From positions 3,645,583-3,709,582 of the forward strand of contig NC_090617.1 in NCBI RefSeq assembly GCF_004359215.1: a DNA stretch of 64,000 nucleotides. Direction: 5' to 3'. Numbering within the stretch: position 1 is the stretch's first letter; the number at the start of each line of letters is the position of its first letter. The notes beneath the pieces were generated by a model, which worked only from the letters and a program-made list of their open reading frames with translations, searched no databases and was not told the DNA's origin. The position numbers and the translations under genes are program-made. Positions 1 to 64,000 of the stretch are shown here, piece by piece. This DNA is from Bremia lactucae (lineage: Eukaryota > Oomycota > Peronosporomycetes > Peronosporales > Peronosporaceae).

Positions 1-223
1 CCGGCGAATTAACGCGGCGCGTGCGCTTAGTGCGAGGTTGTGTGGGCGTCTTCGCAGACGACCCACCAACGTGGCCCCTTTTAGGTGGCATCTTGGGCGC
101 CGTGTATAGAAACACGTGCGCGAGAGTGATCGAGTGAACTAGCGGCGCGTAAAGCTGCTCGCAGTTCCTCTCTCTACTCTGTCGAATTTAAAAATGTAAA
201 TTCGTTCTTAAAGAGGGGGATGG
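1..223 (+). mobile_element. 3' internal end and polypurine tract of an LTR family B element
   Basis: This stretch is nearly identical to 10303-10524 and immediately precedes an LTR in both places, so it is the 3' end of the internal region of a plus-strand element whose body lies left of the window. A purine-rich run at about 209-223 (AAAGAGGGGGATGG) abuts the LTR and fits a plus-strand priming tract. No intact ORF is visible. By analogy with the 9.0-10.3 kb copy it would include the upstream region of an antisense ORF; that is inference. Confidence 0.75.
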
Positions 224-797
224 TGTAACGGGCTAGAGTTGCCCTAATGTTACACAGTCCCCATTAAGTACATTTGGTACTTAAGGGGATGGTCAATTAC
301 TAAATAATAGTAATTAGACCCAACACTCGGGTGTGGTGCACATTTGTGACCAACCCTTGTGGATGTGATGCACATGGGTGCATTCACATTAGGAGGGATG
401 ACGCCCAGCGTCATCAGTTAGCGAGGTATCTACAAAGATACGCTCGCAATACATATTAAATGATATCTATAGAGATATCATTTTAATTGGTAAAAATAGG
501 TATTTGTATTTAATTCTATTAAATATAAATCAGTCTGAAATTTACTACCTACTTGGTAAGTGCGCACGAGGAGACGGATTACCGCTCCCGTGACGTCACT
601 TCACCAGAGTTCTTAGTGTGTTGGGTGAGGTCGCTTGCGCGCCCACCACAACTACCTCACTGCACGCAAGAGAAGCAGGTGCAAACCGCTTCCTCGCTGT
701 GCTAGGGTGTGTGCTTAAGAAGAGCGTGGCCGCATTACGACGTGCCCGCCTACAGAAAGTCTTCCTCTGACTTTAGGAGCGAGGTAGCTCCGTTACA
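224..797 (+). repeat. LTR, family B (3' LTR)
   Basis: A 574-bp repeat starting TGTAACGGGC and ending CTCCGTTACA, so the termini are inverted (TG...CA). A second truncated copy starts at 10525. It contains strong short hairpins: arms at 264-271/277-284, 421-431/436-447 (one bulge) and 458-468/473-483 (11 bp perfect). The target duplication cannot be tested because the 5' LTR is outside the window. Confidence 0.8.
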
Positions 798-1508
798 ATA
801 CTTTTTTTCGGAAATAAGAATTTGTTTAATAGAAATATTGGTTTATTGCATTTGGTTCGGTTACAAGTAACAGCTGGGAGCTTAATTTTTTTTCCGCCTA
901 GTTAAATTTCCGCTGCAGTAGCTTTATATAGATACATATAATCTGCCTACTATCAGGTTTCTGTTTTTTTATCGGAAAGGGTCGTAAAGAATTTCCGAAA
1001 TTCTTATCTTAGCCAAGCGGCTGAAATGTTTTAAAATAGAAACATTAAAACCTACACCGTAGTGGCCCGTCACAGCTTCATCAACAAACGTCCTCTGTGA
1101 CCGCGCCCAACGAAAGTGAATATTAACGAAAAGCTTTCTTAAATGATGTCTTTGTCGTTTCAGCAGAGACAAAAGTAAGTACGCGCACGTGTCTCCTAAT
1201 AATTTAGCACGGCGATATCGAAGCAAATAGTTGCACCCTGATGTCAAACACCATTTAACACTACATGTGAATGAAATCAGATTGTGGTGGAATTGTGCAG
1301 TGTCCAGTTGTAACATTGTCCCGAAGCTCCTTGAAAAATGGTTCTCCGTCTGTTTTCCTAAGAAATAAATCGACTATGGCCGAAACATAGAAAACCTTTT
1401 TTTAGATTGCTTCATCACTTCCTGTCTATCTTACTTATGGTGCCGATGGGACGAGTGCGATTTTTTGAGATAAAACATCGAAAGCTAAACTTAAACTTTC
1501 GAGTACGC
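798..1508. other. intergenic, nothing recognised
   Basis: AT-rich sequence between the family B LTR and the first gene. Short ORFs exist on the minus strand (for example 969-1316) but show no recognisable domain or codon regularity. The T-rich tract just before 1410 could belong to the promoter of the downstream gene. Confidence 0.5.
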
Positions 1509-2111
1509 ATGTTTCGCTCGCGCATTGTCGTGCTCGTTTTGCTACTGCTTTATGGCGTTCGGGGACAAAGCAATAGCACACAGTCTGGCTGTGACGTCTG
1601 TGCCAGCACAGGTGACTGCTCGAAGGCTTATAGCGGAGAGCCAGGTCGATTCTGCGGAAATTGGCTCGATCAGAAGCGTAGCCGCCACCCGTGCTGCTGT
1701 CCAAACGACGCTATTTGTAAAGTAGCGAAATATGACTGCAATTGTGGCTACGTGGAAGAAGATGGTTATGGCTTAGTGTGGCTTTGGTATTTACTAGGGT
1801 CCCTCGCACTCCTACTGTGCTGTTGTAGCTGCAGTTTTGTAGCATTCAAGCGAGCCAGTGACCACGGTGCAGACAGTTTCATTCCGGTGGCTACGCCTGT
1901 AGATGGAGAATACTATGGCCGAAGAAGTGCTCGAGGGGGTGGCATGAGCGCTGCTACAGGCGCTGCACTCGGTGGCACGGCTGGTTTTGTAGGTGGTTAT
2001 ATGATTGGAAACTCGTTGGCGACTTCTGGCGACTCTCGAGTCGATGGAGGAGGATGTACTGGTGGGTACGGAGGCAACAATGGCGGTGGCGACTTTGCCG
2101 GTGACTTTTGA
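1509..2111 (+). CDS. secreted or type I membrane cysteine-rich protein with glycine-rich tail
   Basis: A 200-residue protein if translation starts at the ATG at 1509. That start puts a clean signal peptide first (MFRSRIVVLVLLLLYGVRG); upstream in-frame starts at 1437 or 1446 would bury it. A small ectodomain with about 13 cysteines follows (residues about 20-85, including a CCC cluster), then one membrane segment (about 92-116, WLWYLLGSLALLLCCCSCSF). The cytoplasmic tail contains a glycine-zipper-like run (about 148-176, GAALGGTAGFVGGYMIGN) and ends in Gly/Asp-rich sequence. The layout suggests a single-pass surface protein whose glycine zipper may mediate membrane packing; that role is inference. 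I do not recognise a named family. It sits alone between repeats with no visible intron. Confidence 0.75.
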   Translation: MFRSRIVVLVLLLLYGVRGQSNSTQSGCDVCASTGDCSKAYSGEPGRFCGNWLDQKRSRHPCCCPNDAICKVAKYDCNCGYVEEDGYGLVWLWYLLGSLALLLCCCSCSFVAFKRASDHGADSFIPVATPVDGEYYGRRSARGGGMSAATGAALGGTAGFVGGYMIGNSLATSGDSRVDGGGCTGGYGGNNGGGDFAGDF

Positions 2112-3298
2112 TACGTAATTTACTAAAGTAGACATTTGAGTGTGAATATTGATTTTTTTCGTGTCAGGATGTAACTTTTCGACTTTTTTTAAGTATACGA
2201 TAAATTGTATATGACCGTGTTGACATCATATTAAGGATACATCGGAAAAAAATTGTAGCTCAGTAAAAGTGCAGGGTATCCTGCGCCAGAACATGTAGCT
2301 TCCGGAGCCATCTTTTTATTCTGTATGGTCAGGCTTCTGTTTGAAGTCATCATTGTGATACATTTGTTGATAAGTCACAATGTTTTGAGATGTAGCAGTG
2401 GTTAATATATGATATGTGTCGTAAACAATCGAAGTAAACGATCCCTGGATCTTGGACATGTTAATTTTTAAATTTTCTGCTCGCTGCACATTTTGCGAAT
2501 GACAGAAAGAATGCTTAGGTGACGGTGAAAATAATTAAATTATATTTTTGCATGACAACCGAGGTAGCAAATTTCGCAGGTATATGGATAATGTGCCGGT
2601 AATTTTTGCCTGCTTGTAGATGATTGCAACTGAAGAATTATTTAGATTGCTATGTAGGGTAAAATTTACCCGATTTATTCCCGCGAAGCAAAAAGATCAC
2701 GTCTTTTGTCCTAAACAAAGATGCTTACAGCATATCGTTAGCAATTTTCAATTTCAAAGATGCTGATGGCGATTATTCGCAAGTGCAGCTTATATCGGTA
2801 GATGCACGTAAAATATTTATGCTGCTGTCCGAAGTGTGCCAAGTGCTCGCAATACTTGCTCTTATGCCCAATGTGCCGCCAAGTTAAATCACTAAATCTA
2901 CAGCCTTAGATGATCCGTTCGAGGATCTCATATCGTGTCCAACATACTTTTAGAGACCTTCGCGATATAAAGTCAGGATCAGCAACACACGCAGTTGCTT
3001 CAAATAATAAGAAATGGAATGAGATGCATGCTACCGTTTGCCAAAATTACTCGCGAGGTGAGCTCCGCTGCAGTAATATCAATCATGATGGAGGCATTAC
3101 TCCGAGTCGTATCCGATCGCATATGTTAGCGTGATCATTGAGCTCATTTTTATTACGCACTAACCGCGGACGTCGTGGATAGACCAGACCAAATGTGTTG
3201 GTATTATTGCAATATTGGCTTGAGGATTCGTGTAACAAATATGGATTCTGGTCGAGATTTCTACTATGAATTTATCGATAATAGTTTTAGGGAATTGC
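2112..3298. other. intergenic, nothing recognised
   Basis: AT-rich spacer. The ORF at 2910-3134 has no recognisable feature. An ORF at 3175-3378 runs into the foldback repeat at 3299-3473 and is probably not a gene. Confidence 0.5.
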
Positions 3299-3473
3299 TG
3301 CGGACACACCTCCAAAAAAGGAATTTTGTCTACAGGTATAAATTTCCCCCAAAAAAACAAAGTAATTTCTTGAAATAACAATTAATTACTAAACAAACAT
3401 TTCCGTAGCGCGTTAATTAAAAATTGGGGAGATTTATACCTGAAGACACAATACTTTTAGAGGTGTGTCCGTA
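3299..3473. repeat. MITE-like foldback repeat
   Basis: Two arms of about 50 bp (3299-3349 and 3426-3473) are imperfect inverted repeats around a 76-bp AT-rich centre. Each arm, read inward, begins GCGGACACACCT or ACGGACACACCT and ends GGTATAAAT(T/C)(T/C)CCCC. The same arm, with the flank TTAGGGAA(T/C)TGCTGCGGACAC, recurs at 41457-41530. A shared sequence at two loci plus inverted arms points to a small non-autonomous DNA element. The superfamily is not determinable and target duplications were not clear. Confidence 0.65.
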
Positions 3474-5848
3474 ATGTTGCCATTAAAACCAGGTGCACCT
3501 GGAGTGATCTTGCTTCCTCTCTTGTCGTTGTGTGCAAGAGCGCAGCATATTCTTGACGTTACACGTGCGTCGTAGTATCTCCATTGATTGATTCAAACAT
3601 TTGCAATTTTTGATGCGGTTGCAAGGTTAGACTGCGTCTATAGCAGTTATGTTTTGAATAATAAGCGCAAGTGTCTTGATCGAAGCCATCGACAACGACT
3701 GGATGCATTACAATCTTTTTACGATGTGACAGTATTTTTAGCTTGCTCCGGCTTAGAATCGTCAATATCTCTCTCGACAATTCATAAACGCGTCCGTGAC
3801 GTCGTCGGTTCGTTTTCATAGTGAGAAATGTCGAGTCAAATAGCGATTCTATGAGCTCAGGAGAAAGCGCTTCTGTGAGCTCAGGAGTAAGTCTCTTCTA
3901 ACTTTTTCGCTTGCACGTACTAATGGCGATTGTCTCACTTAAGATTAGCAAGAAACCGTACAGATTTGACAATTTTGTGGCTCAAAAAAATTATGCCTTC
4001 TTGTTTAATGAAAAGCTCCTTCTCCCGTTGGAAATTTTTTAGAGGTGATACTTATTCGTTCAGTATGACTTTCTATGCTTTCACAGCTGGATGCCCATAC
4101 ACTTCTTATTGTGATTTCCAAGTAAAAGAAAAACCGAATAGTTTTATCAGCTCACGGACTTGCTTTGTGGATCTGGATCGTCTTCTAAGCTGCGTCTATT
4201 AAAAGGCAGCAGCGCCAATTGTAGCGCGCCACGCGGAAAAACACCAGCAACGCGTTTCTTAACGACGTTAAAACAGCTTGATTGGGGCCAAGATCAGCAT
4301 GCACAAAAAGCACAATTGAGTTTGTCCGTCTGACGGACTCCGTCAATGTGTGCGGTATACCACGTGACATGAAGTGCAGCACAGCGCAAGGGAGTCGCAG
4401 GACTACCATCTGTGGCAAAAATGGCGGCAACTCGTTTATTGTCGGCTGCAATGTAAGTGGCTTGCTGCTCGCAAGTGTACGCATGCGATGCGAGCGATAA
4501 GGGCTTGCAATCTAACGACCGATTCGACACTTCGAGCAGTGCTTGGCATAGTACATGTGTACGAATACCCTCGACTTTAATAAGGAATGAACGATAAAAT
4601 AGTGCAGCGAAGCCGAAGGCAATCTGCACAGTCTGATTGGATGTGCGCCACAGAAAGGGGTGTTCCTACCGCTTTAAGACTAAAGAATAACTTGTAAGAA
4701 TCGCTAAAATACTTTGCACAAGTATATTAATCGCATCTTATTCTTCGACATGTTGCAATTTGTTCAGTCATACACGTGAGGGAAAAGTACGATAAAGAAT
4801 CTTCGGTGGTCGATTGCAGAATTAAATCGATTCCTCCTGTGCAAATTTTAGAAATTCCAGCAATTGAGGCTCTTTGATCCTCTATAGGATATGAAATATT
4901 CATTAAAGAGTTTTGAATAAAATTGAGTGGCCCGGCAAAGATCGGGATGCTCCATGCCCCTGTACTGTACTCAGCTGCACTCGTTCATGCTTACTCCAGC
5001 CGCCCAGACTGCTCCTCTCTTACAAAAGTCAGCTGGTAACTTAGTGCTAGGGACTTAAAAGTACCATCTGCACGTATTACCAGCTACGGGATCGGCACAG
5101 CATCCCGGAGAGCATCTCATTCAATATTATCGGAAGTGTCCATCTGCTAGGTGCAACTAAGCTAGACAAGCCCGCGCCAAAGCTTTCTCCACACGCACGT
5201 GCTTGCTCCCCTACGATCGGGCGACTGACGTACAGGATTGTTCGATTGTGGCTGGAACAAAGGAAGAACAATCCGTTGGGCACTCAATCGTTTCGGGAGT
5301 CTAAAGAGCCACGTTACACTGTATCAAACATATCTCCCCATGGCCTCCATCCCCAGAATGGATGCGTAGAAGCATGCCACGGTGTGGCGCCTCCACAGTT
5401 TCACCTCGCCTGTGCGCCCGCGCCTTTTCAAACGCCCCATGGTGGTCAATGTCCACCACTCTTGCGACCAGTGCCACCTAAAACGAAAACGCCCGCTCAC
5501 CAAGCAAGGACGTCCGTGTACCACATCAATCGAAAAAAAATCCTTCCCGTCCAAATCCTTTTTCCTCCGTTCCAAAAAAAAAAACCAATCGGAAGGCGAG
5601 CCGCACGTTCCTCGCAGCCGCATCATTTTTAACAAAGCGTGGGATAAGGAGGTACCAAGTGGGCCAGCGACCGGCCAGGTCGTCATATAAAGGCGCCGTA
5701 TGCGCCCCGTCTGGCCTCGCGCGCAGATGCCCGACCGAACGACAGCCGCTTTGACCGCAGGGTTGTCATTCCAAAAGTTGCAAGCAACTCGACACACACT
5801 CTCGCGGTCGTTGCATTGCCACGTGAGCCTCCGTTCCATCACAATCCA
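3474..5848. other. intergenic, possible relic coding on minus strand
   Basis: No gene supported with confidence. Overlapping minus-strand ORFs at 4185-4629 look like one decayed frame-shifted coding stretch, but no domain is recognisable. The 200 bp before 5849 is CT-rich with homopolymer runs near 5530 and 5575 and probably includes the promoter and 5' leader of the zinc-finger gene. Confidence 0.4.
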
Positions 5849-7378
5849 ATGCGCGTCGAGACGCGAAGCCCCAGCGCGTCGCCAAGCGCCGCGAGTAGTG
5901 ACAGCGACGCATCCCCGTCGTGCCAGCCCCACCATGGGCAGCCGAAAAAGTGTCGCTTTAACGACTGCGACAACCTCGCAGTGGACGGCACGAGCAAGTG
6001 CGCGTTCCATAAGAACCGACGGCAATGTTGCGTCGACAATTGCACCAATCAAGTGTATGCGCGAAAGTTGTGTGTTCGCCATGGCGGGAAGAAACAATGC
6101 CAAGCCGAGCATTGCGACGCCCATGCCCGTGGTGGTGGCTTTTGTCTTCAGCACGGCGGGTTTGTCGTCAAACGATTTTGTATTGTTGAAGGCTGCTCGA
6201 AACAAGCCCATGCACGTCAAAAGTGCGTACGTCATGGCGGTGGTCGACGCTGTAAAGTCGACGGATGCATGCAACACGCGCGGGCCGGAGGCCTCTGCAA
6301 TCGCCACTCGCACGGCCACGAATGCCGTGTCGACGGGTGCAACAAGACGGCGCAACATTCCGGTTCCATTTGCTTTCGACATGCCATGGAGCTCCGCGCG
6401 CATGGCGAAGATGTCCCGGAACTCAATATCTCGAAAGGTGGTCGTCTAAGCGGTAAGAAGCGCCAACAGCAACAGCGCGAACAGCAAATGAAACAGGAAC
6501 AATTCCATCATCAACAGATCCAACAACAAATCCATGCACCCCATGCACTTACGATTCAAGTACCACCAAGTCAACCCCTGGCGCCGCCCGTTTCGCAAGC
6601 ATCGAATCCATTTGGGTTGCCGCTTAAAATCAACGTCCCAGCAACAATGCCCAAATTTAGTCTTCGAACGCCTCTTGGCAACAGCTTTCCAACACCACGG
6701 AGTCATGAATTCTCACTTTTAATGGGCCTCCCGTCGCCTCAGATTGACAACTCACAACTTCCGAGTGTGCTTGCCATGACAAATGCCGGGATCAATGCCA
6801 CCACCAGTGGTTTACGAACACCGGGACTCGATAGCTTTCTCTGTACTGGCCCGCCCAGTGTTTCCCGCGGAAGTGGCAACTTCTTGTCTCTTGGACTCTT
6901 CCCAACCCCCCGACTCACGGACCGCACCTCTGGCGGGGACGAGTCCATGATGAGTGACTACATGAAACTCATGGGACCTGATACCCCCATGCCATTCCAC
7001 CCAAATGGACACTTTGGAGGCGCAACCCCTTTATTAGAAAACCTCGGAAATGTCTTTGAACATGCTCCACTCCCCCAACCGCAGACCAGTAACTTGCCAC
7101 GAAATCATATGGCGACGTCTGTGCATGGACACCAACGAATGAAGATGGACTTTCTGTCACCTCGTGGTCTTGCGGCCCACAATTTTCATAGCCAAGGATT
7201 TCCCACATCCACGTCGGGTGACACGCTCAACTTGTCCTCCATGTCGGGCTCGTCGGATTATTCTGCCCAATTCTTTGTCGACAATAAAGTTGAAAAAGTG
7301 CGGAATCACATGAAAACCTCGAGCGTGGCGGTAGCGACGACACCTACCCCCAAGCCAACAGGGGTTACTGCTGCGTAA
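5849..7378 (+). CDS. WRKY19-like Cys/His zinc-finger protein, putative transcription regulator
   Basis: A 509-residue protein from the ATG at 5849; the frame is open slightly further up but only from a TTG. Residues about 30-185 contain six tandem units of the form C-x4-C-x(11-13)-C-x2-H followed by basic residues, for example CRFNDCDNLAVDGTSKCAFH, with recurrent RHGG linkers. This is the WRKY19-like zinc-finger repeat common in oomycete proteins. A glutamine-rich segment follows (about 205-235) and then a long Ser/Pro/Thr/Met-rich region lacking domains, as expected for an activation or interaction region. It likely acts in the nucleus; the target is unknown. No introns are visible and the frame is intact. 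A long minus-strand ORF covering the first third is a shadow created by the repeated finger codons. Confidence 0.85.
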   Translation: MRVETRSPSASPSAASSDSDASPSCQPHHGQPKKCRFNDCDNLAVDGTSKCAFHKNRRQCCVDNCTNQVYARKLCVRHGGKKQCQAEHCDAHARGGGFCLQHGGFVVKRFCIVEGCSKQAHARQKCVRHGGGRRCKVDGCMQHARAGGLCNRHSHGHECRVDGCNKTAQHSGSICFRHAMELRAHGEDVPELNISKGGRLSGKKRQQQQREQQMKQEQFHHQQIQQQIHAPHALTIQVPPSQPLAPPVSQASNPFGLPLKINVPATMPKFSLRTPLGNSFPTPRSHEFSLLMGLPSPQIDNSQLPSVLAMTNAGINATTSGLRTPGLDSFLCTGPPSVSRGSGNFLSLGLFPTPRLTDRTSGGDESMMSDYMKLMGPDTPMPFHPNGHFGGATPLLENLGNVFEHAPLPQPQTSNLPRNHMATSVHGHQRMKMDFLSPRGLAAHNFHSQGFPTSTSGDTLNLSSMSGSSDYSAQFFVDNKVEKVRNHMKTSSVAVATTPTPKPTGVTAA

Positions 7379-8418
7379 CCTACGGGGAAAAACAATATGT
7401 CCATGAATTGGTGTATCTAGTGACGTTCACTGTGATGAACGAACAAACACGCCGGGACCAAGCTCGACGAATATGTGTCCCGACTAGAGCGTGTTACAAT
7501 ACCCGGATGCAATTTTGTTGCTTCATTGCATTGGCTACGGGTCGAAGTTTAATGCCGTTTAGAAGAACGAGTTCTGCCGATTTTTCACGAACTCGATCAA
7601 AGTTTTGTTTATAGATAAAGTACGGATGAAAAAGTAAAGTAAATGCATGACAATTTTGCCAATTGATTTCCATTTTGGTCTTGGGAGTCAGTTGCCGTGT
7701 TAGAAATTACGACGTCACGATGCCGAATCAAAAAGAAGCGCATTTCATTGCATCGATACTTGCCAATCAGCCAATAATACATAAGTTGCTTCTATTGTAT
7801 CCGTCTTAGTGATTGTCGCGACCACATTTGCCTCACAATACTTCGGTCTCCAAATGTATTGTCTCAGGTATTGGCAATAATCTTTTGGCACTCCACTGTA
7901 TTAGTGTGGCACTATCTCTCGCCAATCTCGGCGTACAATTCCTCAATTCTGTTAAATTGTGGATAGCAAAGTGATATTTGTACAGCAATTTCCTGGGATC
8001 ATGAACGATTTAACATGATAACTAATTTACTAGATAAATAATCATTTTTATTATTTTATAAATGTTTATTTTTGAGGTAATACTTATTGTGAATGTCAAA
8101 ATACGGAGCCATGCAAATATCCGACATCATCTTGACGGACGACCATCGCAAAGCACATTAAAAGCACGTCAATTACCTGTAATGGAATAATAAAGAAGAA
8201 TAAAATATTATCTTTTTTGATAATGTTGTCAATATTACCACACATGGTAAAATTGCGGCAGTTATGCGATAGTTTTGTTCATCGGCTTATTCGAGTCCTT
8301 CAATCAATCCCACCAATCGCTGCTCGATGCGCAAATGGGCGGTGAGCATAAGCAATGTTCACAGTTCCATATAAATACAAATATTTTTTATTAGATTCAA
8401 AGTGTCGATTTCCAATTA
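7379..8418. other. intergenic, AT-rich
   Basis: The 3' flank of the zinc-finger gene followed by AT-rich DNA up to the LTR at 8419. No gene, RNA or repeat is recognised. Confidence 0.5.
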
Positions 8419-8856
8419 TGTAACGGGGTGTATCGTTACATGAAATTAACAATAAAAGATTGTTAATTAATATTATCCAAAAGATAGATAATATTTGGAG
8501 GAAATTACTTTAAATAGTAATTTCCTGAATTCTTATCCATAAATAGGTATAGACCATTATGTCTATTTATTCCGCGGTCCAGTCAGTGCTGGTCGCGCGC
8601 AAAGAGAAAGACAAATAAGACTTTTATTACATTTTTTTGTATTAGTTTATAATTAAGTTAGTGTTAAGCAGATAATACGGAAGAACTTAATTATATAAAT
8701 TCAATTTTTAATTAACCCTCTTTAAAGCAAGGTTTTTAAGAGAGTCTTCCTCTTCACGTCCTAGTGTACTTGACGTGGCGTGAGGCACCACTCGCACTGA
8801 GGCAGTGCGAAGGGGACTTGTACTGAAGCAATAAAAGTCAGTAGTGCCCCGTTACA
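8419..8856 (+). repeat. LTR, family A
   Basis: 438 bp starting TGTAACGGGGTG and ending GCCCCGTTACA. Copies occur at 16134-16578 (minus), 23607 to the gap (minus), 24950-25296 (rearranged), 25440-25879 (plus) and 48273-48701 (plus). Five-base flanks (AATTA and TAAAT) do not match, so this is either a solo LTR with altered flanks or a recombinant. No primer-binding sequence follows it. Confidence 0.85.
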
Positions 8857-9050
8857 TAAATGAGGTCGCATACCCCCAATCGTCTAAAGAGACCAATGGT
8901 GACGCCGACTGTGAGTCGAGCGTCGTTCGGGTGAGGGGGACGGAGAAGGCTAAAAACTATCAGCTGACTGACTCCTCGCATCACGAACAGGACTCGAAGA
9001 GCGATGGACATCACGCGAGTAACGCGGATTCCTCAGCGTTATCCTCTTAA
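8857..9050 (+). pseudogene. fragment of LTR-element polyprotein C-terminus (tentative)
   Basis: An ORF of low-complexity Ser/Asp/His/Glu-rich sequence ends in a stop at 9050. It lies on the sense strand of the family B element whose 3' LTR begins at 10525, in the position expected for the hydrophilic tail of pol. No catalytic domain is present; the assignment rests on position and composition. Confidence 0.3.
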
Positions 9051-10310
9051 AATGGTCCAAGCGAGTCTTCAGGCGTTCATATCCCTGACAAGCCTTCGCT
9101 GGGACATCATGAAGATCCGAGGTCAGTCGCGACAATTGACCCTCGAGATCCGCAATACGTCGTTCAGCAGCGCTTAACGCCTGTGACTGAACGGACGAAG
9201 GTAAGGCAGCCGCGAGGAGGTGGGCGAGATCGCCACTCCTATCGGGCGCCGCGTGTACTGATGGATGCGGGTGAGAATCAACGCATTCTTGTTGGAAGGT
9301 TGCTTGTCCACCGCTCCGTGAGGCAAAGGTATCAAATTCTCGTCCAATGAAAAAAAATAATCGAAGAGTTTCAACTATTGGGAACCGATCGATACCCTAC
9401 GTATTGATGTGCCCGCCCTTAGTAGCTGCCTATGAAAAAGAGCACTAGCTGAGGCCTCTTCTCTAGTCTCAAATGGACAAGCAGAAGTAGCGTTGTGAGA
9501 AGAAACAGGGGTACAGCACCGCCCATGATTTCTTTCACACGCAAGCGGGCGAAATTAATTCGCTGCGATCGCTATTTCATCGCATCGGAATGCGGATGAA
9601 TGCAGCGCAGGAATTCCGCTTCGTATTGGTCGGGCGTTCCATTTGAACGCAACACGATAGGGTTCGGGAAAAATGCGCCCAAGCGATTTTCCATGAGCCC
9701 TTCATGATTGAAAGACGCCATAATAATTATGTGCGTCTACAAGAGCGCGCTCTCGGAGCGACGCTCTTGGCCCGTTTAAACGAGGCCATTTAGATGGAGG
9801 GGGCATCTTTGGAATGCCACCCGCCACATAGCCACGTTCTAAACGACTGGCTTGTGACACCGACTGACCACGTTCACGTGTCGTCGGCGGAGCTTTAGGC
9901 TCCGAATCCTCTATGTCAGAACCATTATGAATTATGGTCTGAGCATGAGGCTTTGTGGTTATACCCAACGGAGAAGCGGCTGCGCCTTTATAGACAGCGC
10001 TCTCACAACCTTTCGCTGCGTTTTCCAACGCAAACGACGAGATAGCATTCGTAAATGATGCTGTCTCCATGTTGTGAGCCGTGAGAGAAGTTTGGATGGG
10101 CAATAATGCGCCATCATCCTTCCTCATGAGCTCGTTGTCCGCATCACTACTATGAGGTGTCGGCAACGGTGTCTACTCATTGTAGTCGACAATGAGCGAC
10201 GGATCAACTTTTCCTCACTGTTAATGTGGGATGGATCCTTTAGCTCTGTTAACGCGACAGCAGCAGTAGCTGTCGGCGTTCCGACTAAGGCATTAGACGC
10301 GGCCGGCGAA
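9051..10310 (-). pseudogene. antisense gag-like ORF of family B element, broken
   Basis: Read on the minus strand, opposite to the element, from about 10310 down to 9051. The best block is the ORF 10166-9702, an N-terminal disordered Ser/Thr/Ala-rich region. Other frames then give a block with the motif NRLGAFFPNPIVLRSNGTP (about 9700-9590) and finally a predicted coiled coil near 9180-9050 (ALSAAERRIADLEGQLSRL). At least three frame changes or stops interrupt it. Disordered N-terminus, middle domain and C-terminal coiled coil parallel the antisense ORF of the A element at 16.7-18.4 kb. Function is unknown; a gag-like or accessory role is inference. Confidence 0.5.
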
Positions 10311-10524
10311 TTACGCGGCGCGTGCGCTTAGTGCGAGGTTATGTGGGCGTCTTCGCAGACGACCCACCAACGTGGCACTTTTTAGGTGGCATCTTTGCCG
10401 CCGTGTATGGAAACACTTGCGCTAGAGTGACCGAGTGAACTAGCGGCGCGTAAAGCTGCTCGCAGTTTCTCTCTCCTCTTTGACGAATTCAAAAATGTAA
10501 ATTGGTTCTAAAAGAGGGGGATGG
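10303..10524 (+). mobile_element. 3' internal end and polypurine tract of second family B copy
   Basis: Near-identical to 1-223. The purine tract AAAGAGGGGGATGG ends at 10524, directly against the LTR. Confidence 0.75.
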
Positions 10525-11052
10525 TGTAACGGGCTAAAGTTCCCCTAACGTTACACAGTCCCCGTTAAGTACATTTGGTACTTAAGGGGATGGTCAATAG
10601 CTAAATAATGGTAATTAGACCCAACACTCGGGTGTGGTGCACATTTGTGACCAACCCTTGTGGATGTGATGCACATGGGTGCATTCAAATTAGGAGGGAT
10701 GACGGCTAGCGTCATTCGTCGCGAGGTATCTAGAAAGATACGCTCGCAATACATATTAAGTGTTATCAATAGAGATGACATTTTAATTGGTAAAAATAGG
10801 TATTTTTATTTAATACGATGAAATATAAATCAGTCTGAAAACTTTTTCCTGTTTGGTAAGTGTGCACGAGGAGCCGAATTACCGCTCCCGTGACGACTCT
10901 TTACCAAAATACTTAGTGCGTTGGGTGAGGACGCTAACGCGCCCACCGCAACTACCTCACTGCACGCAAGAGAAACAGGTTTAACCGCTTCCTCGCTGTG
11001 CTAGGGTGTGTGCCTAAGTAGAGCGTGGCCGCATTACGACGTGCCCGCCTAC
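10525..11052 (+). repeat. LTR, family B, 3'-truncated
   Basis: Matches 224-797 from TGTAACGGGC onward, but homology stops at GCCCGCCTACA near 11052, where family A LTR sequence begins abruptly. The LTR has lost its last 40 or so bases at this junction. Confidence 0.8.
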
Positions 11053-11356
11053 AAATATTCGGAAGCTTATCCATTGGTAAATACAGGCCATTATATCTAA
11101 TTGGTCCGCGGTCCAGTCAGCACTGGACGCGCGCAAAGAGAGAGACCGATAAGACTTTATTTCATGTTTGTATTAGTATACAACTAAGCAAGTAATAAAT
11201 AGATGGAAACAAAAGAACTTAATTAGATTGAAAGCAGTTTAGTCTTAACCCTCTTTAAAGCAAGTGTCTCCAAGAGTCTTTCTAGTGTACGTGAAGTGAC
11301 GTGAGGCCCACTCGCACTGAAGCAGTGCGAAGTGGACTTGCACTGAAGCTGTAATG
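11053..11356 (+). repeat. internal fragment of LTR family A
   Basis: Begins in mid-LTR (AATATTCGGAAGCTTATCC, compare 48360-48400) and runs to CACTGAAGCTGTAATGGGGC without the usual end. Truncated on both sides and joined to the B LTR on its left. Confidence 0.7.
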
Positions 11357-11472
11357 GGGCAAATATCAGTTGGAGAACCGTTCTTGTGGTACATTAACTT
11401 TGTGGGTAAAATACTCTTTTATCCTATCTAAAATAGTTAATGACGTAAATCCCATTTAATATGGGTAACAAA

Positions 11473-11820
11473 TGTGGTCGCCGCCAGATATAAATCTGGC
11501 GGCCAAAGTCTATCTTTAAAGTAGCGATTAGATTAAATAATAAACAAACTGCAGTTCACCTATTGATTTCAAAGCGTTAAGTGCCTTCCTAAGGCTTGCG
11601 CTTTGATCTGTAAGGAATGGAAGCCTTTCTCAAGGTATATACTCTTATGCACTAGTTGCTTGTTGGTTCTACGAATCCTTGAATCCCTTGAACTAGGATT
11701 CATTAAGCTTTCTTTGCTTGAAGGACTCCCTGAGTTGTTTACCCTTTAGTTCTGTAGAACTAAGAGACTCTTTGAACTATATGTCTTTTTCGACTTACCG
11801 AGCGAGGTAGCTCCACCACA
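11473..11820 (+). repeat. LTR, family C (plus orientation)
   Basis: 348 bp from TGTGGTCGCCGCC to GAGGTAGCTCCACCACA. It is homologous to the reverse complement of 11937-12275; a shared stretch includes AATCCCTTGAACTA. Rich in short hairpins, for example GCCGCCAGAT/ATCTGGCGGC at 11481-11502. Confidence 0.65.
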
Positions 11821-11936
11821 GTTAAAGCTTTTCAAAAGCAACAAGTCGCGCCCCAAAAGTTTGGTAAGTTTTCCATCCTCGAAGAGGATAAATCAAAAGA
11901 CTCAGACGTGAATTGACAAGCAAGTGCTACCAGGTG
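11821..11936 (-). mobile_element. short internal spacer with primer-binding site between inverted C LTRs
   Basis: Read on the minus strand, the bases after the 11937-12275 LTR are CCTGGTAGCACTTGC, matching the tRNA primer-binding site seen beside the A LTRs (25880-25890; minus strand from 23606). Only about 116 bp of internal sequence remains before the oppositely oriented LTR. Confidence 0.55.
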
Positions 11937-12275
11937 TGGCGGAGCTTCCTTGCTCCTTAGGTCAGAGGAAAAATTATAGACTCAGAGAGTCACTTATTTG
12001 ATAGAACTAATAGCTTTAACAACTTAGTGAGTTGTACAAGCTCGAAGAGCTTAACAAATTTTAGTTCAAGGGAATCAGGGGGTCGCAGAACCAAGTGGCA
12101 ACAAGTGCCCGAGAGCGTATACCTTAAAAATATATCTTTTCTCGTAGACCAATGCTCAAGCTTCAGGGAGACACTAGACGTTGTAAGATCAAAAGGGAAA
12201 CTGAATTTTATTTAAATATTTTAATCGAAAACCTTACCAAAACCAAATTGAAATAGATTTTGGCGGCTGCCACAT
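11937..12275 (-). repeat. LTR, family C (minus orientation)
   Basis: 339 bp; on the minus strand it begins TGTGGCAGCCGCC and ends GCTCCGCCACA. It is adjacent to a primer-binding site, so it is a 5' LTR on the minus strand. Confidence 0.65.
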
Positions 12276-12622
12276 ATCTCACCAATAATAAATAAGATTA
12301 TTGTGATTAACTATGCAAAAGAATTTTAAACCCATAGGTAATAGTTATACTAATCATCCGCAAGATTCAAGCGACAGACATCTTGAACTGCGTCAAAATT
12401 TTCATTGTCTGGCCAAAATCTACTGTAAGTCTTTTTTCCTAAGGTATTTGTTGTACCGACCGCCCTCCTCGACTTCTGAACGTTCAGAAGCGGATATGCA
12501 AATATCTAGATGTGCCAAATGTAGGGAGCATTGTTCGACAGAGACACAGCGACTGCATCGCAAGACGCAAAACAAATACCACGAGCAAATATAATTATGC
12601 AAGCATTTATAATTAAATAATT
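12276..12622. other. intergenic, AT-rich
   Basis: The 3' flank of the RxLR gene. No repeat or gene recognised. Confidence 0.5.
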
Positions 12623-12961
12623 TTAAGTGATGCCGTAGCAAGCAGAGATGACGCTGACACCAATAACAGATGCGAATAAACCAAGAAAAAGTGTTCTCCA
12701 AGGAAATCCTCCTCGCTCTTCCAATTCACCTTCCAGCATGAAACCCGACTCTCCAGGGTATCCCAAACGGCGATCTGCTTCTAGCTTCGTATCGACATCA
12801 CTCTGCTTATCCAACTCATTAGCTGTCGGCTCTACGCGGGGTCTCAAACGGCGGTTTTCTTGTTGCTCCGTATCCACTTGGGTGACGTTCTTGGTACTGG
12901 TGACGCTGTAGAAAGCCATACTGGCGACGACAGCCATAACTAGGAGGCACTTGTGACGCAT
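12623..12961 (-). CDS. RxLR-EER secreted effector candidate with C-terminal membrane segment
   Basis: A 112-residue protein with the Peronosporales effector layout: signal peptide at residues 1 to about 23 (MRHKCLLVMAVVASMAFYSV), RxLR motif at 37-40 (RRLR), an acidic region, and EER at 81-83. These motifs mark proteins delivered by the pathogen into host plant cells. Residues about 88-110 form one hydrophobic helix reaching the C-terminus, so the mature protein is short and probably ends in a host membrane; the location is inference. No WY fold is visible. The frame is intact with no intron. It lies between LTR fragments and a second small secreted protein, a typical gene-sparse, repeat-rich effector setting. 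The host target is unknown. Confidence 0.85.
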   Translation of the reverse strand: MRHKCLLVMAVVASMAFYSVTSTKNVTQVDTEQQENRRLRPRVEPTANELDKQSDVDTKLEADRRLGYPGESGFMLEGELEERGGFPWRTLFLGLFASVIGVSVISACYGIT

Positions 12962-14336
12962 GCTTCGACTTGTGTCTCACAAACAAAGAAGCAAAATGCT
13001 TCGTGGCTCGTCGTCGATCTCGCTTGAGTGATCCCGATCAGTTTTCCGGGTAGAAAATAAGCGGACCAGATATTTTTGAAAAGAAACAAATCGAGATAAT
13101 AGCTGGACAGCAAACTTTTAGTAAATTGAATGAAACTAGCATATTGATGCGACAAATTAAATGTCCGATGCGACAAATTTAATTTTCCATGTCAACACTT
13201 GGAAATAGACCGAAGTAACCACATAAAACAGACATTAATGGAAATCGCTGACCCGTTTCAATACTGTAAATAAGTAAAAGCATTTTATCCTGATTGGTGA
13301 ACGGCGAAACAGTGGACTACCGAGTTTTATCTATTTACCTTTGTAACTGCATATTCTCCCCAAATTTGAGCGACTTATCACGAAGGCATTCAATCACTTA
13401 ATATTTGCTAAACTACAGCAGGGTCGTCTACCAGTTTAAAAAAGTGTGAAATCTTGGACTGTTGGAATGTCTTCGATATCAAACTCGAGTTCAAATTCTT
13501 TGTTACTTGAGCAAATTACATATTTTTTTAACGACCGACTTAATAGATTGGTTGGCCAAACTATTTGGCTCATCAACGTGATGACATGTTTGTGCTCCCT
13601 CACTGCAACAAAAGATCGGATCTTTAGTTTGTCCTATATCGTTACTATTTTTACTAGATTGTCAATATTAGAAGCGAGATTGGCTTTCAGTCCAAAAATG
13701 CAAGTCGCTTTTTAGATATGGAATCATCAGGCTTGCGTCCCTCCATCGTGAAACACAATGATGGATTACATCGATCAGTAAACAGACCGATGTATCCATT
13801 AATCGTCTGATAAACGTGAGCGTCTCGTTCAGTATCAGGTTTCGTAACGAAATGGAAACTTCTTCGCATTGAAAGTTCATGGCAGCTAATGAAATAGACA
13901 CTATCCGATCAAACGTCTAGTATTCGCACCCCTTTGTACCAGACAAAGGTTTGAGGCCTCATCAGTCCGTATGGAGAGTTCAAGTCGTAAATGTGTCTTA
14001 CCCAATCCATTGGCGTCCATGCTTTTATATCCATCCAGTTAGCCTACGACTAAACCAGACCACAAATTATTGTATCCATACTTAGACTAATGGCATTCAC
14101 ATAGCACGAATATATTTCCGAATTTAAAATTAATGCGCTCAAATAGTCGCGACAACGTGGCAACACTATCTATGCTATTAAGTGTACGTTTAGTAGCAAC
14201 TACGCAATGAATGGAGGAGACAGTGGTTTTGCTGGACAAAAGTGTTAGATGAAGTGTGGTTATCACTACGATAAAAACAACTCGTAATATGTTGCGCAAA
14301 AATAAATTCAAAATAGCAAGAAGAAGGTAATACGGA
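12962..14336. other. intergenic, nothing recognised
   Basis: AT-rich sequence between two effector candidates. Small ORFs at 13446-13715 (plus) and 13668-13901 and 14087-14383 (minus) show no signal peptide with a plausible mature domain. Confidence 0.5.
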
Positions 14337-14690
14337 CTAGGTAAGTTTCTTCTTAAAAATGTTACGAATGACATTGGCACCAAGAATGTAACTTATCTTT
14401 GCGAAGTCGAGAGCGAGATTGACGGCATTATAGAATTTCGAGGCAAGCGGCTTGATCGATGTCTTGGCCGACGCAATCTTGGGGGCTCCATTTGTGCGAA
14501 TCCTGCGGACTAATTTACCGAGGCTGTTTAAATTCCGTTCCTCAGTAAAAACCGCCGTTTCGCTCGCCGTCGACGGGTCATTGCCTTGTGAAAGATGATT
14601 GATTCTATATTGCTCGCTGACTTTGGTGTTGAAGAGACTGCTGCACGTCGCGATGCAGGCGATCAAAACCATTGCAAGAAATTGCATCAT
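14337..14690 (-). CDS. small secreted EER-type effector candidate lacking canonical RxLR
   Basis: 117 residues with a strong signal peptide (1 to about 22, MMQFLAMVLIACIATCSSLF). An EER tripeptide sits at 50-52, followed by a lysine/arginine-rich segment and two amphipathic stretches (about 80-113). Where an RxLR would be expected (about 28-36) the sequence is YRINHLSQG, so the motif is absent or degenerate. EER-only secreted proteins are known among downy-mildew effector repertoires. Two ATGs occur in tandem at 14690; the first is used here. It is on the same strand as the RxLR gene 1.4 kb away. It could alternatively be a decaying RxLR gene. No other domain is seen. Confidence 0.6.
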   Translation of the reverse strand: MMQFLAMVLIACIATCSSLFNTKVSEQYRINHLSQGNDPSTASETAVFTEERNLNSLGKLVRRIRTNGAPKIASAKTSIKPLASKFYNAVNLALDFAKISYILGANVIRNIFKKKLT

Positions 14691-15520
14691 TAGGACGGTG
14701 TCAATGCTTCTAATCTGAGCCTAAACTTTGCACGAACATTTGAGAGCCGGAGAAGAAGACAAAAGAGATACCAAGTTGATGGGGCGGCTTAGATTATGCA
14801 AAGATTGGACACATACGTGTACAGAGTATTCGAATAGAAGCAGATGGACAAGCATCGATAAACCTTAGAACTTGTGAGCACATTGACCGATAGAATTCGC
14901 GTACTAATGTAGGTTTGACAGCATTAAACGGCATTAAAGGTTAAGCCACTACCATAACCATTAACAGTTACTCGCTCAACAAGTACGACCTAAAGCGTCT
15001 AAAGACCTCATGGTTGACGCGGTACATCAAGATTGAATGAAACGATGGGAGTCGACTCATTGTAAGTACTGTATGGTAAAATCGCTTATAATAAGCTTTG
15101 AGGTTGACTTGCGACGCAAGGCGAATCATGCGTGGCAGTTGCGTTCTTGTAGTATTCGAGGTCGCCAGTTTCTCTACTGCCAGCTTCATCGATGCGTTAA
15201 TTGTGTTTAGATTTTGCGTTATGCGTTAGTAGTTACTGTTAGTATCGTTGTCGAATGATGCCCCCTTGAATTGGAACCTTAAAGGTTGCTTATCTAGCTC
15301 AAGACGTCCAGGAGTTGCTAATTTGTAATGCGGTCACTGGACAGTAAATGCCCTTGAAAAAGACGATCATTCGCCGAGTCTATGGAAAGCTGACGCAGTT
15401 CAATACCTTTCTTGCGTGTTTTTTGCGGTAGAACAACCCGGAGCGCGCTAAGAGTTTATGCGTGCATCAAATAACAAGCAATGCCATATTACGACGCTGT
15501 TCTATACAAGAGCAAGTAGA
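14691..15520. other. intergenic, nothing recognised
   Basis: An ORF at 14968-15189 (minus, 73 residues) has no signal peptide or recognisable domain. Confidence 0.45.
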
Positions 15521-15955
15521 TTAATCGTATCCTTTTAAGTAAGCGCTTCGTAGCATGCTAGTCCTCTTCACTAATGTTTGAATCATTTGATGTGCTTCAC
15601 GAACGTAAGTTTTAACGACGTGCGAGCTAAATGGACTCCTTCTTGTAAAGTCCAAGATGAAAGTTGAAGCTTTCATTTCGCTTGTGCCGCAGAAATCTGC
15701 GTCTTTTAAAGCCTCGCCAGGGGCCACATCGTACCATGCTCAATTTGTGCCATATTCGACATCTTCGCGTACCTCAAATGGCAGGTATTCAAAATAATTG
15801 TACTTCATGAAAAATGTTGAAATTATTTTAGCATGTAAAAGTCTCCACCAATATTTTATGAAAAGTTTGACAATTCGTGTAACAAATTTATAACGAGACG
15901 TAAATGGAAGAGACTTGCCATGGGTGCAAATTCGAATTGTTGTCAGCTTAAACAC
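15521..15955 (-). pseudogene. hypothetical ORF interrupted by one stop
   Basis: Two minus-strand ORFs (15955-15740 and 15727-15521) are in the same frame and separated by a single TGA near 15740, together about 144 codons. No signal peptide, membrane segment or known motif. It could be the 3' part of a dead gene or chance. Confidence 0.3.
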
Positions 15956-16133
15956 TATCGAATCTTTACCTAGACTATACTGGATACTTGTTAATCGATA
16001 CAGTTCGGCATCTAAGACTTTTATAACATATTAAACTTTTCGGATCTTTTTCTCCGAACACATGGCTTCGATACTTAATCTTAATTAACATTTCTTCTGT
16101 ACTTTGCCATATTAAACGCTTTCCGAAGATGCG
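15956..16133. other. flank of A-family element
   Basis: Short AT-rich sequence before the LTR; no feature. Confidence 0.4.
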
Positions 16134-16578
16134 TGTAACAGGGCACTGCCGACTTGTACTGCTTCAGTACAAGTCCACTTCGCACTGCCTCAGTGTGAGT
16201 GGTGCCTTACGTCACTTCACGTACACTTGTACGTGCAGCGAAAGTCTTCTTTTTAAAACATTTGCTTTAAAGAGGGTTAGTTTAAAAACTGTATTAATGT
16301 AATTAAGTTCTTCTTTCTATCTACTGAATACTAACTTAATTATAAACTAATACAAAACATGTACTAGTTTATAATTAAGTTAGTATTAAGTAGATAGAAA
16401 GACTACTAAAAATCTTGTCTGTCTTTGTCTTTGCGCGCGTCCAGAGCTGACTGGACCGCGGAGAAAGAAGATATTATGGTCTATATCTACTAATGGAAAG
16501 CCTTTAGAATATTACCATGTAAAGTAATATTCTCCAACTATTAAGTGTTAAATTCATGTAACGACACACCCCGTTACA
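16134..16578 (-). repeat. LTR family A, 3' LTR of Ty3 element 1
   Basis: 445 bp in minus orientation: on plus it starts TGTAACAGGGCAC and ends CACCCCGTTACA. The adjacent plus sequence TCACCCCTTCCTT (16579-16591) is, on minus, a purine tract directly upstream of the LTR. That defines this as the 3' LTR of an element lying to the right. It contains an internal inverted repeat of about 40 bp (TAATTAAGTT... near 16295-16400). Confidence 0.85.
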
Positions 16579-16695
16579 TCACCCCTTCCTTAAACGACAA
16601 TCACTCTGACTGTCATTGGGTAGAGTGGTCACTATAAGACCACTTTATGGAAAACGAGGTGGATTGGTCAGATTCGTTTTTTTTAATTATATCGC

Positions 16696-18382
16696 ATGGT
16701 TAACAAATCCATCCGGTATGCGAAATGTGCGGCGCCTTCGGCTGTGGTTCATGCAGCCGCGGGCGACGCAATATTGTCTCTTGCGGCAGACGTTCCGTCT
16801 GCCGTGGTGTCACCTTCTCCCGCAACTCTAAATGCTGCGGGTGCACGTGGTGATACACCACGTGAAAGCGAATCCTCTTTAGAGGTCGACGACGAATGCG
16901 AGTCGGACGAAATGGCAGACTCGGGGAGCAAGCAAAGTCGCCTGATGATCGTCAGGCGGCTGACCATGAGCCTTCGAATGAGGGGGCTCATTCGAGTAGA
17001 CGTGCTGGTAGCATTCGCTACAGCATGTTCGGTTCCAACGATGAGTATGATTCCTCATCGCCAGCACCGTCCTTCTTGTCGTCACCCGCACACATTTCTG
17101 TGCGTGGTGATGACGATGGCGTAAGCCATCGTAATAAAAGTTCTTGTTGTACACCTGCTTCAGTGGGTACCACTCTGGGGAGTGAAGACAATAAAATGTC
17201 TCATCTCACTCCTGAAAAAAAAGCCGTGGCTTTTGCGAGAACGGCTAATCATTAGCTTGTCTGGAGAGACTACTCCTCACAATAAATATCCTTATTTATT
17301 GCGACAAAGCTACATGGCCTTGATCCCAGCGCGAAGAATTTTCGCGCTGAGAAAGATTTTTTATCTCGATGCTTTTTCCAAGCATCGATGGTAGAGTGGC
17401 AACAATAAGCGAGATAAAGTCTCACTTATGCATGCCTGGAGCGCGTTCATTCGCAATGTCAAAGACATTGGATGCGAAGTCTGGCTTCAAAGACTTGATG
17501 CGATTCGCGTTAAGTTTATGAAACGAACTTAAAACGGGGCAAGGTATAAATTGCATCGGTTGCCACGTGATGCTGGGCTTCCATGCCTCACGTGGGGTGA
17601 TCCCTGTCCGTGTTGTGTTGACAACACGAAGAGCGTAAAAGGGGATGTCTATTCCATTTCTTCGCCCTGGGAAAGGGCTCGCATCTCTATTGAGATGCGG
17701 GATGCGATTGACGTTTTGCAATCGATTTACAGGCGCCAAGGGCGCGTGTTTTCCGATGGACCTTCTGATCCATCGGATGGATCTCGTCATACTGACGGAC
17801 GAGGCCCTCAATGTCAGCAATCAGCTTGAAACGAGGCTCTTAGCTGTCATGTGAAGGTGGATAACCGCGCCAGCGAACAAGATAACTATGTCGCTGCCCC
17901 TTAACGTCACGGTGGTTTTGGATAAAATCAACCAGCAAACGTTGACCATTGTGGAAATCCACCAATGGTTGTGGCGGAGGAGTAAAAGGTAGATTTGACA
18001 CATGTGTCGAGTCGAAGATCGACAACGTGATCGCTTCCTCCATGATTTGGATGAGGGACACGATCACAAACGCGGTAAGCGTTGCTCGTTAGAGCAGACG
18101 GAGCAGGCTCATCATATCGAACGGTTGGAAGACCATTCAAAGAGTGCGTGCTCCATGTTGGAGTACGAACGGAATTATCACGCTCTTCGTGATGAGCTGT
18201 CGTCAGCTCATCACGGTTTCGATGATCTTCGGAACCGGCATAAGAATCTCCAGATCCAGCATGAGAATTTGGTTCGTGACCACAAGAATCTTTTAGGGAT
18301 TCTTGAAAAGGGTGGTCAGATCCGGCCTCGGAGGAAACCGCGTGCGGATGGTACGGGTGGAGCCGACCAATGTAAAACGTAG
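16696..18382 (+). pseudogene. antisense gag-like ORF of element 1
   Basis: Plus-strand coding runs opposite to pol. Blocks in order: Ala-rich N-terminus (16696-16900); Ser/Asp-rich stretch with SLRAGS-like sequence and EYDSSSPAPS (16896-17255); a compact block with RRIFALRK, LQRLDAIRVKFMK and CLTWGDPCPCCVDN (about 17320-17830); and a clear coiled coil (18002-18382) rich in His/Glu/Leu heptads and ending RRKPRADGTGGAD. Frame changes or stops occur near 16900, 17250, 17400 and 17830. The last block overlaps, on the opposite strand, the pol linker before the chromodomain. Related blocks recur at 58.6-58.9 and 61.0-61.3 kb. Antisense ORFs are reported in some plant Ty3 lineages; the relationship and function here are unknown. 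Confidence 0.55.
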
Positions 18383-18407
18383 GATGCGTTCGCATCCTGC
18401 GTGGCAA
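17830..18407 (-). pseudogene. pol linker and chromodomain of element 1
   Basis: After the integrase tail motif MRTHPTFYIGRLHPYH (about 18400) comes a long hydrophilic linker and then a chromodomain core near 17960-17840 (FIQNHRDVKG, then SYLVRWRGYPPSHDSWEP across a frameshift). Chromodomains on Ty3 integrases target insertion to modified chromatin. Frames differ between linker and core, so the gene is broken. Confidence 0.75.
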
Positions 18408-18694
18408 TTCTATTGTGTACGCAATGCCTCTGCGATGCAGTACACGGAATGGCCCAATGAACTTGGGTAGTAGTTTACTGCTACCCGCATTAGTGACTAC
18501 ACGCTTGGGTAAGCATACCGTTGAGAGTAGTACTAGGTCATTAATTTTAAATGAAAGAACGTTTGCTCTTTCATGTCGTCTGCGTTCCGTTTCTGACAGT
18601 CCACTGCATTAGCAATGGAATCCTGTACGAAAACGGATTACTGATTCTCGAGTTAGCAGAAATTCTTCTGCTGACTCATTTGTTTTGTCTTTTT

Positions 18695-19694
18695 TCAGTA
18701 CGCTTTGTGCGTACTACCATGAGATAATTCTCGTCTTTGATGTCGTTTTTTCGACATCGACATCACTCGCGTCGTTGTTAACTTCGACGCGTGACGAGCA
18801 TGAGCCAGCAATGGCTTTGCTCGAGCGAGTCCACCCCCCCCTCTTAAAGTAAAGGATCCCTCTAATTGGGTGGGTATGCGAGGATGGCGTAAGCCATTCA
18901 CGAACAACGGTGTATGCGTTGTAGACGCATGCACCGAATTATTGTTGGCGAATTCGACCATCGAATAAAACTCGCTCCAATTCGAATCCGATTGGAGTAA
19001 CCTTGAAGTATATCTTCGAGGACACGATTCACGCGTTCCATCTTACCATCTGTCTCTGGATGATCAGAAGTTGACATAGTCAGCCGTCTTCCGAGAGATT
19101 GGAAAACGGATTGCAAAACTCCGCCGTAAACCATGGATCTCCATCCGAGACCAGTTCATGGGGCAACCCGTGGAGTATGAATACCATGTCGATAAAGACA
19201 CGGGCACAGCCCGGAGCCGTGATCGACTCTGGTACTGCAGCAAGATGTACCATCTTGCTGAATCTGTCTACAAAAACAAGAATTTCATTGTTTTTGTGGT
19301 CGCCTTTGGGAAATCCGAAGGCGAAGTCCATAGACACGGACTGCCAACACTCTGCCGGAAGGGGTAGAGGATGGAGAGGCGCACGGGATGAAGGGCTAGG
19401 CATCACCCGTTGACATACTTCGCAAGCACGAATGTACTTGCGCACGAACTGATACTGGCTGGGCCAGTAAAAGTCGCGACTTACTGTGGGTAAAGTTTTC
19501 TCACGTCCACGATGCCCACTTGTTGATGAATTGTGGCACTTGATGCGCAAGCGCAAATCATTGTGAGTTGGGACGACGACACGTGGAGTGTCGCCGGCAA
19601 CGGCTGTGTAATTCAATAAGCCGTTACGTGTTGTGTATCGATCGGATGACGATCGATATAAAGGCGGTAAATCCTCAAAAGATATATCAAGCAT
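18695..19694 (-). pseudogene. integrase region of element 1
   Basis: The zinc-binding HHCC portion is visible as HNSSTSGHRGREKT...CEVCQR. The core begins with SMDFAFGFPKGDHKNNEIL (first catalytic Asp) and continues VFVDRFSKMVHLAAVP and LVSDGDPWF (second Asp; canonical SDRD is altered to SDGD). After a frameshift comes STSDHPETDGKMERVNR, which contains the catalytic Glu. It integrates the cDNA in intact relatives; here it is inactive by frameshift. Confidence 0.8.
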
Positions 19695-20100
19695 AGCAGG
19701 TCCTTATCTTTTTTGGAGGCTTTCTTTATGTCATGAACTAAGGTTGATGACGGAACACTCGTACTGAGTGTTGCAACAATGGGATTTTTTTAACTGTTAG
19801 AGTGCACTGCTGACTCGAAATCGGGTCGGCGTGATAACACATCAGCGACGATATTAACTCGTCCTGGTTTATATTCGACGAAAAATTATACTCCGCGAAG
19901 AAGGATAGCCACCTCGCAATTCTTTGCGAGAGGTGTGGGCTATTTAAGACCGTGCGTAATGACGCATGGTCCGTAGATACGATGAACGGTCTATCTCCTC
20001 GGAGTTAGACCCTAGACTTACAGTGCGTATTTCATGGCAAGGAGTTCCTTGTCATGCACTGGGTAATTGTGTTCAGCTGTTGCAGCTGACGCGATTGATA

Positions 20101-21000
20101 TCAGACGACGCGCTCCGTGCCGTCTGTATCGTATTGCATTAACGTGCAACCGATTGCGAAAACGCTGGCGTCACAGACCACATGGAATTGTCTGTCTTGA
20201 TCTGCAATCGCCAAGATGGGCGATTGCATCAAGCTTTGCTTGATACCTTCAAAGGAACGCTGACAATCAGCGTTCCATAGCGACGAGAGGTTAATTGTCA
20301 TCTCTGCATAGTTGCGAGAAAACTTGCAAGTACGCTGCTAAATCAAGGAACTTTTTAAGTCCCTTGACATTAATTGGAACTGGCCAGTCGGTAATTGCCT
20401 TGATCTTTTCGGGATTAGGGCGCACGCCGTGTTTACCGACGATGCACCCAAGAAGTGTTTTTTTAGGTGCAGCGAATATACACTTCTTGAGATCTGCGTA
20501 CAACTTATGCTTTCACATAAGTGTAAGAAACTGACGAACGTAAGTTTTATGAACTTCCGCGTCCGTCTTTCCGTCCATGGCTCGGCTATGGACGAATACA
20601 TCGTCATAATATTTCGGTGCGAATTCTCGCACCGGTCTCAACAGATTTATTACGCATCTGTTAAATGTTGCAGGGGCGTTACTAAGCCCCTGTGACATTA
20701 CAAGCCATTTTCAGAGCATCGCGCTAAAAGTGCTCACTGCTGTGTACAGGCTGTCCCGTTCACGCATAAGGATACGATAATATCCATCCATCAGATCCAT
20801 AGACGAAAATATGGTAATCGTAGACATAACATCGATGATTATGACTTTTGTAGGTATCGGCGTTTGAGCCGGCACTGTTGCAGCATTCAATTTGTTGAAT
20901 GCGTGCACTATCCGCCACCCTCCCGTGGTCTTTCGCACACAGAAGGTCGGAGAGCTATGTGGGGAGGTTGACTCCCTCACATGCCCGCTTTTAATCGACC
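20101..21000 (-). pseudogene. reverse transcriptase and RNase H region of element 1
   Basis: Motifs in order on the minus strand: FCVRKTTGGWRIVHAFNKLNA, SSMDLMDGYYRI (catalytic Asp), LSNAPATFNR, YYDDVFVHSRA (the YxDD site), KKCIFAAPKKTLLGCIVG and the RNase H start HVVCDASVFAIG. At least three frameshifts separate them. Confidence 0.85.
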
Positions 21001-21899
21001 GATAAAGAATTTATCGATTGCAAGTACTTGTTCACGAGGCAGTGGCCACTGCTTCATGACACAGTACTTCGAGCCCGGTTTGAGCTCGATCTCATGTCGA
21101 GTGCCTTTATCCTTAAGCAACTCGCATGGAACTGCTTCAGAAAATACATCCCTGAATTCTATTAAATCCTCGTGTAGAGCATTTCCCTTGAGTGACTCCC
21201 AATATTAAGTACTGTATCTTTCAATCCGAGTCTTCACATCGAGGACACTTTCGGTCATCGATGAGCCGCTGAGAACGCTTTTGTTCTCTGCAAAAGTTAC
21301 CGCTGACCGAATGTCGGTTACGTATTCGTCCTCTGTGACGAGTACGCAGATCTGATTGATTGTACCATAATGTAGATCTCTCAAGAACCGCTTGGGTTCT
21401 AGGGTTGGTAATTGTTTATCTCCGAAGTTAACTTCGAAGGCGCATACAGATCAAGAGTAGAAGCGCCTACTCTTGTTCCGAAATTATTCAAGACATTCAA
21501 CGTCTCGGTTTCTTTCTGGGATGTGTCCACAGGCTGCAGAGGGATTAATCCCTCGGGATCTAGAAGTCTAGTAACTTCCGCTATTTGAGGGGATTTCTCC
21601 TCAAGTACGTGGGGACCTCTTCCCTCAACGTCTTCCGAGTGTGATTGCGCTATCACAGTCGGGTCCTCTATGGTCGACTCTCTATTTGACCTAGTTTCAT
21701 CGTGTTGTCCATTTTGAACAATCGCTATCTTCCTTGAATGTCGCCCGCTAGGCGTACATTAATGTCTCAATTTACTCGACTTATTCGAGTGGTGGACCTA
21801 CGGCGCTGTCAGTGAACTCGCACAGCCGCCGGCAGCTGACTCCACAATGTGATTGGTAATCACACTGTGATCTTGTACAGTCGTACTAACGACCGTACC

Positions 21900-22319
21900 A
21901 CAAGTAAGGCCATTGCACTCACTCGCAGTACATCCACACGCTTGTGGACGCTCCAAGACGTTGATTAAATGGCCATCTGATGAACAAGTGGAATGCATAT
22001 TTACGGATCGGTGCTGCCAGCAGATCCTTAGCTCATATTTTCTGAGCCAAGGTAGACCTAAGATGACATCGAATTTGTCATCCGAATCCAGTACGATGAA
22101 CTCATCATCGTACTGTAAATTTCTTAACGTGTAGTGAAATGTTACTACGCATTTCATTACTGTTATCGATGCGCCTGTCGCTAGACGCACCGTCATGCTC
22201 GTTGGAAGGATGTCGCGCTCAACATATTTGAGCCTACGACCCTCTAACGACTGGTGACGAATAAAGTAATTCGACGCTCGACAGTCCACCAGGGCTTTAA
22301 GTGACAAACCATTTGTCAC
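21900..22319 (-). pseudogene. retropepsin-like protease of element 1
   Basis: The segment with LKALVDCRASNYFIR holds the active-site Asp, but the usual D-(S/C)-G-A glycine is replaced by Arg. Element 3 has DCGASNNFIR at the same place. The second conserved block FDVILGLPWLRKY is present. The glycine change alone would be expected to disable it. Confidence 0.75.
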
Positions 22320-22559
22320 ATTAAATTTCCAGGTGCTGAGGGATACCTCACCACCAGGTGTAAAGACACATAATTATTGTGTGTCTGGAGCAATTTTAGT
22401 CAAGAGATTTGCAAATTCCTTTGACGTTGCTGGATCAGTAGGGCGTTGCGCCCCTACTGACCCCGACCGTATTTTGGCGGTCCGCCTCGCTGTTGCAATT
22501 TCGCAACAACGTCGATCCCGCGACCGTTGCTCTTTTTAGCATTCCGTCCATAATTACGT

Positions 22560-23491
22560 TCAGTACCTCTCGGTACTAGGCGTGGAACACTACATTCATG
22601 AGCGTAGTGTCCTAACTTTTAACAGCGATTGCATCGAGAGGTTTCTCGCTTTCGATATGAAAGAGGCCCATCGGTTCTGGACCTCCCAACTCGTGTCGTC
22701 TTGGAGGACGATACGATGATAAACTAGCTTGAGCCTGTCTCAAGCTAAAGTCCTCCTGTTCCGCAACGGATATTGCTTCTTCAAGCGTATCTAGTTCCAT
22801 GTGGAACACGTGGGTCTTTACGGGAGCATCTGCAATACCTTGCGTGTACACCGTAATCAACGTGTGTCCATGAACTGGATTGTTCGTGATACAACTCGCT
22901 AAGAGTCGTATGTGTTGGGCATAAGTGTGAACATCACGCTTGCCTTGCTTGATTTTCAGAAGCTATGATCGAGCTCTGAACTCAGCCCTAGGCGGTTCAA
23001 ACGTCGTTTTGAGCTGGGCTTTAAAAGCCTCTAGCGACCCAAAGACATATGGGTCGCGCAACTTAAGGTCTAGTGCCCAAGTTTTGGCACGACCTGCCAA
23101 ATTTGACTGAGCAAATGCGACGCGTTTGCTCGTCGACGATGTGACAAGCCCTTATGGCATCCTCCAACTCGACAAACCATCTTAAGAGGGAGTCTTTTTC
23201 GACTTCCCTATACTTAGAGGTGTCAATCTTTAAGTTTTCCGGACGAAGCGTGTGCGTCATCCCAGGTACAGGGGTCTGTACCTGCTGTAACCTCAACAGT
23301 TCTGCCTGTTGAGAGCCTTGCTGATTAAGCAAGGCTACCTTTTCCTTCTCCATCGCCTCGTCAAGTTCATGTTGTATGAAATTTGCGATGGCTGGATGGA
23401 TAGCATCTCTGTCCAAACCGAACAGCATGCCCAAGATGGCATCATCCCTACTGTCGAACTTTTTTGTTCGACGCACTCCTTTCAATGTCAC
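22560..23491 (-). pseudogene. gag region of element 1
   Basis: Capsid-like sequence: a KVALLNQQGSQQAELLRLQQ coiled stretch, RWFVELEDAIRACHIVDEQ, then after frameshifts HMELDTLEEAISVAEQEDF and the CCHC zinc knuckle (C-x2-C-x4-H-x4-C near 22630-22580) with an in-frame stop inside it. It is collinear with 25936-26899 of element 3. Confidence 0.8.
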
Positions 23492-23606
23492 TTAGAAAGT
23501 AGTAGCTTTCACGGTAAACGTGATGCGTACATCCATTATCATCTAGTATGTCCATGTAAGATGATTAGAGCTGTGGTCCTTGAACGGACTACAAAGTGCT
23601 ACCAGG

Positions 23607-23760
23607 TGTAACGGGGCACTGCCGACTTGTACTGCTTCAGTACAAGTCCACTTCGCACTGCGTCAGTGCGAGTGGTGCCTCACGTCACTTCACGTACACT
23701 AGTACGTGCAGAGGAAATCTTCTCTTTATACACTTGCTCTAAAGAGGTTTTATAAGACTG
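23607..23760 (-). repeat. LTR family A, 5' LTR of element 1, cut by gap
   Basis: Plus sequence TGTAACGGGGCACTGCC matches the LTR end at 16134 onward and stops at the run of N. On the minus strand it is followed by CCTGGTAGCAC, the primer-binding site. Confidence 0.8.
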
Positions 23761-23860
23761 NNNNNNNNNNNNNNNNNNNNNNNNNNNNNNNNNNNNNNNN
23801 NNNNNNNNNNNNNNNNNNNNNNNNNNNNNNNNNNNNNNNNNNNNNNNNNNNNNNNNNNNN
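23761..23860. other. assembly gap (100 N)
   Basis: Unsequenced. Sequence on its two sides belongs to different elements. Confidence 0.99.
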
Positions 23861-23861
23861 A

Positions 23862-23997
23862 TCCTACAACAGTGCCTCGGCGACAGCTTGGTATAAGCCG
23901 TCGGCCGAGAGGACAGATGCCACTCCTATGGAGTTGGGCAATGTAGACGTGGTCTGTTCGAAATGCGGCAAGCACGGCCATATGATCACCGCCGTAA
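23862..23997 (+). pseudogene. gag zinc-knuckle fragment of another LTR family
   Basis: The translation ends DATPMELGNVDVVCSKCGKHGHM, a proline/methionine linker followed by a CCHC knuckle whose final Cys is lost. This is a gag C-terminus not related in sequence to element 1 gag. Confidence 0.65.
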
Positions 23998-24079
23998 GCT
24001 ACCAAATGGTGATCATTTCAGACAAGCTTTTTTGGGGGGTCCTATCGCGCCGTAATGAGCTGTATCGACTGTGAGACCA

Positions 24080-24312
24080 GGATCGTAATGGTCTGCATTA
24101 GCTTTTTCTTAAGTGCTCAAGTATCGGTTGCTGCGTCGATCACACGCCCAGTTGTTGTTGTAAAACCGTTCTGCCGTGTCACTTAAGTAATGCCCAACCA
24201 AGTATATCTTGACTTCCGCGATCCAGGCTAATCCGCACGCATGCTGGGCAATTGTTACTTGTGGAAGGAAAGTTCGTTCCCAGTCATGGAAGCCAGAGCC
24301 CAATTCAAACAA
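24080..24312 (-). pseudogene. gag capsid fragment, inverted relative to its knuckle
   Basis: The motif LGSGFHDWERTFLPQVTIAQHACGLAWIAEVKIYLVGHYLSDTAERFYNN matches the capsid start of a common oomycete LTR-element gag. It runs on minus while its likely C-terminal knuckle (23862-23997) is on plus, so the element was inverted internally. Confidence 0.6.
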
Positions 24313-24949
24313 GAGATCGCCAGCTTCCGCTGGCGCGCGTCTGGCTTTCAGTGCGCAGAAATCGCCGCCTGCTGCTGGTGTTGACTATGCGTCGCTGGAA
24401 AATGATGCTGCGGTGCATCGTACCGCTGCCCTAGCGGCCCAACATGAGTTTCTTGGGCCGGTCACGCTCTTGGGCGCTAGCTTGGCTGCTGCTTAGCGTG
24501 GTACGTTACTCATCACCTCGGTGGCGAGTTGCCAAGCGTGCATTGGACCAGCGTTTCCCATGTTGCGGCCAATCAAAAAGCTATAGAGCTCACAATGATT
24601 GCGCCAAAGTTGATAATTCTCGTCGAACTGCATCTTGGACACTTCCATGCGCCCACGCGACCTTCGAGCACCACAAGCATCGTGAGGATCCCATCATTCA
24701 CATCCGCGACCCTTTTGTGGGCTGGTGGATTAAAGACAACGGCTGGCGTTGTCACGGCTCTTTCGTGACTGTCCCCTGTGCCGCGATGGCGATGTCTTCA
24801 GAGCTACCATTTGGGCTCATAACATGTTGAAGCATAATATCGGTGATAAAATGAATCTGACATTATGTTCTACCTACCTTGCTTACTTGCGCGCCTATCG
24901 GCTGCTCACGCCACGCAAGTCTCCTGTCCACGCAGTTTTTTACGGAAAT
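24313..24949. mobile_element. decayed retroelement sequence, unresolved
   Basis: Hairpin-rich sequence (arms at 24318-24324/24329-24335) like the neighbouring elements. No domain is recognised in the ORFs on either strand. Confidence 0.4.
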
Positions 24950-25296
24950 TGTAACGGGGCACTTCGACTTGTACTTAAATATATATTTAATACAGTTTTC
25001 ATTTTACCCTCTTAAGTCTACTTGTCTTAAGAGAAGTCTTCCTCTGCACGTTCTAGTGAGCGTGAAATAACGTAGGGCACCACTCGCAACTGAAGCAGTG
25101 CGAAGTGGTGCCCTACATTATTTCACAGCTGATTGTTCTGCGGAATAAATAGACATAATGGTCTATACCTATTTATGGATAAGAATTCTGAATATTACTA
25201 CATAAAGTAATATCCTGCAAATATTATTTACTTTAGATAATGTATTAATTAACAAGCTTTAAGTGTTATTTTCATCTAACGAATCACCCCGTTACA
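24950..25296 (-). repeat. LTR family A with an internally inverted segment
   Basis: Both ends are A-LTR ends in minus orientation (TGTAACGGGGCACTTCG and CACCCCGTTACA). The segment of about 24977-25130, however, reads in plus orientation (ATACAGTTTTCATTTTACCCTC, compare 25730-25755). It ends in a palindrome of arms GTAGGGCACCACTTCGCAC type at 25072-25118. 347 bp, about 100 shorter than other copies. Confidence 0.65.
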
Positions 25297-25439
25297 AGCG
25301 CCGATGTGCCCGGTGAATGGTTGTGGCCCTTAAAGATCAAAAACCAAGTAAGTGTTAAATGAGATATATAAAAAGGTATGAGTCGCGGCTGACGACCCTG
25401 TTTTCTAGTATGATAGATTAGGAAAGCTGTTAGAATTTC
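25297..25439. other. short unclassified spacer between two A LTRs
   Basis: No feature. Confidence 0.4.
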
Positions 25440-25879
25440 TGTAACGGGGTGTATCGTTACATGAAATTAACACTTAAAGTTGTTAATTAACATATATCTA
25501 GAAGGTAGATAATATTTGGAGGATATTACTTTATATATTAATATTCAGAATTCTTATCCATAAATAGGTATAGACCATTATTCCTATTTATCCCGCAGAC
25601 TAATCAACTGTAGATGTAAACAAAAGAGAGAGACAGATAAGAAAAGGTAAGATTTTAATTGCATGTTTATTATTAGCTAATAATTAAATTTGCATTAACA
25701 AATAGAAAGAAGAGATACTTAATTAAATTGATACAGTTTTCATTTAACCCTCGTCAAATTAGTTGTCTTAAAGAGAAGTCTTCCTCTGCACGTACTAGTG
25801 ACGTAAGGCACCACTCGCAACTAAAGCAGTGCGAAGTGGACTTGTACTGAAGCAATACAAGTCGAAGTGCCACAATACA
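25440..25879 (+). repeat. LTR family A, 5' LTR of element 3
   Basis: TGTAACGGGGTG to GTGCCACAATACA, 440 bp, immediately followed by the primer-binding site. Confidence 0.85.
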
Positions 25880-25890
25880 CCTGGTAGCAC
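25880..25890 (+). promoter_or_regulatory. tRNA primer-binding site of element 3
   Basis: CCTGGTAGCAC directly follows the 5' LTR. The same sequence sits at the corresponding place in element 1 and beside the minus C LTR. The TGGTAGCA core resembles the initiator-Met tRNA 3' end complement commonly used by LTR elements. Confidence 0.6.
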
Positions 25891-25935
25891 TTTGTTGTCC
25901 ATCCAAGGACCACAATTCCCACATCTAACATAGAC

Positions 25936-26899
25936 ATGTTAGATGATAATGGGAATACGCATCACGTTTCGCTTGATAGCTACTCCTTTCTAAGTGACAT
26001 AGAAAGGAGTGCGGTAGAACGAATGAGTTCGACCGATGGGAACGATGCCATCTTGGCCATGCTGTCCGGTTTGAACAGAGATGCCCTCCATTCAGCCATC
26101 GCCAAGTTCATACAACATAAAATTGACGAGCTGAAGGAGAAGGTAGCCTTGCTGAATCAGCAAGGCTCTCAACAGGCAGAACTGTTGAGGTTACAACAGA
26201 TACAGACCTTGGATGACGCATACGCGTCGTCCGAAACTTTAAAGATTGATATCTCTAAGTATAGGGGAGTCGAAGAAGACTCCCGTTAGAGATGGCTTGT
26301 CGAGTTGGACGATGCCATAAGGGCACGTCACATCATCGACGAGCAAATGCAAGTCGCATTCGCTCAATCAAATCTGGAAGGTCGTGCCAAAACTTGGGCA
26401 TTGGGCCTTGAGTTGCGCGACCCATACGTCTTTGGGTCGCTAGAGGCTTTTAAAACCCGGCACAAACAGTCGTTTTACGGATGGTCCTATAAAGACCCAC
26501 CTGTTCCACTTGGAACTGGACACGCTTGAAGAAGCAATATCCGTTGCGGAACAGGAGGACTTTATCTTGAGACAGGCTCAAGCTAGTTTGTCATTGTATC
26601 GTCCTCCAAGACGACACGAGCTGGGAAGTCCAGAACCTATGGGCCTCTTTTATGTCGAAAGCGAGAGACCTCACTTTTCGAGCAATAAGCGATCGCAGAA
26701 ATGCCATCGCTGCCAAAAATTAGGACACTATGCTCATGAGTGTAGTGTCCCACGCCCAGCACCGAAAGGCACTGAACGTAATTTTGGACCATATGTTAAA
26801 AAGGGCAACGGTCGCGGGTCCGATGTTGTTGCGAAATCGCAACAGCGAAGCGGATCTTCAAAAAATGGTCGGGTCAGTAGGGGTGCAACGCCCTACTGA
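25936..26899 (+). pseudogene. gag of element 3, broken by one stop and one frameshift
   Basis: Three ORFs (25936-26289, 26305-26529, 26510-26899) together form one gag. They contain the QQGSQQAELLRLQQ coiled stretch, a capsid-like block with DAIRARHIIDEQ and LGLELRDPYVFGSLEAF, HMELDTLEEAISVAEQEDF-like sequence, and a complete CCHC knuckle CHRCQKLGHYAHEC at about 26702-26743. Gag packages element RNA into virus-like particles. The TAG near 26287 and the shift near 26500 inactivate it. The coding sequence is an almost continuous series of hairpins. Confidence 0.85.
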
Positions 26900-26962
26900 T
26901 CCAGCAACCTCAAGAAAATTTGCAAATCTCTTGACTAAAGTTGCTCCAGACACACAATCATT

Positions 26963-27089
26963 TTGTGTCTCTGCACCTTGAAGTTGAAAGTGACAAATGA
27001 TTTGTCACTCAGAGCCCAAGTGGACTGCGGAGCGTCGAATAACTTTATTCGTCGCCAGTCGCTAGAGGGTCGTAGGCTCAAATATGTTG
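26963..27089 (+). pseudogene. protease fragment of element 3, cut by gap
   Basis: Contains AQVDCGASNNFIRRQSLEG, a retropepsin active site with the glycine intact. Interrupted by the gap at 27090. Confidence 0.75.
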
Positions 27090-27189
27090 NNNNNNNNNNN
27101 NNNNNNNNNNNNNNNNNNNNNNNNNNNNNNNNNNNNNNNNNNNNNNNNNNNNNNNNNNNNNNNNNNNNNNNNNNNNNNNNNNNNNNNNN
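27090..27189. other. assembly gap (100 N)
   Basis: Unsequenced. Sequence to the right does not continue element 3. Confidence 0.99.
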
Positions 27190-30100
27190 TCGAGGAGCCC
27201 TTGGTACTGATGTGCTGCCGCTTGGCCGTCCTGTGCGATAAGCCTTATCACAGAAGACCGTCTTGCTGGCTTGCTGGCTTGCTGATGATCCCGGCAACTG
27301 CCTCTCGGATCTCGTCCGATGAGCGGTATAGCGAGACCACTGTCTGTGGCATAACGACACCAGTCGATATGTCGGCAGGAGCAAGCACAGGAAGAAGTAC
27401 GCACAAGGTATTCAGCGCTCATCACTCGTCGATATCAACCGGTTTGACCACTGTTGCCAGCAAAAGGTCTGGCTCGAGATTCTCCAAGCAATTACAGCGC
27501 TGAAAGGAGTCGGTTGGCTTCCACCTTGGCGCTCCAGACTTTGCTGCAGCTTCAAGAGCCCACGAGGTACACAGTTCGCGGGTCTTCAGCGACACTGCCT
27601 TGTTCGTCGCATGTTGTCGGATGCCAGAGAGCTGCGCTGTTTGCGGCGTGCCCAATGCACTCAAGCATGTCGACCTTGAGCGTCGTGATAAAGTCCACTG
27701 GATGTGGAACTTGCGCGAAAAGACGCATTAAGGCCGTCACATCCGACTTGATCTATGCTGAAATACTTCTTTCGATAACTTTGTCGTCGTCGTCGATCAA
27801 TGCAAACGCGGGTGCGCTATTCCGGCGGTCCGACGACAACTTGTTGAACGATCTGCTGTGTTGTCGTATACTTTGCGATAGGTTTGGAGTCGCAGCCGCA
27901 GCAACAGCTGCCGATGCGCTTGATGGTATTTGCGAGCTCGAGAGAGTCGCAACGTTTTGTCGTGCTGTTTTGTCGCCTGGGACCGCAGCTTGTGCATCAT
28001 AAGCGTCTATCGATGGTAGTAACGGAACCAGCTCAAAAGATGGCGCAGCTAGATCTCTACTGGTCTCAAGTGACTCAGCCTGGAAGGTATCGACAAGTTC
28101 GATTGGAAACGAGACTTCTCCATTGTACCCGAGACTCGGGAAGTCACCGATCTCGCCTTGATCGAGGTCGATGATGCTAAGTGTCGCATCAAGGGGGGTT
28201 TATTGAGACTCCATTTGGTAGTCGTTGTTGGCATCTGCTGGATAGTCGCTTGGACATTCGCCTCCGCCGTCTGCTAAGACGACAGTGATGACACTGATAC
28301 TGTCTCCGCCAGTTGTGCAAGTAGTGCATGCTATCTCATCTAGAGGGTTTTCCATGTCAACTTTTGCACCGCTCAACGCAGATTGATAGTCGTTGTCGCC
28401 ACCTATGGCGTGGCTTGACGACTCATTCGCTGCATAACCGCCTGTGCTGACGTTAGCCGTATCAAGGTCTTTTGTCGACTCTGCCGTCTGCGTTTCTAAT
28501 GTTTCGTCTTACACGTTTGAATGTGCTTCTTTGTCTCGATGGGTTGTTGTTTCTGCACTCATTTGAGTCATCAGCGTCGACTAGCGTTCGCACCCTGCCG
28601 ATCCTGACGAGTTGTGCTCCGACGCTGTTTGTGCAGCCCGCAAAGCTCTGCTGTGACTGCAGCTCGAGCCTTCACTCTCGCTTCAGACTCTCGTCGAGCT
28701 TTAGCTGCTACGTTAGCACGTTGCACTTGTCTAGCAGCATTGCGTTGTTTTGCCTCTGTTGCTGCAGCTTCAGCGATGACCTTTCCCGCGGCTCGAGCTC
28801 CTGCGTCTCCGTGCGCCTTCTACTATTGCTTTAGCCGTTGTGCCACCTCAGTAGCCGACTTGTATCGCATGCGTTTGAGTTCTTTGCGTGCTTCCTTTCT
28901 GTCCTTGCTTGGGTTGTCGTTGAGTCCTCTGCTGCCACAATCGCGATCTCGAGAGTGCAACGAGCAGCAGCGACCAGTGGGTCCTTGACCTTGCAGTCCT
29001 TGCGTAGACGTTGCAAGCTGAGGCACGATCGACATGGATCGTTCTGGCTCAGTCGTGGGTGGTGGACTGCCACTTCCATAACGCAGTCGGATCAGTCACA
29101 AGCTGCTTGCGAATCCGTAGTAGTTCTTGCGAACACTCTGTAGAGCAATCCAGCGTGGGGGGCCGTGGTAATTGTCTCCAGTACCGTCTACTAGCTCGGC
29201 ATCGAGTACGTTTAGCCTTCTCGCTGCCGACACCCTTGAGTGAACACGAGATGCGCCGAGCCCAAACAAGCCGAAAAGATGCACCCTCGTTCAATAAGCT
29301 ACGAGCATGCTCATCGAATCCGAAGCTGTTGCTGCCGCCGCAAAGGGATCCGCCAGTCATCAGCGAGATAGATCGGCGCCCGAACGCGAAATTGTCGTCC
29401 TTCCATGGAAGTGCGTCACGTTTGCTTGTATATACAAACGCGACGATAAGCAAGCTGTTCGTGCACTCGACCCTCTCGTGTGTGTCAAAGAGATCACGCA
29501 CGCGCTGACGGTCGACTTCAGATCCCGCCTTGTCTTGCAGTTCGGCTCAGAATGCCACGAGGGTGTTGATTTGAGAGTGCAAAGCCCACTGGAAGTCACG
29601 CGTATAGCCGAGGACAAAGCTGCGAACGATGCAGTAACACTAGTGCGAGCCGTTCCGCTAGCACATGGGTCTCGGTGACAAAGCGCGGTGGCGCTTGGAG
29701 AAAAATGTAGCCACACATCCACTCTTCGAGAGTACGGCGCTCTATGCAGTCATTGCACGTTGATAGCCGTCACACACGAGACGTAATTCGCGTACAGCAC
29801 TCACGTATAGTTCAGCAAGAGGATCATTGTAGTCGTTATGAGGTCATTTCTTTTGCTGTTCTTGCTGTTGAGTAGCGTTATCGGGCTGTGCGTCACCAGA
29901 CAACGTGGCCTTAAGAGAATCGTCGTCACTCGACGTCCAGGCGGCATCTTGAGGGGGAGGGTCCAGTACGTGCACTTACGTCGTAGGTCGGCGCGGCGGT
30001 TGATTTCATGGTCGGTACAGGCGCCTCGGCTGCTGATGCAGGCGTCTCGACTGCTGTTGCCATGAGCTCATCAGTAGCAGCGTCATATATTCACTCCTGG

Positions 30101-30270
30101 TCGGCAGAGACTGGTGGAGGTGACGAATTCGTAGTGTCCACCGCCGCACTATGTGCATTGGTAGGGTGACTAGCATCGTTCCCTGCTGCGACAGCATCGG
30201 TGGCTGTGCCGTCGACGTCGTCGCCACTATGGTCATGCACGTCAGACAGGTGGCTGGCTGATGTCATTTC
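27190..30270 (-). pseudogene. large degenerate minus-strand coding region, unknown family
   Basis: Read from about 30268 leftward, an acidic Ala/Asp/Ser/Thr-rich N-terminus (start MGEMTSASHLSDVHD) passes through stops into ALAERLA and RDLFDTHERVECTN blocks. An Ala/Arg/Lys/Glu-rich probable helix follows (about 29000-28600), then an acidic region and a segment near 28230-27550 with SSSDRRNSAPAFALID-like and LKVDMLECIGHAANS sequence. GC content and codon regularity exceed the surroundings, so it was coding. Many stops and shifts make it dead. No catalytic motif is recognised; it could be a transposon gag or a multi-copy host gene. A small tandem repeat (TTGCTGGC x3) sits near 27264-27286. Confidence 0.45.
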
Positions 30271-32499
30271 CCCCATCAACATAAGACGGAGGAAAAAAGG
30301 AGGATATTTCAAATTGATTTGCTCTGAACTATGCAAAAAAGCGATAAATACTTGTTAAGTGGTGTGCCGACAGCGCTCTGCATGAGCTTAAGCTACTCTT
30401 GCCGATAGACTGTCCAGACTAGTAAGAACAGGACTACATTAGACTCAAGCCACGTGACCTCCGCAGTAGTTGTAAGTAAGGATATTTATTTATAATCTAG
30501 AAAGCTCGTTGGCTTTAAAGCTTTCTTTTCGGTATATGCGATATCGCTGTTACTGATTGTAGAAACACTTTGAGTGCTCCGGTGCCATTCCCCTCCCCGA
30601 TCAGTGAATCACGATGATTTCAGCAAATAAGTTGTCTAATCTGCTTAAGCTTAATCGTCATTATAACGGCGCAATGTATAGTGTGAGTACTGATTGTTTT
30701 GACCGTCACGCGTACAGTATAGAAAGTACAGGTGCTATAGATTTACGAGACGATGCAATGATGAAGTCAATATGTAAGCCATCAAAGTAATTTCTGATTG
30801 CAGAAGCAAACTCAAATTGCAATATTCTAGAAAGGTGAAAGCTACAGATTTCGCTTAACCAGCAAAAAAAAAATCTACTGTTGACCGTCAATGTCACAAG
30901 TGTCAGCAAGCCTTTACTTAAAGACTTTTGAAGGACCAACTTAGAACTTAATGCTCTCAGCATTTGATCACTTCAGATGTCACACCGGACGATACCTCTT
31001 CAATCTCGAGCTGTAAGCTTTTTCGCCATCGAAGACTTATCAGCGATAAACATAATCTCTGAGGGCTGATTAGTAGTCACTCAACCGGTGGATAGTAGCC
31101 ATTTCCTTAGATGTGTTCGGGTCAAGGTGTGTCACGTAGCCCTGCTTAGCAAAGGGCTCGTACAATATGCGTCACTCAAATGAGGACTATGAGCAGCATC
31201 GCACTGCTTTCTTATACGAGAGGTAGTAAGATATTATACGAAAGGCAGCAAGAATAAGCTCTTACAGGTATCAAGGGGCATCAATCATAGTCTCGGCCGA
31301 TACCTTGAATTGCTCATGAGCCAGAACTTGTGAGTCGGTGCGTCCGTGTCGGATAAGGCGCATAAATGCAAAGATGAAAGGTGGACCGACAAGAGGGATG
31401 TACACAAACTGTAATGTCAAGCCCCTCGTACGAGGCTAGGTGCCGGACATGCGATGTTATATTGCTTATAAATTTGTTTAGGAACATCGTAGAAGCCATC
31501 TCGGAGTTCTAGCATCAGAATGGTACTGTTGATGCGAATAAACCTGCTTGACCCGTCCTGAAAGACGAGCGCACTCCACGTTATCATAACCGCTTGCTAC
31601 TACTAGCTTCGACTACCTGATGAAGCACGCTAAAAAGACTATTTTGGAACTATTTAGTACTGGTAATATCCCCCATCTCCTCTCTAAATTGTGGACTCCT
31701 CTCTGTGAGGGGCGCGCTTCAACGGGAACGTCGTATCCTTTTGAAAATATAATCTCGGGAAAGTATCTTTCCGGTCCGAATATTCGCTTTGCTTTTGAGT
31801 ACTCTTAAAATGTATAGTTTTCTTTTTGACTACAACCAAGATTACGGCTTTAATTAGCAATCATAGGTGCGACATCCGCGTCGACAATTTTCATACAGAC
31901 AAAATTGACTCGTTGCCGCCTACGTATAACCATTAATAAGTAGGTAGGATACACAACAATAATTATTAGGGGGATAACAATTTTAGTTATCAAATGCTTG
32001 ATCGTGAGGCTTTTATATAGGTTTGATTTACACGCTTAATCGGATCATAGCACATAATACACGCTTTATCCGTTGGTATTGCTGTTTGGCATCGTCACAT
32101 GTAACGATTCACCAAATCTAAAAGTATCCATAAGAGTTTTGATCCAACTCGAATACAGATATTAATTTGCTACCTTATTTCACTCTCTTGCACTACCTAC
32201 ATTTACGCTGGGTTTTTAAGTTGGCTTGCAGCATGTTTGAGCAGCAACGGAATTCGGCTGATGGGCTGGCATATCTGCAGCATGCTGAGGAGCAGAATGA
32301 GAAAAGTGCCAGAGGAAGAGAAAATGGTCGTATTTTTAAGGGCAGAAAAGTTTCAGTAGGTTAGAATTTTCTTCTTTGCTTGACAATACCAAAACTTAGC
32401 ACTGCAATGCCCTTCAAGTTGCTCGCAAATGCAACATAATTACCGCAATGGTAGCACTGTGCGGAGCAGCAGGAGCTGGATCTGATCTCATCATCAGCC
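30271..32499. other. intergenic, nothing recognised
   Basis: AT-rich with small unsupported ORFs (30706-30963 minus, 31314-31499 minus, 31620-31808 plus, 32167-32364 plus). Confidence 0.5.
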
Positions 32500-33237
32500 A
32501 ATTAGGGTGAGCTGCCACTTCCTCTCCAATCAGATTGAGGAGGTTTGAATTTTCATAGGATTGCGCAGTTGCAGCTAATGAATATCAGCTTAAAGGTCTT
32601 GTCCAACAGCTTCCTCATTCGAATATCCATTGCTTTCTGTGGCACTTCCTGCTGTCTTCCCTGGTTAAACAGACCAGTTTGGTGTGGTTGACAACAGTTT
32701 GACTCGTGATCTTGTTCCAGGCTGCCATTATCAACGCATTGCTGTGAGCTTTCCACCTTTTACAGCTCAATTTTTTAGGCTCGTCACGGTCCTGGGCATT
32801 CTGAAGGCGATGGCGGCAATAATGGCGCTTAAAGCTAATATGATGCCAGCATCCATGGGCTTAACCTTGGGTATTGCATTGGGCGAAATGAGGAGAGCAT
32901 TGACATTATTAAGCTGAACGTCCTCCCAAATCTTTGAGGGAGCATAGCCAAGGAGGAGAAGGATCATGCGCTTCTGTTTCTGTAAGGCAATTGGTTATAA
33001 GAGCACAAACCAAAGGTTTTCTGAGTCTTGCACGTATCAAAGCAAATTTTCATGTCCATTTCTAGCTTCAGAAACCATTCCTGGAAAAATACTATCGGAA
33101 CAACGAAAGGTCATCCAAGCCCTTTCGTTGTTCCGATAGTAACATTCCAGTTGAGCACCAGTCTTTTTTTTGGAAAGTACGCGATTTCCTAGCATGCCCG
33201 ATGAAATAGGGCGGAAGCTTCTCTGATCCATCCGCAT
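32500..33237 (-). pseudogene. pogo/DDE_1-type transposase pseudogene
   Basis: Minus-strand blocks in order: YYRNNERAWMTF followed by a SIFPG block (33160-33050), then after a frameshift RMILLLLGYAPSK (about 32970-32930), then QLNNVNALLISPN and KVKPMDAGII (about 32905-32830), then LTAMR and a downstream Trp block near 32750-32690. These match the conserved series of DDE_1 transposases (pogo, Tigger, jerky): AWMT, LLLDNAPSH, LPPNTT.QPLDAGII. The second catalytic Asp in LLLDNAP is Gly here. Several stops follow. It no longer encodes an active enzyme. Confidence 0.7.
33091..33140. repeat. 50-nt perfect hairpin inside the transposase pseudogene
   Basis: Arms 33091-33110 and 33121-33140 are exact reverse complements (20 bp) around a 10-nt loop. 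The left half on the minus strand is the position where transposase similarity is lost, so one arm may be a copy of the other. Confidence 0.85.
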
Positions 33238-33967
33238 TTAGTGTTTAGGCGAGAGTAAAGCGGGTAATAGTTACTCTAGGAAATAATATAAGAAATAACG
33301 GAAAAATATCGATCAAACCTTAATCTTTTTCAGACTTTCAACTTCCTCTTGCTGAATTATTTTCTGAAGACATAATGTCGAAGGAATATCGGGAGGTGTT
33401 GTCGGCTATGCAGTTGTCACGAAGACCAAGGAGCAACAAGCTCATGCGGCAATCGTGTTTAGCCTCAGCGACTCTCAGCTCATGAACGACAAGTTCAAAG
33501 GAGTCAAGGTTGGTCCTCGAGAGCTGTCACCGGATACAAGACATAGTAATTGGCTAAGGCCTAAGATTTGGCACGGCCGGCTAAGTTGGACATGCCAAAT
33601 TTCACTTTTGTCGCATCATCACTCAGCAGTCGCAACAAAACGAGTCGACCTACTTTTAGTATCACTCACAGAAATAAACATTAACATTTTGACATAGAAC
33701 AATTCTCTATTATAGCATTGACTAAAATTGCTGCCCGGTAAACAATCTCACAAATGGCGGAAAGCCGACTGCTAGCGTTAGAGCGATTGCTTGAGGAGAA
33801 GCGGCGCCAGAAGCAGATTTGCCTGTCACTGGCTATAAGATAGCAGATGAATGACTGTATAATGAAGTTGCTGCTGCAACGGGGTGTCCTGGTACATAGA
33901 TTATTATTTCTTAAAAGAGGAACAATAAGGAGAATCAAATTTTATCTATTAACTGTTTTAGGTAAAA
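33238..33967. other. intergenic, nothing recognised
   Basis: Includes a 12-nt fragment near 33877 resembling the LTR start (AACGGGGTGTCC). No gene supported; the ORF at 33455-33697 has no motif. Confidence 0.4.
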
Positions 33968-34501
33968 TTAAAAATATATACCAAAATAATTAATACATCA
34001 AAAATATACCAAAATAATTAATAAATACAACAGTATACCATGCATGTATAATAAACGTACGAGTATACACAAACTTGGGATCATGAAGATATATACTACA
34101 CTTGATCTTAGCCATGAGGCAGAGAAGGTATCGTGAAGAGATGTGAAGTTTGAAGACGCTGTTATTAAAAAAGTGTCAGAAGTGTAGGACGGAGTTTTAG
34201 CATGCTTCAATCTAGTCGCGTAATCAATAAACTTTCGAGTAAATTAAGACTCTGTAAGACTGTTCCATTTACGTTTTCTAATGTTCAGACGATATTTGAC
34301 ACATATCCTGTTCTAATTATTGTATGATCTTTATGGCTGAAATATGTATAATTCTGGCATGTTCCGAAACTTTGATGTCCCAACCCTGCTACCTCTTGCT
34401 GGCCGTACATCAACGATTGTGTTTTGCTGCATTTTAATACCAGCGATAGATAGCGACGACGAGCAGCAGCAATCTAGTAGCTTCTTCGAAGATAGATGAA
34501 G

Positions 34502-34618
34502 AAGCAAATCCCATCACAACAAGCAACTAAAATAATTGAAAAGCGCCAAACCAGAAAGTGCGGAACGTGCCACCAATTTGGTCATAATCGTAGGACCTGC
34601 CCGAGCAAGGACGCATGA
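34502..34618 (+). pseudogene. MULE transposase C-terminal zinc-knuckle tail
   Basis: Frame ends KRQTRKCGTCHQFGHNRRTCPSKDA then TGA. The C-x2-C-x4-H-x4-C knuckle followed by a short basic tail is the typical end of Mutator-like transposases in oomycetes. Nothing of the upstream DDE domain remains. Confidence 0.6.
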
Positions 34619-34723
34619 TTGTATGCTTCGTTATCTCTAGTACATAGTGCATGATAATTAGAGGTTTTTCCATCCAAAATTGGGTTTAACTCGCCAATAA
34701 AACAGAATACATTGATTAAATTA

Positions 34724-35640
34724 GGGAGGCGCTAGTGAGCGCTCACTTTCTGCTATTGAGCACGGACCCTAGCTTTAAGAACCCTGTATGTCTCTTTGAT
34801 TGGCCGAAATGGCCTGAGAACTTCTGCAAATACAGCGGTACAAAAGCGAGGTGGAATGGTGTATAAACAGAAACCAGATGTTTGTAGATTTCTAGATATC
34901 ACTCCACCGCATTTCCTATTCATTTACATGTTTTTGCTGCTTTCAAGGCGGTCAAGTAATGCCTGGAGAGAAGAACGACCGCCAAGGATATGCGAGTGCT
35001 CTTCCTGCTGGAGATTGTGCACGCCGCGAGGTGTATTCGTGACACTCTTCCTCTGCAGGGTGCTAGCAATTCGCGTGGGTTTTAGCCCGGCGATAGACAG
35101 CTGAATGACTTCTTGTGCTGTTCTGCATTCACAGCACGATTTCTGGGATGTGCAGAAAGTTCGGCGAAAGGCTCGTAGTTTTGAAAGAGACTGTTACTTC
35201 CACTCTACAGGCTGTCTTTTCCTTTGTCTCTTCCATTACATTTCGCCTGGCGATGAGGCAAGAGAAGGCACACCCATTGCTACGAATTATAATGACATAC
35301 TTTCGGTGAACACCAGGAGCCAACTGCTTTGCCTTCCCCGCGTAAGAGCATTTCAGAACAACAGCTTTAATGTCACCGTCTTTCCTGTTCCCTACGCGTC
35401 GCTTTGTTTAATGGACAAAACAAAGCCCTCGTCTTCCACACACGCGTCTACAATTATTGAAGGTGGTTAATACGCGCTCTTTGACTGATTCTGTGTGGCT
35501 CATTGCAGAATTTGGGAAGAATTTGTAGACGGGAATCTTTATATTATAGTACCATTTCGACCAATCAATGAGACGCACAGGGCTCTAAAAGCTAGGGTAC
35601 GCGCTCAAAAGCGAAAAGTGAGCGCTCACTAGCGCCTCCC
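34724..35640. mobile_element. non-autonomous Harbinger-like DNA transposon, 917 bp
   Basis: Terminal inverted repeats of about 88 bp (34724-34811 and 35553-35640) begin GGGAGGCGCTAGTGAGCGCTCACTTT on each end. The 3-bp duplications TTA at 34721-34723 and 35641-35643 flank it exactly. A TTA/TAA duplication and a GGG-starting terminus fit PIF/Harbinger. Internal ORFs (34796-35104 and 35105-35470) do not resemble a transposase or Myb-like partner, so it is non-autonomous. It is nested in the MULE remnant. Confidence 0.8.
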
Positions 35641-35880
35641 TTATATTTTTGCGAATGATTTAAGATAAGTTTGTAGTTTCTATGGTTTTATAGTAAAGCT
35701 AAATAGCAACGCCATCAATCATACTTTTCATGATCAGAAGATTGTGTTTACTCGTACGTGTATTATACATGCGTGGTATATTTTTTGATTTATGAATTAT
35801 TTTGGTATTTTTAATATTTTGATTATTTGGTAAATTTTTGATTGATTAATTATTCTGGTATATTTCTATATTCCCATAGT

Positions 35881-36822
35881 TATACTTAACATTTATTAAT
35901 AATACTGTTCTGATAGTATTAAAGCAGCAATGCGACAGTTCTGTTCATTAGGGTATTTAAATCTGGCAGTCGTATCTTTCGTTTATTTGATTGACGATGT
36001 ATCTAGTAGCCGATTTGATAGAAGGAATTCGTTCCAGCTTGCTGAACCGAGCGCTAGATTCTATCGGGGTCGGTAGCTGACTTCATTAGCTCGTGATGTC
36101 TTGTTAGGAATGGCATTCTTTATAAACTTGCTTTATAGGAGCTCGATCCTTTGACCTCGTGTAAAAGTTCATAGAGTTGGCCCTTTCTGAATATTCACGT
36201 TGACCGAAACAATATATAATTGAAAAGTTTTACTTTTGCAGATCTAGCCACGCAAGTAATGGCTTCACTGTGGCATCAAAGCATTAGCATGAAGTTTCGA
36301 AAGCACTGCGATGGGCTTAGACGACAAAATTCTGACCTCAATCGCAGAGTGTAAGAAAATCTCGATACGATTCTACTCTAGTCTCTTGCATCAAAGAAAC
36401 GCATTAGGATCCCATATCATCCCTATAAACCTAGAAAAGACGGGTTTCTTTCGTTCTCCGTTTTATCAGTCCGTCGTACTATCGAAACGAAACCTCCTGA
36501 TTCCTCCCATCTTTCGTTAAAAACGCGAAAACATTGATCTGCTAATAAAGTCACACGGGAACACGTGACTTTTATTGTTACAACATCCCAAGCGACGCTT
36601 TCAAAGAAACTGCTCGATTCGTGCGTCTACATTGAATGGGTTCAGTGTTTTTAAAAGGAGCAGGAAGGCTGTCGACAGAAACTTGTTCCGGGTCTTTCCT
36701 TGAATCTAATTTTTGATTCATTGAAACGATTCGTGCGAACGAAACTTTTCATCCTTTAGCTAATCAGCTCTTTTTAAAGTCAAGAGTCCTGAGATCAAGT
36801 GAAAGGGCTCTTTTCATTCATT
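35881..36822. other. intergenic upstream of mucin-like gene
   Basis: No gene supported. The ORF at 36311-36520 shows no motif. Confidence 0.45.
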
Positions 36823-36830
36823 CCCATTGC
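36812..36830 (+). promoter_or_regulatory. possible oomycete initiator element
   Basis: TTTCATTCATTCCCATTG resembles the oomycete core promoter initiator (consensus around YTCANTYY) and lies about 55-70 bp before the ATG at 36883, a usual leader length. Confidence 0.4.
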
Positions 36831-36882
36831 CAATTTTGACATAAAGGGCATCCTTCTTTTCTAAAGCCAACGATAGTAAAGA

Positions 36883-38136
36883 ATGTTTTCAGTCAAGTAC
36901 TTCGTGGCATTACTCGCTGTTTGCGCTATTCAGTCTTCCGCAGCCGAAAGTTACGATTTGCCGGACTACTCATCTACAGTCGAGAATACGCTCGACACGC
37001 TCTACGATACGCCATGCCCGGAATCGGTGACGAAAGCGCCGATAACAATCCTTCCAGTACCAGAGACACCGCAAATGTACCTCCCGATTCGAGGTCCGTT
37101 TGTTGGAACCATGTCCCCTCCAATCGAGTCCGATGCAACAGCCCCAGCACCATACTCTTCAGTACAAGAGACTGGAATGTACGATCAATCCCCCATTGAA
37201 GCTGTCAACGCGACTCCGTTTCCGAGAACCATGGCTCCTGTAATGGATACGAAGACGTTTGCTCTCGAGACGCCATGCCCAATATTACCAATGCCACGTC
37301 CAGAAATGACGGCTCCGAAAGAGTCAACACCTTCCGTAATTACCCCATCAAAAACACGGAGCCCGGCTCCAGAGACATCAACTCTACCAACTGAAGAGTT
37401 GAGTTCGAATACATTCGCCCCGTCACTTCCCGAAATCGACGCTTCTAAAGAGGTACCACTGAGCCCCATGACGCCAGCTCCAACGATTCCGTGCCCGATA
37501 TTTACGCTCAAATCGGACACTTCAGCCCCAGCGGTCGTCCAAGAACCAATTTCATTCGCAACTCCACGACCTTTTATTACTACGCCAAGTTCGATAGGCC
37601 CCATTGATACTTCGCCGGCTCCAACGATCCCGCGTCCAGTCTTACATCTTGCTTTCGAAACTACTACACCGGCAAACGTGTCGAATCAAAAAAACGAGTT
37701 TGATTCTCCTGTGGCGACGGAAGTAACTACTTTATCACCAATGCACGAACTCGAGTCGATAACCTTTGAACCAAAGACTCCGTACGTCCAAACATTGGCA
37801 CCAACGGAGACGGTTACGGTCGTCCCAGTTACTAAAACTCCCTCGCCTCCTTTCAAGAAAGTTTCGACATCGCGCCCCACTACATCGTCTCCGATGGTTT
37901 ACACCCCATCGCAGACGGAGGAAGTTGTCAATGTGACAGAAGTGCCGTATTTAACGACCACACTTCTTCCTGAAGTAGCGCAGATGGGAAGCTACGAGGC
38001 AACGGAGATGACGACAGTGATGCCAAAGGAGAGTACGACCGAGGAAGCAAATGTTGTTATCTCAACAATGGATATGGACGATACGGTTTCAGGGTCATTG
38101 CAAAAGTCGCAGTCTTCCAATGGATTAAGGGACTGA
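36883..38136 (+). CDS. secreted mucin-like Thr/Pro/Ser-rich protein
   Basis: 417 residues with a signal peptide at 1-20 (MFSVKYFVALLAVCAIQSSA). The rest is low-complexity, dominated by Thr, Pro, Ser, Glu and Ala. Degenerate repeats such as (S/T)PAPTIPCPIF and SPAPTIPRPVLHL (residues about 195-260) and a few isolated Cys in PCP motifs are visible. Such proteins are heavily O-glycosylated in other organisms and in Phytophthora form cell-surface or adhesive layers; the role here is inference from composition. The C-terminus is hydrophilic, so no GPI anchor or membrane segment is expected. The frame is intact and intronless. Minus-strand ORFs inside it are shadows of the repeated codons. Confidence 0.8.
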   Translation: MFSVKYFVALLAVCAIQSSAAESYDLPDYSSTVENTLDTLYDTPCPESVTKAPITILPVPETPQMYLPIRGPFVGTMSPPIESDATAPAPYSSVQETGMYDQSPIEAVNATPFPRTMAPVMDTKTFALETPCPILPMPRPEMTAPKESTPSVITPSKTRSPAPETSTLPTEELSSNTFAPSLPEIDASKEVPLSPMTPAPTIPCPIFTLKSDTSAPAVVQEPISFATPRPFITTPSSIGPIDTSPAPTIPRPVLHLAFETTTPANVSNQKNEFDSPVATEVTTLSPMHELESITFEPKTPYVQTLAPTETVTVVPVTKTPSPPFKKVSTSRPTTSSPMVYTPSQTEEVVNVTEVPYLTTTLLPEVAQMGSYEATEMTTVMPKESTTEEANVVISTMDMDDTVSGSLQKSQSSNGLRD

Positions 38137-38956
38137 TGCTTCAATCTACTTAAACTCGAATCTTTTCGACCTTCATCATTGATTAGCCCGATGTAGCTTG
38201 CTTTGCAGATAGAACAAGTGATTAATTATGCAAATGGGACTTTTTTTTCCAAATTCATGTGATTGTAAGAAAAAGGGGGGCTTTTACGAATGCTTTTTAG
38301 GCATGCACGATATTAGAAAAAAAATAGAGCAACATGAATGTCTCAGAGCGTCGCAAGAAGTCTCTTTAAGACGGTATCGAAAGTAGTGACATATTTCGAT
38401 AGCAAAACTTCTCAGGCTGATGTCGATCGTTTTTCATCATAATTAATTTAAGGTCCAAACTAACAAAAAAGGCTCCTAATTCATGCGTATCTCTTTTTTT
38501 TTCTTGCTATTGGCGTAAGTTAATTTATTCTCTTTTTTCCAGCTACTAAAAGCAATTAGCAATTCAAAACTTTAGCATTAGTTGCATGTATTATCGTATA
38601 CCGAAAAATTGGCCAATACATCGCCTTCCTTTTAAAATACACCCAACAAATGTACCGAACCTTCTTTTCTCACTCGTTTCTTCTTCTTCAGCTCCGTTTT
38701 TGCAGTAATGTATAGTTGCAACCTCCATCTATGTGAATAAATCAAGCTTCCACGAGCTACCAAAAAGTTGCCGACTCGATCCGCCAATGTCTCTGTTTTC
38801 CTCTATTGCCACATTAATAGTCGACTACTCCCGTGTGCGTCTGCACTATTCCTTTTCGGAATAAAAATAAATTCGCGTGGCAAAAAAAAAAAAGACGACC
38901 ATCACTCTTTTTTTTTGCCACGTCTATTCTGCATCGATCGTCATTTCTTAATGGTG
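38137..38956. other. intergenic between convergent genes
   Basis: AT-rich with several poly-T/poly-A tracts. The 3' ends of the mucin-like gene (plus) and the CCT gene (minus) face each other here. No other feature. Confidence 0.5.
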
Positions 38957-40221
38957 TTAGGTAAAGCTCAGCAACTCGCGCAGCAACTGCTCGTCTTCCT
39001 TTTTCACAAAACGGCCTTTCACGCGCAGTCGCGAGTCGGCAAAATTCTTTCGCACATCGTATTTCACCTCTTTTCGCCACACGCGCTTTTGCCGCTTATC
39101 TAAAAATTTATCAATTCGTTTTCGTCGCGAATCAGGCGAATAGGCACCTACGAAATTCTGATTCTGACCCTCTTTGCATTTATCATTGCCGCCGTACGGT
39201 CGAGCAGCGCCCGGAATACCAATGGGTCGAGACGTGGACATATTTGACGCTCCGGGCAAACTTGTGAGAGTGCTCGCAATACCATTATTTGACTTGTTGC
39301 CTTCATTTTTGCCTCGTTTCACCCCTGGTTCGGTTTTGACTTGTTTCTCTAAAAAATCTTCGGCAAAACTAAACCCAGCCGGTGGCGTGATCCCTAACCC
39401 CATGGATGGCAACGAATTCGGCAACGAAGCACCAAGGGAAGCGCTGTAAAACTCCCCATCAAGAATATCTCGTGCGGACACATCGGTAAAGGACGAATCA
39501 AATCCAAGTTCATCCCATTCATCCAATGATTGATTTCGGGTTCCCGATGGAAACTGCCACGGGGCAACAAAACAAAAAACAGAGGTCAAAACGTAGCCAT
39601 TTGCCACTTTGATATTTATACACTGACCTCATCTTTTGGGGTGTCGCCCAAAGAGCCAACGTTAAGAAAACCCAGATCCAAGTCGTCCAAGAGATCAATA
39701 GACGACGCATTTCGATTCAAGACACCACTGTCCAACATGGCTTCAAGTGTAGTTGGATCACCGGCATCAAACTTTTCCAATGCTTTTTGCAAAGCTTCGT
39801 CGCCGCTAATAATTAAATCCTGGCAAATGCAAATGCCACAAAAAAAAAAAACAGACGAGGACATGAAACTTTAAGACACCATTTGCAATTTTGTGGCTAA
39901 ACGGTTGTTGCGCACCTTCAACACGCCCTTTTGAAATCGGTCAATGTATCCGCGCTCTTCTAAATCCGATGCACTAAGCAAACGACTGGAAATGCTGCCA
40001 CTGCGCCCCCTTTTTGTCATGGGCATGGTCAAACTCCCAGGCGAAAAGGCGGGGGGAGTGTGGGAAATCATGCCCAGAAAATCGTCCGCGCCCCAGCCAA
40101 TCGAGTCTTTGCGCGGGATACTGCTGTTGCCGCCCGATATGGATACGGCAGCGGCAACAACGGAAGTTTCCTCTTTTTCTTTTTTTATTGCCACGGGCAA
40201 CGTTGGCGGCAAATGGCTCAT
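38957..40221 (-). CDS. CCT-domain protein, three exons
   Basis: Exon 1 40221-39880, intron 39879-39820 (GTGTCT...CAG, 60 bp), exon 2 39819-39628, intron 39627-39554 (GTCAGT...CAG, 74 bp), exon 3 39553-38957. Both introns fall between codons and joining gives one open frame of about 376 residues. The C-terminus has a CCT motif: RIDKFLDKRQKRVWRKEVKY, then DVRKNFADSRLRVKGRFVKK, a basic domain for nuclear localisation and protein or DNA contact known from CONSTANS and TOC1. The middle is acidic and Ser/Asn-rich. An upstream in-frame ATG at 40248 is possible; 40221 is chosen because it begins the more regular coding sequence. It is probably a nuclear regulator; the target is unknown. A further upstream 5' exon cannot be excluded. 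Confidence 0.85.
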
Positions 40222-42134
40222 AATAGAAACTGGCCAGAGCAACAACACGTGTGTCCATTATGGCAACAGAGAGGCAGAGTGTTGGTTGCCAGTGACTTAC
40301 GTTCGTGTTCGCGGTACCCTTTTGCTAAGTGTCTAAAGCGACAGGGCAGCCTTTGGGCCACACCCTCCTTGCTGCAAGACGGCAAACGCAACACAAGAAT
40401 TTAAAATTTGCATATGGAATAACACTTCTATCGTCCGAGTGAAATTATAGCGCTCGATTGTACCTTAACGAGGACTGGTGACTCGGACGCAATCTCCAAG
40501 CGCCGCCGCTCAATTCTTCAGGCTAAAATGCAGTTTCGCTCCGTCACCGTCAACCCCCTTTCCTGTGAAACCCGATGATTCCCTGGTAAATCACATAGTT
40601 TAAGTCTTGCAATCGACTAGGGAAAGGGTAAGCGTGACAACTGCTGTACCCACTTATTTTGCCCATCCTGCTGTCTACTAGTCTACGATAAGCCGCCTCT
40701 TCACCATCTTTTCAGTATTATGCGTGCATTAAACTGATGGCAACCGATTTGCGGTACGAATGCGCTGCTGTCGCAAAAGCTTAGGTACAGCTAGAAAGAT
40801 TCGACATGGACCTTATGTAACCAGACAGGCCGCTGGTAGAAAAATAATGTCACGAATTTGCTTTTGGGGGTAGGTAGTAAGAATTGTCATTGGGTCCGAC
40901 TTGATACTACCAAAACCTTGTAGACATGATATTCTTTGAAATTAGAAATAAGTTAGCATAAAGGTAAAAAAAACGCGAAATTTGTGTTTATTGTAAATAC
41001 GACAATACTGGGCACTATAAGTTTATATGGAATAGTTGGATGACTCATTCGGTAAGAATAGTCATAAAGGGGTCACGAATAAAAACGTTTTATTAGTTAG
41101 CTTTTCTTAAATTTTAGTGCTTTAAATATATTTTTGGCTTTTGGAATCAAGCGAATATTCATTTGGTGACGGCTATGCTAACACAGAGGCATGGTGGAGC
41201 ACTTTCATTCTCATTTATATAATAATGAAGGTGCAGTATGTACAGGAAAGATATTACCTCAGTGCATACCGCTGTGTAATTCCGTTACACTGGTAGTCTA
41301 TGAGATCGGTCCACGAATTCCGCAAAGCATACTGACTTAAATCTCATGAGTTTTGGTCAAACATGTAACGCAATGTTCGTTACATAACTATAGAGGAGTA
41401 ATAAATATTATGTTCAATAAAAAGAAAATAATCAAGAAGTATCAAATTAGGGAACTGCTGCGGACACGCCCAATACGGACACACCTTTAAAAATAAAATG
41501 TTGTCTTCAGGCGTAAATCTACAACGCTAGCGTCCCTCCACGTCCAGGTGCTGGGAGTGAAGCCATAATGAATGCCAATCTAAAGTACCAAACACCGAGT
41601 GCACGTTAAATGTTAAGGGGCTTCCGTTGGACTTTTTAGGTTTTATGTTTCAAGCCACTCCCTTCCGAAATTCTAATTGATACGCCACGACCAGTAGGCA
41701 GGCATTTTAAAGAAGAAAAAAACGGCCGCTCTTGCCTTCTATCTATTCACGTCTTTGCATCGTAACTGTGCTTTCTGTTAATCCTGCAGCTGATGCAGCT
41801 TCTTGGCTCGGACCACCTAAGCTGGTGGTGCAGTTCCTCCGATTGCCCTCCCTTGCGCAGCTTCACAAACCTAATAGGATGTAAGAACTCCACAGGAGTT
41901 GTCTTCCATCCGCTTGTGCATTGCAAAATGCACAAGCAGATGGATGGCAACTTAAATACTCACTTTATCCAATTAATTGCGGCCAAATTAGCACCAGGAA
42001 ATTGGTCATATACTGAATATGAGAGGCATCAAGCATTGCATTCACCAAGGAACCTATGATGTAAACAGACATACGAGTTCCAATGTATATTACGTGCTAC
42101 GGTATGGGCGACCCAGTTATTATACCGCATAAAG
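40222..42134. other. intergenic with repeat fragments
   Basis: Holds the MITE-like arm at 41457-41530 and two LTR-end-like hairpins (about 41274-41290 and 41363-41385, arms ATGTAACG/CGTTACAT). Sequence after about 41790 is probably the decayed 5' part of the RNase H-bearing element. No independent gene is supported. Confidence 0.5.
41457..41530 (+). repeat. second copy of the MITE-like arm
   Basis: TTAGGGAACTGCTGCGGACAC matches 3286-3306 except for one base. It is followed by a second ACGGACACACCT and TTGTCTTCAGGCGTAAATCT, so two heads lie in tandem. The opposite arm is not seen. Confidence 0.6.
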
Positions 42135-43277
42135 ATGAGGGCGTACTCTACGTGGGATACCGCTCGAACAGTAGTCGGCTGCCCACTGCCAGAGTGTCGA
42201 GATCTCGGGATCACCAAGGCGCATATATGGTGGAGCTGTCGAGCAGCGAGGCCACGATGGAGGGAGTTTCTGGGAAAGTGGTTAGACCTCGGATTGCAAC
42301 TGGAGGCTAATGATCCCCGTTCCATATTTGGTTTCAGGTTGCAAATGGTGCCAACTGGAATTTGGCAGGTGCTGCAGCAACTTAATGGAAACTTGGCAGA
42401 GGCACAGAAGGAGGAGATATATAGCTGGTGCTATGACACCTTAAACGAGCACTGGCGACTGGGAGTTTTGCAAACGCTTCAGGCCGTATGGAACCGACGA
42501 TGCAGAAGCAGGGACGCGTCGCTGGACAACTCGCTATGTCGTGCAATAGCCCTTTTTCGAGGTCGATTACACCAAGGGCGGCTTACGTTACGAGAATTCG
42601 TTTTGACGGGACGACAAGATGAGGCGGTCTGTCGTGCGGCATGGGTTGTACATGCGGCTTTTGATGGCACTTCCGGGAGGCTTATGGAGGAGCTCCGTTG
42701 TAGGGATGACAGAGGGTACAGGAAACTATTCTTTGATGGGGGTGCGCGAAGGAATCCGGGTCCCGGGGGAGCCGGATCCAACATTGTTGTGGGCGGAATG
42801 GCCTCCAATCCGCCAGCTATTATATGGATGGGCAGCGTCTCGCTCGCTGCCTCCGCCACAACTAACAACGTGGCTGAGTACAAGGGTCTCCTGTTTGGTC
42901 TCAGGAAAGCCCAGGCCTATAAACTGGATGGTCTTCACGTGGTCGGAGACAGTAACCTCATATTGGGGCACATGAGGAGGAGAAAGCCGCCGAAAGCACG
43001 GCATTTGCAAGACCTATACCGACAATGCAGGACAATCGCAGACCGGTTGAATGTGGCCACATGGCAACATCATCTTCGCCATTTCAATAAAATGGCGGAT
43101 GCTCTGGCTAACATAGCTATGGACTCGAAGAAGAGCACACAAATCATCCAAGCGGACGTGAAGCGGCTCCCTTCACGGTGGAAAAGCGTCACGGAGGCAC
43201 TAAGAGGGGACTTAGGTCACTGGATCGACATGAATGGGACAGCAGACGTTGATAAGGTGCGCGGTGAGGCTGGATAA
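42135..43277 (+). CDS. RNase H domain ORF, C-terminal part of a non-LTR (LINE-type) element
   Basis: An intact 380-residue ORF. Near the N-terminus a zinc-binding motif typical of the end of LINE reverse transcriptases appears (CPLPEC, then HIWWSC). Residues about 190-330 form a type I RNase H: KLFFDGGARRNPGPGGAG (first catalytic Asp), NNVAEYKGLLFGL (Glu), HVVGDSNLILGHM (Asp), NKMADALANIAMD (fourth Asp). All four catalytic acidic positions are present. In the frame just upstream the similarity continues without a start, and no reverse transcriptase is visible, so this is a 5'-truncated element. RNase H would remove RNA from RNA/DNA hybrids. Whether the ORF is expressed alone is unknown. Confidence 0.75.
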   Translation: MRAYSTWDTARTVVGCPLPECRDLGITKAHIWWSCRAARPRWREFLGKWLDLGLQLEANDPRSIFGFRLQMVPTGIWQVLQQLNGNLAEAQKEEIYSWCYDTLNEHWRLGVLQTLQAVWNRRCRSRDASLDNSLCRAIALFRGRLHQGRLTLREFVLTGRQDEAVCRAAWVVHAAFDGTSGRLMEELRCRDDRGYRKLFFDGGARRNPGPGGAGSNIVVGGMASNPPAIIWMGSVSLAASATTNNVAEYKGLLFGLRKAQAYKLDGLHVVGDSNLILGHMRRRKPPKARHLQDLYRQCRTIADRLNVATWQHHLRHFNKMADALANIAMDSKKSTQIIQADVKRLPSRWKSVTEALRGDLGHWIDMNGTADVDKVRGEAG

Positions 43278-44099
43278 CAGTAAAGTACGCCGTTGTAGTG
43301 TGCATGTGGTAGCATGTAGCAATACGTAGCTACCAAAGCGACGAGGGTTGTGTAGGCCTTAGTCGGACGGACATTTTCGGGTCGTTAGGATAATTAAATG
43401 ACTGTAATGTACCAAAAAGATATGTATATTACGCTCTCCCGGGTTGTATACGAAATCTACCCGCGAAGAAACGTGTGCTCACAACAATTTCAAGAAGGTA
43501 TTTTGCATCTTCTGTGCCAGGCTTTTCAAGATGCACGGCGGCGCGGTGTAAATAAATGTGTAGCTGGTTCAGATGTGTATGTCCGCAGAAATGACACCAT
43601 TGTCTGATCATTTAGCCACATGTATCGGCAAGAAATGATTTTATTGCTTCATGTAATGCCTAATCCTCCGCGAAGACATCGTTCCTTTCGGTCTGGAAGA
43701 ACACAGCCTCGCAGAATTATTAACACAACACGGGTTATTGTCCTTGATTTAGTTATCGTTGTTGACAGGTATTTTTTTTTACTGAAATGACTCCAGTTCG
43801 ATTTAGAGGGACTGATGTGTCTTTTCAGTCGCCATTTGATCAGTCGCAATCTTTACACAACTTTTCAACTGTCACGAGAAACATTATCGACCGTCCCCGC
43901 TAACGCGCGGCGACGGGATCGCTCGTGGTTAAGATTCTCCCTCAAATAATGAGAGATGTGTCCCAAATTACGATGAAGAATCGACCTCTGTGGCAAAGTA
44001 CCTATTCGTCTCCTCAGCAATTTTGTCACTGGCTGAATTGCTTCCGGTATTCTAAGTTGATAGCATAACCGATACTGCGGCAGTCAATTAAACAAAACC
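43278..44099. other. intergenic, 3' flank of LINE-type fragment
   Basis: No gene recognised. A poly-T run near 43770 may mark an insertion edge. Confidence 0.4.
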
Positions 44100-44480
44100 A
44101 TTCTAAGCTCCTACATAAATATTGCAACGTTCTTTTATTATGTCCCCTCTTCCCACAAGGAGGAATTTATTCTTTCTTTTGTCAGTTGTTGATATACAAA
44201 TGTGGATGGTTTACGCTTTTTTATCTTACAAACTGCTTTTTGGTAGGTCGCCCGCGCTTTTTGACAACCTGTGGTGGAAGAACATCCTGCTTAGCCACCA
44301 TATCCCAAAACGCAGAATGCAAACAAGCTTGTACATGTGGGGTAGCACTGTTGTACACCTAGTGTTTGGTGTCTTCCCAGCTATTGATGTATTTTGCACA
44401 GAATTATGCGGACTTTATTTCATCCAGATCCGAAATGAATGCAAGTCATCTATGGTCAGAGATTGATTGGCCTGTATATT
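44100..44480 (-). pseudogene. MULE transposase C-terminal fragment
   Basis: On minus, a frame with stops reads SWEDTKH, ATPHVQACLHSAFWDMVAK, VVKKRGRPTKKQFV, and PPCGKRGHNKRT near 44160-44120. Basic RGRP linker followed by a CCHC-like knuckle (last Cys lost) matches the ends of Mutator-like transposases. The plus-strand ORF here (44122-44466) is its shadow. Confidence 0.5.
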
Positions 44481-44814
44481 CGCTTGCAGAGTATGCTCGC
44501 AAGGCAAGCCAAATGTGACAGGTTCTGCACATGACAAAGTTTACAAATGATTTTTCAGCTTTTGTATGCTTTCAAAGCCTCCAACTGGGTAAAAATCTAG
44601 AAAGATGGATACAGAGCACGAGGTAAGACGTTATTATTTTATGACCTGTTATAGAGAAATCAGACCTTTTCAACAGCGAAGCACCCTAGAGGTCTAAAAG
44701 CAGGGAGCGTGATGATTCGCTTATTGAACATGAGAATTCTCCTATTGGTCCCAGCCCACTTTTAATTGACCGAACACAGCCTACAATTTTCGAGATGGCT
44801 GCTCTTATGGTGTT
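44481..44814. other. intergenic
   Basis: Nothing recognised before the D-family LTR. Confidence 0.4.
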
Positions 44815-45088
44815 TGTAACGGGCTAAGAGCAACTTTACCTGGCTTAGATGCACGTGGGGAAGTAATATATGTTAAGTTTAGCCCTAAATCCCTAAAAAT
44901 AAAAAGACTTGCCGACCTCATGTAAGTATCATTTCTACGTGCCGATATCTTACTGGCTGGAAATGGGTCTGGCCTATTTAATCGTAGAAATATGCGACGT
45001 GCTACACCGGCTAATTTGGCTATAGCGCCTTACTTAAGTAACATGTTATGTAAGCTACATATTCTTGTAATGAAAAGGGCCTATTACA
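44815..45088 (-). repeat. LTR family D (3' LTR)
   Basis: 274 bp, plus-strand ends TGTAACGGGC and CCTATTACA. Homologous along its length to 49730-50011. Confidence 0.75.
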
Positions 45089-46870
45089 TCACCCTATCCC
45101 AAGACAGCACCCACGCACCGTGAGTGCTCACAGAAAAATTATGCGAAGACGTAGACACACGCACCCAGGAAATTGTGACGGATGAAACGTAAGCAACTAC
45201 AAAGCGCCACAGAGGACTATCAGCGGCAGTGCATACTTCCACATAGTAGACGTCGACATTCATCCGTGGGCACTGTACTACTTGCCCGGAGCAGATACTC
45301 CGGATTCTCCTGACACCATGCGAGGTCATTTCCGGCGCTTTCGCATCCTGCGCGGAAATATGATTGACGTGATGCGCTTCAGACGTCATGGTGTGCCTGC
45401 ATCCGGCGACGAAATCGGATGATATCCAGCGGGCGCAGCTTTGATGGTTGGCTGGCCGACAGTGAAGATCTTCGCGCTGATCATTCCCTCAGCGCCTTAC
45501 GCGACAGATTGTGTGAGAATACTTAGAACGAGGACCGCCTTTGCTTCGTACACGTGTTCATCATACTTCGCCTGCCTAGTTCAACTAGGGCAGCCTGGGG
45601 AACCTACATCGCTAGCGACCGCTCAGCGAGATCGAGCAGGCATATGTCAGCAGGTACGAGCGTAGCGTTGGTGAGAAAGAAGCCGCCACTATTCGTGGCG
45701 GATTGCGTTGACTACGTAGACAAAAGTCTAAGTCTGACGGTTCATCGACTACTTACTCGCGTGAGACGCAGACCGCATTCGCAACTCGCTGATGGTTCTA
45801 TTCCCTGGAACTTCGTCCTGATTCATCCGCGTCACGGGGTGACCCGAGGCCTCAGCGATTGAGACCAAATTGGCTTCAAACTCTCGAACGATATCCAAAC
45901 CTCACGAAGAGGGGAGGAGCAAAGTTTCCACAAAAATGTTCTCAGGGGATTACCGATGCTGAGAACCGGGTAGCGTCGCGCAATCGGAATTGCGCGCTCC
46001 CGATGTGCCATTTAACCAGACGCACTCGGTAGATACGAGTGATTAACAATTCGGTCAACAATCTAGCGGAATTCACTCGCGTCGTCCACAATGAGAGGTA
46101 AACCGCTGCGATGGTACTGCGTCCGTCCTGGTCGCCCAGGACGATTTAGACGCCGCGACAAATCGAGCCGATTTGCGCGTCACTGACTCAGCCTACTGAG
46201 CAACTCGGAAATCGTAGCTAAAAAGAAAACGCCTTCAGCCGCCCGACGTAGAACGTCGGGTGTAATCGCGGTGACGTGGGGACGCCGAGAGTGTGTGCTT
46301 TCCCAATCTGTCAAAGTATTTTAAAGGGGATGATCAATCTTGAAGCGACAGCTCGCTCCCAACTTTGTTACTGCTGAGTCTCTTTTGCCTTCGGTCGAAT
46401 GAGAACAGCTGAATAATTCGCAATCTTTCTTTCATGTATGTCTGCGTTCTCTTTTGTTTGTCCACGATGCCTGAAGGGTATCCCGGACAAACTGGGCTAT
46501 TGTCTGCCGCTACAGCATGAAGTCGCTCACAGTGACGTCATCGATCGAACGCGCTGATGGTCGCGTTGTGTAATTAGCCGCATTCGGCAGAGCCGCGGAA
46601 CTTCGAGCCTTCGATGACGGATCAATTAATGTCTGCGAAATTCATCTCGCCAAGGGTGACGCCGCTTTGGGTGGCGTCAAGATTGGTTGCCGCACCTGCG
46701 ACCGTGTGACAGCATTGGCGCTGGCCATGACGTAAGCTGTACTCAATCATTTCGGATGCTTGACATCGGCTATATCCCCTTCCAGAGTGAAGCCACGAAG
46801 CGCCATCGGACTATTCTCGGCTAGTAGAGTGAATTCGCGAGGGTGGCGCGCATTGGTAACGAGGTAGGCG
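45089..46870. mobile_element. 3' internal part of the D element, no clear ORF
   Basis: Hairpin-rich (arms 45977-45984/45989-45996, 46124-46131/46136-46143, 46242-46249/46253-46260). Plus-strand stretches such as 45300-45420 and 45650-45862 are coding-like and may be an antisense ORF analogous to those of families A and B, but this is weak. Confidence 0.4.
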
Positions 46871-47025
46871 TCAAACCCGATAACACGTGTTCTGCGTTGT
46901 TGAGAGCGAACTCAGTAAGCGGTAAAAAGGAGATCTAGTTGGTAAACGATGTTGCGTAGCTGCGAAGAACGTCTTCGAGAACGCTATTGACGCGTTCAGT
47001 GCCCATCCGTCTTTCGAACCTCCTG

Positions 47026-47134
47026 GTCGACCACATTTGTCTCGTCTAGGAGCCTCTACTCGACCACGTTTCTCACGAGTGGAGCTCCTACTTGACCACG
47101 TTTCTTTCCTGTGGGCGCCTCTGCTCGACCACCG
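47026..47134. repeat. short tandem repeat, about 33-bp period, 3.3 copies
   Basis: Units share (G/C)TCGACCAC(A/G)TTT(C/G)TC and CTCCTACTTGACCACGTTTC. Located inside the D element; on minus it encodes an 11-residue repeat with VVE. Confidence 0.6.
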
Positions 47135-47429
47135 TATCAATTATTTCAAGGCGCGACACGAAGTACGCGAATCGCCTGGGGCGTCTAGAAGAATTGCGCA
47201 AGCAATGTAAAAAGGGCCTCGCTCTCCATGCACTGTCCATTTCGTAGACGCACCGTCTACCACGGCGACGTGAGGACTGTATCTTGGGGCGACCAATATA
47301 TATGTAAACACTTCGCTGATGTCGAATTTCTTTCCAAGTTTGACCGACCTCGACAGTCGATCTGGGGCTGATATCACGATAGCCATGGAATAATCAAGCG
47401 CATAGTTATAGGTACTATTAAGAAGTTTT

Positions 47430-47640
47430 CGTTGCTGAAAGCCATCGGAAGTGTGTATAGAAGCAACACTTCTCGTCTGCGATACCGACGAGATTTTCCA
47501 TCATCCAATTTCACCACAACTTGGCCAGGTCCCTCGCGGACGTGGAAGTGCGTCGGTAATAACGATAGACACGATGCGCGAACGAATTGTTGGTCGCTCC
47601 TGAATCGAGGAGCGCGCGCATAGGCCACCGGAAACCGGCG
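47430..47640 (-). pseudogene. protease-like fragment of D element
   Basis: Minus frame includes RALLDSGATNNFVRA-like sequence, partly visible as SDQQFVRASCLSLLP after a frameshift, followed by VVVKLDDGKSRRYRRREV. This is retropepsin N-terminal sequence. Confidence 0.45.
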
Positions 47641-47839
47641 ACGTAAAGATTCACGATAAATAACCGCGAGTCACCATTGATGTGATAGCAGTCAAATGTG
47701 ACTGAAGCACGCTGGGGCTGGGATTCGGGTTACCACCGGAGGACCTGAACTTAGGTTTCAGCTGGTAGAGCACCACGCACCTACTGGTCGCTGTCATTTT
47801 CTGACTGTGTAACTCGGTCAGAGACGAAGTGACCAGCTA

Positions 47840-48139
47840 CATCGGCGTAATTGACGGCGGAAGCTAGTACGTGGCACTGAGCGGCACGGTGACCTAGTTT
47901 TTGGCAACGAAAGCAGGTGAGTGGACGGTCATTCCTTGCAAACTGTCGACCACGAGTTGGACGGCGTCTATCTCCATCGGCTCTGGTCCAGTTGATCGGT
48001 GCTCCACCGGAATGGCGCTTGCATAAGAAGATGTCACGATATAGTCCCTCGCGCAGCGCGAGGCAAATGCTTCCTCCAAGGAAGATGAATCTTGCAATAG
48101 CGCGTCATAACCTCACGCATGCCAAACACGAAGACTTGG
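47840..48139 (-). pseudogene. gag C-terminal part of D element
   Basis: Minus frames read KVFVFGMREVMTRYC at the nested-LTR junction, then EEAFASRCARDYIVTSSYASAIPVEHRSTGPEPMEID. A CCHC knuckle CFRCQKLGHRAAQC lies near 47920-47880. Frameshifts separate the pieces. Confidence 0.65.
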
Positions 48140-49060
48140 ACCTGGCGTAATGGAACACCCTTTGCTAGTACTATTAGCAGTACCCGACAACCTACATTGA
48201 TTGCAGTGGAGGTGGGGAGGCTCGCTTACTTCACGTACACGACGTGCAGAGAAAGGTTAAAGGTAGCTAAGTTGTAACGGGGTGTATCGTTCTATAAAAT
48301 AACACTTAAAGGCTGTAAATTAATATATTATACTAAAAGGTAGATACAATTTGAAGAATATTACTTTGCATAGTAATATTCGGAAAGCTTATCCATTGGT
48401 AATTATAGGCCATTATATCTACTTGCTCCGCGGTTCAGTCAGCACTGGACGCTGAGACAGTAAGAATTTATTACATGTTTTGTATTAGTATATAGTTAAG
48501 TAAGTATTAAATAGATAAAAACGCAAGAACTTAATTCTATTAAATACAGTTTACTGTTAACCCTCTGAAAAGCAAGTGTTTGAAGAGAGTGTATCCTCTG
48601 CACGTACTAGTGTACGTGAAGAGACGTGAGGCACCACTCCCATGAAGTTGTGTGAAGTGGACTTGTACTGAAGCAATACAAGTCGGCAGTGCCCCGTTGC
48701 ATAAGTAGTCTTAGCTACAAAGGTTAGTTATATGGCTTTAGAATAGGGAAAAAGTAAAACTGTATCTATATATTAAGTTCCTACGTAACGAACTTCTATC
48801 TACTACTGACTTTATTATATAAAAAAATCTATGCATGGCGCCTACTTGCGCAGCGCACAATCGTGTCTTATAACCATTAGCAAAATGATTCAAACTTAAA
48901 TCAACCAATCAATAGAACTTACGTTTTCTTGCGTCAATATTACCAAATTTGGAAATATTGGAACTATTAAGTCAAAATTAATAACGATAATAATTTTGTT
49001 CATCTTTTTTTATTTTCTCTAATAGGAAATAATGTTTATTTAACGGGACACCCCGTTACA
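48140..49060 (-). repeat. LTR-like insertion inside the D gag, itself interrupted
   Basis: On minus, gag breaks at a CCAAG (plus CTTGG, 49061-49065) followed by TGTAACGGGGTGTC. It resumes after CTTGG at 48135-48139 with in-line capsid sequence. The intervening sequence ends near 48140-48155 (GTTCCATTACGCCAGGT, an altered LTR end plus primer-site-like bases). The unrelated solo LTR at 48273-48701 lies within it. Confidence 0.55.
48273..48701 (+). repeat. solo LTR family A with perfect target duplication
   Basis: TGTAACGGGGTG to GCCCCGTTGCA, 429 bp, flanked on both sides by TAAGT (48268-48272 and 48702-48706). A solo LTR formed by recombination between the two LTRs of a former full element. 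Confidence 0.9.
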
Positions 49061-49281
49061 CTTGGGTGCCATGTCAATGGGATTCGTGACAATGCATGAA
49101 GCCAGGTGTCTTGTCTTTTGGACGTAGTCGCGCATTGACATTTTCCTTTTCGGAGTGCGAAGAACTCAGCGCGCACGCGGGATTCGTCTTGAGGCGGTTC
49201 AAAGGCGAGACGAAGGAAGTTTTGTAGAGCAGTCAGGGTCGGAAACACTATTCGTCTACAGCGAGTTTTTCGATAGCCCAC
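49061..49281 (-). pseudogene. gag N-terminal part of D element
   Basis: LTALQNFLRLAFEPPQDESRVRAEFFALR, then after a shift a region ending PIDMAPK at the insertion point. It is collinear with the part resuming at 48139. Confidence 0.6.
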
Positions 49282-49729
49282 TCCTTGGCCTTCCCGGATA
49301 ACCCGGAGGGAAGGAAATTCACCTATGCTTATAGCGAATCGATTAAGTGCAAGTCAATCGCAATTTCGACTTACCAAACCATCGATCAGGGAAAGACGGT
49401 CCTTACCAACACCAGAAAAAAATAGGTAGACTACCTTCTTTACGGACTCGTTTCATGAAGATCGCGAGGGAATTAAAACTCGCCGATGAGAATCAGCGAG
49501 CTCGCATTCCATGGATTGACAAGTCGCTGTCGGTTCGGCGTCGCTGAGTTCAGCAGCGATGTGACGACGACCTCAACCGACACCGCTTTGCGGCGATGGA
49601 GAGCTTGCCACTCTATACTGGTGAGATGAGGGAAGGCGTGTGATCCATAGTCATCTCTGTCGTCGGTGACAGCGGCGAAATACTTATCTCAAACTTGGTC
49701 ATGGGAAAGGACTACTAAGTGCTTTCAGG
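49282..49729 (-). mobile_element. 5' internal part of D element
   Basis: Decayed gag start and leader, ending with the primer-binding-like sequence beside the LTR. Confidence 0.45.
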
Positions 49730-50011
49730 TGCAACGGGCTAAGAACGACGTTACCTGGCTTACATGGGCACGTGAAGCGTTAAGTAAGTCCTAATATATG
49801 TAAAATTTAACTCTAAATACCTATGTATGAAAAGACTTTCCGACCTCATGGAAGCCTTTTATCTACGTGCCGACATCTTACTGGCTAATAATATACCCAT
49901 TCATAACAGAAACATGCGCCGTGCTAAACATCCGCTAATTCGGGTATAGCACCCTACATAAGTAACATGTTATTAAAGCTACGAATAATAAAACCGGAAA
50001 AGATCATTACT
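49730..50011 (-). repeat. LTR family D (5' LTR)
   Basis: Starts TGCAACGGGC; homologous to 44815-45088 through CTACGTGCCGA(C/T)ATCTTACTGGCT. The far end near 50011 is degenerate. Confidence 0.65.
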
Positions 50012-50121
50012 GTTTCTCAAAAAGCACATACAAAAATACGAATAAATTGAATATCAGCCTGTCATACTCGTTCTTTCAAAATCTGCGCCTTGCTTGGTTT
50101 ATTTTTTTCCAGCGCGTCAGC

Positions 50122-51311
50122 ATGGAGGTGATTCGTGAGCCAGTCTATTCCTTCAAAGCGCGTTCTTTCGACATGCACGCGCAGTGCGTCATTACGCTAC
50201 CTTACGGTAGAGCTCTTCCTCTCGCACGGCATTAGCTGACCCATGTTTAAATACTGGCTGCAGACTCTATCGCCAATACGATCTCCGGTACTTTGTGACT
50301 TCGCATCATCTAAAGATCGTTGACACCAAGACAAGTCGCGTATTTCTAAGAAAGAGCGAATGCCCCGCGGCGCTCTCGGCCAAGGACTTTTACGTCGGGG
50401 CCAACGTATTTATCTACGATCGTTATTTTGAGCTGCTAGACTATTTAGACCCCAAGACGGCCAAGGTACTCGGATGCCAGCAGCAAAAGTCCGTGCTTAT
50501 TATTAAAGCAAACATGGTGGCTCACATCGGCTCGGTGCTGACTTTGCTTTCGCACAAGCGCTTTTCATTTGTCGCCATCAAGATGATGCATATCGAAAAG
50601 CTTTACGCTGAAGAGTTGCTGGAGCTTTACCGCGAGACCGATTGCTTTGACTCTCGAGTTGACCAAATTGCGCACGCTCCAGTGATTGCAATAGAGCTCC
50701 TTCAGATAGACTGTATTAAAAATCTGCAAGAGATCGTCACAACGTTAAGCACGCAATTTAATGCGCAAGCCCATGAGTTTGAATGTGCGGAATCGATCCT
50801 CGAAGCGCAAGTGCTACGTCGCTTTTATTTAGAGCTACCACACGCTTCAACCGCTACATTTGCCAATTGCACGTGCTGTGTTGTCCTACCGCATGTGATA
50901 AAGGAAGACGCACTAGGCAACGTGGTCGCTGCGATTCAATGCGATACTCACGTCCGAATTACCGCCATGGAGATGTTTTATCTTGATCGCACGACGGCAT
51001 GTGAATTCTTGGAGATCTATGAAGGCATTGTGCCGCACTTTTACGACATTGTCGATCAGTTTATCAGTGGACCGTGCTTAGCGTTGGAAGTCGTGGGGCA
51101 CGACACGAGCGACGTCGTCAAGCACTTTCGTGCGGCTGCTGGTCCATGGGATGTTGCGATGGCACAGACACTTTATCCACAGTCCTTACGCGCCATGTAT
51201 GGCCACGATTGCGCGCGGAATGCCGTGCATTGCACTGACCTCACGGAAGACGCGGAATTAGAGTGTCAATACTTTTTTAACATTCTATCTTGGCGCTATT
51301 TACATGGGTAG
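50122..51311 (+). CDS. NME7: NME7-like nucleoside diphosphate kinase (DM10 plus two NDK domains)
   Basis: Two exons: 50122-50183, intron 50184-50263 (GTGCGT...CAG, 80 bp), and 50264-51311. The join completes a Gln codon and gives 369 residues, close to the roughly 376 of animal NME7. The N-terminus forms a DM10 domain (LYRQYDLRYFV...FLRKSECP...FYVGANVFIYDRYFELLDYL). NDK domain 1 (about 88-190) lacks an obvious catalytic His. NDK domain 2 (about 215-365) keeps the active-site context SLRAMYGHDCARNAVHCTD with its His. NME7 is an axonemal and gamma-tubulin-complex protein, so a role in zoospore flagella is likely. Without the intron, translation from 50295 would lose part of DM10. It is convergent with the DIM1 gene, 66 bp apart. 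Confidence 0.85.
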
Positions 51312-51377
51312 CATCTCGTGTATTGTTTTATTACAGCGATCTAGCCGCAATATAATTGTTACGAATTTTTTTAAGGC

Positions 51378-51806
51378 CTAGTAGCGATACTTGGTGGAAT
51401 AATCTTTGGGCGAAATGACAAGTCCCCGACCTTTTCGCGCACCACGGTATACGGTCTCGACAATATCAATCATCTCGCTTTTATTATTAAACGCCCAATT
51501 GATCTTGTTATTATTACCCGTGCCCAAGTCAATCATAATGTGCTTATTGCGAAAGAAAAACATGACCGTGCAGGGGTCATACAATTCGTACATGGTGTTG
51601 AAATCGGGCACCTCAGTGATATCGACCACGTAGATGGCGGCATAATTCTTGACATCCTCAGCGATGCCACAAAGCACTTCGTCCATCTGCATGCAGGTGG
51701 AGTCATGATCATGACCGAATCGAATCACAACGACACGGTCGCCTTCGTTTAAAATGGCTTGGTCGACGGCCCAGCCACTCTCAAGATGCGGTAGCAAGTA
51801 CGACAT
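51378..51806 (-). CDS. TXNL4A: DIM1/TXNL4A, thioredoxin-like U5 snRNP protein
   Basis: 142 residues from the ATG at 51806, exactly the length of the eukaryotic family; the frame is open further upstream but similarity begins at MSYLLPHLESGWAVDQAIL. Conserved blocks: DRVVVIRFGHD, VDITEVPDF, MYELYDPCTVMFFFRNKHIM, IDLGTGNNNKINWA and the basic C-terminus GLVISPKDYSTKYRY. It has a thioredoxin fold without a redox CxxC and is a core component of the U5 and tri-snRNP, needed for spliceosome activation in the nucleus. Near the first helix, GHDHDSTCMQMDE has His where the family usually has Trp (GHDWD), a small oddity. No intron. It shares a 173-bp divergent promoter region with the next gene. Confidence 0.95.
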   Translation of the reverse strand: MSYLLPHLESGWAVDQAILNEGDRVVVIRFGHDHDSTCMQMDEVLCGIAEDVKNYAAIYVVDITEVPDFNTMYELYDPCTVMFFFRNKHIMIDLGTGNNNKINWAFNNKSEMIDIVETVYRGARKGRGLVISPKDYSTKYRY

Positions 51807-51979
51807 TTGTCCGATGACGGTCACTATAGCGAAGGCCGTCGTGAAACCTCTATAAGTTAATTCTGTAGCCATCCATATCCAAGTTTCCGACGCGATCCAG
51901 AAGCACTCGATCACCATCACTCTGAGTGCGCACTTGAGTCTGACCGAAAGTCAATCGCGTCTGTCCGCACGCAGCTAGC
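51807..51979. promoter_or_regulatory. short divergent promoter region
   Basis: Only 173 bp separate the start codons of DIM1 (minus) and the large membrane protein (plus), so both promoters and leaders must lie here or overlap the DIM1 upstream frame. No TATA-like box; GAGTGCGCACTTGAGTCTGACC near 51925 is a candidate for initiator-type elements. Inference from spacing. Confidence 0.5.
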
Positions 51980-54900
51980 ATGGCGTTGCTTTCTGCCCGT
52001 CATCATGGCTCTCAGCTCCTTTTGCTCGCTCTCGTTGCGGCCACACTTGTACCTTCCGAGACGTTAAACGAGCACAAGCCGCACTGCGCTGACTTTCGAC
52101 AGTATTGTGCGTGGAATTCAAGCACGTCTTCGTGCACATTTACCAAGTCCATGTCATTTGTATGCGGGCCTCGTCAGTCACTAGAAGCCCCCGTGTCAAT
52201 ATCTACAGAATTTGAATCGCTCATGGATGCTAATGTAGTCACGACATCATCTTTTGCAGGGGACTCCACGACCAAAGAACTCGCTGTTGCCGGATTTACC
52301 TGCCATTGGGACGTGGCAGGAGATCTTCACTTTGCTCCGAGAGTGTCGGTCGTGGTCGAAGGCGATGACTGCTTGCTGCACATTGGCTCGGGCCAGATGG
52401 TGCGACTTGGCGCTCAAGCCACGTTGGCAGCGTCGTCTCTTAGTGTCGAGGCGTCCTTTGTGCATCTAGACGAGCAAGCACAAATCTCTGCGTCGTACAG
52501 TGGAATGTTTCGTCATCAGCAGGGACTCTTTACTGGCACGGATGTATTTGGTGCTAGCTATGGAGGAGGAGGTGGCCAGCGATTGATTGCCAACGCAACA
52601 ATGCTCACGGAACAGACGACGTGGGGTTTCTTCGATGCCCGATTGCAAACAGTCTGGAATGAATTTAGTGGACAAAAGGAAGCAATATTAAAACAAAGCA
52701 GTTCGGGATGGCAGCTAGCCAGCTTATGGACCACCGAAAAAGACGGTCCTGCGTTCGACAAAGCGTTAAATAAAACGTCGTCAACTAGCGCTTATGGCAG
52801 CGTTGTGCCATTTCTATTAGGTAGCGGAAGTCGCGCTGTCATCGTTAGAAATAATTCCAAATTGATTGCTACGGTCAATGGAGGAGGTCGAATCCAAATC
52901 AAAGCGTCGAAAGATGTGGTGGTCATGGAAGAAGCTTCAATTGAAGCAAATGGTGGACGTGCGATTAATGGAGTGAGTGGAGGCTCAGGGGGATCGGTCT
53001 TTATTGCTGCCAATGCACTTTCAGTGAGTGGAACTATTCAAGCAAAGGGCGGAGACGCATTTTGTTCCACCGATGCGGTTGATCGAGGTATTACTCACTG
53101 TTATCCTGCTGGAGGGGGTGGTCGTATCCAGGTAACGTTCATGTCAAGTCAATTGGACTCGGATGCTATCATGACAACGGGAGGTACGCTCAAGTCGGAT
53201 CAAGTAGAGGAGCTGTTGGCAGAAACGAAACGTTTCCGGCATGTCCAAATCTCAGCCTTAGCTGGTGCAGCGGGGACGTACTATCAAGTTGTTCAACAGT
53301 CGGATGGCGTGTATGAAGCCCAGCTGTTTGTTGATAACAAAATGCAGCGTTTGTGGCCAAATCGTGTTCAAAGCAAGGACGGCGATATTTTGGAAATGGA
53401 CGAATTAGATACAGTGATTGGCGGCGCGATTACGAGTGTGGACGTTGGAGATGACGAAACAGACTTTCTTGATGCTGTTACAATCACTGACGGTGCTGTT
53501 GTCGCGACAGGAATTCTCAAGCTGACCGTAGGAGACTTAAAAGTTCTCAATGGCTCGTTTCTTTTGGATGCATTACGCGCCATTCCATATCAGCTATCTG
53601 GCTCGACGAGCTTTCAAAGTACTAGCGCTCCTCCAGTTGTGCAAATTTGCGCACAGGATATTGTCGTCTCAAGCGAATCACGATTGATGATGTCATCATG
53701 TGCCTTGCAGCTCTCTGCTCGCTCAGTATCAATGGATGCAACGGCTGCCCTGGACTTCTCTTGGACAGCTCAGATCGTAACGAGCCAAAATATTCACCTC
53801 AATGCCAACGTATCGAGCAATTTAGATCCAATCATTTCTGCTCCCGAGACGACAACCTTTACTGTACTCAATTCTACGGAGAAATTTAACAACAAGATGC
53901 TATTTCTTGCAAGTGAAGGCGATATATTCTTGGGCGGATTTATCACCGTCGGTGCTCTCTCTGTCGCCTCGAAGATTTCGGTCACGATAACTGGTCATGT
54001 AGAAGTGCTTAACATTCCAAGCATCAAGTCAGCTTTTCATTCCTGTAAAGAGCAAGCGTTGCAACCAATTGTTTATTTAGAAGCCGACCTTGAGAAGAAC
54101 AGTTCTAATAGCAGCCCGAAGAAAGAAGCGTCAATACCGATCATTCCAACGACGTTGCCAAGCCCAAGTAATTTTACACTTATCGTGCATGCGCGTGACT
54201 CAATTCTTTTAGGAGAATCGAAAGAAAAAGCACAAGAAATCGAGAATCAGCTCCAGCAAAAAGACAATCACCTCCCTCAACCAGTGGGCCTCGTACATGG
54301 TGGCGCTATTTTATTGTGCGCAACGAATTTAATTGAAATCTCGAGTGGGTCTGTGATATCAACGGACGGAATGGGAGAACGAGCAAATCAAGGACCAGGC
54401 ATGGGGTCGTGCGCTAGTTCAATTGGTGGTGGTGCTGGATATGGCGGTCATGGGGCGGACTCGAGTGTGATTACAGGTATTGGCAACTACGCTTCGGGTG
54501 GTCTGCCTTATGGAACACGATCCGGTACAGGAATGTTGGGTTCAGGTGGGGGATGCGTTGACGGCGGAAGTGGCGGAGGAATTGTAATTCTTGGTGCCTC
54601 CGGTCTTGTGCTCAGTGGAGAAGTTAAGTGTAACGGAATAGGCGGCGCTAACGGTGCTGGGGGTGGATCAGGAGGATTTTTAGGACTATCAGTTGCCCAA
54701 TTTCTGCGTGGCCATGGGCATATTAGCGCTGTCGGCGGTGGCTCGGAATGTATCGATGTGAGTACTAACTTCCTAGGCACGGCAATGCGGCCGAAACGAT
54801 CATTTTTAAAAGCAAAGGTTAAAACTAATGCCGCAAACGAAGATGCACAGGCGGAATTACCAAGTACAGATATCGTCCCTCGTTTCTGCGGTGGAGGTGG

Positions 54901-57535
54901 TGGTGGAGGCCGCCTCCAGCTCACAGGATGCGAGTTGAGTACTTTCGATCGATGTACACGAGAGTTTGATGGGAATTATACTGTGGCAGGTGGGGCCACC
55001 TCGTATCTATTAAATAGCGGCGATCTACCCGACTCAGCAGCATCAACACCGACGTCTTCGGATGTTCAAGCGTCCGTGCTTTCCGGTGCAAGTGGGTCGT
55101 TCTTTGGCTTTCCTTGCCCTCCAGGATCTGGCGGTCTCTTTTGCCGATTGTGTTCCGTGGGAAAGTACAAGTCCGAAAGCAACAGCGCTGAATGCGTGGT
55201 ATGCTCGAATGCGCCATCAAATGCGCATTATGTTGGCGTTGGCGAGATAAGTGCGCGTTGTGATTGGGCGTGTGATCCTGGATACTCGGGGTACTATTGT
55301 GTGTCGCCAATACAGCAGTTGCTCGATGCCTGCGGTGGAGAATTCGGTTTTGCTCTTGTGCTAATGAGCATCGTGACGTTCTTCATCTTGCTAGGGTATG
55401 CTTGTCGAAATCGAAAGGAGCCGTCGTACACTAGGACTTACAATAGCCGCAGTGCAAAAGGTGAGCGACAACATTTGCTATCTTCTGCTGTAGCGAATTC
55501 ACAGCGAAGCTTATTTACGTCGCTATTCCGGTGTTTCTACTGGTGCCGCGTGGACTATCCGAAACTTATGGAGCGTGATCTTCCAGAACACATGGCGAGG
55601 CTCTATTTTGCCGGGTACAACGACCCAGACTCTCCGCTGAAGCTTCGCTCAACGGTTCCACCAACTCTCAAAAAGGTGTTGTACGACGTGGAATTTAATA
55701 ATCTAGCGAACCGAATCAATCGTGTCTTAGCGTGGCATCGTGGTCCCTGCTCTAGCTGGGGCAAGATTGTGTACTTCCTCGTAGCAGTGTTATGCTATCC
55801 GTTTGCATCCGAGGTGAAGCAATTTCGACGTCATGTTCGAGTGAATGAGCTCAAGCGTATTGTGGGAAAATACAATCATGCATGCATGAAAGGTCCTCGA
55901 GCTCGCGGGTTGCTGAATGCTGTGAAGCTAGGCTATTGTGCGGATTATTCTCTAGTTTACCTTGAATTGCTGTACAAGGAAAGCTCGCAGTCGGTGTGTG
56001 TGCCAACGACGAAGATTGGAAAGCCGTCGTTACCGCTAGTCTTACTATTCGCAGGTTGCGGAACCTACTTCTCGCCGTTCTACCTAGACCCGAATGATTT
56101 GCTAATTCGATCAATTCCACAATGTCCCGAGTTAACAGCCTTTATAGACGAGCCGTGGATTGAATTCGTGGCAGAATTAAACAAATTACTACGAGTTGTC
56201 CAACAGAATAAAGATGCTCTTGTGGAATCGCTTCTTCCTGTTGCTGTGTATCTTGAGAAGCAGCGTGCAATGTCGGCAATGGGAAGCAACTCGAGTAAAC
56301 TTGGTGGACTTCGGATCTACTTGGGTCGATTTTACGTCCAGGATGAATTGGATATGGGCGAGGAATTTAAACTTGGGATCTTTCTCACTGCTGCTAATGA
56401 ATCGTCAGACAGTAGCAGTAATAGTGCCAATCTCGTGCCGTCTCACATACAACCGTCGTGCTCAAAACGATACAACAAGTACCCGAAAGATTCTCATCGT
56501 TTTAATACAAATGACGTGTATGGGTACGAGCGTGGGGATTCCTTGGATTATCTGGTATCTCGTCGTGACGACGGTAACTTTGATAATGATGCCATGCTAA
56601 ATGACATGGAAGGATGGGAAACAGCGCCAAAAGATCGCGACTCATCCTCTCTCAATCGATCTAGTGAAAGTAGCCACGTTCTCCCGCTGAATCCAGTGAG
56701 TAGCATTCGAGAGGAGGCACTGCGGATCCGGTCGAACAGCTTGCACGGGGATGCTTTAAACATCAATGGACAACCCGGACGCAGTGGGACCGCCGACGAT
56801 GTGTTGGTCGTCATGGGCGCTGCTGGATTGACGAAAGCGAAACAGCCAAGCACCGCCGTACACCATACAATTTACGAAGGATGGCTTGGTCCCGTGGATG
56901 CTTCCCTTCCAATACCCGGGGTTTTGATCTGCGCCGACGAGCTCCGCGAGCGTCTCGCCGATCAAAGTTTTCGTCAGATGCTTCATGTATTCCTTCGCTT
57001 TCACTTGCTGCCTCGTAACTTGCCACGTAGCACTTCGCTTAGCCTTTCGTGGATGCTCAGCATTTCGCTCCTTACTCTTTTGATGGTTGATTTAGCCATC
57101 ACGTTTGCTATTTTGGTGAATCTCAAGTGCGTCACGGAAGGGGAAGTTGACCATGACTGCAGCGCTTCGATTATGGTGCCCGTACTTCTCGTGCCACCGC
57201 TTGCCCTCGTCATGTCTCCCATTATGGGCATTATCTCCCTCGCTCTTTCGTCGTCAACCTTCACGCGACGATTTTCAGTGTGGAATGCGCTTTCCATGAT
57301 TAGTGTCGGCATCGCCATCTTGGCGTGCATTGCGCAGTCCAGTCGTCTTGTCGCGCCGTGGTTTGCTGGTCCGCTTCCGTTGCTTCCAGTGATTGGCATG
57401 GGCGTCAAGGCGGGCCAAGCCTATCTCGTGGAACGTTACATTGCCTTTCAAGAGACCCAACGTCGGCGTCGCGGTTGGCGTGGCATCATGAAACGCCGAC
57501 TGTCCGATGCAAGCATTCCAGCAGAGTCTCCTTAG
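51980..57535 (+). CDS. large glycine-rich extracellular and multi-pass membrane protein
   Basis: 1851 residues in one exon. Signal peptide 1 to about 28 (LLLLALVAATLVPSETLN). The long ectodomain (to about 1110) has repeated glycine-rich loops such as YGGGGGQR, GVSGGSGGSVFIAA, GGGAGYGGHGADS and RFCGGGGGGGRLQL, interspersed with beta-rich segments. A Cys-rich EGF-like block follows (about 1035-1105, CPPGSGGLFCRLC...CVVC...CDPGYSGYYC). One membrane helix lies at about 1120-1140 (FALVLMSIVTFFILLGYA), then a large cytoplasmic domain. About four more membrane helices occupy 1685-1815. The layout resembles a widespread family of large glycine-rich proteins (about 1400 residues in plants) of unknown function. 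It likely sits at the cell surface; the ligand is unknown. The frame is intact throughout, indicating selection. Confidence 0.9.
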   Translation: MALLSARHHGSQLLLLALVAATLVPSETLNEHKPHCADFRQYCAWNSSTSSCTFTKSMSFVCGPRQSLEAPVSISTEFESLMDANVVTTSSFAGDSTTKELAVAGFTCHWDVAGDLHFAPRVSVVVEGDDCLLHIGSGQMVRLGAQATLAASSLSVEASFVHLDEQAQISASYSGMFRHQQGLFTGTDVFGASYGGGGGQRLIANATMLTEQTTWGFFDARLQTVWNEFSGQKEAILKQSSSGWQLASLWTTEKDGPAFDKALNKTSSTSAYGSVVPFLLGSGSRAVIVRNNSKLIATVNGGGRIQIKASKDVVVMEEASIEANGGRAINGVSGGSGGSVFIAANALSVSGTIQAKGGDAFCSTDAVDRGITHCYPAGGGGRIQVTFMSSQLDSDAIMTTGGTLKSDQVEELLAETKRFRHVQISALAGAAGTYYQVVQQSDGVYEAQLFVDNKMQRLWPNRVQSKDGDILEMDELDTVIGGAITSVDVGDDETDFLDAVTITDGAVVATGILKLTVGDLKVLNGSFLLDALRAIPYQLSGSTSFQSTSAPPVVQICAQDIVVSSESRLMMSSCALQLSARSVSMDATAALDFSWTAQIVTSQNIHLNANVSSNLDPIISAPETTTFTVLNSTEKFNNKMLFLASEGDIFLGGFITVGALSVASKISVTITGHVEVLNIPSIKSAFHSCKEQALQPIVYLEADLEKNSSNSSPKKEASIPIIPTTLPSPSNFTLIVHARDSILLGESKEKAQEIENQLQQKDNHLPQPVGLVHGGAILLCATNLIEISSGSVISTDGMGERANQGPGMGSCASSIGGGAGYGGHGADSSVITGIGNYASGGLPYGTRSGTGMLGSGGGCVDGGSGGGIVILGASGLVLSGEVKCNGIGGANGAGGGSGGFLGLSVAQFLRGHGHISAVGGGSECIDVSTNFLGTAMRPKRSFLKAKVKTNAANEDAQAELPSTDIVPRFCGGGGGGGRLQLTGCELSTFDRCTREFDGNYTVAGGATSYLLNSGDLPDSAASTPTSSDVQASVLSGASGSFFGFPCPPGSGGLFCRLCSVGKYKSESNSAECVVCSNAPSNAHYVGVGEISARCDWACDPGYSGYYCVSPIQQLLDACGGEFGFALVLMSIVTFFILLGYACRNRKEPSYTRTYNSRSAKGERQHLLSSAVANSQRSLFTSLFRCFYWCRVDYPKLMERDLPEHMARLYFAGYNDPDSPLKLRSTVPPTLKKVLYDVEFNNLANRINRVLAWHRGPCSSWGKIVYFLVAVLCYPFASEVKQFRRHVRVNELKRIVGKYNHACMKGPRARGLLNAVKLGYCADYSLVYLELLYKESSQSVCVPTTKIGKPSLPLVLLFAGCGTYFSPFYLDPNDLLIRSIPQCPELTAFIDEPWIEFVAELNKLLRVVQQNKDALVESLLPVAVYLEKQRAMSAMGSNSSKLGGLRIYLGRFYVQDELDMGEEFKLGIFLTAANESSDSSSNSANLVPSHIQPSCSKRYNKYPKDSHRFNTNDVYGYERGDSLDYLVSRRDDGNFDNDAMLNDMEGWETAPKDRDSSSLNRSSESSHVLPLNPVSSIREEALRIRSNSLHGDALNINGQPGRSGTADDVLVVMGAAGLTKAKQPSTAVHHTIYEGWLGPVDASLPIPGVLICADELRERLADQSFRQMLHVFLRFHLLPRNLPRSTSLSLSWMLSISLLTLLMVDLAITFAILVNLKCVTEGEVDHDCSASIMVPVLLVPPLALVMSPIMGIISLALSSSTFTRRFSVWNALSMISVGIAILACIAQSSRLVAPWFAGPLPLLPVIGMGVKAGQAYLVERYIAFQETQRRRRGWRGIMKRRLSDASIPAESP

Positions 57536-58136
57536 TAAGTACGCTCGCGCTTGTTGGTTCATAGGTCTATTTAATTGACCGCACACTTCTGTCACGTACA
57601 TGAAGCGCGTCTCCTTCGACAAGCCGAGCAGAGTTTCGTCCCATGTCGACTCCGCCAGGTCAAGATGACCAAGGATTTACTCGATACGGTTCGACCTGAG
57701 AGTAGTGATGTACAATTTTAAATGGCAAAGATGGTAAGTAAAATGTCAAACAGGGGCGGACGATACTCGTTCGTGAAAGTGTTTAAGAGGTGCTGAAAGC
57801 TCATTAAATAATGTATATATGATTCACGTGACGCCTGTGAGACGCATGCAAGACATGGGCAAGATTCTTTATCAACTTTAGCATGACTAGATCCCATTAA
57901 TCGTGGTCACTAAATTGATATTGGCGTCTATTTTTAATAACCGTAATGCTGAACGACGACTTGTGAGCATGAAAAATGTGATACCATTCTAGTGTTTTAA
58001 GCTAAGAAAATACGAGCTGTAAGATCATCGCAAAATAATTACTAGGCCATTGAATAAAGAAAGTAAGATCGTCAAATAAATTAGACATAGAAAGGCATGG
58101 GAATATTATGGAATGACATTTGTTTGTGGCCGTCGG
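57536..58136. other. intergenic, 3' flank of large gene
   Basis: AT-rich. Ends at a pair of direct repeats GGTATAGCGACACCCC (58136-58151 and 58159-58174, one with an extra C), which mark the edge of the scrambled transposon zone. Confidence 0.5.
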
Positions 58137-58999
58137 TATAGCGACACCCCCATTTTGGTATAGCGACACCCCACTTCACATATGCTTGTAAATGGTGTAA
58201 CCGGTAACATTGAGGGGAAAGTCAGCCATGCGGCATCCTTTCGTTACATGCTCTTTAAGAGCTAGACGAAATGTCTATTGATGAGTGCGGTCGAGCCTTT
58301 AAGGCTGACGATGTATCTGAAATGGTGGTCATTCGACCAACGATTGAGTTAAACTCATCGTCACTTCTAGACAGCAATCAGCTGGGAACGAGGATCCCAG
58401 CTGTCATGTGAAGGTGGATAACCACGCCAGCGAACAGGATAACTCGTTCGCTGCCGTGACATCGAATCGAGACGAAGCACTAGTGAATACGCTTTTGTAT
58501 TAAACAAAGCGTGCATCAGCTGACGCAGTCGGTGATTGCCTTGATCTTTTCGAGATCAAAGCTCACGCCGTGTTTACCGACGATGCACCCAACTGCCGGC
58601 TGTGTTAATGCACAGGCAGCGCCAACGGTCCACCACTTCAAAAGGTCGAAGTTGATACTACGGCAGACGAAACGTCTGCCGCAAGAAACAATAATGCGTC
58701 GCCCGCGGCTGCATGAACTGCAGCCGAAGACGCCGCACTATTCGCATATACTGGCAACAACAAGCGAGATAAAAGCTCGTTGATGCAAGCCTGGACGCGT
58801 TTATTTGCAATGTCAAAGACATTGGATGCAAAGCCTGGTTTCAAAGACTTAACACGATTCTCTATACCAGCAGCTGGTACAGCTATTTTAATTAGATACT
58901 ATGCACCAAAACAGAATGATGCTTTAAATAACTCACTCAAAATTAACTCACCCCATTATTTGTACTTGCATAATCTACTTCCACTGCAATAATGTCTCT
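58137..58999. mobile_element. scrambled fragments of A-family Ty3 element
   Basis: Small pieces with mixed order and strand: chromodomain sequence about 58380-58430 (minus), an RT piece about 58520-58600 (minus), antisense-ORF pieces 58655-58730 (inverted relative to the next) and 58760-58860 (plus, SLMQAWTRF-like). Each matches 17.8, 20.4, 16.75 and 17.43 kb of element 1. The perfect hairpin at 58661-58681 is shared with 16784-16804. Confidence 0.6.
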
Positions 59000-59019
59000 A
59001 ACCTCCTTCAAACTGCACC

Positions 59020-60352
59020 TATAGTTCCCTTGAGCTTGCAGAGGAAGCAGTAAAAAAACTCGCCTTGCAGAAGGGTTATGCAACTAAAAGGTGGTCCAAA
59101 AAGATAGTTCTGACAATGTGCGGAAAGTTTGGCTTGGTTGTGCCCATGGTGGAACACACCAACAAATGGTTGCACAAGTTCGGAAGACAAGCGCTCGATG
59201 TCTAGCTTGTCCCTGGTCAACCATCCTACAGAGGAGAAGCCAAGATGAATGGACTGCCACTGTTGACAATGGCGATCATAACCATGCAGCAGCAGCAAAC
59301 GTGGCAGCTCACCCTGTGGCTCGCACTTTAACATCACAACAAGTGGGAACTGTTGCATTGATGATTTAAGTGGGGCCAATCCTGTTGCTATACTGAAGAC
59401 ACTAAAAGCATCCGATATAATATGAAGAGTCATTGGACAGGATATTTAGAACATCAGAAAGCAAGAGCAACAACAATTCCTTACGGGTTGAGCATCACTG
59501 GAAGCTCTTCTAGAAACCCTTGGAAAAGAAGATGTTTACCATGCATTTGAGAGAAATTCAACAGGACAACTCTCAAACCTAGGAGGTCATGCTATAGTTA
59601 AAAAATGGATAGCAATTTCTACTGGCAACTTACTAGTTGTCTATGAAAAGCTGCTTCTTGCATGTCAGCAGCAGGAGGCTATCAGCTATCAGGTAGCTTA
59701 TGATCAATCTCATAATTTGATCCAGTTGCGAAATGGATTCTGGACTGCATTGAATAGAAAGATATATCATTTTGCTCTAAAGACGGTTAGTTCTGCCTTA
59801 CTAAATGTCTTTCAGTCATAAGCTTTTCTGACACTTTACTAAACACAGGTACACAATCAGTATCAAAAGGCACTGCCGAATGAGGATGAGAGCATAAATC
59901 TCTGTAGCAATTACGGATAACCTTGCTTCCACATCATCAGGCATCTGCATGCTGCAAATGAGAATCTGACTTTGGACCATTTTGACTCACATTGGTGGCT
60001 GCATAAGCCAGTAGAACCAGCCAACATTTCTTTTATTGCTGCAAGAGCATTTACAAATGTTATTTTTCATCTTCAAGAGCAACATGCAATCCTGCCTCCA
60101 CACCAGCAGCTACTCCTTTGACAAAACTTAATGAGAGCAAATGAGGATTTTCATTTCAGAGATCCTGTGTTGAGACGGCAGCGTGGACGGCCCACTGGAA
60201 GTACACGACGTGATCCCTCAGCTTTTGAATGTGTGGATGGAACAGCAGGCACTTCTGCAGCATATGGCCGGAAGCGAAACTGTGGTGAATGTCAAGCAGA
60301 GGAACATAACAAAAAGACATGCCCTGAACGCGAAAGACAATTCCTGAACTGA
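59020..60352 (+). pseudogene. FAR1-domain MULE transposase relic lacking the DDE core
   Basis: A FAR1-type zinc-finger DNA-binding domain is visible at 59030-59330 (SLELAEEAVKKLALQKGYAT; RKVWLGCAHGG; DEWTATVDNGDHNHAA). Next comes a short linker with HAFERNSTGQLSNL, where the DDE catalytic domain should begin. Instead the sequence goes directly to post-catalytic regions, a SWIM-like block near 59905-59990 (NLCSNYG, CFHIIRHLHAANENLTLDHFDSHWW), a basic RGRPTGSTRRDPS linker and a CCHC knuckle (NCGECQAEEHNKKTCPER). Frameshifts and stops occur between blocks. FAR1-type MULE proteins bind terminal repeats and cut DNA; this copy cannot cut. Confidence 0.7.
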
Positions 60353-60700
60353 TGTAACAGGCTTTTAAAGCACTGAATCCAGAAAATTTGAAGAAGTACC
60401 TTTATGGACACCCTCAAATAATATATGAACTTGTACTTACCGAAGAATGTTTGCTTGTCAGTGAAAATAGGAGATGTTGACAATGGAACTTTAACATCCT
60501 TTCGTATCAGCTTTGGCTTGATAAATAGGAGCTGCAAAAACGCAGCCCATACCATACAATATACGTCCTAAAATTTGCGCATTGGGGAAGCCTTGTCAAT
60601 CCATCTGCACAATTCTCGTCAAGATGCCAAACTAGATGTAGTACAGTTTGGAGGACTCTCATCTCTAGCGCAAGAAGCGCTCGTTCTTCGATGGACCTTC
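60353..60700. other. spacer after MULE relic
   Basis: No gene; AT-rich with no recognised repeat. Confidence 0.4.
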
Positions 60701-60900
60701 TGCCGAGGAGTATGGGTCTCGTCTTGCACTGCAAAACGAGACCCGGAACGCCCAATCAGTTGGGAACGAGGTTTTCAACTATCATGCGAGATTGGATACC
60801 CTCGCCAACGAATGAGATAGCTCGTTCAAACCCTCTTTGTCTCACGGTGCTTCAAGGTTCTTTTATCAATAAACCGCTTCTCACCACCTCAATACATCAA
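60701..60900 (-). pseudogene. chromodomain of Ty3 element 2
   Basis: Minus frame near 60830-60755 reads SYLIRWRGYPISHDS then a stop and PRSQLIG. It corresponds to SYLVRWRGYPPSHDSWEP of element 1. Confidence 0.65.
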
Positions 60901-60999
60901 TGGATGTGAAGGGGAAGGATATATCGGATTTGCCTCGTTTGACGAACCCGAATCAACATCGCGTTTGGGATCACGTCCTTATTATTCAAGGTAGGCTCT

Positions 61000-61300
61000 T
61001 GACCACGAGCAATCTCGTCGCCGCGAGTTAGCGGTGACAGTCGACAATGTGTTTCGTGACCAGTTAATAAATTGTGCGCAGGTTGTGACTGATCAAATGG
61101 CGAATAAAAGGACACATCAGTCCCTTCAAAACGAGCTGTTGACAACTCGTCAGAAGATCTCTTCATTGAAGGAAAGAGTGGATCGTCTGGCTCAGGAGAA
61201 TCAGACCCTGTTCTAAGACAATAAGGCTTTGGCTCGGAACCATCGGAGGAAGCCTCGTACTGATGGTATTGGCGGAGACGCCAAACATAAAGCGTGGGAT
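61000..61300 (+). pseudogene. antisense coiled-coil ORF of element 2
   Basis: The plus-strand ORF 61034-61216 reads DNVFRDQLINCAQVVTDQ, then HQSLQNELLTTRQKISSLK and ERVDRLAQENQTLF, a strong leucine-heptad coiled coil. After one TAA the frame continues NHRRKPRTDGIGGDAKH, the same ending as the element 1 antisense ORF (RRKPRADGTGGAD). Confidence 0.55.
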
Positions 61301-61807
61301 GCGTACGCATACAATGAGGCAGCCCGATCGTGTATGCATTGCCTTGGCGATGGTATACACGAAATGGGCCGATATACCTGGGCAGTAATTTATTACTGCC
61401 TACATACTTCACAAAATGCTTCGGTATTTTTTTTTACCGTAGAGAGTAGCACTAGATCATTAATTTTAAATGAATGAACATTTGCTCTTCCATGTTTGTC
61501 TGCATTCCGTTTCTGTCGGTCGACCACATCAGCGATGGAATCCTAAACGAAACGGACCTCTGCTTCTCTAGCCAGCAGGAAATCACCTGCTGACTTGGTT
61601 TTATTTTTGTTTTCAGTACGACCGGCTCGCACTTCGGAGATATTAATCTCTTCATCATTGATAATTTTATCATTTTCAATAATAATTTTGTTTTCGATGC
61701 TGAGTCGTTCAGCATCGTTATCTAGGTCAGTAAAAGCATTATGGTTATTACTGAGTTTGTCCACTTCAATGTTTGCTAACTCAACATTGGAATCCTTCGC
61801 CTTGACC

Positions 61808-62390
61808 TTATGGCTTATGCTTAGAGAGCAGGAGCCAAAAGCTTCCTTGCTTGAGCGCCCCCCCCCCTATGAAGGGGTTACTCCCAAACAGGGTAGGTAT
61901 ACGAGAGTGGCGTAAGCCATTGACCAAAAACGGTGTATGCTTTGTAGAAGCATGCACTGAATTGTTAATGGCAAAATCTACCATCGGCAAGAACTCGCTT
62001 CAACTCTCAGAAGAGTGGACGTATCCGCGAAGTATCTCTTCGATAATACGGTTTGCACGCTCCGTCCGATCATATGTTTCAGGATGATCAGAAGTTAACA
62101 ATTTTATTTTTTTTGAATGTTTTGGACACGGTTTACCAAAATTCCGCCGTGAATCTAGGGTCTTGATCTAAGACCAGTTTACGGGGGAACCCATGGAGTT
62201 GAAATATCGTGTCCATAAAGACACGAGCACAGGCTTTGGCTGTGATTGACTCCGGAACGGCAGCGAGATGTACCATCTTGCTAAAACGGTCAACGAAATA
62301 AGAATGTAATTATTCTTGTGGTCTCTTCGAGGAATCCGAAGACGAAGTCCATAGCTACGAACACTCTGTCGTAACAGGCAGAGGTTGTAA
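61808..62390 (-). pseudogene. integrase of element 2
   Basis: Fragments: HKNNYILISLTVLARW and MGSPVNWS (62340-62168) and MPMVDFAINNSVHASTKHTPFLVNGLRHSRIP (61990-61890). Frameshifted throughout; the N-terminal zinc-binding half is missing because of the deletion near 62388. Confidence 0.65.
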
Positions 62391-63571
62391 CGGAGCACGG
62401 GATGCGACTGCAAAGTCGCTGGCGTCACAGACCACATGAAAAATTTGGTCTTGGTCATCAATCATCAGGGTTGACGATTGCATCAAGCATTTCTTGGTAC
62501 CCTCGAAGGAACGCTGGCAATCAGGCTCCATGATAATTTGATATTTTTCTTCAACAAAGAAGAAAGACGAGCAGTCAATTTGGCATAATAGAGTGAGTAC
62601 ATGTGCAGGTATGCCGCTAAACCGAGGAATTTTTAAGTCCCTTTACATCGACTTGTAGAGGCCAATCGGTGGTCACCTTGATCTTTTCTGGGGGCGAACA
62701 CCTTGTTTTCCCACGATGCACCCATGAAGTAATATTCACTTGCAGCAAATATACAATTCTTGAGATTCGCATACCCATATTTCAACTCGTGCTTATGCAT
62801 AAGTGTAAGAACGGACGTGGGTACAATGTACTTTAACGTCCGACTTTCCGTTCATGTCTCTGCTATGAACGAAGACGTCATCAAAGTAGATCGGTGCAAA
62901 ATCCCGCACCATTCTCAACAGATTTGTTACACATCAGTTAAATGTCGCAGGGGCATTACTAAGTCCCTGTGAAATGACTAGACCTCCGATAGCATAAAGC
63001 TTGGGGTCCTTACTTCTGTGAACGGAATATCTTGTTCACGAATGAGGATCTGATAGAATCCAGCCATCAGATCCATTGACGAAAAGATAGTACTCTTTGA
63101 CATAACATCAATGATTGCGTTTTTTTCGTGGTATCAGCGTTTGAGCCGGTATAGTTGCAGCGTTCAGTTTGTTGAATGCATGCACTATCCGCCATCCTCC
63201 TGTTGCTCTTCGCACACAAAAGGTCGGAGAACTATGGGAGAAATTAATACACTCACATGGCCCGCTGCTAAACGTTCGGCAAAGACTTTGTCGATCGCTA
63301 TTAATTATTTACGAGGCAATGGCCATTGCTTCATGACACAGTATTTCGAACCTGGAATTAGGTCAATTTCGTGTTGAGTGCCTCTGTCCTTAGGCAACTC
63401 GCACGGTACTGATTCAGGGAAGACATCCTTAAATACCTTTAAATTGTTATATAAAGGGTTTGTTTTTAAAGATTTGTCCATCGATGAGTTACTGAGAAAT
63501 CGTTCGTTCTCAGAAATTCTACCGCCGATCGAATATTGGCCACGTAGTTTACATGTGTGACAAGTACGCAA
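62391..63571 (-). pseudogene. reverse transcriptase of element 2, fused to integrase by deletion
   Basis: ELPKDRGTQHEIDLIPGSKYCVMKQWPLPRK begins the RT. Downstream frames include GWRIVHAFNKLNA-like, SSMDLMAGFYQI-like, PATFN and DDVFVHSRDMN-like blocks, each in a different frame. The RNase H start HVVCDASDFAVASRAP is cut off and joined to integrase sequence. Confidence 0.7.
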
Positions 63572-64000
63572 ATCTGCTTGACGCCACTTGAGTTACCTCC
63601 GAAGTTGACTTCCGAAGTGCTTATAGATCACGTGTATAACCGCCTACACTTGATCCATTGTTTACTAATACATTGATTGTCTCAGTTTCTTTTCAAAATT
63701 ACCTGGGAACCTTTGACCACAGGTTTCATGGGACTTATTCCCACAAGTTTTTTTTTGGGGTATTCTCCTCTACTGCCTCTAGCTGTGGTTGCGCTACCAC
63801 GGCGAGATTCTCTACAATCGACTCTCCAGTGGATCTAGGACTTTCGCACTGTCTCTTATAGACTGGCGTTTAAAAATTTCTTGGACGTTGCTTTTCAATC
63901 AAGCATCCTTGTTTCGTATCACTCAGCTTATTCGAGTGGTCGAATTTTGACGCTGCCTGTGCTTGTGCAGAGCCGTCGAATCAAACTCCACAATGTGTCG
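63572..64000 (-). pseudogene. protease-RT linker of element 2, cut by window edge
   Basis: Collinear with 21.4-21.85 kb of element 1 (shared TTCGAGTGGT, CACAATGTG and CGAAGTTGACTTC motifs). No intact ORF. Confidence 0.55.

Follow-up and report, generated by a model that had tools for sequence, protein, structure and literature searches.

Short perfect inverted repeats throughout a Ty3/gypsy retrotransposon clade of Bremia lactucae and the forces that may keep them

The window analysed here is a stretch of 64,000 nucleotides on contig NC_090617.1 of the oomycete Bremia lactucae, whose genome comprises 115.9 Mb in 220 contigs. The available part of the assembly report gives 115 Mb with 24 Mb of gaps, and Gypsy elements as 58.6% of contig sequence (PMC6570648). 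The features that matter for what follows are collected in Table 1. Element 2 (E2) is the anchor of the family comparisons. Its two terminal repeats (16133-16255 and 23606-23728) are 93% identical over 123 nt, its 5' LTR is cut by an N gap at 23761, and single LTR copies match both of its ends. On the minus strand, the protease (22319-21801) is followed by the integrase (19694-19083), with 2.1 kb between them. Among the 120 matches listed of 261, protein relatives of this integrase come from Peronospora, Phytophthora, and Globisporangium, and two listed relatives (P0085 and P0098) carry PF17917/PF17919, which we take to be reverse transcriptase/RNase H domains, together with the integrase zinc-binding domain PF17921. 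Judged by the domains tested, the hairpin-bearing element looks like an ordinary Ty3/gypsy retrotransposon, and it shares with other oomycete Ty3/gypsy elements the LTRs, a CCHC gag, an aspartyl protease before the integrase, and, in one family copy (L032), a Tf2-1-like SH3 domain. Element 3, which supplied the first observation, is a decayed copy of its family, lacking about 160 bp near 26475 that are present in other copies. Runs of 100 N interrupt both elements (23761-23860 at the 5' end of E2 and 27090-27189 in element 3), and many N occur in other loci too.

Several further features deserve mention in their own right. A related gypsy family with a different, hairpin-rich LTR part occurs at 1-760 and 9203-11353 and in three loci elsewhere (L023, L038, and L040); in L040, its minus-strand ORF at 6427-6870 encodes a chromodomain. 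A 380-aa ORF at 42135-43277 has an RVT_3 (reverse-transcriptase-like/RNase H) domain and may be one of the RNase H-bearing retroelements that the accessible part of PMC5348765 describes for oomycetes, and an open 1851-aa ORF at 51980-57535 gives only a sub-threshold Erf4 match. In locus L039, a 423-aa ORF (7463-8731) joins a Crinkler-type N-terminal domain to HNH_2 and has no stem of at least 7 bp. Among the perfect stems listed for the window, a 23-bp inverted repeat with a 15-nt loop (16327-16387) near the 3' end of E2 is the longest; it falls outside the loop range of our site census. A second long one, 21 bp with a 10-nt loop (33090-33141), lies in DNA without E2 match and resembles a small-RNA hairpin or a miniature transposon.

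The initial annotation had described the gag region of element 3 as a nearly unbroken run of 11 short perfect hairpins. All 11 arm pairs are exact reverse complements, 9 of them with stems of at least 8 bp as it had stated, and the gag label is borne out by a CCHC zinc knuckle in ORF 26510-26899. Three of the stems extend inward, to 11 bp at 25982-25992/26000-26010 and at 26145-26155/26157-26167 and to 10 bp at 26989-26998/27000-27009, and extra stems of 7 or 8 bp lie at 25839, 26948, and 27036. With loops of 2-12 nt, we count 12 stems of 7 bp or longer in region 25905-27089, 9 of them 8 bp or longer; 100 dinucleotide shuffles give 0.58 and 0.17, respectively. The array is real, then, but it had been understated; neither gag nor element 3 is its limit.

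Table 1. Features of the window discussed in the text, with the recurrence of each gag hairpin among family copies
Feature	Positions	Strand	Remarks
LTR-like region of related family	183..760		5 stems of at least 8 bp in 578 bp, 0.09 expected
E2-type LTR	8416..8860	+	5 stems of at least 8 bp in 445 bp, 0.11 expected
Element 2 (E2): long Ty3/gypsy copy, same family as element 3, fragmented frames	16133..23760	-	5' LTR cut by N gap
Integrase of E2	19083..19694	-	Integrase_H2C2; rve below cut-off
Aspartyl protease of E2	21801..22319	-	RVP_2, 2.7e-8
LTR region of element 3	25353..25880	+	65% identity to E2 3' end
Hairpin, stem 10, loop 4, gag start	25922..25945	+	stem of at least 7 bp in 15/20 copies
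Hairpin, stem 11, loop 7	25982..26010	+	14/19 copies
Hairpin, stem 10-11	26145..26167	+	18/20 copies
Hairpin, stem 8, loop 6	26168..26189	+	14/20 copies; G-C to C-G paired change in sister family
Hairpin, stem 7, loop 6	26265..26284	+	16/20 copies
Hairpin, stem 8, loop 8	26417..26440	+	17/20 copies; outer pair changed on both sides in sister family
Gag fragment of element 3	26510..26899	+	zf-CCHC, 1.4e-4
6-bp stem, remnant of 9-bp stem of other copies	26566..26582	+	at least 7 bp in 10/14 rows (one row is N)
Hairpin, stem 8, loop 12	26723..26750	+	stem of at least 7 bp in only 2/13 rows; commonest form has an A-C mismatch
Hairpin, stem 8, loop 2	26827..26844	+	8/13 rows
Hairpin, stem 9, loop 8	26874..26899	+	9/13 rows
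Hairpin new to this analysis, stem 7, loop 9	26948..26970	+	9/13 rows
Hairpin, stem 9-10	26989..27009	+	8/12 rows; paired changes in copies L010 and L011
Hairpin new to this analysis, stem 7, loop 2	27036..27051	+	8/12 rows
Related gypsy element, 62-66% identity to E2	60668..63997	-	3 stems of at least 8 bp in 3.3 kb, about 0.4 expected

Across 20 rows of gag (one secondary match in L013 left out), we see about 28 recurrent sites; many are perfect in the majority of rows, and each copy has private losses. Over the whole 7.6-kb element, and with pieces shorter than 200 bp or less than 60% identical left out, there are 165 sites, of which 114 occur in at least two copies; for 66, three or more copies cover the site and at least half of them have it. 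Shared sites fall about once per 67 bp from LTR to LTR, coding sequence included; E2 itself has 36 stems of at least 8 bp where 1.07 are expected. Among the sites with a perfect stem in one to three copies, many have a near-perfect one in the rest. Several tests below are limited to 94 of the 114 shared sites, namely those found in at least 30% of covering copies. The arms meet in all codon registers: at 77 sites, position 3 faces position 1 in 36 cases, position 2 in 22, and position 3 in 19 (an earlier count over 14 sites gave 10, 3, and 1).

How far does this excess reach, and could chance supply it? In 20 arbitrary 10-kb loci (L021-L040), most of which hold copies of the E2 clade, 375 stems of at least 8 bp stand against 23.7 expected. 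Their density follows similarity to E2, at 6.26 per kb in DNA at least 78% identical (80.2 kb, including loci chosen for their E2 match), 4.01 per kb at 66-78% (22.0 kb), 1.24 per kb below 66% (21.7 kb), and 0.72 per kb in DNA without E2 match (152.5 kb, with LTR parts of related families still inside). For these classes, matches shorter than 150 bp, or overlapped over more than half by a kept one, were left out; L001 and L008 were dropped as duplicates. Low-complexity arms (fewer than three distinct bases) were omitted from most counts and retained in the arm-pair check, the listing of inverted repeats in the window, the gag rows, and the family-level and mismatch scans. The 12 longest of 47 open frames, which partly overlap, hold 72 stems of at least 8 bp versus 3.6 after synonymous-codon shuffling. 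Short LTR segments contribute as well, with 2 such stems in 830 bp (10524-11353) and 2 in 434 bp (48272-48705).

Controls from the same genome behave differently. No stem of at least 8 bp occurs in the 13.4 kb of six presumed host-gene ORFs (MyTH4/FERM, SIR2, thiolase, Crinkler, SRP54, and the 1851-aa ORF), versus 2.04 expected; for the 1851-aa ORF alone, the figures are 0 and 0.75. Two further controls of 2.0 kb each, a Copia piece and an RVT_1 piece, have 0 and 1. The clade also differs from other gypsy elements around it: four pol segments of gypsy elements at 56-59% identity together span 8.1 kb without a stem of at least 8 bp versus 1.3 expected (stems of at least 7 bp number 11 versus 5.1), and gypsy relatives at 60-69% identity have 0 to 5 stems of at least 8 bp per segment. 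MULE loci gave 17 stems versus 3.5, a count that falls to 4 in 17.4 kb when embedded E2 pieces are masked. Hairpin density is thus far above both shuffled sequence and host ORFs, the two comparisons that the initial annotation had proposed. Chance and composition are ruled out by the dinucleotide and synonymous shuffles. More broadly, we consider it exceedingly improbable that ordinary chance, composition, or a repeat artefact is the source of the hairpins: nothing speaks for such a source except the decay of single copies, and against it stand stem counts about 16- to 50-fold those of shuffles and 20-fold those of synonymous shuffles, as well as the presence of the hairpins in many copies.

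The hairpins have a characteristic geometry. In the array, stems measure about 7-11 bp, loops mostly 3-10 nt, and the whole span mostly 18-28 nt. Stems of at least 8 bp are in excess in the arbitrary loci only where the loop is about 0-13 nt long, most strongly at 4-8, and at loops of 3-8 nt there are 15 stems of 11 bp and 2 of 12 bp. Stem length is negatively related to loop length, and this relation, together with the bound on span, may arise partly from inner mismatches that turn stem into loop; we treat both as no more than a lead. Do the hairpins look as though they had been tuned for stability? At 91 sites, GC content does not predict stem length (rho -0.12, p 0.27; 0.02 in coding sequence). 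Nor did the family loops show a stable-tetraloop motif by eye, so that optimisation for stability is not visible, and we discard selection for stability on these grounds. On the sense strand, the loops are rich in A (0.399, SE 0.028, versus 0.274 and 0.291 in the flanks) and correspondingly T-rich on the cDNA strand, a strand asymmetry of the E2 family that is explained only in part.

When did the hairpins arise relative to the spread of the copies? Because copies share the sites, the sites were present in the copies' common ancestors. Variants confined to one copy are about as frequent per position in arms (0.551) as in flanks (0.573). In a cross-validated comparison, with one half of the copies defining the sites and the other supplying the variants, singletons were again equal (arms 0.392 versus 0.378), as were doubletons. 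Therefore, the arms show no special mutability or protection after insertion. A process that strikes all repeats after insertion can be dismissed on the sharing of sites, the equal singletons of arms and flanks, and the drop in the MULE excess on masking.

Variants shared by several copies tell a different story from singletons. Those present in at least five copies number 12 over 617 arm positions versus 65 over 1122 flank positions (p 1.3e-4), a comparison that the choice of sites partly biases; with hairpins taken copy by copy, the arm variant rate is 0.016 versus 0.045. In the cross-validated comparison, variants in at least three copies occur at 0.037 in arms versus 0.063 in flanks, with this direction in 200/200 splits and a Fisher p of 0.045 on mean counts. 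Odds ratios for shared variants are below 1 at all three codon positions, and none is significant (p 0.69, 0.27, and 0.12, the last for the third position). The depletion of shared variants in arms is modest.

The two arms do not vary independently, which had been the concern to settle by comparing paired changes across copies. Within the family, 81 alignment cells carry Watson-Crick changes on both sides versus a mean of 55.6 when the 3' letters are shuffled (maximum 68 of 200 shuffles); among all relatives of at least 60% identity, there are 252 versus 126.5 (maximum 152). These permutation results are optimistic, the copies being related, and one site (E2 15-39 and 16-39) entered the count in two registers. 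Partners slid by 1 to 3 columns within the family give 37 to 70 two-sided cells, and because one-column slides alone give 67 and 70, the within-family excess is the weaker figure. In relatives from families that are 60-75% alike, 46 hairpins have stems of at least 8 bp, and 29 of them have their centre no more than 2 nt away from a family site, where 3.4 would be expected; two near-identical segments of L030 make 2 of the 29 repeats. Of the 255 base pairs in these 29 shared hairpins, 233 show no change and 10 differ on both sides versus 1.0 expected, 8 of the 10 being Watson-Crick and 3 of these transversions. Divergence between families per side is 0.234 in arms versus 0.288 in local controls. 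Identity to relatives at 66-78% is 0.817 in arms, 0.758 in loops, and 0.794 outside; at 60-66%, the values are 0.708, 0.662, and 0.670.

Could such arms be made by mutation, with no benefit to the element? During reverse transcription, one arm could be copied onto the other by short-range template switching or by the correction of quasipalindromes, a process documented elsewhere in the part of PMC8794818 available. This would fit pairing that is Watson-Crick and strand-symmetric, stem lengths independent of GC, hairpins that occupy every codon register and occur in LTRs as well as in coding DNA, and a span bounded near 26-30 nt. Nonetheless, we think it unlikely that mutational drive maintains the array. 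Differences split evenly between the arms (mean |L-R| 1.74 versus a binomial 1.80, p 0.73, unpolarised; totals 460 left and 428 right), and sites with all changes on one arm number 63 of 165 versus 55.5 expected (sd 5.9). On this lack of a one-arm signature, we reject template switching in patches. Correction would also be expected to yield two-sided states, yet these are 1 of 45 among states in at least three copies and 2 of 115 among states in two copies, and symmetric correction alone does not predict arms more conserved than flanks.

Which molecule, then, would fold? One answer is the sense RNA, with structure selected genome-wide as in some RNA viruses for packaging, RNA stability, or escape from sensing. 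Folding the sense RNA, as had been suggested at the outset, does give energies well below shuffles (z of -2.5 to -9.8 in 240-nt windows, 8 of 47 frames), but the antisense folds equally well (-3.0 to -9.0). The A-rich loops would also suit sense RNA, as would arms more conserved than loops. RNA helices tolerate G-U pairs, and a sense-RNA fold predicts a clear G-U excess. This excess is absent from the mismatch counts. One-mismatch stems over 123.9 kb number 53 GT/TG, 53 AC/CA, and 47 others; family-level imperfect stems include 5 GU, 12 AC, and 4 others; and one-sided cells comprise 523 GU versus 629 AC. Majority pairs inside sites are 771 Watson-Crick, 6 GU, 8 AC, and 14 other, a count that the perfect-stem definition biases. 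Sense-RNA structure by itself is ruled against by the missing G-U preference, and sense-RNA structure selected genome-wide seems to us a rather poor prospect overall.

Another answer is the first-strand cDNA, on which G-T is the mildest mismatch. An A-C lean in some counts, including states in at least three copies (11 GU and 22 AC; controls 141 and 120), together with the T-rich cDNA loops, would suit this strand. We treat this sign as only a lead because other counts lean to G-U: by class of similarity to E2, from closest to most distant, GU:AC is 41:49, 7:2, and 5:2, so that the two more distant classes together show 12 versus 4; states in two copies are 39 GU and 29 AC; and hairpins shared across families have 6 GU versus 3 AC.

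Small RNAs offer a third answer, in which the hairpins would make 25/26-nt small RNAs of both strands fold on themselves and leave their target sites inaccessible, so that the element escapes silencing. The spans of stems of at least 8 bp peak at 23-26 nt and fall at 27 (103 matches at 23 nt, 64 at 26, 21 at 27, 5 at 31, and 15 at 32, counted in E2 relatives of at least 66% identity whose copies are not independent). In the portion of PMC3804510 available, small RNAs of Phytophthora retrotransposons are mostly 24-30 nt long with a 25/26-nt peak, close to the peak in span. Both strands fold equally, and 37% of sampled sense 25-mers and 40% of antisense ones reach -4 kcal/mol or lower versus 19% of shuffled ones (five copies). 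Against this explanation, the pol segments of gypsy elements at 56-59% identity, which lie in this genome too, do without stems of at least 8 bp, and the bound on span may merely reflect short loops plus short stems. We regard silencing escape as quite improbable as the explanation of the array.

In total, the observations outlined above are what one might expect if an array of more than 100 short perfect inverted repeats in one Ty3/gypsy clade were kept by selection in replicating copies, with Watson-Crick pairing needed, and we hold this explanation with moderate confidence. It builds on sites shared among copies, private changes equal in arms and flanks, positions kept between families, and pairing above independence. 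In the proposed mechanism, selection in replicating copies would keep those segments that are able to fold back. The folding molecule may require strict Watson-Crick pairing and hence would not be sense RNA alone, a step that we put forward more cautiously. We prefer selection as the maintaining force because shared variants are depleted in arms, two-sided shared states are few, and neither arm is preferentially loaded with changes; how the stems first originated is a separate matter. Thus, of the two readings offered initially, selection on structure survives in part, and the patchwise copying of arms and the sense-RNA fold go unsupported.

The identity of the folding molecule is something that we infer. 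Our first candidate, a tentative one, is the first-strand cDNA: inside the virus-like particle it is single-stranded, and hairpins would make the exposed strand more compact or shield it. The next, which we consider doubtful, is RNAs of both polarities, for example the 25/26-nt small RNAs of oomycetes, that would fold on themselves and silence poorly. Put most broadly, the whole retrotransposon genome might be armoured with more than 100 strictly Watson-Crick hairpins, selected so that its single-stranded DNA copy, or the small RNAs directed against it, folds on itself; we find this conceivable and somewhat short of even. Such protection would act at the level of DNA or of both RNA strands, whereas in RNA viruses it is the sense RNA that is structured.

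How does the array compare with known systems? The genome-scale ordered RNA structure (GORS) of RNA viruses is a pervasive internal folding that runs through coding sequence, and the E2 family likewise folds well below shuffles through its coding sequence. However, the family has short perfect Watson-Crick stems, equal on both strands and with no G-U preference, in an element that integrates as DNA; the sense-specific, G-U-tolerant structure of GORS was not found in it. Mitochondrial genes of Nematomorpha, as described in the accessible part of PMC6649704, contain coding palindromes with arms of up to 284 bp, and in both systems perfect inverted repeats in protein genes are kept along with the protein. 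The arms of the E2 family, in contrast, are 7-11 bp long, occur at more than 100 sites per element, extend into the LTRs, and belong to a retrotransposon. RNA hairpins attributed to template switching, in the part of that report available (PMC8794818), share perfect short stems and paired changes with the family, which differs in lacking a one-arm signature and in having almost no shared two-sided changes. The genomic RNA of yeast Ty3 has structured regions dispersed along it, and its 5' UTR and GAG hold a small number of short palindromes, six 6-nt sites of which one is tied to dimerisation; the available text of that study holds no perfect-hairpin array (PMC11381356). The accessible main text of the oomycete retrotransposon paper does not contain the words hairpin, palindrom, or inverted repeat (PMC5348765). 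In the open-licence literature, judged by titles and abstract openings, we found no report of a comparable hairpin array, and a scan of viral contigs confirmed no relative. The array is unusual.

What does the array mean for this organism? Protein-coding sequence here bears a second pattern, at the level of the nucleic acid, with about one shared hairpin every 67 bp. Given that copies of the clade lie in most of the arbitrary loci, a sizeable part of one genome is touched by it. Gypsy families without stems of at least 8 bp in the same genome provide a natural comparison, and the role of hairpins for a retroelement, be it cDNA protection, escape from silencing, or a by-product of reverse transcription, becomes a testable question.
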